Origin: Thermoleophilia bacterium
GTDB taxonomy: Bacteria > Actinomycetota > Thermoleophilia > Solirubrobacterales > 70-9
Assembly (NCBI GenBank): GCA_016649905.1
Contig: JAENWU010000005.1
Span: forward strand, 1-46,858
Direction: 5' to 3'
DNA: 46,858 bases
The notes under the pieces were generated by a model. That model worked only from the letters and a program-made list of their open reading frames with translations, did no database searches and was not told the DNA's origin. This document shows positions 1-46,858 of this stretch, piece by piece (position 1 is the first letter of the stretch; each line of letters begins with the position of its first letter). The position numbers and the translations under genes are program-made.

Positions 1-85
1 CCTTGAACTGGGAGGAGCGGGGACGCAGGGAGATGAGCTCGACGATCTTGCGCAGCGCGAGATAAAGGAACGACAGGAGCAACAA
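1..85 (-). CDS. Integrase-type transposase, N-terminal fragment (runs off left edge)
   Basis: The minus strand from 85 to the window edge encodes about 28 residues beginning LLLLSFLYLALRKIVEL and ending RPRSSQFK. This is the hydrophobic, Arg-rich start I associate with actinobacterial integrase-core (rve/DDE) IS proteins, which continue with an ExEILVLRHEL-like stretch lying outside the window. A purine-rich Shine-Dalgarno (GAGGAGG) lies just upstream of tandem TTG codons at 85 and 82, so I place the start there. Only the N-terminus is visible, so intactness, IS family and DDE residues cannot be judged. The family call is by remembered pattern only. Confidence 0.5.
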   Translation of the reverse strand, partial: MLLLSFLYLALRKIVELISLRPRSSQFK

Positions 86-237
86 TGCCCTCCTCGGCTC
101 GATGACGGGCAGGCGACCTTGGCAGATGGGCGAATTGAGAGTTCCTCCAACCCCCCGAGATCGGGTTTACGCACCCCACAAGCTGGTCGGCGAGTCGAGG
201 CAACGCACCATCCGGCGCGCGCGCTGCCGGTCTTCGC

Positions 238-272
238 CCCCACCCTCGTCGCCGTCCGCGACGAGGGTGGGG
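238..272 (-). terminator. GC-rich hairpin downstream of the cupredoxin gene
   Basis: A perfect 15-bp inverted repeat (CCCCACCCTCGTCGC, loop CGTCC, then the reverse complement) begins 17 bp past the stop of the minus-strand cupredoxin gene. No T-run follows on that strand, so this is a hairpin-only terminator candidate, as is common in high-GC actinobacteria. Position and stem strength support the call; termination itself is inferred. Confidence 0.55.
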
Positions 273-289
273 TGGCGACCAGACTCCCC

Positions 290-793
290 CTATTCGGTGA
301 CCGTCAGGGTCCCGTACATGCCAGCGGTGTAGTGCCCCGGCAGATTGCAGAACATCACGTACTTGCCGGGGGTCAGTTTGAAGTCCCCCGATTTGGTGTC
401 GCCAGCCTCGACATCGGGGATCTCTCCTGCCCCTTCCGCAACTTTGTCCATCTTCTCCTCGTTGACCTCGCCGTTGGCTTCGGTCGGGAGCTTGGCGGGA
501 TTCATATTGGTCTTGAACACAACCAACTCGTGCTCGACACTTCCTTCGTTCGGGGCTTCGATCGTCGTCGGCCCGGCCTTTGCCGTGGCGTTTTTCGGGT
601 TGAAGTAGAACTCGCCCATCTTGATCTCCAGCGTCGCGCCCTTGACGCCGCCGCCCGCCCCACCGGCCGCACCGGTTTCGGTTGCAGGCTCGGTTGCGGT
701 CGTGTCTTCGTCACCGCCGCAACCGGCGACGACGAATCCGGCGATCGCCAGTATCGCCACCACTCCGAATAGTCCGCGTGTCTGCAGCCTCAT
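290..793 (-). CDS. Cupredoxin (plastocyanin-like) lipoprotein
   Basis: This 167-aa protein has a lipoprotein signal peptide: Arg-containing n-region, hydrophobic core (about residues 8-22) and lipobox VAGC with lipidated Cys25. A Gly/Thr-rich linker runs to about residue 50, followed by a single cupredoxin domain. Type-1 copper ligands are visible as His88 (VEHEL) and the C-terminal cluster Cys149, His154 and Met159 (FCNLPGHYTAGM). It should be a membrane-anchored extracellular blue copper electron carrier or copper-binding protein. The start at 793 is chosen because GGAGG lies 5 nt upstream and the signal peptide begins there; an upstream in-frame start (880) adds 29 residues lacking signal character. 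No redox partner gene is adjacent, so its partner is unknown. Confidence 0.86.
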   Translation of the reverse strand: MRLQTRGLFGVVAILAIAGFVVAGCGGDEDTTATEPATETGAAGGAGGGVKGATLEIKMGEFYFNPKNATAKAGPTTIEAPNEGSVEHELVVFKTNMNPAKLPTEANGEVNEEKMDKVAEGAGEIPDVEAGDTKSGDFKLTPGKYVMFCNLPGHYTAGMYGTLTVTE

Positions 794-1142
794 CTGGGCC
801 TCCGATTCACTGTTGGGGTTCACTGCCTTTCCAATGACTGTATCCCGGGGTCCTGCGGGTCCATCCGAGTTTCTCCACATCTCTTCCAGGATTTCCCCGA
901 CGATCCGTCGAGCTGAAGCGCCCCACGGGGCGTACGGACCACCCGCTATCGACGCGACGGTATCCGCGCCACCCTCGGCGGCGGTAGGCGACAGCCCTGG
1001 ATAAACCCGACGGAGCGGGCCGATGGGGACATTTTCGGACTCTGGCCTGCGCGAGCGTCACCTCATCCGGCAGGAGCTGCGCCGGGAGTTTCGTTGTAGG
1101 CACAAGTGAAGGGGACCCTCCCGGTATCCTGCACTTTCAGCT
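794..1142. other. Intergenic stretch, no gene recognised
   Basis: About 350 bp between the divergently oriented cupredoxin gene and the small 66-aa gene. It presumably holds both promoters, but I see no convincing -35/-10 pair. A 98-codon minus-strand open frame here (807-1103) has Arg/Pro-rich composition without motifs or a ribosome binding site and looks like chance. Confidence 0.5.
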
Positions 1143-1343
1143 ATGGCGACCAAGACCAACACCGACATCGAGGTTCGTGAGCTAGACCGCGAGGCTGGCC
1201 AGGAGTTGCTCGATGAGCAGGCCCGCAAGTTCCTGGGGATCAGCGGGCCGGAGTTCCTGCGCCGCTGGCAGGCTGGCGAGATCGACGCCGACTCGGACCC
1301 GGACGTGATGCGGGTCGCGATGCTTGCCGGGTTTGCCCGCTAG
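1143..1343 (+). CDS. Small conserved protein, 66 aa, unknown function
   Basis: A short acidic protein starting MATKTNTDIEVRELDREAG and ending MLAGFAR. The pattern (a short Thr-rich start, an acidic helix, FLGISGPEFLRRWQAGEID, then a closing VMRVAML) resembles small actinobacterial hypothetical proteins I have seen annotated without function. The FLGIS..EFLRRW segment looks like a short helix-turn-helix or antitoxin-like element, but no partner toxin is next to it. No strong Shine-Dalgarno precedes the ATG. Its 3' end overlaps by 4 bp the 3' end of the DUF2293 remnant on the other strand. Composition and codon use match neighbouring genes, which favours a real gene. Confidence 0.55.
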   Translation: MATKTNTDIEVRELDREAGQELLDEQARKFLGISGPEFLRRWQAGEIDADSDPDVMRVAMLAGFAR

Positions 1344-1498
1344 CAGCGCCGCTGAGGCCGCTGAGCCCCCTGAGCCCCCCTGTCCTCCATCCTCAGCAGG
1401 CCACCACCACCCCCGCATTCCATGCAGCTCCAGTCCTTGAGCGCCGAGACGACGACGATCTCGGACTTCGAGTCGCGTTTCCGGCCCCCGTCCGCCAC
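1340..1498 (-). pseudogene. DUF2293-family protein, N-terminal remnant
   Basis: On the minus strand, a GTG at 1498 preceded by GGAGAA opens a 52-codon frame. Residues 9-39 contain KSEIVVVSALKDWSC, then MECGG and LLRMED. This matches the start of DUF2293 proteins as I remember them (SALKDW-C-x-x-CGG-T-G-x-LL-M-E-x-P-G-P-L-C). After LLRMED the similarity ends: the frame becomes a low-complexity GAQGAQRPQRRC tail and stops at 1340. The family is normally about 200 residues. I read this as a gene cut off after its first zinc-knuckle-like CxxC, either by deletion or rearrangement. The family assignment is from memory and needs a search. Confidence 0.5.
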
Positions 1499-1506
1499 GG
1501 TTCTCC

Positions 1507-2865
1507 TCAGCCGGCCGCCCGTGCGCGCAGAGCCAGCCGCAGGGCCTCCTGACCGCCGGGCGTCACTGTGAACGTGCCTCGAGAGCGACGCGCCTCGCGG
1601 TCATATTCATGATCGTAGACGACCAATTCCAGGGCCTCCGCCAGCCGGATCGCGCCCCAGGCGCAGGCGCTCACCTCGTAACGGTCCGGGGACTCCCCGG
1701 CAGCATTCCAGCCGTCGGCGACGATTGCGGCGTGAACCCGCACCTCCAGCTCGTCGCGATCGACGCTCGGCCCGCCGCCGAGCAGCGCCGCCACGGCCAG
1801 CTCCTGCACCGCACCGGCAAATCCGTCGGCGGCGATCAGGTTGGGTGCGACGGCGTTGCGGAAGGCAAGCGGGTCACCCAGCAGCGACTCACCTCGTTTG
1901 GTCAGGACGAGATTGCGACCCCTCCTGCGCAAGAGGCGCGCACGGCGTGACAGGTCGTGGAGCTCGCGGAGCGGCGCCACTTCGTCCTCGCGATGGGGCG
2001 GCCCCCACGTCCCCGCCTGCCACATCGCCGGAAAGCGCTCGACGAAGGCGCGCACGAAGGCGCGGTTGAGCGCTCCGGTCTGGGTCAGGCCGATTCCTGC
2101 GGCACCCTCTTCGAGCAACCAGGCCATCGGCCTCATCAGATCGCCGGAACTCGGCTCCGCCCCTTGAGCCGGGGGCGCTCGCAGCTCCGGCACGACCGGG
2201 GCGGCGATCTCCCGCCAGGCCTTGCTCCCGTCCCTCGCCCAGTCCTCGAGCCGCTCCTCGACGACGACGTCGAGCGGGGCGCGGCCGTCCAGCTCCGGCT
2301 GCGGCCGGCGCAGGAACTCGCTCACGAGCCCTGCCTGCCGGCGCTTGAACCCGCGAGCGCCCGGATCGATTCCCTCCCCCTCGATCCACGCCTCCAGCTC
2401 CCGCGTCGCCTGGTCGCGCAACCGGGCCTCTTCGAACCCCATCACCGGCCGCCAGGCGAGGACGTCCGTGTCGGGCGGCTCCAGGCCCGAGTCTTCGAGT
2501 GCTTCGCGCAGCAGCTCGCCGGCAGCGGAGTCCTCGGCCTCCCATGCCTGCAACATCGCCATCGTCTGCTCGGAGGTGCAGGTGTCCGCATAGGCCTCGG
2601 CCCCTGCACCGGCGAACTCAAGGAAGCGGCCAAGCCGCGCAGCCACTTCCCGCTTCACCTCGGGCGGAGCGAGCAGCTTGCAGGGCAACTGGTACCAGAG
2701 GAAGAGCTGCAGGTCGTAGCGGCTGATCTCCAGCGGCGCCTCGTCATCCTCGCGGCCGGCGATCAGCTCGAGAGCGCCCTCCACGTCGCCCGGGGCCTCG
2801 AGGTCGTGCTCGCCCAGCCGAGCGAGGGCGCGCGCAACCACGGTGGGCGACAGCTCTACGGGCAT
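1507..2865 (-). CDS. Conserved actinobacterial hypothetical protein, winged-helix-like C-terminal part
   Basis: I do not recognise a characterised function. The protein (452 aa from this ATG) has an acidic N-terminal half with Trp/Tyr-rich helices (LQLFLWYQLPCKLL) and a middle segment with GLTQTGALNRAFVRAF followed by LHDLSRRARLLRRRG and LVLTKRGESLLGDP. The last two resemble the LT..G.L / LG-L....-L-LT-RG pattern of winged-helix-like domains in many uncharacterised actinobacterial proteins. The end (TFTVTPGGQEALRLAL) repeats that wing-like pattern. No signal peptide or membrane segment is seen. An upstream in-frame GTG at 2895 would add 10 residues but lies 9 nt from a strong hairpin and lacks a Shine-Dalgarno, so I prefer 2865, which also lacks a clear one. 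Confidence 0.7.
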   Translation of the reverse strand: MPVELSPTVVARALARLGEHDLEAPGDVEGALELIAGREDDEAPLEISRYDLQLFLWYQLPCKLLAPPEVKREVAARLGRFLEFAGAGAEAYADTCTSEQTMAMLQAWEAEDSAAGELLREALEDSGLEPPDTDVLAWRPVMGFEEARLRDQATRELEAWIEGEGIDPGARGFKRRQAGLVSEFLRRPQPELDGRAPLDVVVEERLEDWARDGSKAWREIAAPVVPELRAPPAQGAEPSSGDLMRPMAWLLEEGAAGIGLTQTGALNRAFVRAFVERFPAMWQAGTWGPPHREDEVAPLRELHDLSRRARLLRRRGRNLVLTKRGESLLGDPLAFRNAVAPNLIAADGFAGAVQELAVAALLGGGPSVDRDELEVRVHAAIVADGWNAAGESPDRYEVSACAWGAIRLAEALELVVYDHEYDREARRSRGTFTVTPGGQEALRLALRARAAG

Positions 2866-2904
2866 CGACTCAGTCTGCCCGATTCGCGGCAGCACGTGTA
2901 TCAG

Positions 2905-2931
2905 TCAGGCGCCCACCCGGTGGGCGCCTGA
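2905..2931 (-). terminator. Perfect hairpin between the toxin gene and the hypothetical gene
   Basis: A 13-bp perfect inverted repeat (TCAGGCGCCCACC, one central C, then the reverse complement) lies 50 bp past the stop of the minus-strand PIN toxin gene. No T-run follows. It probably ends the toxin-antitoxin transcript and separates it from the next minus-strand gene. Confidence 0.5.
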
Positions 2932-2980
2932 GAGAGATCACCGTCGCGCGGCAAGCTCGTTCTGCTGGCGCCCTTGGGAC

Positions 2981-3418
2981 TCAGGAGCCTTGCGAGATCC
3001 AGTGCGCCCCGATCCCGAGATGCTCGCCGAGCCGCTCGAGGTGCTGGTCGAAGTGCAGAACGTCGATGCCGGTGGCCTGGGCGGCGAGCGCCACGGTGAG
3101 GTCGGTGAGCGGGAAGCGATGGGCGCCGTGGGAGCCGGTCGCGGCGAGCTCGCGCATCGTCGCCAGGACCGCGCGCTGCACGGCGCGGTCGACCGGAATC
3201 TCCCGCATCCCCTCCAGCGTGCGCTCGACCGCTGCGATTCCCTCCGGTCCGCGGGCGTCGACCATCAGCTCGTAGCGCACCGGCCAGCACCAGCAGACCT
3301 CGCCGCGCTGGACCGCGCTCAGCAGGAGCTCGCGGGCGGCTGGATCGCGACGGGCCCGCATCCATGCTGAGGTGTCGACGAGCACCGGCCCGACGCCGTC
3401 CCAGATCCGCGCGGCCAT
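2981..3418 (-). CDS. vapC: PIN-domain ribonuclease toxin (VapC-like)
   Basis: This 145-aa protein is a single PIN domain. The acidic metal-binding residues are in order: Asp15 in VLVDTSAW, Glu50 in VRYELM, Asp106 in PLTDLTVA and Asp124 in HFDQHLERL. These bind the Mg/Mn ions used to cut RNA, usually tRNA or rRNA, in the VapC family. The length is typical. Its ATG at 3418 shares its first base with the last base of the upstream gene's stop codon, an arrangement typical of toxin-antitoxin operons in which the antitoxin is made first. The target RNA cannot be read from sequence. Confidence 0.85.
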   Translation of the reverse strand: MAARIWDGVGPVLVDTSAWMRARRDPAARELLLSAVQRGEVCWCWPVRYELMVDARGPEGIAAVERTLEGMREIPVDRAVQRAVLATMRELAATGSHGAHRFPLTDLTVALAAQATGIDVLHFDQHLERLGEHLGIGAHWISQGS

Positions 3419-3681
3419 CAGCCGGGCGTCGGCTCGTTCAGGCGATCGATCGCGACAAGGTCGAGGTCGAAGCGCTCCTCGTCCATCGCCTCGAAGAGCG
3501 CCTCGGCGGCGGCGCGCCGGTTGCGGCCCGCCTCCAGCTCCACCTCGGCGCCCTCGACGGCGAGGCGGCGCAGCAGGGTCGCGTCGGGCTCACGGGTCCC
3601 GGTGGCAGCGCGGACGCGCGCCAGCGCCTCCCCCAGCTCGGGATCGGCGGTGACGGCGATTCGGGGGTGCTTGGAAGGCAT
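3418..3681 (-). CDS. Antitoxin partner of the PIN toxin (VapB-like)
   Basis: An 87-aa protein starting MPSKHPRIAVTADPELGEAL. The opening has the shape of a ribbon-helix-helix antitoxin: a short beta-strand (RIAVTADPEL) followed by two helices. The acidic C-terminal half (LFEAMDEERFDLDL) would wrap the toxin. It overlaps the toxin start by one base and lies directly downstream of a 26-bp perfect palindrome, so autoregulation by the antitoxin or complex is likely. No good Shine-Dalgarno is present at normal distance; a -10-like TACACT ends 8 nt before the ATG, suggesting a leaderless transcript. The antitoxin role is inferred mainly from context and fold pattern. Confidence 0.8.
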   Translation of the reverse strand: MPSKHPRIAVTADPELGEALARVRAATGTREPDATLLRRLAVEGAEVELEAGRNRRAAAEALFEAMDEERFDLDLVAIDRLNEPTPG

Positions 3682-3688
3682 GGCCGAA

Positions 3689-3714
3689 TAGTGTAGCTCC
3701 TAGGAGCTACACTA
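3689..3714 (-). promoter_or_regulatory. 26-bp perfect palindrome: toxin-antitoxin operator
   Basis: Half-site TAGTGTAGCTCCT is followed without spacer by its exact reverse complement. It ends 7 bp before the antitoxin ATG. On the transcribed (minus) strand the inner arm contains TACACT, a plausible -10 hexamer 8 nt from the start codon, so protein bound here would block the promoter. Binding by the antitoxin is inferred from position and symmetry. Confidence 0.75.
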
Positions 3715-3827
3715 GGCCAATTCGAGTTGGGCACTCGGCGCCAAGAATGCCCGAAACGCCGACGATCGCCGCATATCCACGTGTATCTGTGGCTCAGTGA
3801 CTTGGCAGTGCCTTTACAAAATACCTG

Positions 3828-3843
3828 CAAATATGCATATTTG
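3828..3843. repeat. 16-bp AT-rich palindrome beside the IS66 left end
   Basis: CAAATATGCATATTTG is perfectly self-complementary and stops one base short of the left terminal repeat of the IS66 element. It lies in an AT-rich pocket that contrasts with the surrounding GC-rich DNA. It could be an insertion-preferred site or part of an older regulatory region; I cannot distinguish these. Confidence 0.45.
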
Positions 3844-3844
3844 G

Positions 3845-3861
3845 GTAAGCGTTCAGCCCCA
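3845..3861 (+). repeat. IS66 terminal inverted repeat, left
   Basis: GTAAGCGTTCAGCCCCA, exactly matching the reverse complement of 5360-5376. Confidence 0.92.
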
Positions 3862-3890
3862 ACTGACGCCTGAGATTCCCGCTCTCCCGC

Positions 3891-5321
3891 TCAGACCAGC
3901 GAGGGAGCCGGGCTCGCCCGAGCGCTCGCCGTGATCGCCTCGATCAGAAAGCCGAAGAGCGATCGGCCCTGCAGCCGGCAGGTCTGGGAGACCGAGAGCA
4001 TCCGCTCGGCGAAGCGCTCCCCGGCCTCCGACTGGCTGCCGAGGGAGATCTTGCGGTAGATCACCGCGGAGCGAAGCCCGCGCTCGGCGCGGTTGTTGGT
4101 CGGCTCCACCCCCTCGACCTCGGTGAAGGTCCAAAGCGCCGGCCAGAGCTTCAGGAGGTTGCGGGCGAAGGTGCGGAAGCGGCGGTTGCGAGCGGTCTTC
4201 TTGCGATGGGGCTCCAGCAGCGCCCGCAGGCGCCGCTTGATCGGAGCGATCTCGCGGGCCAGGCGCTCGCGGTCGGCGTGCTCTGCGAAGCGATCCCAGG
4301 CGCCGAACAGCTCCCGGCAGATCGCAAGCCCTTCCTCCCCGAAGCGCCCCTGCCCGGCCAGGCCTTCGGAGTGGCGGCGGAAGTCGCGCAGCAGGTGCGC
4401 CCAGCAGACCTGGCGCCGCGCCGGGTCTAAGGAGTCATAGGCCCACCAGCGATCGGAGGAGACGATCCCCGCGAAGCCCTCCCCGATCAGCTCCGGCAGC
4501 TCGCGCTCGTGGCGATCGGCGGCGATGTGGAAGGCGGCGCGGGTGTCAGTGATTGCGCCGCAGAGGGTGCGCTTCTGACCGGCGCAGCGCCAACCGGTCT
4601 CATCGACCGAGAGCACCGGGGCGTCCTTGACCGCCTCGCGCAGCTCGGCGTAGGGAGAGGCCAAGGCGGTGGAGGCGCGCTGGCAGATCGCGTCGACCGA
4701 GCCGGTTGAGACCTGGGCGCCGAACAGCTCCCCGCAGAGCTCTGAGGCATCGCGGCGGGAGATCCGGTTGCGGACCGAGAGCAGGGCGATCGCCGCCGCC
4801 AAGCGGGGGCCGAAGGCACTGGCGCCGATCCCCTCGGGCAGGGTGGCCCGGGTGGCGTGCCCGCAGCCCGGGCAGCGCAGGGCGTGGGCGCGATGCTCGG
4901 TGACGGTGACCGCGATCGCCGGCAGCTCGGTGATCTGGTGGCGGTGGGGATTGCCGGCGGGCTCGTGCTCGCCGGAGTCGAGGTCGGCTCCGCAGCCCGA
5001 GCAGCTCGCCGGCCAGTGGTCGATCACCCGATCGAGCTGATCCTCGGCCACCAGCTTTCGGGTCTTGCCCTCGTGGCCGGGCTGGCCGCCCTGCTTGCGG
5101 GGGCTGGGCGAGCGCTCGGGCCCGGAGCGCTTGGCCGGCGGGTCGGCCGAGGGTGGTTGGGAGGAGTTCTGCGAGCTCTCGCGCAGCTTCTCCTCGAGAC
5201 GCTCGATCCGTGCCTCCAGGCGGGTGACCTGGCGCTCGTAGCGGGCGGTGAGCTCGATCAGGAACTCGACGCAGGCCTCGCGGCCTGCGTCATAGACGGC
5301 CTCGGCCTCGGCGCGCTCCAT
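3891..5321 (-). CDS. tnpC: IS66-family transposase (TnpC type)
   Basis: This 476-aa protein shows the full IS66 layout. An N-terminal coiled coil/leucine zipper (RYERQVTRLEARIERLEEKL) is followed by a Gln/Ser/Pro-rich linker (SSQNSSQPPSADPP) and a GQPGHEGKTR motif. Next comes a zinc-finger region with CSGCGADL and CPGCGHAT. The DDE catalytic core has Asp in SVDETGW (about residue 237), Asp in SSDRWWAY (about 289) and Glu in PTNNRAERGLR (about 412). The C-terminus has the IS66 tail (MLSVSQTCRLQGRSLFGFL). Length is normal and no frameshift is seen. It lies entirely inside the two terminal repeats, reading from right to left. Confidence 0.95.
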   Translation of the reverse strand: MERAEAEAVYDAGREACVEFLIELTARYERQVTRLEARIERLEEKLRESSQNSSQPPSADPPAKRSGPERSPSPRKQGGQPGHEGKTRKLVAEDQLDRVIDHWPASCSGCGADLDSGEHEPAGNPHRHQITELPAIAVTVTEHRAHALRCPGCGHATRATLPEGIGASAFGPRLAAAIALLSVRNRISRRDASELCGELFGAQVSTGSVDAICQRASTALASPYAELREAVKDAPVLSVDETGWRCAGQKRTLCGAITDTRAAFHIAADRHERELPELIGEGFAGIVSSDRWWAYDSLDPARRQVCWAHLLRDFRRHSEGLAGQGRFGEEGLAICRELFGAWDRFAEHADRERLAREIAPIKRRLRALLEPHRKKTARNRRFRTFARNLLKLWPALWTFTEVEGVEPTNNRAERGLRSAVIYRKISLGSQSEAGERFAERMLSVSQTCRLQGRSLFGFLIEAITASARASPAPSLV

Positions 5322-5359
5322 GGCAGAAGGGTTCGCCGCGCTCGGGTTATGTCCCCCTG

Positions 5360-5376
5360 TGGGGCTGAACGCTTAC
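5360..5376 (-). repeat. IS66 terminal inverted repeat, right
   Basis: TGGGGCTGAACGCTTAC, the exact reverse complement of the left repeat at 3845-3861. Confidence 0.92.
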
Positions 5377-5466
5377 AAAAATGACCCATTTACAGGGATT
5401 TACCGGTGGACCTCCGAGCGGAGAAAAACACTCAATACCCCGTCTCTTGTCAGTACCCTTCCGTTC

Positions 5467-5484
5467 ACAGATCAGCTGATCTGT
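5467..5484 (-). terminator. 18-bp perfect palindrome over the hydrolase stop codon
   Basis: ACAGATCAGCTGATCTGT is fully self-complementary and contains the stop codon of the minus-strand hydrolase (5472-5474). As RNA it could form a hairpin at the gene end, but without loop bases or a T-run the evidence for termination is weak. A protein-binding site is equally possible. Confidence 0.35.
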
Positions 5485-6326
5485 TCCAGGTAGTGCTCAA
5501 GCGCGTCCCCGAAAACGTCGTTGTCGTCCCCGGCGACCATGTGACCTGCCGCCCCGACTTCGGCGAATTCCGCGTCGGGCATCATCCGAGCCATGTCGTC
5601 CAGGCCTGCCTGGCTGACGACATCGGAGTCGGCGCCGCGGACGATCAACGTCGGCGCCCTGACTTCCTCCGCGGCCCGGCGGAGGCGCTTAGGGTCGCTT
5701 CGCCGCTGCGGCTCGTCGCCGAGATCGACGAAGGCGGGATCCCAGTGCCAGCGCCAGCGCCCATCGTCGCCGAGGCGCACGTTCTTGCGCAGTCCGTCGA
5801 GGTTCCGCGGGCGCTCCCGGTGGGGGTTGTAGGCCGCCACCGCATCGGCGACCTCGTCGAGCGAGCTGAAACCGTTGGGGTAGGACCCCATGAAGCGGCG
5901 GATCTTCTCCACCCCCTCCCGCTCGAGCTCGAGGACGACGTCGACCAGGACTAGGCCCGCCACCCACTCCGGATGTTCGGCCGCGGTGACGAGGGCGATC
6001 ATCCCGCCGAGCGAGGCGCCAACCAAGACCGCTGACCGCTCGCTGCTCTCGAGGTATGTGGAGAGGTCGGCCACGAAAGCGTCGAGTAGATAGTCGCCGG
6101 CGGGGTCCCACTGGCTGTCGCCGTGGCCACGGGCGTCGAGTGCGACCACGGACCGGCCACCGGCCGCGAGGCGCGCGGCTGTATGGCGCCAAGAGTGCCT
6201 CGTCTGGCCGCCGCCGTGGAGGAGGACCACGGTCGCCCGGTCGGGGTCGCCGTCCCACCGCTCGCCGACGAGATCGAGGCCCCCGGCCACGTACTCGAAG
6301 GGCTCGCTGGTAAATATTTCGGGCAA
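5472..6326 (-). CDS. Alpha/beta hydrolase
   Basis: The protein (284 aa from this start) is a single alpha/beta-hydrolase domain. The oxyanion-hole motif is VVLLHGGGQTRHSW, the nucleophile elbow is GASLGG, the acid is the Asp in RGADSDVV and the catalytic His is in AAGHMVAG. No signal peptide is seen, so it is cytoplasmic. It is transcribed divergently from the thiolase operon and may hydrolyse an ester, lactone or thioester in that pathway, possibly the ester made by the flavin monooxygenase of the same island; this substrate is a guess. I chose the TTG at 6326 because GGAG lies 9 nt upstream and the conserved sequence begins with LPEIFTSEPFEY; an upstream in-frame TTG at 6389 would overlap the divergent promoter. 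Confidence 0.85.
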   Translation of the reverse strand: MPEIFTSEPFEYVAGGLDLVGERWDGDPDRATVVLLHGGGQTRHSWRHTAARLAAGGRSVVALDARGHGDSQWDPAGDYLLDAFVADLSTYLESSERSAVLVGASLGGMIALVTAAEHPEWVAGLVLVDVVLELEREGVEKIRRFMGSYPNGFSSLDEVADAVAAYNPHRERPRNLDGLRKNVRLGDDGRWRWHWDPAFVDLGDEPQRRSDPKRLRRAAEEVRAPTLIVRGADSDVVSQAGLDDMARMMPDAEFAEVGAAGHMVAGDDNDVFGDALEHYLEQIS

Positions 6327-6382
6327 ATTCCCGCGCTCCTCGTTGGGGGCTTGTGCCGGCACAATGACAGTCGTGGCTGAAC

Positions 6383-6411
6383 TTGACAACCGAGTCAGTT
6401 CTCATTTAAGG
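6383..6411 (+). promoter_or_regulatory. Promoter of the thiolase operon
   Basis: TTGACA (6383-6388), a 17-bp spacer and TTAAGG (6406-6411) precede the thiolase start by about 45 bp. The same arrangement, TTGACA-17-TTAGGG, precedes the TetR gene. The -35 is consensus; the -10 is weak, as expected of a regulated promoter. Confidence 0.55.
6384..6397. promoter_or_regulatory. TGAC-N6-GTCA inverted repeat, candidate TetR operator 1
   Basis: TGACAACCGAGTCA is followed by GTT, giving TGAC-N6-GTCAGTT. It overlaps the -35 of the thiolase promoter. An identical framework (TGAC-N6-GTCAGTT) sits inside the tetR promoter at 9249-9265. Repressor binding is inferred from the shared half-sites and spacing. 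The site lies in the shared region with the divergent hydrolase gene and might control both directions. Confidence 0.55.
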
Positions 6412-6457
6412 TCGGCTCTCGGTCCATCAAGTGGAGTCAGAAGGAGCGTCGAGGAGG

Positions 6458-7666
6458 ATGCCCACCACACTGCGCGCGGCGGTGATCGTCGACGCGATCC
6501 GCTCTCCGATGGGCAGGGGGAGGAGTGCAAGCGACAGTCGCCCCGGCGGCGCGCTGAGCTCGCTGCACCCGGTCGAGCTGCTGGCCCAGACCCTGCGGGC
6601 GCTGATCGATCGCAACGACTTCGATCCGGAGATCGTCGACGACGTCCTGATCGGCTGCGTCAGCCAGGCCGGCGAGCAGGCCGGGCCGATTGGCCGCTTC
6701 GGCTGGCTCGCGGCCGGTCTGCCTGAGCGGGTCCCGGCGCTGTCGGTCGACCGCCGCTGCGGCTCCGGGCAGCAGGCCGCCGAGTTCGCCGCGGTCGGCG
6801 TGATGGCGGGGAACTACGACGTGGTTGTGGCCGGGGGCGTCGAGTCGATGAGCAGGGTGCCGATCCTTAGCGCCCGCATGGGCGCCGATCCCTACGGGCC
6901 GTCGGTGGCAGAGCGCTACGCGCCGGGCTTGATCCCACAAGGGGTCGCGGCCGAGCTGATCGCCGCCCGCTGGAAGCTCGACCGCGAGGCCTTGGATGAG
7001 TATTCCGCGCGCTCGCACCGACTCGCCGGCGTCGCCGACACGGCCGCGGAGATCGTCCCGATCGAGGTTGCCGCCGCGGACGAGCCGGAAGTGGTCGCTG
7101 CCGACGAGACGATCCGGCCCGGAACCACGGTCGAGGATCTGGCGGCCCTAAGGCCGGCGTTCGAGACCGAGGAGATGTCCGCGCGCTTTCCGGAGATCGA
7201 GTGGAGCGTCACCGCCGGCAGTTCCTCCCAGCTCGCCGACGGCGCCGCCGCGGCGCTAATCATGAGCGAGGAACGCGCCGAAGTGCTCGGGCTGACGCCG
7301 CGGGCGCGATTCCACTCCTTCGCCGTCGCCGGCGACGACCCGATCGCGATGCTCGGCGCCCCGATCCCGGCGACCGAGCGAATCCTCGAACGGGCCGGGA
7401 TGGCGATCTCCGACTTCGACCAGATCGAGGTCAACGAGGCCTTCGCCCCGGTTCCGCTCGCCTGGGCCGAGCACTTCGGGGTGCCGCTGGAGAAGGTCAA
7501 CCCTCGCGGCGGCGCGATCGCCTTTGGACATCCCCTCGGCGCCTCCGGCGGGCGCCTGCTGGTCTCGCTGCTCTGCGGACTCGAGCAGAGCGGCGGCCGC
7601 TGGGGGCTGCAGGCGATGTGCGAGGCGGGCGGAACGGCGAATGCGACCATCATCGAGCGGATCTAG
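6458..7666 (+). CDS. Thiolase (acetyl-CoA acetyltransferase family)
   Basis: This 402-aa thiolase cleaves 3-ketoacyl-CoA with CoA to give acetyl-CoA and a shortened acyl-CoA, or runs in reverse. The acyl-accepting Cys101 lies in DRRCGSGQQA. The C-terminal signature has NEAFAP, the His of GHPLGASGGR and the second Cys in QAMCEAGGTAN. All catalytic residues are present and the length is typical. The ATG at 6458 is chosen because conserved sequence starts at MPTTLRAAVIVDAIRSP and an AAGGAG lies 11 nt upstream; a GTG at 6431 would add nine unrelated residues. It is the first gene of an operon with an SDR and an enoyl-CoA hydratase, so a complete beta-oxidation-like tail is encoded together. Chain length is unknown. 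Confidence 0.92.
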   Translation: MPTTLRAAVIVDAIRSPMGRGRSASDSRPGGALSSLHPVELLAQTLRALIDRNDFDPEIVDDVLIGCVSQAGEQAGPIGRFGWLAAGLPERVPALSVDRRCGSGQQAAEFAAVGVMAGNYDVVVAGGVESMSRVPILSARMGADPYGPSVAERYAPGLIPQGVAAELIAARWKLDREALDEYSARSHRLAGVADTAAEIVPIEVAAADEPEVVAADETIRPGTTVEDLAALRPAFETEEMSARFPEIEWSVTAGSSSQLADGAAAALIMSEERAEVLGLTPRARFHSFAVAGDDPIAMLGAPIPATERILERAGMAISDFDQIEVNEAFAPVPLAWAEHFGVPLEKVNPRGGAIAFGHPLGASGGRLLVSLLCGLEQSGGRWGLQAMCEAGGTANATIIERI

Positions 7667-7675
7667 GAGGACAGG

Positions 7676-8440
7676 ATGGAACCCGATGGAATCACCGCGC
7701 TGATCACCGGCGGCGCCTCCGGGCTCGGGCTGGCAACGGCGAAGCGGATGCTGGATTGCGGCGGCAACGTGGCTCTGCTCGACCTGCCGAGCTCCGACGG
7801 CGAGGAGATCGTGGCCGGGATGGGGGGCAGGGCGAAGTTCGTCGCCGCCGACGTAACCAGCGAGCAGCAGGTTCTGCGGGCGCTGGACGAGGCGGCGGAG
7901 CTGGGGCCCCTGCGGGCGCTGATCCACTGCGCCGGGCGCGGGTCGCCGGTTCGCACGGTCGACCGCGACGGCAATCCTGCGCCGCTCGAGGTCTTCGCCG
8001 AGATCATCAACCTCAACCTGGTCGGCAGCTTCAACGTGCTGCGGTTGGCGGCGGCACGGATGGCGAAGAACGAGCCGCTGGAAGGCGACCGCGGTGTCTG
8101 CATCCTCACCGCGTCGGCGGCGGCCTTCGAAGGGCAGATCGGTCAGATTCCCTACGCCGCCTCCAAGGCGGGGGTACACGGGATGACAATCGTCGCGGCC
8201 CGGGACCTGGCGGGCCGGTTGATCCGGGTCTGCACGATCGCCCCCGGCACCTTCGAAACGCCGCTGCTGGCGGCACGGCCGCAGGAGCTGCGCGATTCGC
8301 TCGCCGCCGCCACCCCGCACCCCAGACGCCTGGGCAAGCCGGACGAGTTCGCGAGGCTGGCGCTGCAGATCGTCGAAAACCCGATGCTGAACGGAGAGAC
8401 GATCAGGCTCGACGGGGCGATCCGGATGGGGCCACGTTGA
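7676..8440 (+). CDS. SDR-family 3-hydroxyacyl-CoA dehydrogenase (HSD10 type)
   Basis: This 254-aa short-chain dehydrogenase has the NAD-binding TGGASGLG at residues 11-18, an NLVGSFNVL helix and the catalytic Tyr160/Lys164 in PYAASKAG with a preceding Ser in TASAAAFEG. The insert with RMAKNEPLEGDRG and the ending NGETIRLDGAIRMGPR are typical of type-2 (HSD17B10-like) hydroxyacyl-CoA dehydrogenases, which oxidise 3-hydroxyacyl-CoA, including 2-methyl-branched substrates. A strong AGGAGG precedes the ATG and the gene follows the thiolase by 9 bp. A close paralogue lies in module C at 39584-40333 with the same TASAAAFEGQIGQ segment. Confidence 0.9.
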   Translation: MEPDGITALITGGASGLGLATAKRMLDCGGNVALLDLPSSDGEEIVAGMGGRAKFVAADVTSEQQVLRALDEAAELGPLRALIHCAGRGSPVRTVDRDGNPAPLEVFAEIINLNLVGSFNVLRLAAARMAKNEPLEGDRGVCILTASAAAFEGQIGQIPYAASKAGVHGMTIVAARDLAGRLIRVCTIAPGTFETPLLAARPQELRDSLAAATPHPRRLGKPDEFARLALQIVENPMLNGETIRLDGAIRMGPR

Positions 8441-9213
8441 CCGACGGGGGCCAGGGGATCCGGGTCAAGCACCGGGATGGCACGGTGATCGTGACGATCG
8501 ATCGGCCCGCCGTTCGCAACGCCGTCGACCTCGAGTCGGCGCGGCGGATCGCGGCGGCGCTGGACGAGCTCGACCGACGCGAGGACCTCCTGGTCGGCGT
8601 CATCACCGGCGCCGGCGGCGGCTTCAGCGCCGGAATGGATCTAAAGGCGCTGGCGGCGACCGGCGAGCGACCCGTGGCCCCCGGCCGGGGGCCCTTCGGC
8701 CTCTGCGCCCGCCCACCTGACAAGCCGCTGATCGCGGCGGTCGAAGGGACGGCATTCGGTGGCGGCTTCGAGATCGCCCTGGCCTGCGATTGCGTCGTCG
8801 CGGCCAGGGATTCCCTCTTCGCCCTGCCCGAGGTGAAACGGGGACTGGTCGCCGCCGCCGGTGGCGTCCTGCGACTGCCGGCGCGAATTCCACGCAACGT
8901 AGCGCTTGAGATGGCGATCACCGGCGAGCCGATCGGCGCCGCCAGGGCCTACGAGCTCGGCCTCGTCAACCGTCTGACCGCGCCCGGCGGGGCGCTCGAC
9001 GCGGCGCTGGAGATGGCGGCCCAGGTCGCCGCCAACGCGCCGCTGGCGGTGCGGGCAACGAAGTCGCTGGTCGAATCCTCGGCGAACTGGCCGCCGGAGC
9101 AAATGTTCGACCACCAGCAGCCGCTGGTGCAGTCCGTGCGGGAATCCGCCGACGCCGCCGAGGGCACCCGGGCGTTCGTCGAGAAGCGGCCGCCACGATG
9201 GACCGGGAAGTGA
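8437..9213 (+). CDS. Enoyl-CoA hydratase/isomerase (crotonase family)
   Basis: This 258-aa crotonase-fold protein hydrates 2-enoyl-CoA. The oxyanion-hole elements are the segment GGFSAGMDLKAL and AFGGGFEIALACD. The usual general-acid/base Glu occurs in LPEVKRGL. The second canonical Glu position lies in the following GGVLRLP stretch and is not clearly Glu, so hydratase versus isomerase is uncertain. Translation starts at a TTG overlapping the SDR stop codon (TTGA), implying translational coupling; the first in-frame ATG would delete the N-terminal strand. It completes a hydratase-dehydrogenase-thiolase set within the operon. Confidence 0.88.
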   Translation: MTDGGQGIRVKHRDGTVIVTIDRPAVRNAVDLESARRIAAALDELDRREDLLVGVITGAGGGFSAGMDLKALAATGERPVAPGRGPFGLCARPPDKPLIAAVEGTAFGGGFEIALACDCVVAARDSLFALPEVKRGLVAAAGGVLRLPARIPRNVALEMAITGEPIGAARAYELGLVNRLTAPGGALDAALEMAAQVAANAPLAVRATKSLVESSANWPPEQMFDHQQPLVQSVRESADAAEGTRAFVEKRPPRWTGK

Positions 9214-9240
9214 AGTCGTGCGGGAAGAGCCGGCAGCTTA

Positions 9241-9269
9241 TTGACATATGACTCAACTGTCAGTTAGGG
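9241..9269 (+). promoter_or_regulatory. Promoter of the tetR-ligase operon with TetR operator 2
   Basis: TTGACA (9241-9246), 17-bp spacer and TTAGGG (9264-9269). The spacer holds TGACTCAACTGTCA (9249-9262) followed by GTT, the same TGAC-N6-GTCAGTT framework found at 6384. Bound repressor would cover the RNA polymerase site, so TetR autoregulation is likely. The core half-sites and spacing match exactly between the two loci; the six central bases differ. Confidence 0.6.
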
Positions 9270-9304
9270 TCGAAGCCCGTCAGCGAACGCAGAGGAGTGG
9301 CGGC

Positions 9305-9349
9305 ATGGGTGAGGGGTCTGGAAGCGAACGTGGTCAGGGGCCGTTGTGA
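9305..9349 (+). CDS. Possible 14-codon leader ORF ahead of tetR
   Basis: ATG at 9305 with GAGGAG 9-10 nt upstream opens a 14-codon frame (MGEGSGSERGQGPL) whose TGA overlaps the GTG start of the TetR gene (TTGTGA). The arrangement would let ribosomes finishing the leader restart at tetR. It is too short for codon statistics, so this may be chance. Confidence 0.35.
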   Translation: MGEGSGSERGQGPL

Positions 9350-9957
9350 AGGCCGTCGCGGAGCCGAGCACGGCCCGCGGTCGCGCCACCCGGCAGCGGA
9401 TCCTGCAGGCGGCTGAGGAGTGCTTCGCCAGGCACGGATACGCGGAAGCCTCCGTCGCCGAGATCGTCCGCCGCAGCAGCGTCGCCCAGGGCAGCTTTTA
9501 CAATTACTTCGAGAGCAAGGCGGCGATCTTCGCCGAGCTGATCCGCTCGCTCCAGCGCCAGATGACCGACGCCACCCGTGAGGGCGCCCTCCGGGCGGCG
9601 GGCCGCAGCCGGGTCGAGGCCGAGGTCGAAGGGACCAAAGCCTTCTTGGAATGGCTGGCCGAGCACCGCGACCTTCACCGCCTTCTGCATCTGATCGACG
9701 AGGCCGATCCGAGGCTCGCGGTCGAGTTCTTTGGCGGCTTCGCGAAAGGCTATGCCGAGGGCTTGGCGGAGGCGATGCAGGAAGGCGAGGTGCAGCGTAT
9801 CGACCCCGAATTGCTGGCCTTCGCGCTGATGGGCATGAACCACTTCGTCTCGATGCGGTGGATGCTCTGGGATCGCGACGGAGAGCTGCCGCCCGAGTTG
9901 ATGGACGACTTCGCCAGGATCATCGCCGGGGCGCTGAGGGGCGCGGCCGTGAGATGA
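9346..9957 (+). CDS. TetR-family transcriptional regulator
   Basis: This 203-aa protein has an N-terminal TetR helix-turn-helix at about residues 14-60: RQRILQAAEECFARHGY, then SVAEIVRRSSVAQGSFYNYF and ESKAAIFAELI. The C-terminal helical domain would bind an effector, most likely an acyl-CoA or substrate of the adjacent pathway. It is the first gene of a transcript running into the CoA ligase (ATGA overlap). Its promoter and that of the thiolase operon share a TGAC-N6-GTCAGTT repeat, so it probably represses both operons. Start is GTG with AGGGG about 5 nt upstream. Confidence 0.92.
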   Translation: MKAVAEPSTARGRATRQRILQAAEECFARHGYAEASVAEIVRRSSVAQGSFYNYFESKAAIFAELIRSLQRQMTDATREGALRAAGRSRVEAEVEGTKAFLEWLAEHRDLHRLLHLIDEADPRLAVEFFGGFAKGYAEGLAEAMQEGEVQRIDPELLAFALMGMNHFVSMRWMLWDRDGELPPELMDDFARIIAGALRGAAVR

Positions 9958-11525
9958 GCCCCCGCGCCGCAACGGTCCCGAAGCTGGTTCCACTCGCCGA
10001 GCTGCTGGCGGCGACCCGCGCCGAGCATGCCGGCCGGGTCGCCCTGGTCGACCGTGATCGATCGCTCACCTACGCCGAGTTGGGCGAGCGCTCCAGTCGC
10101 CTGGCGGCGGCCCTCCATGACCTCGGAGCCAGGCCCGGCGACCGCGTCATCCTGGCGGCGTCCAACCGCTGCGAGTGGGTCGAGACCGAACATGCGCTGG
10201 CCGGCAGCGGCCTGGTCCGGGTGGCACTGGTTCCCCGCCTGCACCCCCGCGAGCTCGCCCACATCGCCTCCGATTGCGACCCCTTCGCGGTGATCGCCGA
10301 GGCCGAGCTGCTCGCCAGCACGGGCCTCGACTGGATACCGGAGGGGACCCGGCAGGTGATCGTGATCGGCTCCGCGGCCGGTCTAAATGAGGGGGTCATC
10401 GAGTTCGAACAGCTGATCGATTCGGTGCAGTCGCGGCAGCTTCCGGCTCCGGATGCGGAGGATCTGGCGGCCCTCTGGTACACGTCAGGATCGACCGGCC
10501 TGCCGAAGGGTGTCCTCTGCAGCCACCGGACCTTTGGCGCCTCGACCCGGAACATCCTTTCGGTGATGCCGTTGCTGTCCACCGATGTGGCGATGCACAC
10601 GGCGCCGATCAGCCACTGGAGCGGTGCCATCGGCCTGGCGTTGAGCGCGGTCGGCGGCTGCAACCGGCTCCGCCCCGGCTTCGACGTCGGCGAGATCGCC
10701 GACCAGGTCGCCGCCAACGATGTCACCGTCCTGCCGCTGGTCCCCACCCAGATCAGCATGCTGATCGATCGCGTCGAGCCCGCCGAAGCGAGGGCTCGAA
10801 TGGATTCAATTCGGTTGATTCCCTACGCGGGGTCGGCGATCCCGCCCGATCGGCTCGACCGCGCGGTCGAGAGCTTCCCCGACGCGCTCGCGCAGTTCTA
10901 CGGCAGCGCCGAGGTGCCGGCGCCGATTACCTATCTCTCGCCCGAGGACCACAAGCTCGGCGAGACCAAACGGCTGCGTTCGGCCGGCCGCACCCATCCG
11001 CTCACCGAGGTGAGGATCAGCGACCCGGCGGGCGAGCTGGGAATCGGTGAGATCGCCTGCCGCGGCCGCCAGGTGACCAGCGGCTACTGGCGCCAACCCG
11101 AGAGCACCGCCGAGGTTCGCGACGAGGCGGGCTGGTTCCGCACCGGCGACGTCGGTTATCTCGATGACGAGGATTTCCTCTTCATTGTCGACCGCAAGAA
11201 GGAGATGATCATCAGCGGCGGCTTCAACGTCTATCCGCGTGAGGTCGAGAACGCGATCTCCTCGCTGCCGGGCGTCGCCGAGGTCGCCGTGATCGGTTCG
11301 CCCGACGAGAAGTGGGGGGAGGCCGTCACCGCCGTCGTCGTCGTCGCGGAGGGCGCGGCGCTGGAGGAGGGCGACGTGATCTCCCGCTGCCGCGACTCGA
11401 TCGCCGGCTACAAGGTTCCGAAGCGGGTCGAGTTCGTCGACTCGCTGCCGAAGAGCAGCACCGGAAAGGTGCGCAAGCGCGAGCTCAGAGCAGCGCGGTG
11501 GGCAGGACGGGAGCGCCGGATATGA
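9954..11525 (+). CDS. Acyl-CoA ligase (ANL superfamily), module A
   Basis: This 523-aa AMP-forming ligase activates a carboxylic acid to its CoA thioester through an acyl-adenylate. Motifs in order: P-loop WYTSGSTGLPKG, YGSAEV (A5-like), the ATP-ribose Asp in WFRTGDVGYLDDEDF, the hinge DRKKEMIISGG and NVYPREVE, and the catalytic Lys in SSTGKVRKRELR near the C-terminus. Its ATG overlaps the tetR stop. It is followed after 33 bp by the HyuA/HyuB pair. A ligase next to a carboxylase-like pair would fit activation of a newly formed keto acid. The substrate is not readable from sequence. Confidence 0.92.
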   Translation: MSPRAATVPKLVPLAELLAATRAEHAGRVALVDRDRSLTYAELGERSSRLAAALHDLGARPGDRVILAASNRCEWVETEHALAGSGLVRVALVPRLHPRELAHIASDCDPFAVIAEAELLASTGLDWIPEGTRQVIVIGSAAGLNEGVIEFEQLIDSVQSRQLPAPDAEDLAALWYTSGSTGLPKGVLCSHRTFGASTRNILSVMPLLSTDVAMHTAPISHWSGAIGLALSAVGGCNRLRPGFDVGEIADQVAANDVTVLPLVPTQISMLIDRVEPAEARARMDSIRLIPYAGSAIPPDRLDRAVESFPDALAQFYGSAEVPAPITYLSPEDHKLGETKRLRSAGRTHPLTEVRISDPAGELGIGEIACRGRQVTSGYWRQPESTAEVRDEAGWFRTGDVGYLDDEDFLFIVDRKKEMIISGGFNVYPREVENAISSLPGVAEVAVIGSPDEKWGEAVTAVVVVAEGAALEEGDVISRCRDSIAGYKVPKRVEFVDSLPKSSTGKVRKRELRAARWAGRERRI

Positions 11526-11558
11526 GGCCAAGGATCGACGAGAGCGAGGACAGCCGCA

Positions 11559-13607
11559 ATGGACATGTCTAGGGCGATGGTCGGCGTCGACGTCGGCGGC
11601 ACCTTCACCGACGTCGTCGCCGTACGCGACGGAGTCATCGAGACGAGGAAGGTCCCGACCGACCTCCTCGACACCACCAACAGTGTCCTCAGCGGCGCTC
11701 GCGAGCTCGGGGTAGGCGACGCCAACGTCTTCAACCACGCCAGCACCGCCGGACTCAACGCCCTGCTGACGAGACGGATCCCGAAGGTCGGCCTGCTTTG
11801 CACGGCGGGCCATCGGGACATCCTCGACATCGGCCAGAACTGGCGCCCGGCCGACGCGGTCACCGACCCCCGCTGGCGGCGCTCCTTCGGCGACGCGATG
11901 GCTCCTCTCGTTCCTCGCTACCTGCGCCGCGGCATCCGCGAGCGGCTTGCCGCCGACGGCTCGGTCGTCGCCAAGCTCGATGAGGAGCAGGCGCGGAAGC
12001 AGATCCGGGTCCTCGGCCGCTGCGAGGTCGAAGGCGTGGCGATCTGCCTGCTCAACGCATATGTCAGCGGCGAGCACGAGCTGCGGCTGGCGGCGCTGGT
12101 CCGCGAGGAGCTCGGCGATGAGATCCCGATCGCGGTCTCGAGCGTGGTCTCGCCGCTGGCGCGCGAGTACCAGCGCACTTCGACCACCGTGATCGACGCG
12201 ATCATGGGAATCACCTACGGGGAGTACTCGAAACGACTCGACGCCGGCCTGCGCGAACTCGGCTTCGAGGGGCAGTGGAACTACGCTGACTGCGCGGCGA
12301 TGCTGGCGCCGGTCGAGGTCGCGATGGCGCGGCCCTCGCGGGTGATCTTCTCCGGCCCCGCCGCGGGAACCAGCGCCTGCGCTCATTTCGGCGCCCTGAT
12401 CGAGGACCAGGACCTGCTCTGCGTCGACGTCGGCGGCACCTCGACTGACGTCAGCGTCGTCGTCGGCGGCAAACCGATCGTCAACAACACGGTCGAGCTC
12501 GAGCACGACATGCTGGTCAGCACCCTCTCCAACGAGATCACCAGCGTCGGCGCCGGGGGCGGCAGCATCGTCTGGGTCGGTGACACCGGCGAGATCCAGG
12601 TCGGCCCGAAAAGCGCCGGCGCCGACCCCGGGCCCGCCTGCTATGACCGCGGCGGCACCGAACCGACGATGACCGACGCCTGTCTGCTGGTCGGAATCCT
12701 CGACGAGGATCGCTTCCTCGGCGGCGAGGGACGGCTCAACCGGGAGCTCGCCCTGGCGGCCTTCGAGCGGCTCGAGACGCCTCTCGACCTCTCCGAACGC
12801 GTTTTCAACGCCTTCAACATCGGCCTCAACAACATCGCCGAAGGCATCGTCGACATCGTCATTCGCAATGGCATTGACCCGCGCGAGTTCTCGCTCGTCG
12901 CCTATGGCGCCGCGGGGCCGATGCTGCTGCCCTCGCTGATTCGCCTGATCGGCGCCAAGCGGGCGATCGTGCCGCCGCACCCCGGCCTCTTCTCGGCCCT
13001 GGGGCTGCTCAGTGCCGACATGGTCTTTATGGAGAGCCGCAGCCGCTACCTGGCGCTGGTGCCCGACTCGGCGTCGGAGATCGCCGAAATCTACGCAGGG
13101 CTGCAGCGGGAAGTCGAGGCGCAGGTGGACGCCGACTCGGGCGCGGTGTTCCGACGCAGCTTCGACGCCCGGATGGCCGGGCAGGCCTACGAGACCCCGT
13201 TCATCGACGCACCCAACGGCGAGATCGACGAGGCTGCGATCGGGGAGATGGTCACCACCTTCCACGACGTCTACGAGCAGCGTTCGGGCAACCGCTTCCC
13301 CGAGGTTCCGCTGCAGGCCGTGACCTTCCGCGTCCAGGCCACGGTCCCGACTGCGAAGGCCACCTTCGTCGAGCTCGACCCCCGCGGCACCGGCGAGCTC
13401 TCGCCTTCACGCGAGGTCGAGGTCGAGCACCTGAAGGGAGCGCCCTACCAATGCAAGGAATACCAGCGCGGGGAGCTATGTCGCGGCGACAGCCTCGAGG
13501 GCCCCGCGATCGTTCGCGAGGCGCTCTCGACGACCTTCGTCCCACCGGGGCAGACGCTGGGGGTCGGCCGTTACGGCGAGATGTTGATTAGACAGGAGGA
13601 GTCATGA
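11559..13607 (+). CDS. HyuA-type subunit (hydantoinase A/oxoprolinase/acetone carboxylase beta), module A
   Basis: This 682-aa protein belongs to the HyuA family of ATP-dependent hydantoinases, 5-oxoprolinases and acetone/acetophenone carboxylase beta subunits. The N-terminal phosphate-binding motif is GVDVGGTFTDVV (residues 9-20). The second ASKHA motif is CVDVGGTSTDVSVV, followed by GAGGGSIVWV and the family segment GPKSAGADPGPACYDRGG. The C-terminal region is the usual Hyu accessory domain ending ALSTTFVPPGQTLGVG. It is more divergent from the other two HyuA proteins here than they are from each other. The stop overlaps the HyuB start (ATGA), so the two subunits are co-translated. Hydantoinase, lactamase or ketone carboxylase activity cannot be separated by eye. 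Confidence 0.9.
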   Translation: MDMSRAMVGVDVGGTFTDVVAVRDGVIETRKVPTDLLDTTNSVLSGARELGVGDANVFNHASTAGLNALLTRRIPKVGLLCTAGHRDILDIGQNWRPADAVTDPRWRRSFGDAMAPLVPRYLRRGIRERLAADGSVVAKLDEEQARKQIRVLGRCEVEGVAICLLNAYVSGEHELRLAALVREELGDEIPIAVSSVVSPLAREYQRTSTTVIDAIMGITYGEYSKRLDAGLRELGFEGQWNYADCAAMLAPVEVAMARPSRVIFSGPAAGTSACAHFGALIEDQDLLCVDVGGTSTDVSVVVGGKPIVNNTVELEHDMLVSTLSNEITSVGAGGGSIVWVGDTGEIQVGPKSAGADPGPACYDRGGTEPTMTDACLLVGILDEDRFLGGEGRLNRELALAAFERLETPLDLSERVFNAFNIGLNNIAEGIVDIVIRNGIDPREFSLVAYGAAGPMLLPSLIRLIGAKRAIVPPHPGLFSALGLLSADMVFMESRSRYLALVPDSASEIAEIYAGLQREVEAQVDADSGAVFRRSFDARMAGQAYETPFIDAPNGEIDEAAIGEMVTTFHDVYEQRSGNRFPEVPLQAVTFRVQATVPTAKATFVELDPRGTGELSPSREVEVEHLKGAPYQCKEYQRGELCRGDSLEGPAIVREALSTTFVPPGQTLGVGRYGEMLIRQEES

Positions 13608-15586
13608 CCGAGGCAATCGTTTCCGAGCCGAACCTGCGCGATCTCACGGAGGAGGAGTTCGTCGAGCGCTACGGGGCCGGCCGCTTCACCTGCGGCGTCC
13701 TCGCCAACCGCGGTCGCTACGTCGCCGAGCACATCTGCACCGACCTGCTGCACCGAGCCTTCTCGCCGATCATCACCTTCTCCCAGGATTTCGTCGGCGC
13801 GATCGTCGGCCCACCCGAGCAGGACTACCCGCTGGCGGCGGTCAACAAGGGCAACGTCATATTCCTCGGCTCGCTTTCCACCGGGGTCCGCAACACCGTT
13901 TGGGAGTACGGGATCGAGCGACTGGAGCCCGGTGATCTGCTGATCTGCAACGACCCCTTCCGGGTCGGCAACCACGTCAACGACATGTGTTTCATCCGCC
14001 CCGTCTTCCACGCCGGGGAGATCGTCTCCTTCGTCGTCATCCGCGCCCACCAGCTCGACATCGGCGGCACCGTCCCCGGCGGCTTCTCGCTGATGAAGAA
14101 AAACGTCTACGAGAACGGCCTGGTGTTGGGCCCACAGTTGATCTTCCACCGCGACGAGCCGGTCAAGGAGCTGATGCGGACGATCCTTGACAACACCCGC
14201 TTCGGCGAGACGCTGCTGCCGGACTTCCACACGATCCGCTCCTGCTGCGCGCTCGGCGAGCGCCTCGTTCAGGACAGCATCGAGCGTTACGGGATCGAGG
14301 CCTACAAGGGCGCGATCCGCTACAACACCGACGCCTCGGCGGCCTCGATGCGGGCGGCGATCGCCTCGCTGCCGGACGGCGTCTACGAGGGCGAGGACAA
14401 GGTCGACAGCGACGGCGTCGACGCCGAGCAGGAGTACCGGGTCCACGTCAGCCTGACCAAGCGCGGCGAGCGTCTCGAGGTCGATCTCAGCGGCTCCTCG
14501 CCGCAGTCGCGGACCTCGCTGAACGCGACCGCGCTCGACGCCCAGACGGCGGTGGCGCTGGCGGTCAAGCTGGTCCTCGACCCATTCTCGCCGTTCACCT
14601 CAGGCATCTACCGCGACATCGACGTCCTCGTCCCGACCGGCAGCGTGATCGGCGCCGGCCCGCCCGCCGCGGTGATGTTCTACTTCGAGATTCAGTCGGT
14701 GCTGATCAACGCGATCCTCAGAGCCCTCGAGGCGCCGTTGGGGGAGCGGGCCGTGGCGGGCGCCTACGGTTCGACCAACCTTCACACCGGCGAGGGGCTC
14801 AATCCCGACGGCACACCCTGGTTCAGCGCCGCCGAGCTCGAGGCCCAATACGGCGCCTGGGGGGCCACCGATGCCGGCGACGGCAACAACCACTCCGGCC
14901 TGGCGACGCTGAACATGATCATGCCCTCGGTCGAGGAGATCGAGCCGCGGGTGCCGGCGATCATCCTCCACCGCGAGTACCTGCCCGACACCGCGGGCGC
15001 CGGCACCCACCGCGGTGGCGCCGGGCTGATGAAGCAGTCGCTCTTCCTCAGCGATGGCGACCACTACTTGGTGCCGCTGCACTTCCGCAGCGCCAGCGGC
15101 AGCGGCGTCTACGACGGTGGCGACGGCCGCGCCGGGGGCTCTTGGTTCTTCGAGGACGAGAGCTCCGACGCGACCACGCCGGTCTCGGAGTTTCGAATCC
15201 CGGACCCAGACGACTTCGATGGCTCGGCGGTCGTCTCCGGCGTCGTCGACCCGAGCAGCGGTCGGCTCGACCCCGAGGGCGAGTTCGCCTTCTTCGGGCG
15301 CCACCCGATCTGGAGCGAGCGCCGCGGCTCGGTGCTGCGCTGGATCACCAACGGCGGCGGCGGCTGGGGCGATCCGCTGAAGCGGGATCCGGAGGCCGTC
15401 AAGCGCGACGTCCGCGACGAATACGTCTCGATCGACGGCGCTCGTGACGACTACGGCGTCGTCGTCAGCGGCGATCCCGACGAGGACCCCGAGGGCCTCG
15501 AGGTCGACCTCGAGGCGACCGCGCGATGCAGGCGAGAGAAGAGCGCGGAACGAGCGCCGGGGCAGAACGTGGAGGGTGGACGATGA
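13604..15586 (+). CDS. HyuB-type subunit (hydantoinase B/acetone carboxylase alpha), module A
   Basis: This 660-aa protein is the HyuB partner. Family motifs include FSQDFVGAIVG near residue 60, the segment CNDPFRVGNHVNDM, HQLDIGGTVPGGF (His and Asp typical of the metal site), GDGNNHSG, and the glycine-rich GAGTHRGGAGL. The C-terminus has TNGGGGWGDPLKRDP and a DEYVS motif. Unlike the HyuB proteins of modules B and C it ends soon after that motif and has no zinc-binding extension. A separate 72-aa zinc-ribbon gene overlaps its stop instead. The subunit pair should form the catalytic complex that uses ATP to activate substrate or bicarbonate. Confidence 0.9.
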   Translation: MTEAIVSEPNLRDLTEEEFVERYGAGRFTCGVLANRGRYVAEHICTDLLHRAFSPIITFSQDFVGAIVGPPEQDYPLAAVNKGNVIFLGSLSTGVRNTVWEYGIERLEPGDLLICNDPFRVGNHVNDMCFIRPVFHAGEIVSFVVIRAHQLDIGGTVPGGFSLMKKNVYENGLVLGPQLIFHRDEPVKELMRTILDNTRFGETLLPDFHTIRSCCALGERLVQDSIERYGIEAYKGAIRYNTDASAASMRAAIASLPDGVYEGEDKVDSDGVDAEQEYRVHVSLTKRGERLEVDLSGSSPQSRTSLNATALDAQTAVALAVKLVLDPFSPFTSGIYRDIDVLVPTGSVIGAGPPAAVMFYFEIQSVLINAILRALEAPLGERAVAGAYGSTNLHTGEGLNPDGTPWFSAAELEAQYGAWGATDAGDGNNHSGLATLNMIMPSVEEIEPRVPAIILHREYLPDTAGAGTHRGGAGLMKQSLFLSDGDHYLVPLHFRSASGSGVYDGGDGRAGGSWFFEDESSDATTPVSEFRIPDPDDFDGSAVVSGVVDPSSGRLDPEGEFAFFGRHPIWSERRGSVLRWITNGGGGWGDPLKRDPEAVKRDVRDEYVSIDGARDDYGVVVSGDPDEDPEGLEVDLEATARCRREKSAERAPGQNVEGGR

Positions 15587-15801
15587 GCGCCCCAGGCCAA
15601 GAGCACGAGCACGTCTCGGTCGAGCGGGCGGCGGTCGAGGGGGCCTGCTCGGAGTGCGGCGAGTCGCAGCTGCGGCGCTACCCGGTGCTCTCGGAGGGTG
15701 GTTGGTATCGGGTCGTGAAGTGCGAGAGCTGCCTCCACTCCGAGTCGCGCGAGCCCGATCCAGTCGGGCCCGTGGTGCTGGCGTCGGTGGTGCTGGTATG
15801 A
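15583..15801 (+). CDS. 72-aa zinc-ribbon protein, possible small subunit of the HyuAB complex
   Basis: A small protein with two CxxC knuckles, Cys22/Cys25 (CSEC) and Cys47/Cys50 (CESC), spaced as a zinc ribbon. The N-terminus is acidic (EHEHVSVERAAVEG) and the C-terminus hydrophobic. It overlaps both the HyuB stop (ATGA) and the next SDR start (ATGA), so it is translated as part of the operon. Acetone carboxylase has a small third (gamma) subunit, and modules B and C carry a zinc domain fused to HyuB, so a structural role in the complex is attractive. However the spacing between CxxC pairs (21 residues) differs from the fused domains (about 48), so direct homology is not shown. Confidence 0.75.
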   Translation: MSAPGQEHEHVSVERAAVEGACSECGESQLRRYPVLSEGGWYRVVKCESCLHSESREPDPVGPVVLASVVLV

Positions 15802-16610
15802 GCGATCCCGGCTCCCCGGGCAGGGTGGCGATCGTGACCGGGGCGGGCTCGGGGATCGGGCAGGCGACGACGGTGGCGTTCTGCCGGGCGGGCTACGACG
15901 TTGCCGCCGGCGATGTCGATCGCTCGGGCCTGGAGGAGACCGTCCGTCTCGCCGAGGGCCTGCCCGGGAGCGTCGACGCGGTCAGCGCCGACGTCACCGA
16001 CTCCTTCACGGTCGAGAGCCTGACCGGCGCCGCCCTTCGCCTCGGGCAGCTGCAGGCGGCCGTCAACTGCGCAGGCATCGTCGGCCCGACCCTTGACCTG
16101 AGCGAAAGCGACTCCTCGCGCCTGCGCGACGTCTCCGACCCCGACTGGGCGCGGGTGATCGAAGTCAACCTGACTGGCGTTTTCAACTGCGTCCGCAGCC
16201 AGATGCGGGCGATGTGGGACACGGGCGGGGCGATCGTCAATCTTTCTTCGATCGCCGGAGTGGTCGGGACCGCCGGTCTCGGTCCCTACGTCGCCAGCAA
16301 GCACGGCGTCGTCGGCCTGGGCAAAACCGCGGCGCTCGAGGGAGCGCCGCGGGGAATTCGGGTCAACACGATCTGTCCCGGCACCGTCGCCACTCCGATG
16401 CTGATGGAGGCTTTCGGCAGCGACCCCACCCAGACCGCCGCGCGCGACGCCGCAACGCCGCTCGGCAGACCGGGCGAGCCCGAGGAGCTCGCCGAAGTCG
16501 CCGTCTGGCTCTGCGGTGACTCCGCCTCCTACATCACCGGAGTGAGCCTGCCGGTCGACGGCGGCACGACTTCGATGAATCCCCGATCGGGCGTTGCCGG
16601 AAAGACATGA
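15798..16610 (+). CDS. Short-chain dehydrogenase/reductase, module A
   Basis: This 270-aa classical SDR has TGAGSGIG near residue 15, NCAGIVGP, a Ser in NLSSIAGVV and the catalytic YVASK. The tail (SYITGVSLPVDGGTT) is typical of oxidoreductases acting on alcohols or ketones. It overlaps the zinc-ribbon gene by 4 bp and lies just upstream of the acyl-CoA dehydrogenase, in one operon. It is not the HSD10 type seen elsewhere in the window. A likely role is interconverting an alcohol and ketone that feeds HyuAB or the monooxygenase; the substrate is inferred only from context. Confidence 0.88.
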   Translation: MSDPGSPGRVAIVTGAGSGIGQATTVAFCRAGYDVAAGDVDRSGLEETVRLAEGLPGSVDAVSADVTDSFTVESLTGAALRLGQLQAAVNCAGIVGPTLDLSESDSSRLRDVSDPDWARVIEVNLTGVFNCVRSQMRAMWDTGGAIVNLSSIAGVVGTAGLGPYVASKHGVVGLGKTAALEGAPRGIRVNTICPGTVATPMLMEAFGSDPTQTAARDAATPLGRPGEPEELAEVAVWLCGDSASYITGVSLPVDGGTTSMNPRSGVAGKT

Positions 16611-16620
16611 GAGGCGACAA

Positions 16621-17796
16621 GTGAACGGCCCTGTGACGCACCAGATGAACCACCCGGCGATGGACGACGACGCGGCGATGATGCTCGACACCGTCCGCGA
16701 GTTCGCTCGCGACCGGGTTCTGCCCGGCGTGATCGAGCGCGACCGTGAGGAACACTTCGACCGGCAGTTGGTCCGTGAACTGGGGGAGCTGGACCTGCTC
16801 GGTGGCATCAATCCGTCGGAGTACGGAGGTATCGGACTCAGCCACGTCACCTACTCCGCATTGCTCCAGGAGATGTCGAGGGTGGACCACCTGATGGGCC
16901 TGGTGATGTCGTTTCCCAGCGGCCTCGGCGGCTCCGGGTTGCTCCAGTTCGGGACCGAGGAGCAGAAACAGCAGTACCTGACGCCGCTCTGCCGCGGTGA
17001 GATCCTGATCTCCGCCGGCGTCACCGAGCCGGCCTCGGGCACCGCCGTCGCCGACATGCAGACCGTCTGTCGCCGCGACGGCGACGAATACGTGATCGAC
17101 GGCGCCAAGACCTGGATCAGCTTGATCAACGTCTGCGACTACCTGCTCACCTTCGCGACCCTCGAGAAGGGCGCCGGCCGCAACTCGATCTGCGCCTTCC
17201 TGATTCCGCGTGATGCGCCGGGCCTGACCCTGAAGCCGTTCAAGAACAAGCTCGGTTTCCGCGCCGTGGCCACCGGCGAGGTCTTCCTGGATGGCGTTCG
17301 AGTCCCGGCCGAGAACCGAATTGGCGAGGAGGGCCAGGGCTACGGCGTCGCCATGTCGGCGGTTGAGACGGGCCGGCTGGGGGTTGCTTCGCGCGCCCTC
17401 GGGCTCGCCCAGGACTGTCTCGATCGTTCGGTCTCCTACGCCCGCGAACGAATCGTCCAGGGGCAGGAGATCGGCCGCTTCCAACTGGTCCAGTCGATGA
17501 TCACCGACATGGTCGTCGGCATCGACGGCGCCCGCGCTGCAACCTACGACTACGCCCGCCAACGTGACCTCGGCGAGCGGGCGCGCCAGGAGGCGTCGCT
17601 GGCGAAGATGCACGCGAGCGACGTCGCGATGATGGCCTCCACCCACGCGGTTCAGATCCACGGCGCCTACGGCACCCACGAGGAGTACCACGTCGCCCGC
17701 CATTTCCGCGACGCCAAGGTCTTCCAGATCGTCGAGGGACAGAACCAGCTGCACCGCGCGATGGTCGCGGAGTACGCGCTCGGCTACCGCGGTTGA
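16621..17796 (+). CDS. Acyl-CoA dehydrogenase, module A
   Basis: This 391-aa flavoprotein has the acyl-CoA dehydrogenase signature regions: SAGVTEPASGTAVADM (FAD/substrate loop), the DEYVIDGAKTWISLINV strand, LGFRAVATGEVFLDGVRVP, and a C-terminal IHGAYGTHEEYHVARHFRD. The catalytic Glu is probably that in IVEGQNQLHR. It oxidises acyl-CoA to 2-enoyl-CoA and passes electrons to ETF. The start is a GTG after GAGAGGCG, 10 bp past the SDR stop. It would supply enoyl-CoA to the hydratase encoded at 8437-9213, linking the two operons of module A. Confidence 0.9.
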   Translation: MNGPVTHQMNHPAMDDDAAMMLDTVREFARDRVLPGVIERDREEHFDRQLVRELGELDLLGGINPSEYGGIGLSHVTYSALLQEMSRVDHLMGLVMSFPSGLGGSGLLQFGTEEQKQQYLTPLCRGEILISAGVTEPASGTAVADMQTVCRRDGDEYVIDGAKTWISLINVCDYLLTFATLEKGAGRNSICAFLIPRDAPGLTLKPFKNKLGFRAVATGEVFLDGVRVPAENRIGEEGQGYGVAMSAVETGRLGVASRALGLAQDCLDRSVSYARERIVQGQEIGRFQLVQSMITDMVVGIDGARAATYDYARQRDLGERARQEASLAKMHASDVAMMASTHAVQIHGAYGTHEEYHVARHFRDAKVFQIVEGQNQLHRAMVAEYALGYRG

Positions 17797-17804
17797 CGGC
17801 GTTC

Positions 17805-19748
17805 ATGTCAGATCCTGGGAACGGCGACGTGCCGCTTCGGCCGCTCGATCGCGACCGTCTGCAGCGAGCGGTGGCGGCGGCCAACATCCCGGCGCTGGCG
17901 ATGGTCCTCTTCCAGCTCGGCGGCGATCGCCGCTGGCTCGAGGACCCCTACCGGCCGACCCGCGCGCGCGGGCTCGGTCCCAACGACTCCGGCGGCCTGC
18001 CGGAGGAGATCGGCGCCGAGGTGCGCGCCGCGGCCGTCGAGGCGATCGTCGCCTGGTCGGAGGGGGACGAGGCCGCCGTCCCGGTTCCGGAGCCGCGGCT
18101 CCTGCGCGAGCTGCTCAGCATCTGCATGGGGGAGGAGGTGCCGGAGGAGTACGAGCGGCTGATGCGCGAGGAGATGGGCTTCGTCGCCGAGCCGACTCCG
18201 ACCGCGCCGGAGGATGGCCCGGAGCTCTCGGCGATCGTGATCGGCGCCGGAATCTCAGGGGTGGTCGCGGCGTTGCGGCTGCGCGAAGCCGGCATCCCCT
18301 TCGTGGTGCTCGAGCGCAACCAGGACGTCGGCGGCGTCTGGCTGACCAACACCTACCCCGGTGCCGGTGTCGACACGCCCAGTTATCTCTACTCGTACTC
18401 GTTCTTTCACCGTGCCTGGGAGACCCACTTCGGGAAACGCGACGAGGTGGTCGGCTACGTCGGCGACATGGTCGAGCATTTCGATCTGCGCGCCGACATC
18501 CGCTTCGAGGTCGAGGTCGAATCCGCGAGCTATGACGAGGAGGCGCAGCGCTGGACGGTGGTCGCCGAGGAGGACGGGCGCGAGGCCACCTTCAGCGCCG
18601 AGATCCTGATCACCGCGGTTGGAATCTTCAGTCAGCCGAGCATCCCCGACCTGCCCGGAATCGACCGCTTCGAGGGGCCGGTCTTCCACAGCTCGGAGTG
18701 GCCCGAGGACCTCGATCTCAGCGGCAAACGGGTCGCCGTCGTCGGCGCCGGCGCCAGCGCCATGCAGATCGTCCCGGCGATCGCCGACCAGGTCGAGAGC
18801 CTGACCGTCTTCCAGCGCTCGCCGCAATGGATCGCCCCCAACGACGAGTACTTCTCCCCAGTCTCCGAGGAGGTTCACTGGCTGATGGAGAACGTCCCCT
18901 TCTACCGCGCCTGGTACCGGTTCCGGCTCGCCTGGACCTTCAACGACCGGGTCCAGCCTTCGCTGGTGATCGACCCCGAGTGGGAGCACCCGGAGCGCTC
19001 CCTCAACGCCGTCAACGATGCCCACCGTCGCTATTTCACGCGCTACGTGGAGGAGCAGCTCGAGGGCCACCCGGACCTGATCGAGAAGTCGGTTCCGACC
19101 TATCCCCCGTTCGGCAAGCGGATGCTTCTCGACAACGGCTGGTTCGAGTCGCTGAAGCGCCCCAACGTGGAGTTGGTGACCGCGGGGGTCGCGTCGCTCT
19201 CCGGCGGCGCCGTGCAGACGGACGCGGGCGAGAGCTTCGATGCCGACGTGGTGATTCTCTGCACCGGCTTCCAGGCCCGGAACTTCCTCGGCTCGATTGC
19301 GATCGAGGGCCGCGGGGGCCGCTCGCTGCACGAGGCCTGGGGCGAGGAAGACGCCACCGCCTACCTGGGGATGACCGTCCCCGGCTTCCCCAATCTCTTC
19401 ATCATCTACGGGCCCAACACGGGGCTCGGGGCCGGCGGCAGCTACATCTTCGTCGCCGAGTGCGACGCCCGCTACATCGTCAGCCTGATGGTCGAGATGC
19501 TCGAGCGCGGACGCGGCGCGGTGGAGTGTCGTCGCGACGTCCACGACCGCTGGGTGGAGGAGGTCGACGCGGCCCACGCGGAGATGGTTTGGAGTCATCC
19601 GGGGATGTCGACCTACTACCGCAACGCCGCCGGCCGCATCGTCACCAACCTGCCCTGGCGAGTCGTCGATTACTGGACGATGACCCGGCACGTCGACCTC
19701 GACGATTACGAGTTCGAGCCCGCCCGAGCCCCGGAGCGGCTCTCCTAG
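17805..19748 (+). CDS. Flavin-containing monooxygenase, Baeyer-Villiger type
   Basis: This protein (about 647 aa) inserts oxygen next to a ketone carbonyl to make an ester or lactone, using FAD and NADPH. The FAD Rossmann motif is VIGAGISGVVAALRLREAG (about residue 145), the Baeyer-Villiger fingerprint is FEGPVFHSSEWP (F289, H295, W299) and the NADPH motif is VVGAGASAMQI. A late FAD contact region follows in CTGFQARNFLG. The N-terminal 130 residues form an extra acidic helical domain (VAAANIPALAMVLFQLGG) as in 4-hydroxyacetophenone monooxygenase-like enzymes. A TTG at 17793 overlapping the previous stop is an alternative start. It is the last gene of module A and implies that a ketone is handled by both HyuAB and this enzyme. 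Confidence 0.9.
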   Translation: MSDPGNGDVPLRPLDRDRLQRAVAAANIPALAMVLFQLGGDRRWLEDPYRPTRARGLGPNDSGGLPEEIGAEVRAAAVEAIVAWSEGDEAAVPVPEPRLLRELLSICMGEEVPEEYERLMREEMGFVAEPTPTAPEDGPELSAIVIGAGISGVVAALRLREAGIPFVVLERNQDVGGVWLTNTYPGAGVDTPSYLYSYSFFHRAWETHFGKRDEVVGYVGDMVEHFDLRADIRFEVEVESASYDEEAQRWTVVAEEDGREATFSAEILITAVGIFSQPSIPDLPGIDRFEGPVFHSSEWPEDLDLSGKRVAVVGAGASAMQIVPAIADQVESLTVFQRSPQWIAPNDEYFSPVSEEVHWLMENVPFYRAWYRFRLAWTFNDRVQPSLVIDPEWEHPERSLNAVNDAHRRYFTRYVEEQLEGHPDLIEKSVPTYPPFGKRMLLDNGWFESLKRPNVELVTAGVASLSGGAVQTDAGESFDADVVILCTGFQARNFLGSIAIEGRGGRSLHEAWGEEDATAYLGMTVPGFPNLFIIYGPNTGLGAGGSYIFVAECDARYIVSLMVEMLERGRGAVECRRDVHDRWVEEVDAAHAEMVWSHPGMSTYYRNAAGRIVTNLPWRVVDYWTMTRHVDLDDYEFEPARAPERLS

Positions 19749-19815
19749 GCAGGGGGTCGAACAGGGGCTTGAGAGGCTAAGTAAGAAGAAAAACCGGCGG
19801 CGATGGTTTTTTTTG

Positions 19816-19821
19816 TAAGAT
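19816..19821 (+). promoter_or_regulatory. -10 element for a leaderless lyase transcript
   Basis: TAAGAT lies 7 nt before the GTG at 19829, after an eight-T run. A transcript starting at normal distance would begin at the start codon, and no Shine-Dalgarno is present. I see no good -35. Leaderless genes are common in actinobacteria; this one is inferred. Confidence 0.4.
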
Positions 19822-19828
19822 CGCTGTC

Positions 19829-20725
19829 GTGTTCGCCGCCGACGCTCAGGTCCGACGCCGTTCTTGCCTCTCCGTGCCCGCCTCGTCGGCCAAGATGATG
19901 GCCCGAGCCCGCGAGATCGAGGTCGACGAGGTGGTGCTCGATCTCGAGGACTCGGTGGTCCCCGAAGCCAAGGAGAGCGCGCGCTCGGCCGCAGCCGCAG
20001 CCCTGATGGTGGGACCGTGGAAGGCTCCCGTGCTCAGCGTCCGAGTCAACGCCCCGCGCTCGCCCTGGTGCGCGGCGGACCTGCTCGCGCTCGCCGCCCT
20101 GCCCGAAGCGCCGCTGGCGGTCGTCCTTCCCAAGGTCGAGAGCGCCGGCGACCTCGCCTTCGCCGATCGTCTCCTCGACGGCGCCGAAGCGACTGTGCTG
20201 CGGCGGGGTCCACTGCGACTGCAGGCCCTTATAGAGACTCCGGCGGGACTTGCCGCCGCGACCGAGATCGCCACCTCCTCCAAGCGCCTGGAAGCGCTGA
20301 TCCTCGGTTACGCCGACCTCGGCGCGGCGCTGGGACGCTCCACGCGGGGCGCCCAGAACCTCGACCTCTGGCTCGCCGCCCAGGACGCGGTTCTGGGCGC
20401 GGCGCGAGTGGGAGGCCTGCAGGCGATCGATGGGCCCTACCTCGGCACCGCCCCGGATGCCGGGTTCCGAGCCGCCGCCGAGCGCGCCCGCGATCTCGGC
20501 TTCGACGGCAAGTGGGCGATTCATCCCTCGCAGCTGCAGGTGCTCGAGTCGCTGTTCACCCCAACCACGACGGAGCTGGAGCAAGCTGAGGCGGTGATCG
20601 AGGCGTTGCGACGGGCCGAGCTCGAGGGTTCGGCGGGCGCCGTCGCGCTCAATGGCGACATGCTCGACGAGGCCGTCGCCGCGGCCGCATGGGGAATTCT
20701 GGCGCGGGCGGGTCGGGGCCGTTAG
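19829..20725 (+). CDS. CitE/Mcl-type acyl-CoA lyase (malyl-CoA, beta-methylmalyl-CoA or citramalyl-CoA lyase)
   Basis: This 298-aa HpcH/HpaI-family lyase makes or breaks a C-C bond between an acyl-CoA and glyoxylate or pyruvate. Family landmarks are RRSCLSVPASSAKMM near the start (Arg contacting substrate), VLDLEDSVVPEAKESAR, the metal-binding Glu of ALIETPAGL, the Asp of LGYADLGAALG, and GKWAIHPSQL. Length fits single-domain CitE-like lyases. The next gene, abutting its stop, is a mesaconyl-CoA hydratase-like protein, and an Mct-like isomerase lies 8 kb away. The trio suggests beta-methylmalyl-CoA or citramalyl-CoA chemistry rather than citrate lyase, whose other subunits are absent. A GTG start with a leaderless promoter is proposed. 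Confidence 0.85.
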   Translation: MFAADAQVRRRSCLSVPASSAKMMARAREIEVDEVVLDLEDSVVPEAKESARSAAAAALMVGPWKAPVLSVRVNAPRSPWCAADLLALAALPEAPLAVVLPKVESAGDLAFADRLLDGAEATVLRRGPLRLQALIETPAGLAAATEIATSSKRLEALILGYADLGAALGRSTRGAQNLDLWLAAQDAVLGAARVGGLQAIDGPYLGTAPDAGFRAAAERARDLGFDGKWAIHPSQLQVLESLFTPTTTELEQAEAVIEALRRAELEGSAGAVALNGDMLDEAVAAAAWGILARAGRGR

Positions 20726-21745
20726 GTGAGCGCCGCAGCCATCACCCTGCAGCCGGTCGGCGGCCCCTTCTTCGAGGAGCTGGAGGTCGGCCAGCGGATC
20801 GACACCGCCCCGGCGATGACGCTGACCCCAGGCCACGCGGCGCTGCACCAGGCGATCGTCGGTGATCGCCTGCGGCTGCCGCTCGACGCCTCTCTCAGTA
20901 CTGCCGTCAGCGGCGACGAGCGGCAGCTCGCCCACCCGGGCCTGGTCTGGGACGTCGCGATCGGCCAGTCGACGCTGCTCACCCAGCGGGTGATCGCCAA
21001 CCTCTTCTACCGCGGCCTGGTGCTGCATCGCCAGCCGCGGCTCGGCGACACCCTGCGCACGACGGTCGAGGTCGGCGCGCTGCGCCAGAACAGTCCTCGT
21101 CCGGGTCGGGGGGGAACCGGCCTGGCGGCGCTGCGGGTGCGCACGGTCGACCAGGAGGAGCGCTCGGTTCTGGACTTCTGGCGCTGCGCGATGCTGCCGC
21201 TGCGCGACCCCGAGGCGGAGACCGGCCACGCCGACGATCTCGACTCGATCCCGGCTGCACTCGACCTCGCAGCGGTGCGTTCCTCGCTCGCGGGCTGGCG
21301 GCTCGGCGCCTTCCGCGAGCTCGTCCCCGGGCCCCACTTCGAAGACCTCGAGCTCGGCAGCCGCTGGTCGATCGCCGCCGGAGACGTCGTCAGCGCCGCT
21401 CCGGAGTTGGCGCGGATGACGCTCAACCTGGCGATGGCCCACCACGACGCCGACGCGTCGGGGCGCGGCCGGCGTCTCGTCTACGGCGGCCAGACGATCG
21501 GCCTCGCCGCCTGCCACGTGTCGCGAGCGCTCCCGAGCCTTGTCGCTTATGCCGCCTGGCATGCGTGCGACCACCTTGGCCCGGTCTTCGAGGGCGACAC
21601 CCTGCACTCCGAGGTCGAGCTGGAGCAGACCGAAGCGCTTGCGGGCGGCGGTGGGCTGGTGCACCTCGTGGTCAGGACCAGCGCGCGACGGGACGGCGAG
21701 GATTTTGAGGTTTTGAGCTGGCGGCCGGTGGCGGTGATGGCGTGA
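20726..21745 (+). CDS. mch: Double-hotdog (MaoC-like) hydratase, mesaconyl-CoA hydratase-like
   Basis: This 339-aa protein has two hotdog repeats, each opening with a FEEL/FEDLELG motif (PFFEELEVGQRID at about 14 and HFEDLELGSRW at about 207). The order of landmarks matches my memory of mesaconyl-C1-CoA hydratase (Mch) from Chloroflexus: GDTLRTTVEVGALRQN, DFWRCAMLPLRDP, LNLAMAH and GRRLVYGGQTIGLA. Mch interconverts beta-methylmalyl-CoA and mesaconyl-C1-CoA. The start GTG directly follows the lyase stop, so the two are one operon, consistent with sequential steps. It could instead act on a related 2-methyl-3-hydroxyacyl-CoA. No alignment was run. Confidence 0.75.
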   Translation: MSAAAITLQPVGGPFFEELEVGQRIDTAPAMTLTPGHAALHQAIVGDRLRLPLDASLSTAVSGDERQLAHPGLVWDVAIGQSTLLTQRVIANLFYRGLVLHRQPRLGDTLRTTVEVGALRQNSPRPGRGGTGLAALRVRTVDQEERSVLDFWRCAMLPLRDPEAETGHADDLDSIPAALDLAAVRSSLAGWRLGAFRELVPGPHFEDLELGSRWSIAAGDVVSAAPELARMTLNLAMAHHDADASGRGRRLVYGGQTIGLAACHVSRALPSLVAYAAWHACDHLGPVFEGDTLHSEVELEQTEALAGGGGLVHLVVRTSARRDGEDFEVLSWRPVAVMA

Positions 21746-21759
21746 GCCAGAGCCGCTTC

Positions 21760-21788
21760 TTGACAACGGTTGAGGCGAGGAATAATCT
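21760..21788 (+). promoter_or_regulatory. Promoter of the module B HyuAB operon
   Basis: TTGACA (21760-21765), exact 17-bp spacer and TAATCT (21783-21788), the best -35/-10 pair I see in the window. Transcription would start near 21795, giving a leader of about 77 nt before the HyuA ATG. Confidence 0.7.
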
Positions 21789-21802
21789 CGGCCTTCGCCT
21801 GT

Positions 21803-21812
21803 ACCGATCGGT
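21803..21812. promoter_or_regulatory. Palindrome ACCGATCGGT downstream of the HyuAB promoter
   Basis: A 10-bp perfect palindrome about 15 bp past the -10 box, in the expected position of a repressor operator. No regulator gene is adjacent in module B, so the binding protein is unknown. Confidence 0.4.
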
Positions 21813-21871
21813 CGGAACTTTGGGAATAAGGGAACTACAGGTGCGACGCTGGGTCGCCCGAGAGGGGAAAT

Positions 21872-24004
21872 ATGAGCACGGCTAAAAGCAACGGCGCGAC
21901 GGTCAACGGGGACGCTTCCGGAGGCAGCGAGGCCTTCGTCGGCGTCGACGTCGGCGGTACCCACACCGACGTGCAGGTGATCATGGGCAGCCTCGAAGCC
22001 CGCGGCAAGGCACTCACCACCTACGACGACTTCAGCCGCGGAGTCCTCGGCGCCGTCGGCGTCGCCGCCGAGAACCTCGGCGTCTCGCTCGAAGAGCTGC
22101 TCGGCTCGACCCAGCTGCTGGTCAACGCGACCACGGTCGTCACCAACGCGATCACCCAGCTCAGCGGCGCCGATGTCGGCATCCTCGTCACCCGCGGCTT
22201 CCGTGACGAGTTCCGCTTCGCCGGCGGACCCCGCATCCGCAACGTCGACGACCACGTCCAGACCAACGTCCCGGACATCGTCAAGCGCGCCAACATCCTC
22301 GAGGTCGAGGAGCGCACCGAGTTCTCCGGCGAGGAGCTGGTGCCGCTCTCCGAGGAGGGCGTGCTCGAGGCGGCGCGGGTGCTGGTCGAGGAGAACGGGG
22401 TCAGCGCGATCGCGATCTGCTTCCTCTCCAGCTACAGCAACGGTTCGCACGAGCAGCAGGCGGCGGAGCTGATCGAAGCCAAGTACCCCGAGATCTTCGT
22501 CACCCCCTCGCACCGGGTCAGCTCGGTTCGCGGCGAGTACCCGCGCTGGATGACGGCGGTGCTGAACTGCTTCGTCCACGAACACGCGAAGGGCTTCCTC
22601 AACGCGCTCGGGACCAAGCTCCACGAGGCCGGGCTGCGGGGCAGCGTCGCCTTCTTCCAGGGCCTCGGCGGCGGCGTCAGCCAGGGCCGGGCCGAACAGC
22701 TGCCACTGACCCTGCTCGGAGCCGGGCCCGCCGGCGGCGCCACCGGTGCCAACGAGCTGGCGCGGCGGATGGGCCACGACCGGGTCCTGCTCGGGGACAT
22801 GGGCGGGACCAGCTTCGACACCGGCCTGATCTACGACAACGTCATCCACATCGAGAAGGACGTCAAGGTCGGCCGCTTCAAGACCTCGCTGCCGCTGGTC
22901 GACGTGATCTCGGTCGGCGCCGGCGGCGGCAGTATCGCTTGGATCAGCGAGCGCGGGGTGCCGCAGGTCGGCCCCCAGAGCGCCGGCTCGACCCCGGGCC
23001 CGGCCGCCTACAACAACGGCGGCACCGAGCCTACGGTCACCGACGCGATGATCGCGATGGGACTGATCGACCCCGGCAACTACCTCGGCGGCCGGGTCGA
23101 ACTGCGCAGCGATCTCGCCGCCGACGCCCTGCGTCGGTTCGGAGAGCCGATGGGCTGGGGCGTCGAGGAGGCCGCCGCCGCGGTCCACGATCTCGTCGTC
23201 ACCAACATGGCCAACGCGGTGCGCGAGGTCAGCGTCTCGCACGGCTACGACCCGCGGGAGTTCGTCTTCTACGCCTACGGCGGCACGATGCCTTGGTTCG
23301 CGGCGGAGATCGCCAACGTGCTCGGGATCGGCACCGTCCTGGTCCCCCACAGCAGCTCGGTCTTCTGCGCCCGCGGCCTGCTGGTCTCCGACTACGTCCT
23401 CCGCAACGACCAGACCCTGCAGTCGGCGCTCGACGGCACCGAGGAGGTCGCCCGGGTCAACCAGGTCGCCCGCGAGCTGGTCGCGGCCGGCGAGCAGAGC
23501 ATGCGCGAGGAGGGGTTCTCGGCCGACTCGATCGAGATCGCCCGTAGCGCCGACTTCCAGTTCGCCGGCCAGGTCCACGCGCTGCCGATGCCGCTGCCCG
23601 ATCGCGAGCTCAGCGCCGACGACGTGCCGGGGCTGAAAGAGAAATTCAACGAGGTCTACGAACGGACCTACGGCAAGGGAACCGCCTGGCCGGACGCGCC
23701 GCCGCAGATGCTCAACTACTCGGTCACCGTCACCGGCAAGCTGCCGCGTCCCTCGATCGAGGAGCGGCCGCTGGAACCGAGCGAGCAGTCCGAGATGCTG
23801 CGCAGCGAACGCGAGGTCTACCTACCGACCGAGCGCAAGCGCGAGGTGATCCCCGTCTACGACGAGACGAAGGTGACTCCCGGCAGCAGCATCGAGGGCC
23901 CGGCTTTGGTCGAGGCGGTTGACACGACCCTCTTCGTCCCGCGCGGCATCAGCGCCGAGCGCGACCAGCTGATGAACATCGTCCTGAGCACGAAGGAGGC
24001 GTAG
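21872..24004 (+). CDS. HyuA-type subunit, module B
   Basis: This 710-aa HyuA-family protein has the phosphate motif VGVDVGGTHTDVQV (about residues 23-36), a second motif LLGDMGGTSFDTGLIY and the glycine-rich VGAGGGSIAWI with PQSAGSTPGPAAYNNGG. It has a short Gly/Ser-rich N-terminal extension. It is strongly similar along its whole length to the module C HyuA (for example KALTTYDDFSRGVL and FFQGLGGG are shared), clearly a recent paralogue compared with module A. ATP binding is expected. A GAGGGG lies upstream of the ATG. HyuB starts directly after its stop. The substrate is unknown. Confidence 0.9.
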   Translation: MSTAKSNGATVNGDASGGSEAFVGVDVGGTHTDVQVIMGSLEARGKALTTYDDFSRGVLGAVGVAAENLGVSLEELLGSTQLLVNATTVVTNAITQLSGADVGILVTRGFRDEFRFAGGPRIRNVDDHVQTNVPDIVKRANILEVEERTEFSGEELVPLSEEGVLEAARVLVEENGVSAIAICFLSSYSNGSHEQQAAELIEAKYPEIFVTPSHRVSSVRGEYPRWMTAVLNCFVHEHAKGFLNALGTKLHEAGLRGSVAFFQGLGGGVSQGRAEQLPLTLLGAGPAGGATGANELARRMGHDRVLLGDMGGTSFDTGLIYDNVIHIEKDVKVGRFKTSLPLVDVISVGAGGGSIAWISERGVPQVGPQSAGSTPGPAAYNNGGTEPTVTDAMIAMGLIDPGNYLGGRVELRSDLAADALRRFGEPMGWGVEEAAAAVHDLVVTNMANAVREVSVSHGYDPREFVFYAYGGTMPWFAAEIANVLGIGTVLVPHSSSVFCARGLLVSDYVLRNDQTLQSALDGTEEVARVNQVARELVAAGEQSMREEGFSADSIEIARSADFQFAGQVHALPMPLPDRELSADDVPGLKEKFNEVYERTYGKGTAWPDAPPQMLNYSVTVTGKLPRPSIEERPLEPSEQSEMLRSEREVYLPTERKREVIPVYDETKVTPGSSIEGPALVEAVDTTLFVPRGISAERDQLMNIVLSTKEA

Positions 24005-26194
24005 ATGACCACCACGACGCACGATCCGGTTTCGGTCGAGATCCACCGCAAGGCGCTCGAGAACATCACCAACGAGATGGCGATCACGCTGACCCGGACC
24101 TCCGGCTCGCCGGTCGTCTACGAGGTCCAGGACTTCGCCACCTGCCTGATGGACACCGAGGGCGAGCACCTCAGCATGTCGGCGACGATCCTCTTCCACG
24201 CCGGCTCCTCGCTGTTGGGGACGCAGGCCGTGATCGCTTCGCTGGAGGACGGCGAGGAGGTGCGGCCGGGCGACGGCTGGATCGTCAACGACCCGTTCGA
24301 GGGCGGCGCCATGCACCAGGGCGACGTCGCGATCATCATGCCCCAGTTCTACGAGGACAAGCACATCGGCTGGGCTTTCTCGAACGTCCACGTCGCCGAC
24401 GTCGGCGGCATGGGGATCTCCGGCTTCGCCCCGGGTGCCGTCTCCGTCTACGACGAGGGGCTGCGCTTCGTCTCGACCAAAATCATCAGCGACGGCATTC
24501 TCGACCGCGGCTGGGAACGCCACCTGCAGTCGAACGTCCGCGTTTCCAACCTGCTGCTGAACGACCTCCGCGGCATGATCGCCGCCAACAACGTCGCCCA
24601 GCAGAAGCTGACCGAGGTGGTCTCCCGCTTCGGCTACGAGCGCTTCGTCGAGTACTGCGAGATCAACAAGACGCTGAGCGAGGAAGCCTTCCGCGAGCGG
24701 ATCCAGAAACTGCCTGACGGCGTCTACAAGACCTCGGAGTGGGTCGAGTTCGACGGCCACGGCGAGGACCTGCTGCTCGAGGTGGAAGTGACGATGGAGG
24801 TCGACGACTCCGACATCCGCTTCGACTTCGTCGCCGACGAGCAGACCGACGCCTTCATCAACGGCACCCGCGGCGTCGCCTACGGCAGCCTGATGACGAC
24901 GTTCCTGACCACGCTCGCCTACGGCGACCTGCCCTTCAATGCGGGCATGTGGAGGCCGTTGACGATCAACATCGGCGACGAGGGCACGGTCGTCAACGCG
25001 GTGCCGCCGGCGCCGCTCAGCGCCGCCCACTCGACCGCCGGCATGCGCGTCACCCGCGCCGTCAAGGACCTCCTCAACCAGGCCTGCGCCAACAGCGAGG
25101 ACCCGGTGATTCGCGGCCGGGTCGGCGGCATGGCCGCCGACGGCGTCTGCTTGGTGCCGCTGGTCGGGATCGGTCGCGGCGGTGCCCCCACCGTCGTCTT
25201 CTTCATGGACAACGTCACCGGCAACGGCGGCGGCGCCCAGAGCATCATCGACGGCCAGGATTGCTACGGGATCACGATCGGCCCGGGGGTCGGGCTCGGC
25301 AGCATCGAGACCAACGAGGCCTCGCAGCCGGCGCTCTACCTGTGGCGCAAACTGGTCCAGAACTCGGGCGGTCCCGGGATTCACCGCGGCGGCCAGGGGC
25401 TGGAGATCGCCTACGCCGTCCACGGCACCGGTCAGCTCGACGGCGCCGTCGCCTTCACCTGTGCGGAGATTCCCAGCCGCGGGGCGGGCGGCGGCTATCC
25501 CGCCGGCACCGGCTCCTGGTCGGCGACCCACGGCACCAACGTGATCGCCGACCTCGAGGCCGGCAGGCAGACCCACGAGGAGACGCTCACCGGCGACTCG
25601 CCGCCGGTGCCCTCGAACCTCGGCCGGCTGCACCTCGGCCGCGGTGACGTGATCCGCGTCGGTGGCGGCGGTGGTGGCGGCGTCGGCGACCCGCTCCTGC
25701 GCGACCCCGAGCTGGTCGCCACCGACGTCGCCGACGAGTACGTGACCGCCGACAACGCCCGCGCCGCCTACGGCGTCGTGATCGGCGAGGACGGAGCGGT
25801 CGATGCGAAGGCGACCGAGGATCTACGCGCCGAAGTCCGCGCCGACCGGATCGGCGCCAAGCCCGCGAGCTCCCAGGGCCTCCCGGAGACGGCGGGGATC
25901 TCGGTCTCGATCGCCGGCGACGGCCACTGGCACTGCGCCTACTGCGACGGCGACCTCGGCCAGGGCGACGGCGATTGGCGCCAGCAGGCGGTCAGCCGCG
26001 AAGCCTCGATCTCCGAGCGCCTCGCCGAGTCGGAGATGCACGTGCGGCTGCGGCAGGGCGCCGGGCCGGTGATGATCGCCGAGCACTACTGCCCGGAGTG
26101 CGCCGGGCTCTTGCTCGCCGACCTCTTCCCCGAGGGCTTCACCGCGCTCCACGTGCCGAAGCTGAAGCGCGCCGGCGCCGCGCTCGAGGTCTAA
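24005..26194 (+). CDS. HyuB-type subunit with fused C-terminal zinc domain, module B
   Basis: This 729-aa protein has the HyuB core to about residue 590: FHAGSSLLGTQ, WIVNDPFEGGAMHQGDV, NVHVADVGGMGISGF, GGGGGGVGDPLLRDP and the DEYVTAD end motif. It then extends about 110 residues with a four-cysteine zinc site: Cys644/Cys647 (CAYC) and Cys696/Cys699 (CPEC), closing with LLLADLFPEGF. This extension resembles the small gamma subunit of acetone-carboxylase-type enzymes fused onto alpha; that comparison is inferred. The module A HyuB lacks it. The gene directly follows HyuA with no gap. Confidence 0.9.
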   Translation: MTTTTHDPVSVEIHRKALENITNEMAITLTRTSGSPVVYEVQDFATCLMDTEGEHLSMSATILFHAGSSLLGTQAVIASLEDGEEVRPGDGWIVNDPFEGGAMHQGDVAIIMPQFYEDKHIGWAFSNVHVADVGGMGISGFAPGAVSVYDEGLRFVSTKIISDGILDRGWERHLQSNVRVSNLLLNDLRGMIAANNVAQQKLTEVVSRFGYERFVEYCEINKTLSEEAFRERIQKLPDGVYKTSEWVEFDGHGEDLLLEVEVTMEVDDSDIRFDFVADEQTDAFINGTRGVAYGSLMTTFLTTLAYGDLPFNAGMWRPLTINIGDEGTVVNAVPPAPLSAAHSTAGMRVTRAVKDLLNQACANSEDPVIRGRVGGMAADGVCLVPLVGIGRGGAPTVVFFMDNVTGNGGGAQSIIDGQDCYGITIGPGVGLGSIETNEASQPALYLWRKLVQNSGGPGIHRGGQGLEIAYAVHGTGQLDGAVAFTCAEIPSRGAGGGYPAGTGSWSATHGTNVIADLEAGRQTHEETLTGDSPPVPSNLGRLHLGRGDVIRVGGGGGGGVGDPLLRDPELVATDVADEYVTADNARAAYGVVIGEDGAVDAKATEDLRAEVRADRIGAKPASSQGLPETAGISVSIAGDGHWHCAYCDGDLGQGDGDWRQQAVSREASISERLAESEMHVRLRQGAGPVMIAEHYCPECAGLLLADLFPEGFTALHVPKLKRAGAALEV

Positions 26195-26196
26195 GC

Positions 26197-27750
26197 GTGG
26201 CGGCCACCGGCGTCGGCTACTCGGTTGCCGACCTGATCCGCAAGGGACCCCTCTCGAGGCAGGGTCCCGAGCGGATCGCGCTGGTGTTCGGCGAGCGTCA
26301 GGTCAGCTACGGGGAGCTCGACCAACGCAGCGACCGGGTTGCGGCCGGCCTCGCCGAGGCCGGCTTCGCCAAGGGCGAACGGGCGGCGATCCTCTCCTAC
26401 AACTCGGTTGAGTTCGTCGAGATCTTCTTCGCCGTCGCCAAGCTCGGCGGCATCCTGGTCCCCGTCAACTACATGTTGCGCCCGGCCGAGGTGGAGTACG
26501 CGCTGGCGGACTCCGGCGCAACCTGGCTGTTCGCCGACGAGCACGGGATCGAGGTCGCCGCCGGCGTCCTCGACGACCATCCCGAGGTGCGGGCAATCGG
26601 GATCGGCACCGCCGCCGGGGGGAGGGGAATCGCCTACGAGGAGCTGGCCGCATCGACCGGGCCCGCGCCGGGCCTCGATCTGGTCTCGCCGAGCGACGTG
26701 CTGCTGCTCCAGTACACCTCCGGGACCACCGGCTTCCCCAAGGGCGCGACCCACACCCACGCCACCGTCCTCTTCAACGCGATGCACCAGGTCCCCGACT
26801 TCAAGCTCACCGAGGACGACGTCTACATCTGCGCGCCGGCCCTCTGCTGGGCGGCCGGGCTGCACAACATCGTGATGCCGCTGTGGTGGATCGGCGGCCG
26901 CGTCGTCCTGCAGCCGAGCGGCGGCTTCGACCCCGACGGCCTCTGCGAGGCGATCGCCGCCGAGGGTGGCACGGTGATGATCGTCGTCGCCTCGGTGCTC
27001 TCGCGGCTGGTCTCCTCCGGCGCCCTCGAGCGCCACGACCTCTCGCGGCTGCGGCTGCTCGCGACCGGGGGCGAAGCGGTATCCCTGCAGATGTTGGAAA
27101 CGGTGCGCGGGGCGCTGCCGCAGACCGACGTTCTCCAGGTCTACGGCCAGTCGGAGTTCCCGACCCTGATGGCGCTGCTCAGCGCCGACCGGGCGCTCGA
27201 GAAGCCCGCCTCGACCGGCAAGGCGACTTCGCTCTGCGAACTGCGCGTGGTCGACTCCGAGGGCCGTGAGCTGCCCCCGAACGAGCACGGTGACATCATC
27301 TGCCGCTCACCGGCGACGATGATCGGCTACTGGGAAAAGCCCGAGCAGACCGCGGCGACGATCGTTGACGGCTGGCTCTGGACCGGTGACCGCGGTTACA
27401 CGGACGAGGACGGCTTCCTCTACATCGCCGGTCGCAGCAAGGAGATGTACATCAGCGGCGGCCTCAACGTCTATCCGGCCGAGATCGAGGTGGTGCTGGC
27501 GTCTCACCCCGACGTCAGCGAGGCCGCGGTCAGAGGCGTCCCGCACGATTCCCTGGGGGAGGTCGGTTGCGCCTTCGTCGTCGGCGAAGGCCTCGACCTC
27601 GAGCAGGTCGAGGCCTTCTGCCGCGAGCGCCTCGCCACCTACAAAGTGCCGAAGAGTTGGGTGCTGCGGGCCGAGCCGCTGCCGCGAACCGCCTCCGGCA
27701 AGCCGGAAAAGCACCGGCTCGAGGTCTCCGCGGAGACGGCCGGGGCTTGA
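26197..27750 (+). CDS. Acyl-CoA ligase (ANL superfamily), module B
   Basis: This 517-aa AMP-forming ligase has the P-loop YTSGTTGFPKGATHTH, the motif VYGQSEFPT, WLWTGDRGYTDEDGF, GRSKEMYISGGLNVYPAEIE and the catalytic Lys in TASGKPEKHRLEV. It begins at a GTG two bases after the HyuB stop and overlaps the next gene's start (TTGA). It resembles the module C ligase, including the QSEFPT/MSEFPT element, more than that of module A. It should activate the acid produced or consumed by the preceding HyuAB pair. The substrate is not known. Confidence 0.92.
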   Translation: MAATGVGYSVADLIRKGPLSRQGPERIALVFGERQVSYGELDQRSDRVAAGLAEAGFAKGERAAILSYNSVEFVEIFFAVAKLGGILVPVNYMLRPAEVEYALADSGATWLFADEHGIEVAAGVLDDHPEVRAIGIGTAAGGRGIAYEELAASTGPAPGLDLVSPSDVLLLQYTSGTTGFPKGATHTHATVLFNAMHQVPDFKLTEDDVYICAPALCWAAGLHNIVMPLWWIGGRVVLQPSGGFDPDGLCEAIAAEGGTVMIVVASVLSRLVSSGALERHDLSRLRLLATGGEAVSLQMLETVRGALPQTDVLQVYGQSEFPTLMALLSADRALEKPASTGKATSLCELRVVDSEGRELPPNEHGDIICRSPATMIGYWEKPEQTAATIVDGWLWTGDRGYTDEDGFLYIAGRSKEMYISGGLNVYPAEIEVVLASHPDVSEAAVRGVPHDSLGEVGCAFVVGEGLDLEQVEAFCRERLATYKVPKSWVLRAEPLPRTASGKPEKHRLEVSAETAGA

Positions 27751-28778
27751 AGGCCGGGATCTGGGAGGGCGGCGGCACGATCTCCTGCGGCGAGGTCGAG
27801 CAGCCGCAGCCGGGAGCGGGGGAGCTGCTGGTCGAGATCGCCTACTGCGGCGTCTGCGGCACCGACCTGCACATCCTCGACGGCAAGTTCGATGTCGGCC
27901 CGCCGCCCCAGGTGCTCGGCCACGAGGCCTCTGGGGTGGTCGTCGCCGGCGGTCCCGAGACCGACCCCGAGCTGATCGGCAGGGCGGTCGGCCTCAACCC
28001 GATCGGCCCCTGCGGCGTCTGCGTCTGGTGTCGCGCCGGGCACCCGACCCACTGCCGCAACCCTTATTACAGCGCCAGCGCCTACGCCGAGTACGCCCTC
28101 TACCGACCCCAGCAGCTGTTTCCGCTGCCCGCCGGCGTGTCGCTGCCCGGCGCCGCCCTGCTCGAGCCCTGGGCGACGGCGCTGCGCGCGGCCGAGGCGG
28201 CGCGGCTGCGGGCGGGGGAGAACGTGTTGGTGATCGGCGGCGGCTCGCTCGGCCTGCTGGTCGCCTCGGCGGCGCGCGTGCTCGGCGCCGCCACCGTCAC
28301 CGTCTCCGAGCCGCGCCGCCGCAATCGCGAGCTCGCTCTGGCTCGCGGCGCCACGGCCGCGGTCGATTCCGCCGAGGCGGATCTCGCTGCTCTGGCCGCC
28401 GCGACCGGCGAGCTGCGCGGCTTCGACGTCGTCTTCGAAGTCGCGGGGGCCACGGCGGCGCTGGAGCAGGCGCCGGCCCTGCTGCGGCGCGGCGGCAGGC
28501 TGGTCGTGCTCGGGGTCTTCGGTGCCGAGGTCACCGTCCCGGTGGCGCCGACCCAGCTGACCGATCGTGAGCTGACGATCCTCGGCTCCTTCGGCGGCGG
28601 CGGCAGCTTCGGCCGCGCCGCCTCGCTGCTGTCGGCGGTCGACGCCGCCTCGCTCGTCACCGCGGTCGAGCCGCTCGCGGGGATCGCCGAGCTGTTCGGC
28701 CGGATCCGCGCCGGCGAGGAGATCAAGGGGATGATCCAGCCGGGCCGCGGAGAAAGCGTCGGCGCCCAGCAGGCCTAG
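27747..28778 (+). CDS. Zinc-dependent alcohol dehydrogenase (MDR family)
   Basis: This 343-aa medium-chain dehydrogenase oxidises an alcohol or reduces a ketone with NAD(P). Catalytic zinc ligands are the Cys of CGVCGTDLH and the His/Glu of LGHEASG. The structural zinc lobe is intact: four Cys in CGVCVWCRAGHPTHC. The Rossmann motif is VIGGGSLGLLVASAA. It starts at a TTG overlapping the ligase stop, so the genes are translationally coupled. Its last four bases (CTAG) are shared with the stop codon of the convergent mct gene. Its likely role is producing or removing the ketone handled by HyuAB. Confidence 0.9.
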   Translation: MKAGIWEGGGTISCGEVEQPQPGAGELLVEIAYCGVCGTDLHILDGKFDVGPPPQVLGHEASGVVVAGGPETDPELIGRAVGLNPIGPCGVCVWCRAGHPTHCRNPYYSASAYAEYALYRPQQLFPLPAGVSLPGAALLEPWATALRAAEAARLRAGENVLVIGGGSLGLLVASAARVLGAATVTVSEPRRRNRELALARGATAAVDSAEADLAALAAATGELRGFDVVFEVAGATAALEQAPALLRRGGRLVVLGVFGAEVTVPVAPTQLTDRELTILGSFGGGGSFGRAASLLSAVDAASLVTAVEPLAGIAELFGRIRAGEEIKGMIQPGRGESVGAQQA

Positions 28779-30010
28779 ACCGGGCTCGGGGCGCCGATCG
28801 CGACGACGCCGTCGTCATCGAGCCTGCCGATCTCGGTCGGGCTGAGGCCGAGGACCTCGGCGAGGATCTGCTCGGTGTGCTCGCCGAGGGCAGGGGCGCG
28901 GCGGACCGGCACCCGTCCTGCGGCCGAGAAGTCCAGCGGCGAGCCGGGCATCAGGTAGCTGCCGACGCCGGGATGCTCGACCGTCTCGAACATCGGGTTC
29001 GCGGGCGAGCAGCGCGGGTCCTCCGTGGTCAGTTGACGGAAGGTTTGGTAGGGGCCCCAGGAGACGCCGGTGCTGGCGAAGGCCTCGCGGGTCGTCCCCA
29101 GGTCGCGGCTCGCGAACCACGGCCGCAGCAGCGCCGCGATCAGGTCGCGGGCTTCGAAGCGGCCGCTCTCGGTGCTGAGGTCGTGGCCGGTGACGCGCTC
29201 GATCCCGGCGCACGCCTCGCCGATCTCGGTCACCTCCTGCAGGGCGCTCCACTGCCGCGCGGTCAGCGCGACCACCATCAGGCGGCGGCCGTCGCGGGTC
29301 TCGAAGTCGTGCCCGAAAGCGCCGTAGAGGTAGTTGCCGTCCTTCGGGTTGTCCCTACCGCCGAGCGTCGCCTCGGCGATCCGGCCGAGGTTGCCGACCA
29401 TCGCGAAGGCGACGTCGGAGAGTGAGAGCCGGACCTGCTGGCCCTCGCCGCTCTGGCCGCGACGTCGCTCCGCGGCCAGGAGGCCGACCGCCGCCAGGGT
29501 GCCCATCGCCACGTCCCAGGCGGGGAGGACGCTGTTGAGCGGCTCGGCAAGGTTGCGCGGCCCAGTCGCCCAGGGGAACCCGGTCGCCGGGTTGACGGTG
29601 TAGTCGACCTCGCTGGTGCCGTCCGGGTTGCCGGTCAGGGCGACCATGATCAGGTCGCGCCTGCGCTGCCGCAGGGACTCGTAGTCGAGCCAGCCGCGGG
29701 CCGGGAAGTTGGTCAGGAAGGTCCCGGCTTCGGTGCCCGGGGCGGTGATCAGCGCCAGCGCCAGCTCCCTGCCCTCGGGCCGACGCAGGTCGAGCTCGAT
29801 CGAGCGCTTGCCCTTGTTGAGGCCAGCCCAGAAAAGGCTCTGGCCGTCGCCGGCCAGCGGCCAACGACCGTGGTCGAGGCCGCCGCCGATCTGGTCGAAG
29901 CGGATCACGTCGGCGCCGAGCTGGGCCAGCGTCATCCCGCCCAAGGGGGCCGCGACGAAGGCCGAGCCCTCGACCACCCGCAGGCCCGCCAGTACCCCCT
30001 TGCCGTCCAT
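28775..30010 (-). CDS. mct: 2-methylfumaryl-CoA isomerase (mesaconyl-CoA C1-C4 CoA transferase), family III CoA transferase
   Basis: This 411-aa family III CoA transferase matches my memory of Mct from the 3-hydroxypropionate bicycle at several diagnostic stretches: VVEGSAFVAAPLGGMTLAQ near the start, FWAGLNKGKRS, FLTNFPARGWLDYESL, SEVDYTVNPATGFP, and GSYLMPGSPLDF near the end. The catalytic Asp is probably Asp166 in VLPAWDVAMG. Mct moves CoA within mesaconyl-CoA from C1 to C4. It is transcribed with the upstream thiolase (11-bp gap) against the direction of the lyase/hydratase operon. The ATG at 30010 starts the conserved region; longer frames upstream overlap the thiolase. General CaiB-type transfer is the alternative. 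Confidence 0.82.
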   Translation of the reverse strand: MDGKGVLAGLRVVEGSAFVAAPLGGMTLAQLGADVIRFDQIGGGLDHGRWPLAGDGQSLFWAGLNKGKRSIELDLRRPEGRELALALITAPGTEAGTFLTNFPARGWLDYESLRQRRRDLIMVALTGNPDGTSEVDYTVNPATGFPWATGPRNLAEPLNSVLPAWDVAMGTLAAVGLLAAERRRGQSGEGQQVRLSLSDVAFAMVGNLGRIAEATLGGRDNPKDGNYLYGAFGHDFETRDGRRLMVVALTARQWSALQEVTEIGEACAGIERVTGHDLSTESGRFEARDLIAALLRPWFASRDLGTTREAFASTGVSWGPYQTFRQLTTEDPRCSPANPMFETVEHPGVGSYLMPGSPLDFSAAGRVPVRRAPALGEHTEQILAEVLGLSPTEIGRLDDDGVVAIGAPSPV

Positions 30011-30021
30011 CGACGCCGGAC

Positions 30022-31218
30022 TCAGCTGGCGGGCCTGTAAACGGTGACGACGGCGGCGCCGCCGAGGCCGATGTTGTGCTGCAGCGCCACCTTGGCGCCA
30101 TCGACCTGGCGTTCGTCGGCCTTGCCCCGCAGCTGCCAGTTCAGTTCCGCGCACTGAGCGAGGCCGGTGGCGCCGAGCGGGTGGCCCTTGGAGATCAGGC
30201 CGCCCGAGGGGTTGATCACGGGGCCCTCGCCGCCGTAGGTGACGGCCTCGGTCTCGACCAGCTTCTGCCCTTCGCCCTCGCCGGCGAATCCCAGCGCTTC
30301 GTAGCTGATCAGCTCGTTGGTGCTGAAGCAGTCGTGCAGCTCGCAGACGTCGACGTCCTCGGGGCCGACTTCGGCCTCCTCGTAGGCCTGGCGGGCCGCC
30401 TCGCGGCTCATCTCGGAGCCGACGATCTTGATGCAGTCGGTGTCGACGGCGAAGGTCGAGGAGAGGTCGGTGACCATCGCCTGGCCGACGATCTCGATCG
30501 CCTGATCCCAGAGGTCATGCTCGTCGACGAAGCGCTCGGAGGCGACGATCGCGGCGGCGCTGCCGTCGCTGGTCGGCGAGCACTGCAGCTTGGTCAGCGG
30601 CTCGTGGATCATCCGCGAGGCCTGGATCTCCTCCAGCGTGTAGACGTCTTGGAACTGCGCGTAAGGGTTGTTGGCCGAGTGCTTATGGTTCTTCCAGGCG
30701 ATCCAGGCGAAGTGCTCGGGGGTCGAGCCGTAGCGCTGCATGTGGTCGCGTCCGGCGTTGCCGAACATTTCCGGCGCGAAGGGGTGCCCCTCGGGTGAGC
30801 GCAGTTCGGCCATGCGGTCGGTGTGGCGGCCGAGCGGGTTGGCGCGGTCCTCGTATCCGACGCCGAGCGAGCCGCGCTGCATCTTCTCGAAGCCGACCGC
30901 GAGAGCGCACTCGGCGAGGCCGCCCTTGACCGCCTCGCGGGCCATCAACAGCGCCGAGGAGCCGGTCGAGCAGTTGTTGTTGACGTTGACGATCGGGATC
31001 CCGGAGAGGCCGAGGCCGTAGACGGCGCGCTGGCCCGCGGTCGAGTCGCCATAGCAATAGCCCGCTGCGGCCCGCTCGATCTCCGCGTAGGGGACACCCG
31101 CGTCCTCGAGAGCCTTCGAGCCCGCCTCCTCGACCCAGTCCGGGTAGTCGCCGGCCTTGCTGCCCGGCTTGTCGAACTTGGTCATGCCGACCCCGATCAC
31201 GTAGGTGCGATTGCTCAT
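30022..31218 (-). CDS. SCP-x-type thiolase (lipid-transfer/acetyl-CoA acetyltransferase)
   Basis: This 398-aa protein is a thiolase of the SCP2/SCP-x group. The nucleophilic Cys lies in [13 protein letters not shown], followed by [10 protein letters not shown] and [11 protein letters not shown] with a glycine-rich end ([12 protein letters not shown]). The group cleaves branched or sterol-type 3-ketoacyl-CoAs. GAGGAAA lies immediately upstream of the ATG. It is first in a two-gene minus-strand operon with mct. In module B it would release acetyl- or propionyl-CoA from the ligase product, and propionyl-CoA is a substrate of the lyase-hydratase-isomerase sequence. Confidence 0.9.
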
Positions 31219-31283
31219 TTTCCTCGGCTCTCTGCTCGGTTTTAGGCGCCCGATTACCGCTTCTGGGCTTGAATCAGAGCCAA

Positions 31284-31291
31284 ATTATAAC
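31284..31291. promoter_or_regulatory. Overlapping divergent -10 boxes
   Basis: The AT-rich stretch holds TATAAT on the minus strand (31284-31289), about 65 bp before the thiolase ATG, and TATAAC on the plus strand (31286-31291), about 110 bp before the binding-protein ATG. Neither has a convincing -35. Overlap would make transcription in the two directions mutually exclusive or jointly regulated. Confidence 0.45.
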
Positions 31292-31314
31292 AAGCGCCAT
31301 CGCCGCTGCTTGTT
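31289..31314. promoter_or_regulatory. Inverted repeat AACAAGC-N12-GCTTGTT, candidate operator
   Basis: Perfect 7-bp arms separated by 12 bp sit against the overlapping -10 boxes between the importer and the thiolase-mct operon. A dimeric regulator bound here could control both. No regulator gene is adjacent. Confidence 0.4.
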
Positions 31315-31400
31315 TCGTGATATGTTGCCGCCCGCATTTGGGAAAGCAGGTGATGTGCAGCCGTGACCGGCGGCACTCAAGGGTTAATGAAAGGGATCAG

Positions 31401-32600
31401 ATGACGCGATTTTTTAGACTCGGCGGTGCCCTGACTTGTTTGGTGGCGGCATTGCTGGCCATCGGCCTCAGCGCCTGTGGAGGCTCGGACGACAGCACCA
31501 GCAGTTCGGCCGCAAGCACCGAAGCGGGCACGACTGAAAGCGGCGGAGGCAGCTCCGACGCGTCGGTCGCGAAAGCCGAAAAATATCTCGAAGAAAACGG
31601 GAAAGGCGTAGGCGGTCCGCTTCCGACCGAACCCGCCAAAGCCCCGACCGGCAAGGATGTCTGGATTCTCTCCTGCGCCGAGGCCGCGAGCGGTTGCGCC
31701 GCGATCACCGCGAGCATCAAAGAAGCAGCGGAGGAAGTCGGCTGGAAAGCGACCGTCGTCGACGGTCAGGGCGATGTGACGAAATGGAACTCCGCGGTCG
31801 ATCAGGCGAGGGTCGCCGGCGCCGATGCGTTCTTCTCCGTCTCCGTCGACTGCGCGCCGATCAAACAGGCTCTCGAACGGGCCAAAGCGGCGGGCATGAT
31901 CACCGAGGGAGTCTCTGACTACGACTGCAGCGACCCGCTCGAGGGCGGCACCGAATCACTCTTCACCCACGTCTTCGAAGGGCCGTTCAAAGGTCCCGAA
32001 AGCTGGGCGAAACTCGGCGAAGCGGGCGGTGGACTCCAGGCCGCTTGGGACATCGTCAACGTCGAGGGTGACAAGAAAGCGATTCAGTTCACCTCGCAGG
32101 ACGTCGCCGTCACCCAGTACATCAGCAAAGGGTTCCAGGACAACTTCGATTGTCCGGAATGCGAAATCGTCGGTGAAGTTCCGTTCCAGTTGACCGAATT
32201 GGGCGCAACGCTGACCCAGAAAGCTCAGACGGCGATGCTGAAGTACCCGGACGCCAACATCATGGCCCCGCCGTATGACCCGGTTTCCGAAAACATCGCC
32301 GCGGCGATCGTCAACTCGGGCAAAGTCGGCAGCATCACCAACACCGGCCTGCTCGCGGTTCCGCAAAACATCGAGCTGATCCGGTCCGGTCGTGGACAGG
32401 AGATGTCTGTCGGCTGGGACGCGACCTGGTTCGGCTGGGCCGCCGTCGATGACGTGATCCGCCTGTTCAACGAACAGGAGCCGGTCTACTCGGGCTGGGA
32501 TCAGGGCATCGTCGACAAAGAAAACCTCCCCGAAGGGGACGAATACCTAGCACCCGTCGACTACATCTCCAACTACAAGAAGCTCTGGGGACTGGGTTAA
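31401..32600 (+). CDS. ABC importer substrate-binding lipoprotein (sugar-type family)
   Basis: This 399-aa lipoprotein binds the transported solute outside the membrane. The signal peptide has a short basic start (MTRFFRLGG), hydrophobic core and lipobox LSAC at about residue 25, then a Ser/Thr/Gly linker. The mature part has the periplasmic-binding type-1 fold pattern of RbsB-like proteins. Six Cys residues in the mature domain (SCAEAASGC, VDCAP, YDCSD, DCPEC) are unusual and may form disulfides. Codon use is atypical: many GAA, AAA and CAG/AAC choices where neighbours use GAG and AAG almost only, perhaps from high expression or transfer. AAGGG precedes the ATG at 31401; an upstream in-frame start adds 44 residues without signal character. 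Confidence 0.9.
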   Translation: MTRFFRLGGALTCLVAALLAIGLSACGGSDDSTSSSAASTEAGTTESGGGSSDASVAKAEKYLEENGKGVGGPLPTEPAKAPTGKDVWILSCAEAASGCAAITASIKEAAEEVGWKATVVDGQGDVTKWNSAVDQARVAGADAFFSVSVDCAPIKQALERAKAAGMITEGVSDYDCSDPLEGGTESLFTHVFEGPFKGPESWAKLGEAGGGLQAAWDIVNVEGDKKAIQFTSQDVAVTQYISKGFQDNFDCPECEIVGEVPFQLTELGATLTQKAQTAMLKYPDANIMAPPYDPVSENIAAAIVNSGKVGSITNTGLLAVPQNIELIRSGRGQEMSVGWDATWFGWAAVDDVIRLFNEQEPVYSGWDQGIVDKENLPEGDEYLAPVDYISNYKKLWGLG

Positions 32601-32602
32601 CG

Positions 32603-34195
32603 GTGAATTCGCCTACGGACACGGCTACCGCCCCCCAGGTGGCCCTCCGCGTGGGTGGCGTCGAGAAGTTCTTCGGCGCCACCCACGCCCTCCGGGGCGT
32701 CAGTCTGGACCTCAATCGGTATGAGGTCCACGGCCTGGTCGGCGAGAACGGCTGCGGCAAGTCGACTCTGGTCAAGGTGATGTCGGGCGTGCACCAGGCC
32801 GACGCCGGCTGGATCGAGGGCAACGGCGAGAAGCTCTCCGCCGAAGATGTGACCACCGCCGCCGCTCGGGCGATGGGGGTCACCGTCGTCCACCAGGAGT
32901 CACCGATCTTCTCCTCGATGTCGGTCGAGGACAACCTCACGCTGGGGCGGAAGTTTCCGACTCATCTCGGCCGCGTCGATCGCGGCGCCGTGCGCCGCCA
33001 GGCGGAAGAGGTGATCGAGCACTACGAAATTCCCGCCTCCCCGCGGACCCCGGCCAGCGAGCTCAACCCCGCGGTGCGGGCGATGCTCGCGATCGCTCGG
33101 GCGCTGCGGGACAGCGAACACAAAGAGCGCGGCGTTCTGATCCTCGACGAGCCCACGGCCGGGCTCAATGAGGCCGAAGTCGACGACCTCTTGGAGGCAG
33201 TGCAGCGTTACGCCAACGAAGGCCAGGCGGTGATGCTCGTCTCCCATCGGCTCGACGAGATCGTCGGTGCCTGCCGGCGGGTCACGGTGTTGCGAGACGG
33301 CTCGGTCGTGACCACGCTCAAGGACCAGGAAATAGACCGCGCCAACATCGTCCGCCTGATGGTCGGGTCGGGCCTCGCGAAGGAGTACGAGGCAGACACC
33401 TCGCGGACGATGGCGAACCTCGACACGCCGGTCGCGATGGAGCTCACCGACGTCGTCTCGGGCACCCTGCGGGGCGTCTCGCTGAGCGCCCACGAGGGCG
33501 AAATCGTCGGCCTCGCCGGCCAGCTGGGGGCGGGCTGCTCAGAGGCCCTGCGAGTTGCCTACGGAGTCGCCCCGTTCAGCGCCGGAGAGGTGACCGTGGC
33601 CGGGCGTGAGCTCTCCCGCGGGAGGGGCGTCCGGGCGCAGGCGGACATCGTCGGCTACGTCCCCGGGGATCGTCCCGGAGAAGCAATGTTCGCCGGACGC
33701 TCGGTGCGCGAGAACCTCGGCGTCGCCGACGGCAACGAGTACTGGAAGGGCGGCATCTTCCGGCGCAGCCCCGAAAACCGCGACTCGGCGGCACTGATCG
33801 AGAAGTACAAGATCAAGGCCGCCTCCCCGTCGGAGCTGATGACCAGCCTCTCCGGCGGCAACCAGCAAAAGGTCGTGATGGCGAGGGTGATGCGCCGCCG
33901 CCGCCGGCTCCTGCTCCTCGACGAGCCGAGCCAGGGAGTCGACGTCGGCGCCCGCGCCGACATCCACAGAAGCATCCGCGAAACGGCCGACGACGGCGCC
34001 GCCGTCGTCGTCGTCAGCTCCGACATGGAGGAGCTGGTGCGGCTCTGCGACCGCGTCCTGATCTTCATCGACGGGCAGATCGCCGGTGAGCTGACCAAGG
34101 AGGGGCTGGACCGCGAGACCTTGAGCAACCTGATTCACCAGGACGTCCCAACCGGGATCCAATCGAGTTCAACCCAAAGCGGAGGAGAGGAATGA
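32603..34195 (+). CDS. ABC importer ATPase with two nucleotide-binding domains (RbsA/MglA type)
   Basis: This 530-aa protein carries two ABC domains in one chain, as in ribose/galactose importers. Domain 1 has Walker A GENGCGKST (residues 47-55) and Walker B VLILDEPTAGL, but its signature region reads SELNPAVRAMLAIARAL and lacks the canonical LSGGQ. Domain 2 has a degenerate Walker A (GLAGQLGAGCSEAL), a good signature LSGGNQQKV and Walker B LLLLDEPSQGVDVG. One competent composite ATP site is therefore expected. GTG start 2 bp after the binding-protein stop; its end overlaps the permease start. Confidence 0.92.
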   Translation: MNSPTDTATAPQVALRVGGVEKFFGATHALRGVSLDLNRYEVHGLVGENGCGKSTLVKVMSGVHQADAGWIEGNGEKLSAEDVTTAAARAMGVTVVHQESPIFSSMSVEDNLTLGRKFPTHLGRVDRGAVRRQAEEVIEHYEIPASPRTPASELNPAVRAMLAIARALRDSEHKERGVLILDEPTAGLNEAEVDDLLEAVQRYANEGQAVMLVSHRLDEIVGACRRVTVLRDGSVVTTLKDQEIDRANIVRLMVGSGLAKEYEADTSRTMANLDTPVAMELTDVVSGTLRGVSLSAHEGEIVGLAGQLGAGCSEALRVAYGVAPFSAGEVTVAGRELSRGRGVRAQADIVGYVPGDRPGEAMFAGRSVRENLGVADGNEYWKGGIFRRSPENRDSAALIEKYKIKAASPSELMTSLSGGNQQKVVMARVMRRRRRLLLLDEPSQGVDVGARADIHRSIRETADDGAAVVVVSSDMEELVRLCDRVLIFIDGQIAGELTKEGLDRETLSNLIHQDVPTGIQSSSTQSGGEE

Positions 34196-35223
34196 GCACC
34201 GCGACCCCCGAGAACCTGCAGGTGTCACCCGCTCCCCAATCACCTTCCGGGGCGCGCTCGCGGAGCCCCCTCTATCTGCTCGGCCAAGCGGCCGAGCGCG
34301 GCGGCCTGGTGCTGCTGCTGCTGGCCGCGATCGTCGTCTTCAGCATCGCCGCGCCGGACACCTTCCCGACCACCGCAAACCTGCAGAGCATCCTGCAGTC
34401 GAACTCGGTGCTCGGCGTGATCGCGGTCGCCGCCGTGATCCCGTTCGTGGCCGGTCAGTTCGACCTCTCGATCGCCGCCAACGCGGGCTTCGGCTCGCTG
34501 GTGGCCGGTGCGTTGATGTCGCTCCACGGCTGGGCCCTGCTGCCCGCGATCGGCGTCGCGATTCTGCTGACGTCGACGGTCGGTCTGATCAACGGAATCG
34601 TCGTCGCCCGCTTGGGCGTCAACTCGATCATCACCACCCTGGGCACCGCTTCGATCCTCGCCGGGCTGATTCTCTGGATCAGCAAGGGCAACACGCTGGC
34701 GACCGGCATCTCGCCGAAGCTGCTCGAATTCGGCTCGGGGAAATCGATCGGCATCCCCCACGTGTTCTTCGTCCTGCTGGCGATCGCGATCCTCGCCGGC
34801 TATCTGCTGCGGCAGACTCCATTCGGGCGCTCGCTCTACGCGATCGGTGACAACGAGCGAGCGGCGACCCTGGTCGGTCTACCGGTCGGTCGCTACACGA
34901 TCACCGCCTTTGTGATCGGCGGCGCCTTGGCCGGTTGCGGTGGCGTTCTGCAGCTGGCCGCCGCGGGCTCCGCCGACACTCAGTTCGGCCCCAACCTCCT
35001 GCTTCCCGCGCTCAGCGCCGTCTTCCTCGGCGCGACCGCGATTCGCCCCGGCGACTACAACGTCACCGGCACCCTGATCGCGGTTGCCTTCAACGCCGTC
35101 TCGATCAGCGGCCTGCTGCTGGCGGGCGTTGCCAACTGGGTCCAGCCCGTCTACATCGGCGTCACCCTCGTCGTCGCCGTCGCCGTCTCGACGGTGCTGA
35201 GGAAGCGACGGACCGGACAGTGA
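34192..35223 (+). CDS. ABC importer permease (RbsC/BPD_transp_2 family)
   Basis: This 343-aa membrane protein has a short polar N-terminus followed by roughly 8-10 hydrophobic segments, beginning with GLVLLLLAAIVVFSIAA and VLGVIAVAAVIPFVAG. The segment AGQFDLSIAANAGFGSLVAG corresponds to the G-x-DLS motif of RbsC-type permeases, and the late GDNERAATLVGLPV loop is the usual ATPase-contact region. It overlaps the ATPase gene by 4 bp. The HyuAB pair follows after 57 bp in the same direction, so the importer probably brings in the module C substrate or precursor. Confidence 0.92.
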   Translation: MSTATPENLQVSPAPQSPSGARSRSPLYLLGQAAERGGLVLLLLAAIVVFSIAAPDTFPTTANLQSILQSNSVLGVIAVAAVIPFVAGQFDLSIAANAGFGSLVAGALMSLHGWALLPAIGVAILLTSTVGLINGIVVARLGVNSIITTLGTASILAGLILWISKGNTLATGISPKLLEFGSGKSIGIPHVFFVLLAIAILAGYLLRQTPFGRSLYAIGDNERAATLVGLPVGRYTITAFVIGGALAGCGGVLQLAAAGSADTQFGPNLLLPALSAVFLGATAIRPGDYNVTGTLIAVAFNAVSISGLLLAGVANWVQPVYIGVTLVVAVAVSTVLRKRRTGQ

Positions 35224-35280
35224 GGTTCGGGCTCGGTTCCAGAAGTCGATCGGTGAGATGCGCTACTTGCAAGGAGTGTC

Positions 35281-37395
35281 ATGAGCGGTAACGGAAACGG
35301 TTCGAGTGTGGCTCGGGCATTCGTCGGCGTCGATGTCGGCGGTACCCACACCGACGTCCACGTCCACGTCGGCGGCGACGAAGCCCGAGGCAAGGCGCTG
35401 ACCACCTACGACGACTTCAGCCGTGGTGTTCTCGACGCCCTCGAGGTCGCCGCGGAAACCCTCGACATGTCGCTCGACGACCTGCTCTCGCAGACCGACC
35501 TGCTGGTCAACGCGACGACCGTCGTCACCAACGCGGTCGCGCAGCTGCGCGGCTCCAAGGTCGGGGTGCTGACCACGTCTGGGTTCGGCGACGAACTGCG
35601 CTTCGCCGGCGGGCCGCGGCTGCGGATCGCCGACGAGCACATGCAGACCAACGTGCCAGACCTGGTCGACCGGCGCGACATCGTCGAGATCGACGGACGG
35701 ATCGACTACGCCGGCAAGGAGCTGGTGCCGCTCGACACCGCGGCGGTGAAGGAGGCGGCGCGGTTCCTGGTCGAGGAGCGCGGAGTCAGCGCAATCGCGA
35801 TCTGCTTCCTCTCCAGCTACCGCAACGGCGCCCACGAGGAGGCGGCCGAGAAGATCGTCCGCGAGGCCTACCCAGACGTCTTCACCACCCCCTCCTACAG
35901 CGTCAGCGGGGTCCGCGGCGAGGCGGTGCGATGGATGACCGCGGTGCTCAACTGCTTCGTCTTCGAGGATGCGGGCAACTTCCTCGACACCCTCAGCACC
36001 AAGCTCAACGACGCCGGCCTGGCGGGCCGCGTCGCCTTCTTCCAGGGGCTCGGTGGCGGCATCTCCAAGGAGCGCGCGGCGCGGCTGCCGCTGGCCCTGC
36101 TCGGGGCCGGCCCCGCCGCCGGGGCGACCGGCGCCAACCAGCTGGCGCAAACGATGGGCCACAGTCGGGTCCTCGTCGGCGATATGGGCGGCACCAGCTT
36201 CGACACCGGGCTGATCCACGACAACGTCGTCCACGTCGAGAAGTCGGTGCGGGTCGGCCGCTTCCGCACCGCGATGCCGCTGGTCGACGTGATTTCGGTC
36301 GGCGCCGGCGGCGGCAGCATCGCCTGGATCGGCGAGCGCGGCGTGCCGCAGGTCGGCCCTCGCAGCGCCGGCTCGCAGCCGGGTCCCGCCGCCTACGGCA
36401 ACGGCGGCACCGAGCCGACGGTGACCGACGCGATGGTCGCGATGGACCTGATCGACCCCGAGAACTATCTTGGCGGCCGGCTCGAGATCCGCAGGGACCT
36501 GGCGATCGGGGCGCTCCGCGAGAAGGTCGGCGACCAGCTCGGCTGGTCGGTCGAGGAGACCGCGGCGGCGGTCTACGAGCTCGTCGTCGCGAACATGGCC
36601 AACGCGGTTCGCGAGGTCAGCGTCGCCCACGGCTACGACCCGCGCGACTTCGTCTTCTACGCCTACGGCGGCACGCTGCCGTGGTTCGCGGCGGAGATCG
36701 CGCGGACGCTGAAGATCGAGCGCGTGCTGATCCCCAACAACAGCTCGGTCTTCTGCGCCCGCGGTCTGCTGGCCTCGGATTTCGTCCTCCGCTACGACCA
36801 GACGATCCAGTCGGGGCTCGACTCCGCAGAGGCGCTGCAGCGGATCAACGACGTCTACGACGAAATGGTCGAGACCGGCCGCGAGGAAATGCGGGGAGAG
36901 GGGTTCGCCGACGATGCGATCGCGATCGACCGCACGATCGACATGCAGTTCGCCGGCCAGGTCCACGCCCTGCCGATCGCGATCGCCGATCGCGAGCTCG
37001 CCGACGCCGACGTCCCCGAGCTGCAGGCCAAGTTCAACGAGACCTACGAGCGCACCTACGGCGCCGGCACCGCCTGGCCGGGAGCGATTCCGCAGGCCCT
37101 CAACGTCGCGGTGACGGTCAAAGGGCAGATGTCCTCGCACCACCTGACCGAGTACCCGCTGGAGCCCAGCAGCGCCGATGCGATGCGCAAGTCCGACCGC
37201 GAGGTCTACCTGCCCTCCAGCCACGAGCGGGTCTCGGTGCCGATCTACGACGAGGCGAAGTTCACCCCGGGCAGTTCGGTCGAGGGCCCGTCGGTGATCG
37301 AGGCGGTCGACACCACTCTCTACGTGCCCGCGGGGACCACCGCCGAGCGGGACCAATATCTGAACGTGCTGCTCACGGTAGGAGGGAACGACTGA
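35281..37395 (+). CDS. HyuA-type subunit, module C
   Basis: This 704-aa HyuA-family protein has VGVDVGGTHTDVHV at about residues 15-28, VGDMGGTSFDTGLIH, VGAGGGSIAWIGERG, and RSAGSQPGPAAYGNGG. It is closely similar to the module B HyuA from end to end, so the pair B/C arose by duplication. A good AAGGAG lies 4 nt before the ATG. The stop and HyuB start share one base (TGATG). Located directly after an ABC importer, it probably acts on an imported compound. Hydantoin/lactam hydrolysis and ketone carboxylation are both possible. Confidence 0.9.
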   Translation: MSGNGNGSSVARAFVGVDVGGTHTDVHVHVGGDEARGKALTTYDDFSRGVLDALEVAAETLDMSLDDLLSQTDLLVNATTVVTNAVAQLRGSKVGVLTTSGFGDELRFAGGPRLRIADEHMQTNVPDLVDRRDIVEIDGRIDYAGKELVPLDTAAVKEAARFLVEERGVSAIAICFLSSYRNGAHEEAAEKIVREAYPDVFTTPSYSVSGVRGEAVRWMTAVLNCFVFEDAGNFLDTLSTKLNDAGLAGRVAFFQGLGGGISKERAARLPLALLGAGPAAGATGANQLAQTMGHSRVLVGDMGGTSFDTGLIHDNVVHVEKSVRVGRFRTAMPLVDVISVGAGGGSIAWIGERGVPQVGPRSAGSQPGPAAYGNGGTEPTVTDAMVAMDLIDPENYLGGRLEIRRDLAIGALREKVGDQLGWSVEETAAAVYELVVANMANAVREVSVAHGYDPRDFVFYAYGGTLPWFAAEIARTLKIERVLIPNNSSVFCARGLLASDFVLRYDQTIQSGLDSAEALQRINDVYDEMVETGREEMRGEGFADDAIAIDRTIDMQFAGQVHALPIAIADRELADADVPELQAKFNETYERTYGAGTAWPGAIPQALNVAVTVKGQMSSHHLTEYPLEPSSADAMRKSDREVYLPSSHERVSVPIYDEAKFTPGSSVEGPSVIEAVDTTLYVPAGTTAERDQYLNVLLTVGGND

Positions 37396-39587
37396 TGAAG
37401 ACCCAAACCGCAGATCCGGTCTCGATCGAGATCCACCGTAAGGCGCTGGAGAACATCACCAGCGAGATGGCGATCGCCCTGACCCGCACCTCGGGCTCGC
37501 CCGTGGTCTACGAGGTTCAGGACTTTGCCACCAGCCTGCTCGACGTCGACGGCGAGCAGCTGGCGATGTCGGCGACTGTCCTCTTTCACGCCGGCTCCTC
37601 GTTGCTGGGGACCCAGGCGATCATCGAGTCCCTCGACGGCGCCTCGCCGAGCGAAGGCGAGGGCTGGATCGTCAACGACACCTTCGAGGGCGGCGCTCAG
37701 CACCAGGGCGACGTCGCGATCATCATGCCGACCTTTTACCAGGGCGATCACGTCGGCTGGGCCTTCACCAACGTCCACGTGCTCGACGTCGGAGGCATGG
37801 GCGTCTCCGGCTTCGCCCCCGGCGCCAAGACGGTCTTCGACGAGGGGGTCCGGTTCCCGGCGACGAAGATCATGCGCGACGGCGAGCTCGACCCCGAGTG
37901 GGTCAAATACATCAGCGCCAACGTCCGCATCGCCGACCTCGTGATCAACGACCTGCGGGCGATGATCGCCGCCAACAACGTCGCCCAGAAGAAGCTGGTC
38001 GACCTGATCGACCGCTTCGGGTTCGAGGACTTCAGGGAATTCTGCGAGATCAACAAGACCCTGACCGAGGAAGCGTTCCGCTCCCGAATCGCCAAGCTCC
38101 CCGACGGCGTCTACGAAACCGCGGAGTGGGTCGAGTACGACGGCCAGCGCAAGGCCGAGCTGCTGGAGCTGCGCTGCCGGCTCGAGGTCCGCGACACCGA
38201 CATCCACATCTCCTTCACCGGGGTGCCGCAGACCACCGGCTTCGTCAACGCCGGCAAAGGCGTCGTCTACGGCGCGGTCATGTGCACGATCCTGACCACG
38301 CTCGGATATGGCGACCTGCCCTTCAACGCGGGCATCTGGCGGCCGATCACGATCGACCTCGGCGAGCCCGGAACGATCGTCAACGCGGTCTCCCCGGCCG
38401 CCTGCACCAGCGGTCACGCCAACTGCGGCGTCCGTGTCACCCGCGCCGCCAAGGACGTCTTCGACCAGGCCTGCGGCCTCAGCGACGACCCGGTCCTGCG
38501 CTCCCGGGTGGGGGCGATGGCGCACGACTCGATCGTCCTCAACCCGCTTGCCGGGATCGGCCACGGCGGCGTCCCGACCGTGGTCTTCTTCATGGACCTC
38601 ACCACCGGCCACGGCGGCGGCGCCCAGTCGATCTTCGACGGTCAGGACAGCTACGGCCTCACCTGCACGCCGGGTGTCGGGCTGCCCAACGTCGAGACCA
38701 ACGAGGCCCAGCAGCCCGCCCTCTACCTCTGGCGCCGGCTGGTCCCCCAGTCCGGCGGCCCCGGGACCTTCCGCGGCGGCCAGGCGCTGGAGCTGGCCTA
38801 CACCGTCTACGAGACCGATCTGCTCGACGGCGCCGTCACCGCCGGCTGCACCGAGACGCCGGCCCGCGGCGTCGCCGGCGGCCTCCCCGGCGCCGGGTCC
38901 TCGTGGAGCTCCTACCACGACACCAACGTCGAGCAGCTGCTCGAGGAAGGGCGCCAGCCGCTGAAGAAGGTGCTCGAGGGCGACGAGCCGACGCAGAAGA
39001 ACAACGAGGGCAGAATCGAACTGCAGGAGACCGACGTGATCCGGATGCGCGGCGGCGGCGGCGGCGGTCTCGGGGATCCGCTGATGCGCGAGCCTGAGCT
39101 GGTCGCCAGGGACGTCAGGGACCGCTACATCGACAGCGCCCACGCGGAGACCGTCTACGGGGTCGTACTCGACGGCGATGAGGCCGACGCCGACGCCACC
39201 GAGAAGCGCCGGGCGCAGATTCGCGAGCAGCGGCTCGGCGCCGCGCCGTCCCAATCCGCCTCGGCTCCCCGCGACGTCGGCGTCTCCGTCGTGGTCGACG
39301 CCGACGAGGACTGGTGCTGCGCCTACTGCGAGCATTCGCTCGGTTCGCTCAGCGCCAACTGGCGCGACTCGGCCACGGTCAACGAGCGGCCGCTGGTCGA
39401 GGCCTACGCGGAGCTCGACATGGGTGTCCGCGACCGGGTCGAAGCGCCGCGGGTGATGCTGGCCGAGCACTTCTGCCCCGCCTGCGCGGGCCTGCTCGTC
39501 GCCGACCTCTACCCGGAGGGTTTCTCCGGCTACGTCGCACCCCGCCTCGGCGCGGTCGACGTGGCGCCGCTCGAGGTGCCCGCGTGA
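37395..39587 (+). CDS. HyuB-type subunit with fused C-terminal zinc domain, module C
   Basis: This 730-aa protein parallels the module B HyuB: FHAGSSLLGTQAI, WIVNDTFEGGAQHQGDV, NVHVLDVGGMGVSGFAPG, GGGGGGLGDPLMREP. One visible difference is NDT where module B has NDP. The C-terminal extension has Cys641, Cys642/Cys645 (WCCAYC) and Cys694/Cys697 (CPAC), then LLVADLYPEGF, predicting a structural zinc site like that in module B. It overlaps HyuA by one base and the next SDR by four (GTGA). Confidence 0.9.
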   Translation: MKTQTADPVSIEIHRKALENITSEMAIALTRTSGSPVVYEVQDFATSLLDVDGEQLAMSATVLFHAGSSLLGTQAIIESLDGASPSEGEGWIVNDTFEGGAQHQGDVAIIMPTFYQGDHVGWAFTNVHVLDVGGMGVSGFAPGAKTVFDEGVRFPATKIMRDGELDPEWVKYISANVRIADLVINDLRAMIAANNVAQKKLVDLIDRFGFEDFREFCEINKTLTEEAFRSRIAKLPDGVYETAEWVEYDGQRKAELLELRCRLEVRDTDIHISFTGVPQTTGFVNAGKGVVYGAVMCTILTTLGYGDLPFNAGIWRPITIDLGEPGTIVNAVSPAACTSGHANCGVRVTRAAKDVFDQACGLSDDPVLRSRVGAMAHDSIVLNPLAGIGHGGVPTVVFFMDLTTGHGGGAQSIFDGQDSYGLTCTPGVGLPNVETNEAQQPALYLWRRLVPQSGGPGTFRGGQALELAYTVYETDLLDGAVTAGCTETPARGVAGGLPGAGSSWSSYHDTNVEQLLEEGRQPLKKVLEGDEPTQKNNEGRIELQETDVIRMRGGGGGGLGDPLMREPELVARDVRDRYIDSAHAETVYGVVLDGDEADADATEKRRAQIREQRLGAAPSQSASAPRDVGVSVVVDADEDWCCAYCEHSLGSLSANWRDSATVNERPLVEAYAELDMGVRDRVEAPRVMLAEHFCPACAGLLVADLYPEGFSGYVAPRLGAVDVAPLEVPA

Positions 39588-40333
39588 ACTGCGCCGGGAA
39601 GGTTGCGGTAGTCGCGGGAGGAAGCTCGGGACTGGGCGAGGCGACGGTCGAAGCGCTGACCGACGCCGGCGCCACCGTGGTCGTGCTCGACATTTCGATT
39701 CCCGAGCAGGGAGCCGGGTACGAGGGGACGCATTACCGGGTTGCCGACGTCCGTGACTCCGACCAGGTCGCCGCGGCGATCGAGTACGCGGCGAGCCTCG
39801 GCGATCTGCGCATCGTCGCCTCCTGCGCCGGCGTCGGCTCGGTCGGCAAGATCACCCGCAAGGGCCAGCCGCTCGATCTCAACGAGTTCCAACGGGTGAT
39901 CGACATCAACCTGGTCGGCACCTTCAACGTGCTCCGCCACGCGGCGACGCGGATGGTGGAGAACGAGCCGATCGAAGACGAGCGCGGCGTCCTCATCGTC
40001 ACCGCCTCGGCGGCCGCCTTCGAAGGCCAGATCGGCCAGGTCGCCTACGCCGCCTCGAAGGGAGGCATCGTCGGGATGACCCTGCCGATCGCCCGCGACC
40101 TCGCCGCGTCGCAGGTTCGCTGCGTGGCAATCGCGCCCGGGCTCTTCAACACGCCGCTGCTGGGCGCGCTTCCGCTCGCCGCCCGCACGGCCCTCGAGGA
40201 AACGATCCCCAACCCGTCGCGCCTCGGTCGTCCCTCGGAGTTCGGGCAGCTGATGCGGCAGATCGTCGAGAACCCGATGATCAACGGAGAGACCCTTCGG
40301 ATCGACGGGGCACTACGCATGGCGCCGCGCTGA
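39584..40333 (+). CDS. SDR-family 3-hydroxyacyl-CoA dehydrogenase (HSD10 type), module C
   Basis: This 249-aa SDR has AGGSSGLGEA at about residue 12, NLVGTFNVLRHAA, TASAAAFEGQIGQ and the catalytic AYAASKGG, ending NGETLRIDGALRMAPR. It is a clear paralogue of the module A enzyme at 7676-8440. The GTG start overlaps the HyuB stop. Family members oxidise 3-hydroxyacyl-CoAs and related 2-methyl compounds. In this context it could alternatively reduce a 4-ketoacyl-CoA to the 4-hydroxyacyl-CoA, the step done by the SDR LvaD in levulinate catabolism; that is inference from neighbours. Confidence 0.9.
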   Translation: MNCAGKVAVVAGGSSGLGEATVEALTDAGATVVVLDISIPEQGAGYEGTHYRVADVRDSDQVAAAIEYAASLGDLRIVASCAGVGSVGKITRKGQPLDLNEFQRVIDINLVGTFNVLRHAATRMVENEPIEDERGVLIVTASAAAFEGQIGQVAYAASKGGIVGMTLPIARDLAASQVRCVAIAPGLFNTPLLGALPLAARTALEETIPNPSRLGRPSEFGQLMRQIVENPMINGETLRIDGALRMAPR

Positions 40334-40334
40334 G

Positions 40335-41963
40335 GTGGGCGCGAACCCCGTGTCACAGCAGCCCCATCTCGCGGCGCCGGAGCGGAGCCTCGTCACGATC
40401 CTCTCCCGGGCCGCCGCCGACCCCCGCCTGAGCGTCGCCACGGCCGTCTCCTGCGACGGGGCCGAGCGCAGTTTCGGTGAGCTGCATCTGCGCTCCCAAC
40501 GCCTCGCCGCCGGGCTCACCGCGGCCGGTGTTCGCCGCGGCGACTGCGTCTCCGTTCTCCTCCCCAATCGCATCGAGTGGGTCGAGCTGTTGTTCGGAAT
40601 CGCCGCCGCGGGTGGCGTCTGCGTCCCCGTCAACGTGCTGCTGCGACCGGCTGAGGTTGCCCACGTCTGCGCGGACAGCGGCTCGCGCTGGATCGTCGTC
40701 GACGGCCAGAGCCTCGACCTGCTCTCGGAGCTGCCGGACTGCGTCGAGCAGATCGTCGTGGTCGGCGAGCCAGCCACCGAGCTCGAGCCGCAGCCGATCC
40801 CCTACGAGGATCTGATCGCCGACCGGATGCCGCTCGCCGGGGAGGGCCCCCGGCCCGAGGACTTGGCGATCATCTACTACTCCTCCGGCACCACCGGCAA
40901 GCCCAAGGGCGCCGCCCACACCCACGCCAGCGTCCTCTGGAACGCGATGGGTCAGATCGTCGACATCGGCCTGACCGCCGACGACACCTACCTGCTGGTG
41001 CCCTCGCTCTCCTGGGCCGCCGGGTTCAACAACGTCTTCCTCTCGCTGCTCTGGCTCGGCGGCCACTCGGTCGTCCTGCCGACCCGCGAAACGGCGATCG
41101 CAGCGATCGTCGCCAACCTCGAGAGCTCGCGGGCGACGCACCTGATGCTGGTCCCGACCCTGGTCAAGCAGCTGCTCGAACAGCCGGACCTGATCGCCCG
41201 CGTGCGCTCCTGCGAGCTGCGCTGGATCATGACCGGCGGCGAGCCGATCCCGAAGAGCCTGATCGAGAGCTTCGAAGCGCAGCTGCCCGAGTGCCGGCTG
41301 GCCCAGGCCTACGGGATGTCGGAGTTCCCGACGATCGCGACGATCCTCGGCGCCGAGCACGCCGCCTCCCACGCCGGAAGCGCCGGGCTGCCCCTCTGTC
41401 ACACCCAGATCGCCGTGCGCGACGACGAGGGCAAGATCGTCGAACGCGGCGAGGGTGAGATCCTGCTGCGCTCGCTGGCGGTGATGCGCGAGTACTTCGG
41501 CAACCCCGAGGAGACCGCCCGCGTCTTCGCGGACGGCTGGTTCGCCTCCGGCGACCGCGGTCGGATCGACGACGAGGGCTTCCTTTCGATTACCGGTCGG
41601 GTCAAGGACATGATCATCTCCGGCGGCCTCAACGTCTACCCGCGGGAGATCGAGGAGGTCATCTACCGCCTCGACGACGTCTCCGAGGCCTGCGTCGTCG
41701 GCGTCCCCGACGAGCGTTGGGGGGAGGTCCCCGCCGCGGTGATCGTCTCCGAGCGCGAGCAGTGGGAGGCGGCGACGGTGATCGAGCACTGCCGGCAGAG
41801 CCTGGCTTCCTACAAGTGCCCCAAGCACGTCTTCGTGCGCTCCGAGCGGTTGCCCCGGAACCCGTCGGGCAAGGTCCTCAAGCGCGAGGTCGCCCCATGG
41901 GCCGCCGAGCGCGTCAACTCTTCATCCAGCCAACAAACAGCGGAGGTAACCCATGGCAATTGA
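40335..41963 (+). CDS. Acyl-CoA ligase (ANL superfamily), module C
   Basis: This 542-aa AMP-forming ligase has YYSSGTTGKPKGAAHTH, AYGMSEFPT, WFASGDRGRIDDEGF, GRVKDMIISGGLNVYPREIE and the catalytic Lys of NPSGKVLKREVA. A GTG start lies one base past the SDR stop; a second GTG five codons in is equally possible. The 3' end overlaps the acyl-CoA dehydrogenase by 11 bp. It activates the acid entering this module; levulinate-like or branched acids are candidates from the downstream gene set. Confidence 0.92.
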   Translation: MGANPVSQQPHLAAPERSLVTILSRAAADPRLSVATAVSCDGAERSFGELHLRSQRLAAGLTAAGVRRGDCVSVLLPNRIEWVELLFGIAAAGGVCVPVNVLLRPAEVAHVCADSGSRWIVVDGQSLDLLSELPDCVEQIVVVGEPATELEPQPIPYEDLIADRMPLAGEGPRPEDLAIIYYSSGTTGKPKGAAHTHASVLWNAMGQIVDIGLTADDTYLLVPSLSWAAGFNNVFLSLLWLGGHSVVLPTRETAIAAIVANLESSRATHLMLVPTLVKQLLEQPDLIARVRSCELRWIMTGGEPIPKSLIESFEAQLPECRLAQAYGMSEFPTIATILGAEHAASHAGSAGLPLCHTQIAVRDDEGKIVERGEGEILLRSLAVMREYFGNPEETARVFADGWFASGDRGRIDDEGFLSITGRVKDMIISGGLNVYPREIEEVIYRLDDVSEACVVGVPDERWGEVPAAVIVSEREQWEAATVIEHCRQSLASYKCPKHVFVRSERLPRNPSGKVLKREVAPWAAERVNSSSSQQTAEVTHGN

Positions 41964-43245
41964 CTTCTCGGTCGAACCGGAGTTCCAGGAGAAGCTCGAC
42001 TGGATCAGCGAGCTGCTGCGGGAGGAGATCTACCCGCTTGAGGTCCTGGAGCTCACCCACCCGCAGCTGTTGGAGCTGGTCGCGCCGCTGCGCGAGCGCG
42101 TCGTCGCGCAGGAGCTCTGGGCGCCCCACCTCGATCGCGAGCTCGGCGGCCAGGGCTACGGTCAGGTCAAACTCGGTCTGATCCACGAACTGCTCGGCCG
42201 CTCGCGGATCGCGCCGTTCGTCTTCGGGGCCCAGGCCCCGGATTCCGGCAACAGCGAGATCCTCGCTCTCAACGGCAACGAGGAGCAGAAGGAGCGTTGG
42301 CTCTACCCGCTGCTGGCGGGCGAGAAGCTCTCCTGCTACGCGATGACCGAGCCCGGCGCGGGCGCCGACCCGACCCAGCTCTCCTGCAGCGCCGTGCTCG
42401 ACGGCGACGAGTGGGTGATCAACGGCGACAAGTGGTTCATCACCAACGCCTCGATCGCCGACTTCTTCATCTTCATGCTCGTCACCGAGCCCGACGCGGC
42501 ACCGCACCAGCGGGCCTCGCAGATCATCGTCGACGCCGGGACCCCGGGCCTCAACGTGGTTCGCGAGCTCGGCACGCTCGAGGATGCGCATCCGCGCTGG
42601 GGGACCTGGGACAACCACGCGGTGGTCGAGCTGCGCGACGTCCGCGTCCCCGCCGGCAATATCCTCGGCGAGCGCGGCACCGGCTTCGTCCAGGCCCAGC
42701 AGCGACTCGGCCCCGGCCGGATGCACCATGCGATGCGCTGGATCGGCCAGGCTCAGCGGGCCTTCGACATGCTCTGCGAGCGCTCGCTCTATCGCAAGGC
42801 GCGCGGCGGCGTCCTCGCCGACAAGCAGACGATCCAGAACTGGATCGCGGACTCGGCGGTGGAACTCGAAGCGGCGCGGCTGATGACCCTGAAAGCAGCC
42901 TGGATCATGGACACCCAGGGCTCGCGCGCGGCCCGCAAGGAGATCTCGATGATCAAGTTCTGGGGCGCGAAAATCCTCCACGACGTGATCGACCGGGCGC
43001 TGCAGGCGCACGGCTCGTTCGGCTACTCCAGCGACATGCCGCTGGAGGAGATGTACCGCTACGCCCGCGCCGCGAGGATCTACGACGGCCCCGACGAGGT
43101 CCACCGGGAAACGGTCGCGCGTCAGATCCTGCGCGAATACGAGGCGCCTGCCGACGAGGTCCCGACCGAGCACATCCCGACCCGGCGGGCGGCTTCGGAA
43201 AAGCGCTTCGCCCACGTCCTCGAGCAGGTCGCCGGGAACGCGTGA
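41953..43245 (+). CDS. Acyl-CoA dehydrogenase, ACAD10/11-like
   Basis: This 430-aa flavoprotein has the FAD/substrate segment CYAMTEPGAGADPTQLSCS, VINGDKWFITNAS, and a C-terminal YDGPDEVHRETVARQIL. The GPDEVHR ending and length resemble the ACAD10/11 and LvaC branch, rather than the EGTNQ ending of classical enzymes. A strong GGAGGT precedes the ATG. In mammals ACAD10/11 carry a fused APH-kinase domain; here an APH-family gene lies in the same operon at 45482. That pairing suggests action on phosphorylated 4-hydroxyacyl-CoA, though ordinary dehydrogenation remains possible. Confidence 0.88.
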   Translation: MAIDFSVEPEFQEKLDWISELLREEIYPLEVLELTHPQLLELVAPLRERVVAQELWAPHLDRELGGQGYGQVKLGLIHELLGRSRIAPFVFGAQAPDSGNSEILALNGNEEQKERWLYPLLAGEKLSCYAMTEPGAGADPTQLSCSAVLDGDEWVINGDKWFITNASIADFFIFMLVTEPDAAPHQRASQIIVDAGTPGLNVVRELGTLEDAHPRWGTWDNHAVVELRDVRVPAGNILGERGTGFVQAQQRLGPGRMHHAMRWIGQAQRAFDMLCERSLYRKARGGVLADKQTIQNWIADSAVELEAARLMTLKAAWIMDTQGSRAARKEISMIKFWGAKILHDVIDRALQAHGSFGYSSDMPLEEMYRYARAARIYDGPDEVHRETVARQILREYEAPADEVPTEHIPTRRAASEKRFAHVLEQVAGNA

Positions 43246-44225
43246 CCCAGATGCTCTCCCTGCAGGTCGATCGTCTGGCCGGGCCCGAAGCGCTGAGCCT
43301 GGTCGAAGTTCCCGTCCCCGACGCCGGCGAGGGCGTGGTCATCGACGTCCACGCCGCCGGCGTCAGCTTCCCCGACCTGCTGATGACCAAGGGCGAGTAC
43401 CAGCTGCACCCCGAGCCCCCGTTCGCCCCCGGCACCGAGGTCGCCGGGGTGGTCCGCGAAGCCCCCAACGGCAGCGCCTGGAGACCCGGCGACCGGGTCA
43501 GTGCCTACGCCAGCTGGGGCGGCTACAGCGAGGTGATCGCGGTCGACGAGGAAGCGGTGGTCCGGGTGCCGCCGGCGCTGGACTTCGTCCAGGGGGTGGC
43601 AATGATGATCAATTACCAGACCGCCTACTTCGCGCTGCGGATGCGCAGCCACCTGAACCGCGGCGAGACGCTGCTCGTGCACGGGGCCGCGGGAGGGGTT
43701 GGCATCGCCGCCGTCCAGATCGGCCTCGCGCTCGGCGGCCGCGTGATCTCGGTCGTGCGCGGGGCGGAGAAGGCGGAGTTCGTCCGCGAGGCCGGCTCCG
43801 ACGAGGTGATCGACCTCGAGCAGACCGAGAACTGGGTCGAGGCGGCTCGCGAGCTGACCGACGGCAACGGCGCCGAGATCGCCTTCGACCCGGTAGGCGG
43901 CACCAGGTTCGACCAGAGCCTGCGGGCGATTCGCCGCGACGGTAAGGCGCTGATCATCGGCTTCGCCTCGGGCGAGATCTCGAAGATTCCGGCCAACCAC
44001 CTGTTGCTGAAAAACGTTGACGCCGTCGGCGTCGCCTGGGGCATGTACCTGAAACAGGAACCGCGGATCCTGCGCGAGATCGGTAAGGAGCTCGACGCGC
44101 TGGTCGAAGAGCAGGGGCTGCGGCCGATGGTCGGCGCTACCTACCCGCTGGCCGAGGGCGCCGCGGCACTGGAGCAGCTTGCCTCGCGCCAGGTGCTTGG
44201 CAAGAGCGTCCTGGTGGTGCGCTGA
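43242..44225 (+). CDS. Zinc-independent quinone oxidoreductase-type reductase (MDR family)
   Basis: This 327-aa protein has the quinone-oxidoreductase pattern: GVSFPDLLMTKGEYQ, FAPGTEVAGVV, MINYQTAYFAL and the NADPH motif VHGAAGGVGIAAVQIGLALGG. The zinc ligands of alcohol dehydrogenases are missing, so it is an NADPH-dependent enone/quinone or enoyl-CoA reductase. It starts at a GTG overlapping the previous stop. In the operon it could reduce a double bond formed by the dehydrogenase. Specificity is unknown. Confidence 0.88.
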   Translation: MTQMLSLQVDRLAGPEALSLVEVPVPDAGEGVVIDVHAAGVSFPDLLMTKGEYQLHPEPPFAPGTEVAGVVREAPNGSAWRPGDRVSAYASWGGYSEVIAVDEEAVVRVPPALDFVQGVAMMINYQTAYFALRMRSHLNRGETLLVHGAAGGVGIAAVQIGLALGGRVISVVRGAEKAEFVREAGSDEVIDLEQTENWVEAARELTDGNGAEIAFDPVGGTRFDQSLRAIRRDGKALIIGFASGEISKIPANHLLLKNVDAVGVAWGMYLKQEPRILREIGKELDALVEEQGLRPMVGATYPLAEGAAALEQLASRQVLGKSVLVVR

Positions 44226-44298
44226 CCGCGATGGGCCCCGCAACCTCCACATCTACCGATACGTCGAAGGCCAGGCGGCACTCGAAGAAAGGCATTTC

Positions 44299-45477
44299 AT
44301 GGGACCACTAGAGGGAATCAAGGTCGTCGAGCTCGGCGGCATCGGACCGGGGCCGTTCACGGCGATGATGCTGGGCGACATGGGGGCCGACGTGGTCCGA
44401 ATCGATCGCCGGCCCAGCGGCGAAGAGCAGGAACACCAGGTGGCCGAGCTCGACCTGATGCAGCGCAGCCGTCGCTCGCTCATCCTCGACCTCAAGTCCG
44501 AGGCCGGCCGCGCCGCGCTGCTGCGCCTGATCGAGCAGGCCGACGTCCTGATCGATCCCTTCCGGCCCGGCGTCGCCGAGCGACTCGGGGTCGGCCCCGA
44601 CGTCTGCATGGAGCTCAACCCGGGACTGGTCTTCGGCCGGATGACGGGCTGGGGTCAGACCGGCCCGCTCGCCCACGTCGCCGGCCACGACCTCAACTAC
44701 GCGGCGCTGGCCGGTCCGATCGCGGCGATGGGACGTCGCGATGGGCCACCGTCCCCGGCGCTGAACCTGATCGGCGACTTCGGCGGCGGCGGCATGCTGC
44801 TGACGCTGGGGATTCTCGCCGCCCTGGTCGAGCGCCAGAAATCCGGCGAGGGTCAGGTGATCGACGCCGCGATGGTCGACGGCACCGCGTTGCTGTGCGC
44901 CAGCATCGTCGGGATGACGACGATGGGAGCGTGGCGACCCGAGCGCGAGAGCAACCTGGTCGACGGCGGCGCTCACTTCTACGACGCCTACGAGACCGCG
45001 GACGGGAAATTCGTCACGATCGGGGCGATCGAGCCGAAGTTCTACGCGGAGCTGCTGGAGCGCCTGGAGCTCGACCCGAGCGAGTGGCCGCACGAAGATC
45101 ACACGCTCTGGCCCGAGCTCTCGGTGAAGATGGCGGAGGTCTTCAAGACGAAGACGCGGGCCGAGTGGACGGAGCGGCTGGAAGGCACCGACATCTGCTT
45201 CGCCCCGGTCCTCAGCTTCTCCGAGGCGCCCGAGCACCCGCACCTGAAGGCGCGCGAAACCTACGTCGAGGCCTTCGGCCAGGTCCAGCCCGCTCCGGCC
45301 CCCCGCTTCAGCCGCACCCCGGGGGAGGTCGCGACCCCGCCCGCGGTGCCTGGAGAGCACAGCCGCGAGGTGCTCGCCGGCTGGGGCTTCGACGAGGCTG
45401 AGATCGATGCTCTCGAGTCCGACGGCGTGACCGAAGACCGCGAGCGCGACGAGTCCGTGACGATCGGGGCTGCCTAG
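44299..45477 (+). CDS. Alpha-methylacyl-CoA racemase (family III CoA transferase fold)
   Basis: This 392-aa protein epimerises 2-methylacyl-CoA esters so that both isomers can be oxidised. The two catalytic residues of the racemase are both visible: His130 in VAGHDLNYAAL and Asp160 in LIGDFGGGGMLLTLG, 30 residues apart as in characterised racemases. The start MGPLEGIKVVELGGIGPGPF is typical. An AAAGG lies before the ATG at 44299; the 73-bp gap to the previous gene shows no promoter I trust. Together with HSD10-type dehydrogenases it points to methyl-branched substrates in this island. Confidence 0.92.
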   Translation: MGPLEGIKVVELGGIGPGPFTAMMLGDMGADVVRIDRRPSGEEQEHQVAELDLMQRSRRSLILDLKSEAGRAALLRLIEQADVLIDPFRPGVAERLGVGPDVCMELNPGLVFGRMTGWGQTGPLAHVAGHDLNYAALAGPIAAMGRRDGPPSPALNLIGDFGGGGMLLTLGILAALVERQKSGEGQVIDAAMVDGTALLCASIVGMTTMGAWRPERESNLVDGGAHFYDAYETADGKFVTIGAIEPKFYAELLERLELDPSEWPHEDHTLWPELSVKMAEVFKTKTRAEWTERLEGTDICFAPVLSFSEAPEHPHLKARETYVEAFGQVQPAPAPRFSRTPGEVATPPAVPGEHSREVLAGWGFDEAEIDALESDGVTEDRERDESVTIGAA

Positions 45478-45481
45478 CCCG

Positions 45482-46531
45482 ATGGGCAGTCCCAGCCACT
45501 CCGAGATCAAGGCCGACGCGGCGATTCCGGTCGCCTCGTTGACCGAGTACTTCTGCGAGCGCTACGGCACCACGGTCACCCTCGTCGACGCCAAGGTGGC
45601 GAGCGAGGGCATGTCCGACGACACCTGGATGGTCGACGTCGAGACGCCGACGGGCGTTGAGGAGCTGGTCGTTCGTCGCTATCGCTCGGGCGGGGCGCTG
45701 CGGGAGGAGACCGACTCCGAACGCCACTTCCGCATCCTCCGCGGCATCCCCTCGGATCAGATCCCGGTGCCGGAGGCGATCTGGTTCGAATCCGAGCCGG
45801 CGGTCGCCGGCGGTCCCTTCTTCGTCATGCGCCGGGTCCACGGCCGGATCGTCGTCCCCTGGTCGAACGACGGGCGCGAGTTCCTGGCCGCGGCCGGCCG
45901 CGGCGTCCTCGGCGAGCAGTTCGTCACCACCCTCGCCGACATCCACGGGCTCGACTGGCGTGCCGGCGGTCTCGAGTTCCTCGCCGCCGAGGCCGAGGGG
46001 GAAGGGGCGGACGACGCCGCCCACCGCGTCGCCGCGATGCGGGCGGTGGTCGAGCGCTACAAGCTGGAGCCCGAGCCGGTGCTGGCGGATGCGCTCGGCT
46101 GGCTCGAAGACAACACGCCCGAGCAGATCCGGACCGGCTTCATCCACGGCGATTACCGCACCGGCAACATCGTCTGGGGCGAGGACCGGATCAACGCCGT
46201 GCTCGACTGGGAGTTCGCCCGGGTCGGTGACCCCGCCTGCGATCTCGGCTGGTTGCTCTGCCGGACCAACCGGATGGGCTCGGACCTCGCCTGTTACATG
46301 CTGGAGCGCGAGCGTGTGCTCGAGCTCTACCACCGCCACGCCGGCTGGGTCCCCAGCGAGCAGAGCCTGAAGTTCTGGGAAATCCTCGAACTCGTCCGCA
46401 ACACCGGACTCTGGCTCAGCGGCGAGTTCAACTACGTCAGCGGAGCGACCAGCGAGCTGACCCTGGCGCGCTGGAGCTACACCCTTCCCAACATGCGCGG
46501 CATGTTGCTCGACGCCCTGGAGGAAGCATGA
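45482..46531 (+). CDS. APH-family phosphotransferase (ACAD10/11- and LvaA-like kinase)
   Basis: This 349-aa protein has the aminoglycoside-phosphotransferase-like kinase fold. A strand with VVRRYRSGGAL supplies the ATP Lys/Arg region, GFIHGDYRTGNIVW is the catalytic loop with Asp, and VLDWEFARVGDPACDLGWLL is the metal-binding Asp motif. Its neighbours are catabolic and not resistance genes, so antibiotic modification is unlikely. In the levulinate pathway and in ACAD10/11 such kinases phosphorylate 4-hydroxyacyl-CoAs. It starts 4 bp after the racemase and overlaps the next small gene, which may be its partner. Confidence 0.88.
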   Translation: MGSPSHSEIKADAAIPVASLTEYFCERYGTTVTLVDAKVASEGMSDDTWMVDVETPTGVEELVVRRYRSGGALREETDSERHFRILRGIPSDQIPVPEAIWFESEPAVAGGPFFVMRRVHGRIVVPWSNDGREFLAAAGRGVLGEQFVTTLADIHGLDWRAGGLEFLAAEAEGEGADDAAHRVAAMRAVVERYKLEPEPVLADALGWLEDNTPEQIRTGFIHGDYRTGNIVWGEDRINAVLDWEFARVGDPACDLGWLLCRTNRMGSDLACYMLERERVLELYHRHAGWVPSEQSLKFWEILELVRNTGLWLSGEFNYVSGATSELTLARWSYTLPNMRGMLLDALEEA

Positions 46532-46858
46532 TCGAGCCACAGCGAGCCCTGCGCGACGTCCGCCGCAACCTGCGCGAGTCGGTGATGCCGGAGCTCAGCT
46601 CGGCCCACTCCCGGGCGGTGCTGGCCGCCGCCCTGGGGATCCTCGACGAAGTCGTCGATCGCATCCGCCTCGACGAGGGCCCCGCCGCGGCGACCGTGGC
46701 GGAGATGCTGCCGGCCCTGGAGGGTTGGGAGCGCGCCCTCGCGGGCCCGGCGCCTGCCGCCGCCACCGCCGAGATTGCCGCCGGTGTCGCCCTCGTCCGC
46801 TCCTACCGCCAATTCGGCCACCGGGCCGCCGATCTCGACCCGCTCGGCAGCACCCCGC
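46528..46858 (+). CDS. DUF6285-like small protein, possible kinase partner (cut by right edge)
   Basis: The frame starts at an ATG overlapping the kinase stop (ATGA), with AGGAAG upstream, and is open to the edge (110 codons). The start RALRDVRRNLRESVMPELSS and helical LAAALGILDEVVDRI resemble the small DUF6285-type proteins I recall beside APH-family kinases. In the levulinate operon the kinase LvaA needs a small partner, LvaB, encoded next to it; this may be the equivalent. The stop is not visible, so full length is unknown. Confidence 0.65.
   Translation, partial: MIEPQRALRDVRRNLRESVMPELSSAHSRAVLAAALGILDEVVDRIRLDEGPAAATVAEMLPALEGWERALAGPAPAAATAEIAAGVALVRSYRQFGHRAADLDPLGSTP

What the first reader, a model, noticed from the sequence alone, without database searches (positions are those of the whole stretch)
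19829..30010. Partial glyoxylate-assimilation half of the 3-hydroxypropionate bicycle: Mcl-, Mch- and Mct-like genes
Seen: a CitE/Mcl-type lyase and an Mch-like double-hotdog hydratase are adjacent (19829-21745), and a protein with Mct diagnostic stretches lies at 28775-30010. Known: in Chloroflexus, propionyl-CoA + glyoxylate go through beta-methylmalyl-CoA, mesaconyl-C1-CoA, mesaconyl-C4-CoA and citramalyl-CoA to acetyl-CoA + pyruvate; Mcl performs the first and last steps. Missing here: an obvious mesaconyl-C4-CoA hydratase (Meh). Inference: propionyl-CoA released by the neighbouring thiolases may be assimilated with glyoxylate, or the genes degrade mesaconate/citramalate. Finding this in an actinobacterial heterotroph's catabolic island would be unusual.
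Basis: partly seen in the sequence, partly recalled or inferred. Interest (0 to 1): 0.75.

Follow-up and report, generated by a model that had tools for sequence, protein, structure and literature searches.

The report
Three-gene mesaconyl-CoA cleavage module
An actinobacterium carries three genes that probably turn a branched five-carbon intermediate into pyruvate and acetyl-CoA, and in its lineage the usual middle enzyme seems to have been replaced by one from a hydratase family whose function is unknown.

Summary

MCT (28775-30010, minus) is close to mesaconyl-CoA C1-C4 transferase: TIGR04253 558 bits, next family 103, but under the curated cut-off of 725; 58-61% identical to Chloroflexales Mct.

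HYD (20726-21745) is a double-hotdog hydratase nearer Rv0216 (323 bits) than Mch (92-94), with most of the Mch active site.

LYASE (19829-20725) is a CitE-type lyase with all seven checked catalytic residues.

In 396 genomes of the phylum, 22 have MCT and 22 HYD, 17 both. In 39 of 41 other loci with both, HYD lies on MCT's strand, directly upstream. Two loci carry LYASE-HYD gene fusions. HYD and the known Meh family never share an MCT neighbourhood (0 of 96), so HYD probably fills the 'missing' Meh step.

The genome's Chloroflexus-type Mcl and an apparent ethylmalonyl-CoA pathway lie elsewhere. Isocitrate lyase and malate synthase were not found.

Most likely: mesaconyl-C1-CoA to acetyl-CoA + pyruvate. 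Mct in Actinobacteria is already in print; the HYD substitution and the fusions I did not find in my nine paper searches. Nothing was assayed.

The parts
19829..20725 (+). LYASE: CitE/HpcH-type C-C lyase; proposed citramalyl-CoA (or beta-methylmalyl-CoA) lyase
   Evidence: Pfam HpcH_HpaI 126 bits; NCBIfam RipC_Ccl 174 bits (cut-off 375), citE 165 (cut-off 443); profile of the group best matches malyl-CoA lyases 5ugr 265 and 4l9y 243, then 3qll 189; residues D38, E40, D41, R72, E136, D163, D280 kept
20726..21745 (+). HYD: double-hotdog hydratase of the Rv0216 family; proposed mesaconyl-C4-CoA hydratase standing in for Meh
   Evidence: 2bi0 323 bits, 4e3e 94, 8hgn 92; model pLDDT 85, Foldseek 2bi0 E 2e-37, 8hgn E 2e-27; active-site residues
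28775..30010 (-). [quoted passage not shown]
   Evidence: TIGR04253 558 bits, cut-off 725; 7xkg/8apq 540/538 bits; Asp165, Arg47, Tyr136, Asp135, Asn100 and Leu43 of Mct kept
30022..31218 (-). SCPx/lipid-transfer type thiolase directly upstream of MCT on the same strand; not a conserved part of the module
   Evidence: NCBIfam PRK08256 629 bits, over its cut-off of 436

Best explanation
LYASE, HYD and MCT are one metabolic module that converts mesaconyl-C1-CoA into acetyl-CoA and pyruvate (or runs the reverse): MCT moves CoA from C1 to C4 of mesaconate inside one closed active site; HYD adds water to mesaconyl-C4-CoA to give citramalyl-CoA; LYASE splits citramalyl-CoA. HYD thus takes the place of the FAS1-type Meh/Ich hydratase, with which it shares no detectable sequence similarity; it was recruited from the Mch-like double-hotdog superfamily. 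In this organism mesaconyl-C1-CoA most likely comes from an ethylmalonyl-CoA pathway encoded elsewhere in the genome. Shown by sequence: the gene identities at family level, the active-site residues, the co-occurrence, the gene order in relatives, the fusions. Inferred: every reaction, its direction, and the link to the ethylmalonyl-CoA pathway.
For: (1) MCT keeps the catalytic Asp, the carboxylate-binding Arg and Tyr and the Leu gate that PMC9813914 names for intramolecular transfer. (2) HYD keeps Asn85, Arg142, Asn226, His231, Tyr248, Gly249 of Mch in 40 of 40 rows (residues from PMC10164722). (3) Co-occurrence in 396 genomes of the phylum: MCT 22, HYD 22, both 17, expected 1.2; in the 14 genomes of the window's family and order the same 5 have both and 9 have neither. 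(4) HYD and Meh exclude each other: within 8 kb of MCT, HYD in 42, Meh in 23, both in 0 of 96 loci; of the 22 MCT genomes 17 have HYD, 4 have Meh, 1 neither, none both. The Meh profile matches the itaconyl-CoA hydratase PaIch at 298 bits, an enzyme with mesaconyl-C4-CoA hydratase activity (PMC12290011, passages). (5) LYASE and HYD are fused in one ORF in two loci, without Ns, with MCT directly behind. (6) Neighbours other than HYD, MCT and LYASE are not conserved. (7) A single Mch-like hydratase can act on mesaconyl-C4-CoA: the Haloarcula enzyme has kcat/Km 2.0 on C4 and 6.9 on C1 (PMC5592240, passages). (8) The own genome has Ccr (504 bits, cut-off 379), a mutase, an acyl-CoA dehydrogenase in two pieces, a MaoC protein and a Chloroflexus-type Mcl, so mesaconyl-C1-CoA and its hydration and cleavage to propionyl-CoA + glyoxylate are plausibly covered without HYD and LYASE.
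Against: MCT misses the equivalog cut-off (558 of 725), as do all actinobacterial hits (0 of 396 over it). Arg314 of Mct, given a role by simulation in PMC9196870, is Gly here and Arg in only 1 of 42 HYD-partnered rows, against 15 of 17 rows with Mch. HYD is homologous to Mch, not to Meh, so it may act on the C1 ester. The LYASE profile is nearer to malyl-CoA/beta-methylmalyl-CoA lyases than to the citramalyl-CoA lyase type. Ccr is no marker of MCT across the phylum: only 6 of 22 MCT genomes have it, and it is in 14 of 14 genomes of the family and order, with or without MCT. 10 of the 17 co-occurring genomes are of one family (f30), and the four f30 MCTs of these looked at in the residue listing have Ala or Ser at the Leu43 gate. 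One of the 41 genomes with a window-type MCT also has a Meh-family gene (G422, 236 bits). FAS1-type hydratase domains of other subfamilies exist in the own genome (8 hits). In the window the module is split.
Confidence: 0.6

Rival explanations
1. One reading: LYASE condenses propionyl-CoA and glyoxylate, HYD dehydrates beta-methylmalyl-CoA to mesaconyl-C1-CoA (true Mch role), MCT moves CoA, and another enzyme (for example the MaoC protein next to the Ccr cluster, or an unrecognised FAS1-type protein) hydrates mesaconyl-C4-CoA; the Chloroflexus-type Mcl then cleaves citramalyl-CoA.
For: HYD belongs to the Mch superfamily and keeps its active site; the LYASE group profile matches 5ugr and 4l9y best; the MaoC protein C136:4051-4566 matches the RipB/Ich model at 121 bits (cut-off 340).
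Against: HYD replaces Meh, not Mch, across MCT neighbourhoods; isocitrate lyase was not found in 39 of 41 genomes with a window-type MCT; Mcl and a MaoC candidate for Mch already stand in an ethylmalonyl-CoA type cluster.
Confidence: 0.2
2. One dual-function hydratase and one dual-function lyase: HYD does both hydration steps and LYASE both C-C steps, so that three proteins run the whole glyoxylate-assimilation branch.
For: Haloarcula Mch acts on both mesaconyl-CoA isomers (PMC5592240); Chloroflexus Mcl is trifunctional (PMC3832036); LYASE-HYD-MCT stand alone in loci such as L027, L049 and L056.
Against: The own genome keeps a separate Chloroflexus-type Mcl, which would make a dual LYASE redundant.
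Confidence: 0.2
3. The module serves catabolism of the island in which it lies: methyl-branched C5 dicarboxyl-CoA units made from the island's substrate (BVMO, three HyuA/HyuB pairs, ligases, thiolases) are drained to acetyl-CoA + pyruvate.
For: LYASE-HYD lie in line with BVMO and HyuAB genes and MCT with an SCPx thiolase; L050, L051 and L054 also lie among catabolic-looking genes.
Against: No island gene other than LYASE recurs in more than 4 of 46 loci, and other loci lie among genes of other kinds.
Confidence: 0.3

Closest known systems
Glyoxylate-assimilation half of the 3-hydroxypropionate bicycle (Chloroflexus, Roseiflexus, Accumulibacter)
   Same: Mct at 58-61% identity with its catalytic residues; a CitE-type lyase and a hotdog hydratase beside it
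   Different: The hydratase is of the Rv0216 family; no classical Mch and no Meh beside MCT; Mcl is on another contig; LYASE is only about 30% identical to Mcl
Itaconate/methylsuccinate degradation cluster (Ict-Ich-Ccl)
   Same: The last two steps, mesaconyl-C4-CoA hydration and citramalyl-CoA cleavage (PMC12290011, PMC9875883, passages)
   Different: Ich is of the Meh family, HYD is not; CoA is moved inside the molecule by MCT and not activated from a free acid
Ethylmalonyl-CoA pathway
   Same: Mesaconyl-C1-CoA as shared intermediate; Ccr, a mutase, MaoC and Mcl in this genome
   Different: In the known pathway mesaconyl-C1-CoA goes on to propionyl-CoA + glyoxylate; here a side exit to pyruvate is proposed
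Rv0216 (PDB 2bi0), double-hotdog protein of unknown function
   Same: HYD's nearest solved relative (323 bits; 51% identity in the Foldseek alignment); same active-site residues in family-f30 relatives
   Different: In f30 genomes HYD and the MCT-like gene are far apart or unlinked (G074), and those MCTs differ at the Leu43 gate

Membership tests
Mct (2-methylfumaryl-CoA isomerase, TIGR04253) | Score over the curated equivalog cut-off (725 bits) | tested here: not met
   558 bits; a Chloroploca Mct scores 788; 0 of 396 genomes of the phylum pass
Mct (2-methylfumaryl-CoA isomerase, TIGR04253) | Catalytic Asp165, carboxylate-binding Arg47 and Tyr136 | tested here: met
   D166, R49, Y137; 42 of 42 HYD-partnered rows
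Mct (2-methylfumaryl-CoA isomerase, TIGR04253) | Leu/Ile at position 43, said to be conserved in intramolecular enzymes (PMC9813914) | tested here: met
   Leu in the window; Leu 41 and Ile 1 of 42
Mct (2-methylfumaryl-CoA isomerase, TIGR04253) | Arg314 of the second subunit (simulation in PMC9196870) | tested here: not met
   Gly in the window; Arg in 1 of 42
Mct (2-methylfumaryl-CoA isomerase, TIGR04253) | Intramolecular C1-C4 transfer activity | not testable with these tools
   needs an assay
Mch (mesaconyl-C1-CoA hydratase) | Active-site residues Asn85, Arg142, Asn226, His231, Tyr248, Gly249 | tested here: met
   40 of 40 HYD rows
Mch (mesaconyl-C1-CoA hydratase) | Phe71 at the substrate | tested here: not met
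   Phe in 17 of 17 Mch rows, Ile in 40 of 40 HYD rows
Mch (mesaconyl-C1-CoA hydratase) | Match to Pfam MC_hydratase / NCBIfam 2-methylfumaryl-CoA hydratase | tested here: not met
   23.2 of 26.5 bits; 19.8 of 560 bits for the haloarchaeal model (that model gives Chloroploca Mch only 48)
Meh/Ich (mesaconyl-C4-CoA hydratase, FAS1 type) | Sequence homology | tested here: not met
   hhalign HYD against Meh 1.7%
Mcl (malyl-/beta-methylmalyl-/citramalyl-CoA lyase) | Mg-binding and catalytic residues (Asp42, Glu44, Asp45, Arg76, Glu141, Asp168, Asp299 of the Rhodobacter enzyme) | tested here: met
   all seven kept in LYASE (residues from PMC3832036)
Mcl (malyl-/beta-methylmalyl-/citramalyl-CoA lyase) | Asn58 diagnostic of the Chloroflexus group | tested here: not met
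   LYASE has Asp; the protein on contig C202 has Asn
Ethylmalonyl-CoA pathway | Crotonyl-CoA carboxylase/reductase | tested here: met
   504 bits, cut-off 378.55
Ethylmalonyl-CoA pathway | Ethylmalonyl-CoA mutase and methylsuccinyl-CoA dehydrogenase specificity | tested here: inconclusive
   general mutase model passed (acid_CoA_mut_N 458 bits); general acyl-CoA dehydrogenase hits in two pieces at contig ends

The most novel reading that the evidence does not exclude
A glyoxylate-free way to assimilate acetyl-CoA: the ethylmalonyl-CoA pathway makes mesaconyl-C1-CoA, and MCT-HYD-LYASE turn it into acetyl-CoA + pyruvate, so that acetyl-CoA + CO2 gives pyruvate without isocitrate lyase, malate synthase or glyoxylate; HYD, a member of the Rv0216 family, is a new kind of mesaconyl-C4-CoA hydratase, which would give that family its first reaction.
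Probability: 0.35. Interest if true: 0.78.

Novelty: new variant of a known kind. Interest (0 to 1): 0.6.

Why it matters
If right, it explains why genome surveys find Mct but no complete bicycle in Actinobacteria: the C4 hydration step is done by an enzyme that the usual annotation does not recognise. It gives a testable reaction to the Rv0216 family, solved in 2005 and still called a conserved hypothetical protein, and suggests a short route from the ethylmalonyl-CoA pathway to pyruvate. The Phe-to-Ile change shared by 40 of 40 HYD rows is a concrete candidate for the switch between the C1 and C4 esters.

Tried and rejected
A HYD-MCT gene fusion in L074 looked like strong evidence, but the reading frame runs through a run of Ns; it is an assembly artefact. 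Coupling of MCT to Ccr looked strong in the genomes with window-type loci (30 of 41 over cut-off), but the control over the phylum shows no enrichment (6 of 22 MCT genomes; 115 of 396 in all), so it is used only as evidence that mesaconyl-C1-CoA is likely available in this genome. No such control was run for isocitrate lyase and malate synthase, so their absence may be a trait of the whole lineage. The first HYD alignment (A4) held L081 in a wrong frame and was replaced by A6. The structure model of MCT was poor (pLDDT 58.6) and was not used. I considered LYASE as the genome's Mcl and dropped it after finding the C202 protein. A malyl-CoA thioesterase was looked for in the third CitE protein (contig C6): it has Asp, not the Glu of that group. 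An early note gave Arg314 as kept in 0 of 42 rows; the recount gives 1 of 42.

The table of 41 genomes mixes 37 with HYD near MCT in the fetched locus and 4 without (L053, L054, L060, L061). Thresholds for the phylum counts (MCT E<=1e-100, HYD E<=1e-40, Meh E<=1e-25) were my choice. Loci L030/L078 and L028/L063 are the same DNA and are counted twice in the 96 and in the 42 (not in the 46).
Full report
What is there. The window is the whole contig C200 of a 2.9 Mb assembly in 212 contigs, 91.73% complete. LYASE (19829-20725, +) and HYD (20726-21745, +) are adjacent; MCT (28775-30010, -) lies 7 kb away with an SCPx-type thiolase upstream of it on the same strand. Around them are a BVMO-like flavoprotein, three HyuA/HyuB pairs, acyl-CoA ligases and dehydrogenases and a sugar-type ABC transporter (HyuA/HyuB identities partly from similarity between the copies).

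MCT. TIGR04253 gives 558 bits, under its cut-off of 725, but the next family gives 103. The Roseiflexus and Chloroflexus structures match at 540 and 538 bits, the next protein at 91; identity to Roseiflexus and Chloroploca Mct is 61 and 58%. Asp165, Arg47, Tyr136, Asp135 and Asn100 are kept in 42 of 42 MCTs that have HYD nearby, and position 43 is Leu in 41 and Ile in 1; Leu or Ile there is described as shared by the intramolecular enzymes (PMC9813914, section 17 and passages). Arg314 is not kept (1 of 42; 15 of 17 in MCTs beside Mch).

HYD. The best solved relative is Rv0216 (323 bits); Mch-type structures follow with 94 and 92 bits. Profile comparison with classical Mch gives 99.8% probability over 320 columns, with Meh 1.7%. 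A model (pLDDT 85) matches 2bi0, 8hgn and 4e3e best. Of the residues named for M. extorquens Mch (PMC10164722, passages), Asn85, Arg142, Asn226, His231, Tyr248 and Gly249 are kept in 40 of 40 HYD rows; Ser79 is Thr in 28 and Ser in 12; Phe71, Phe in 17 of 17 Mch rows, is Ile in 40 of 40 HYD rows.

LYASE. A CitE-type lyase with the seven residues conserved in malyl-CoA lyases (residues from PMC3832036, passages). NCBIfam gives RipC 174 and citE 165 bits, both under cut-off. The group profile is nearest to malyl-CoA lyases 5ugr and 4l9y, then 3qll (that 3qll is a RipC protein is recalled). The genome's Chloroflexus-type Mcl is another protein, on contig C202: 486 bits to 6kin and 4l7z (that these are the Roseiflexus and Chloroflexus enzymes is recalled), 62% identical to the Chloroploca Mcl, with the Asn diagnostic of that group.

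The three genes as a unit. Of 396 genomes of the phylum, 22 have MCT (E<=1e-100), 22 HYD (E<=1e-40), 17 both (Fisher p 2e-21; relatedness is not corrected for, and 10 of the 17 are of family f30; without the listed f30 genomes 7 of 10 and 12). In the 14 genomes of the window's own family and order, 5 have both and 9 neither (p 5e-4). Of 42 loci with HYD within 8 kb of MCT, the window is the split one; in 39 of the other 41 HYD is directly upstream on the same strand. LYASE is within 8 kb of MCT in 11 of these 42; in the window it is just beyond that limit. A LYASE-group match of 250 bits or more exists in 30 of 41 genomes with a window-type MCT, linked or not. In L062 and L080 LYASE and HYD are one ORF (48-49% and 50% identity to the window proteins, no Ns), with MCT overlapping or within about 20 bases. 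Among genes near 46 such loci, only MCT (41 loci), HYD (32) and LYASE (9) form clusters in more than 4 loci (gene calling is rough, so these are low counts).

HYD in place of Meh. I defined Meh by position: in Chloroploca (L110) the gene lies beyond two CaiB-like genes from mct, as meh (Caur_0180) lies beyond smtAB in C. aurantiacus (PMC3150298, passages). The Meh profile matches the itaconyl-CoA hydratase PaIch (298 bits), and itaconyl-CoA hydratase has mesaconyl-C4-CoA hydratase activity (PMC12290011, passages). Within 8 kb of MCT, 42 of 96 loci have HYD, 23 Meh, 31 neither (two of the 31, L071 and L074, have HYD cut by a contig end or an N gap), none both. Of the 22 MCT genomes of the phylum, 4 of the 5 without HYD have Meh, and 0 of the 17 with HYD do. 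On the MCT tree the three partner states (HYD, Meh, Mch+) need 4 changes (quick tree), so partners were exchanged more than once. Of 43 genomes searched (41 with a window-type MCT, 2 controls) Meh was found in the 2 controls and one Mesorhizobium. Classical Mch scores about 700 bits in the 2 controls; the best elsewhere are 171 and 169 bits (G430, G426), and the own genome's best is HYD itself (89 bits).

Metabolic setting. In the 41 genomes isocitrate lyase was found in 2, malate synthase in 11, Ccr over its cut-off in 30; the own genome has only Ccr. It also has a mutase (C136), a MaoC protein (C136:4051-4566), acyl-CoA dehydrogenase pieces at the ends of C136 and C202, and Mcl on C202; in G404 the same set (Mcl, dehydrogenase, MaoC, mutase, Ccr) stands within 11 kb. 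This is the look of an ethylmalonyl-CoA pathway. In Accumulibacter, Ccr, a mutase, a long acyl-CoA dehydrogenase, Meh, MCT, Mcl and Mch lie within 15 kb. But Ccr is no marker of MCT across the phylum (6 of 22). So: HYD and LYASE are not needed for the ethylmalonyl-CoA pathway itself, and the reaction that MCT makes necessary, mesaconyl-C4-CoA hydration, is the one for which HYD is the only partner found.

What is in print. PMC9802188 (passages) reports 2-methylfumaryl-CoA isomerase and other bicycle enzymes in Actinobacteriota (27 MAGs, mean completeness 68.6%) and proposes assimilation of organic substrates. Partial bicycles in heterotrophs are known (Kentron symbionts, PMC6593406, passages). 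Searches (listings; thirteen papers opened for passages or sections) showed no report of an Rv0216-type protein with Mct, of the fusion, or of the pyruvate exit from the ethylmalonyl-CoA pathway in Actinobacteria. The library holds open-licence papers only.

Verdict. The reading as half of the bicycle is right in kind, but the missing hydratase is probably HYD, the lyase is not Mcl, and the setting is probably the ethylmalonyl-CoA pathway. New variant of a known kind.

Noticed in passing
window 11559-15586, 21872-26194, 35281-39587: Three HyuA/HyuB-like pairs (hydantoinase/oxoprolinase families) in one contig, the second and third apparently close paralogues; substrate unknown.
   Followed up: no
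window 3894-5321: IS66-type transposase at the edge of the catabolic island.
   Followed up: no
L184, L185, L186, L187, L190 (family f30 genomes): Rv0216-type HYD relatives with the same active-site residues co-occur with an MCT-like gene elsewhere in the genome; the f30 MCTs checked have Ala or Ser at the Leu43 gate, so their reaction may differ.
   Followed up: partly
G403:C95:41257-45644; similar hits in G396:C11 and G400:C1: Two half-length Mch-like MaoC hits next to a CitE gene; in G403 also a Ccr-like gene (290 bits, under cut-off).
   Followed up: no
L183 (Accumulibacter): Ccr, a mutase, a long acyl-CoA dehydrogenase, a second Mch-like protein, Meh, Mct, Mcl and Mch within 15 kb: an apparent union of the ethylmalonyl-CoA pathway with the glyoxylate-assimilation branch.
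   Followed up: partly
L053: MCT beside a single-domain MaoC protein and a CitE-type lyase, without HYD or Meh: a possible third hydratase type.
   Followed up: no
G408:C74:17904-19744: A LYASE-group match next to a full-length Mch-type hit, apart from the genome's MCT locus (L060), much as in the window.
   Followed up: no
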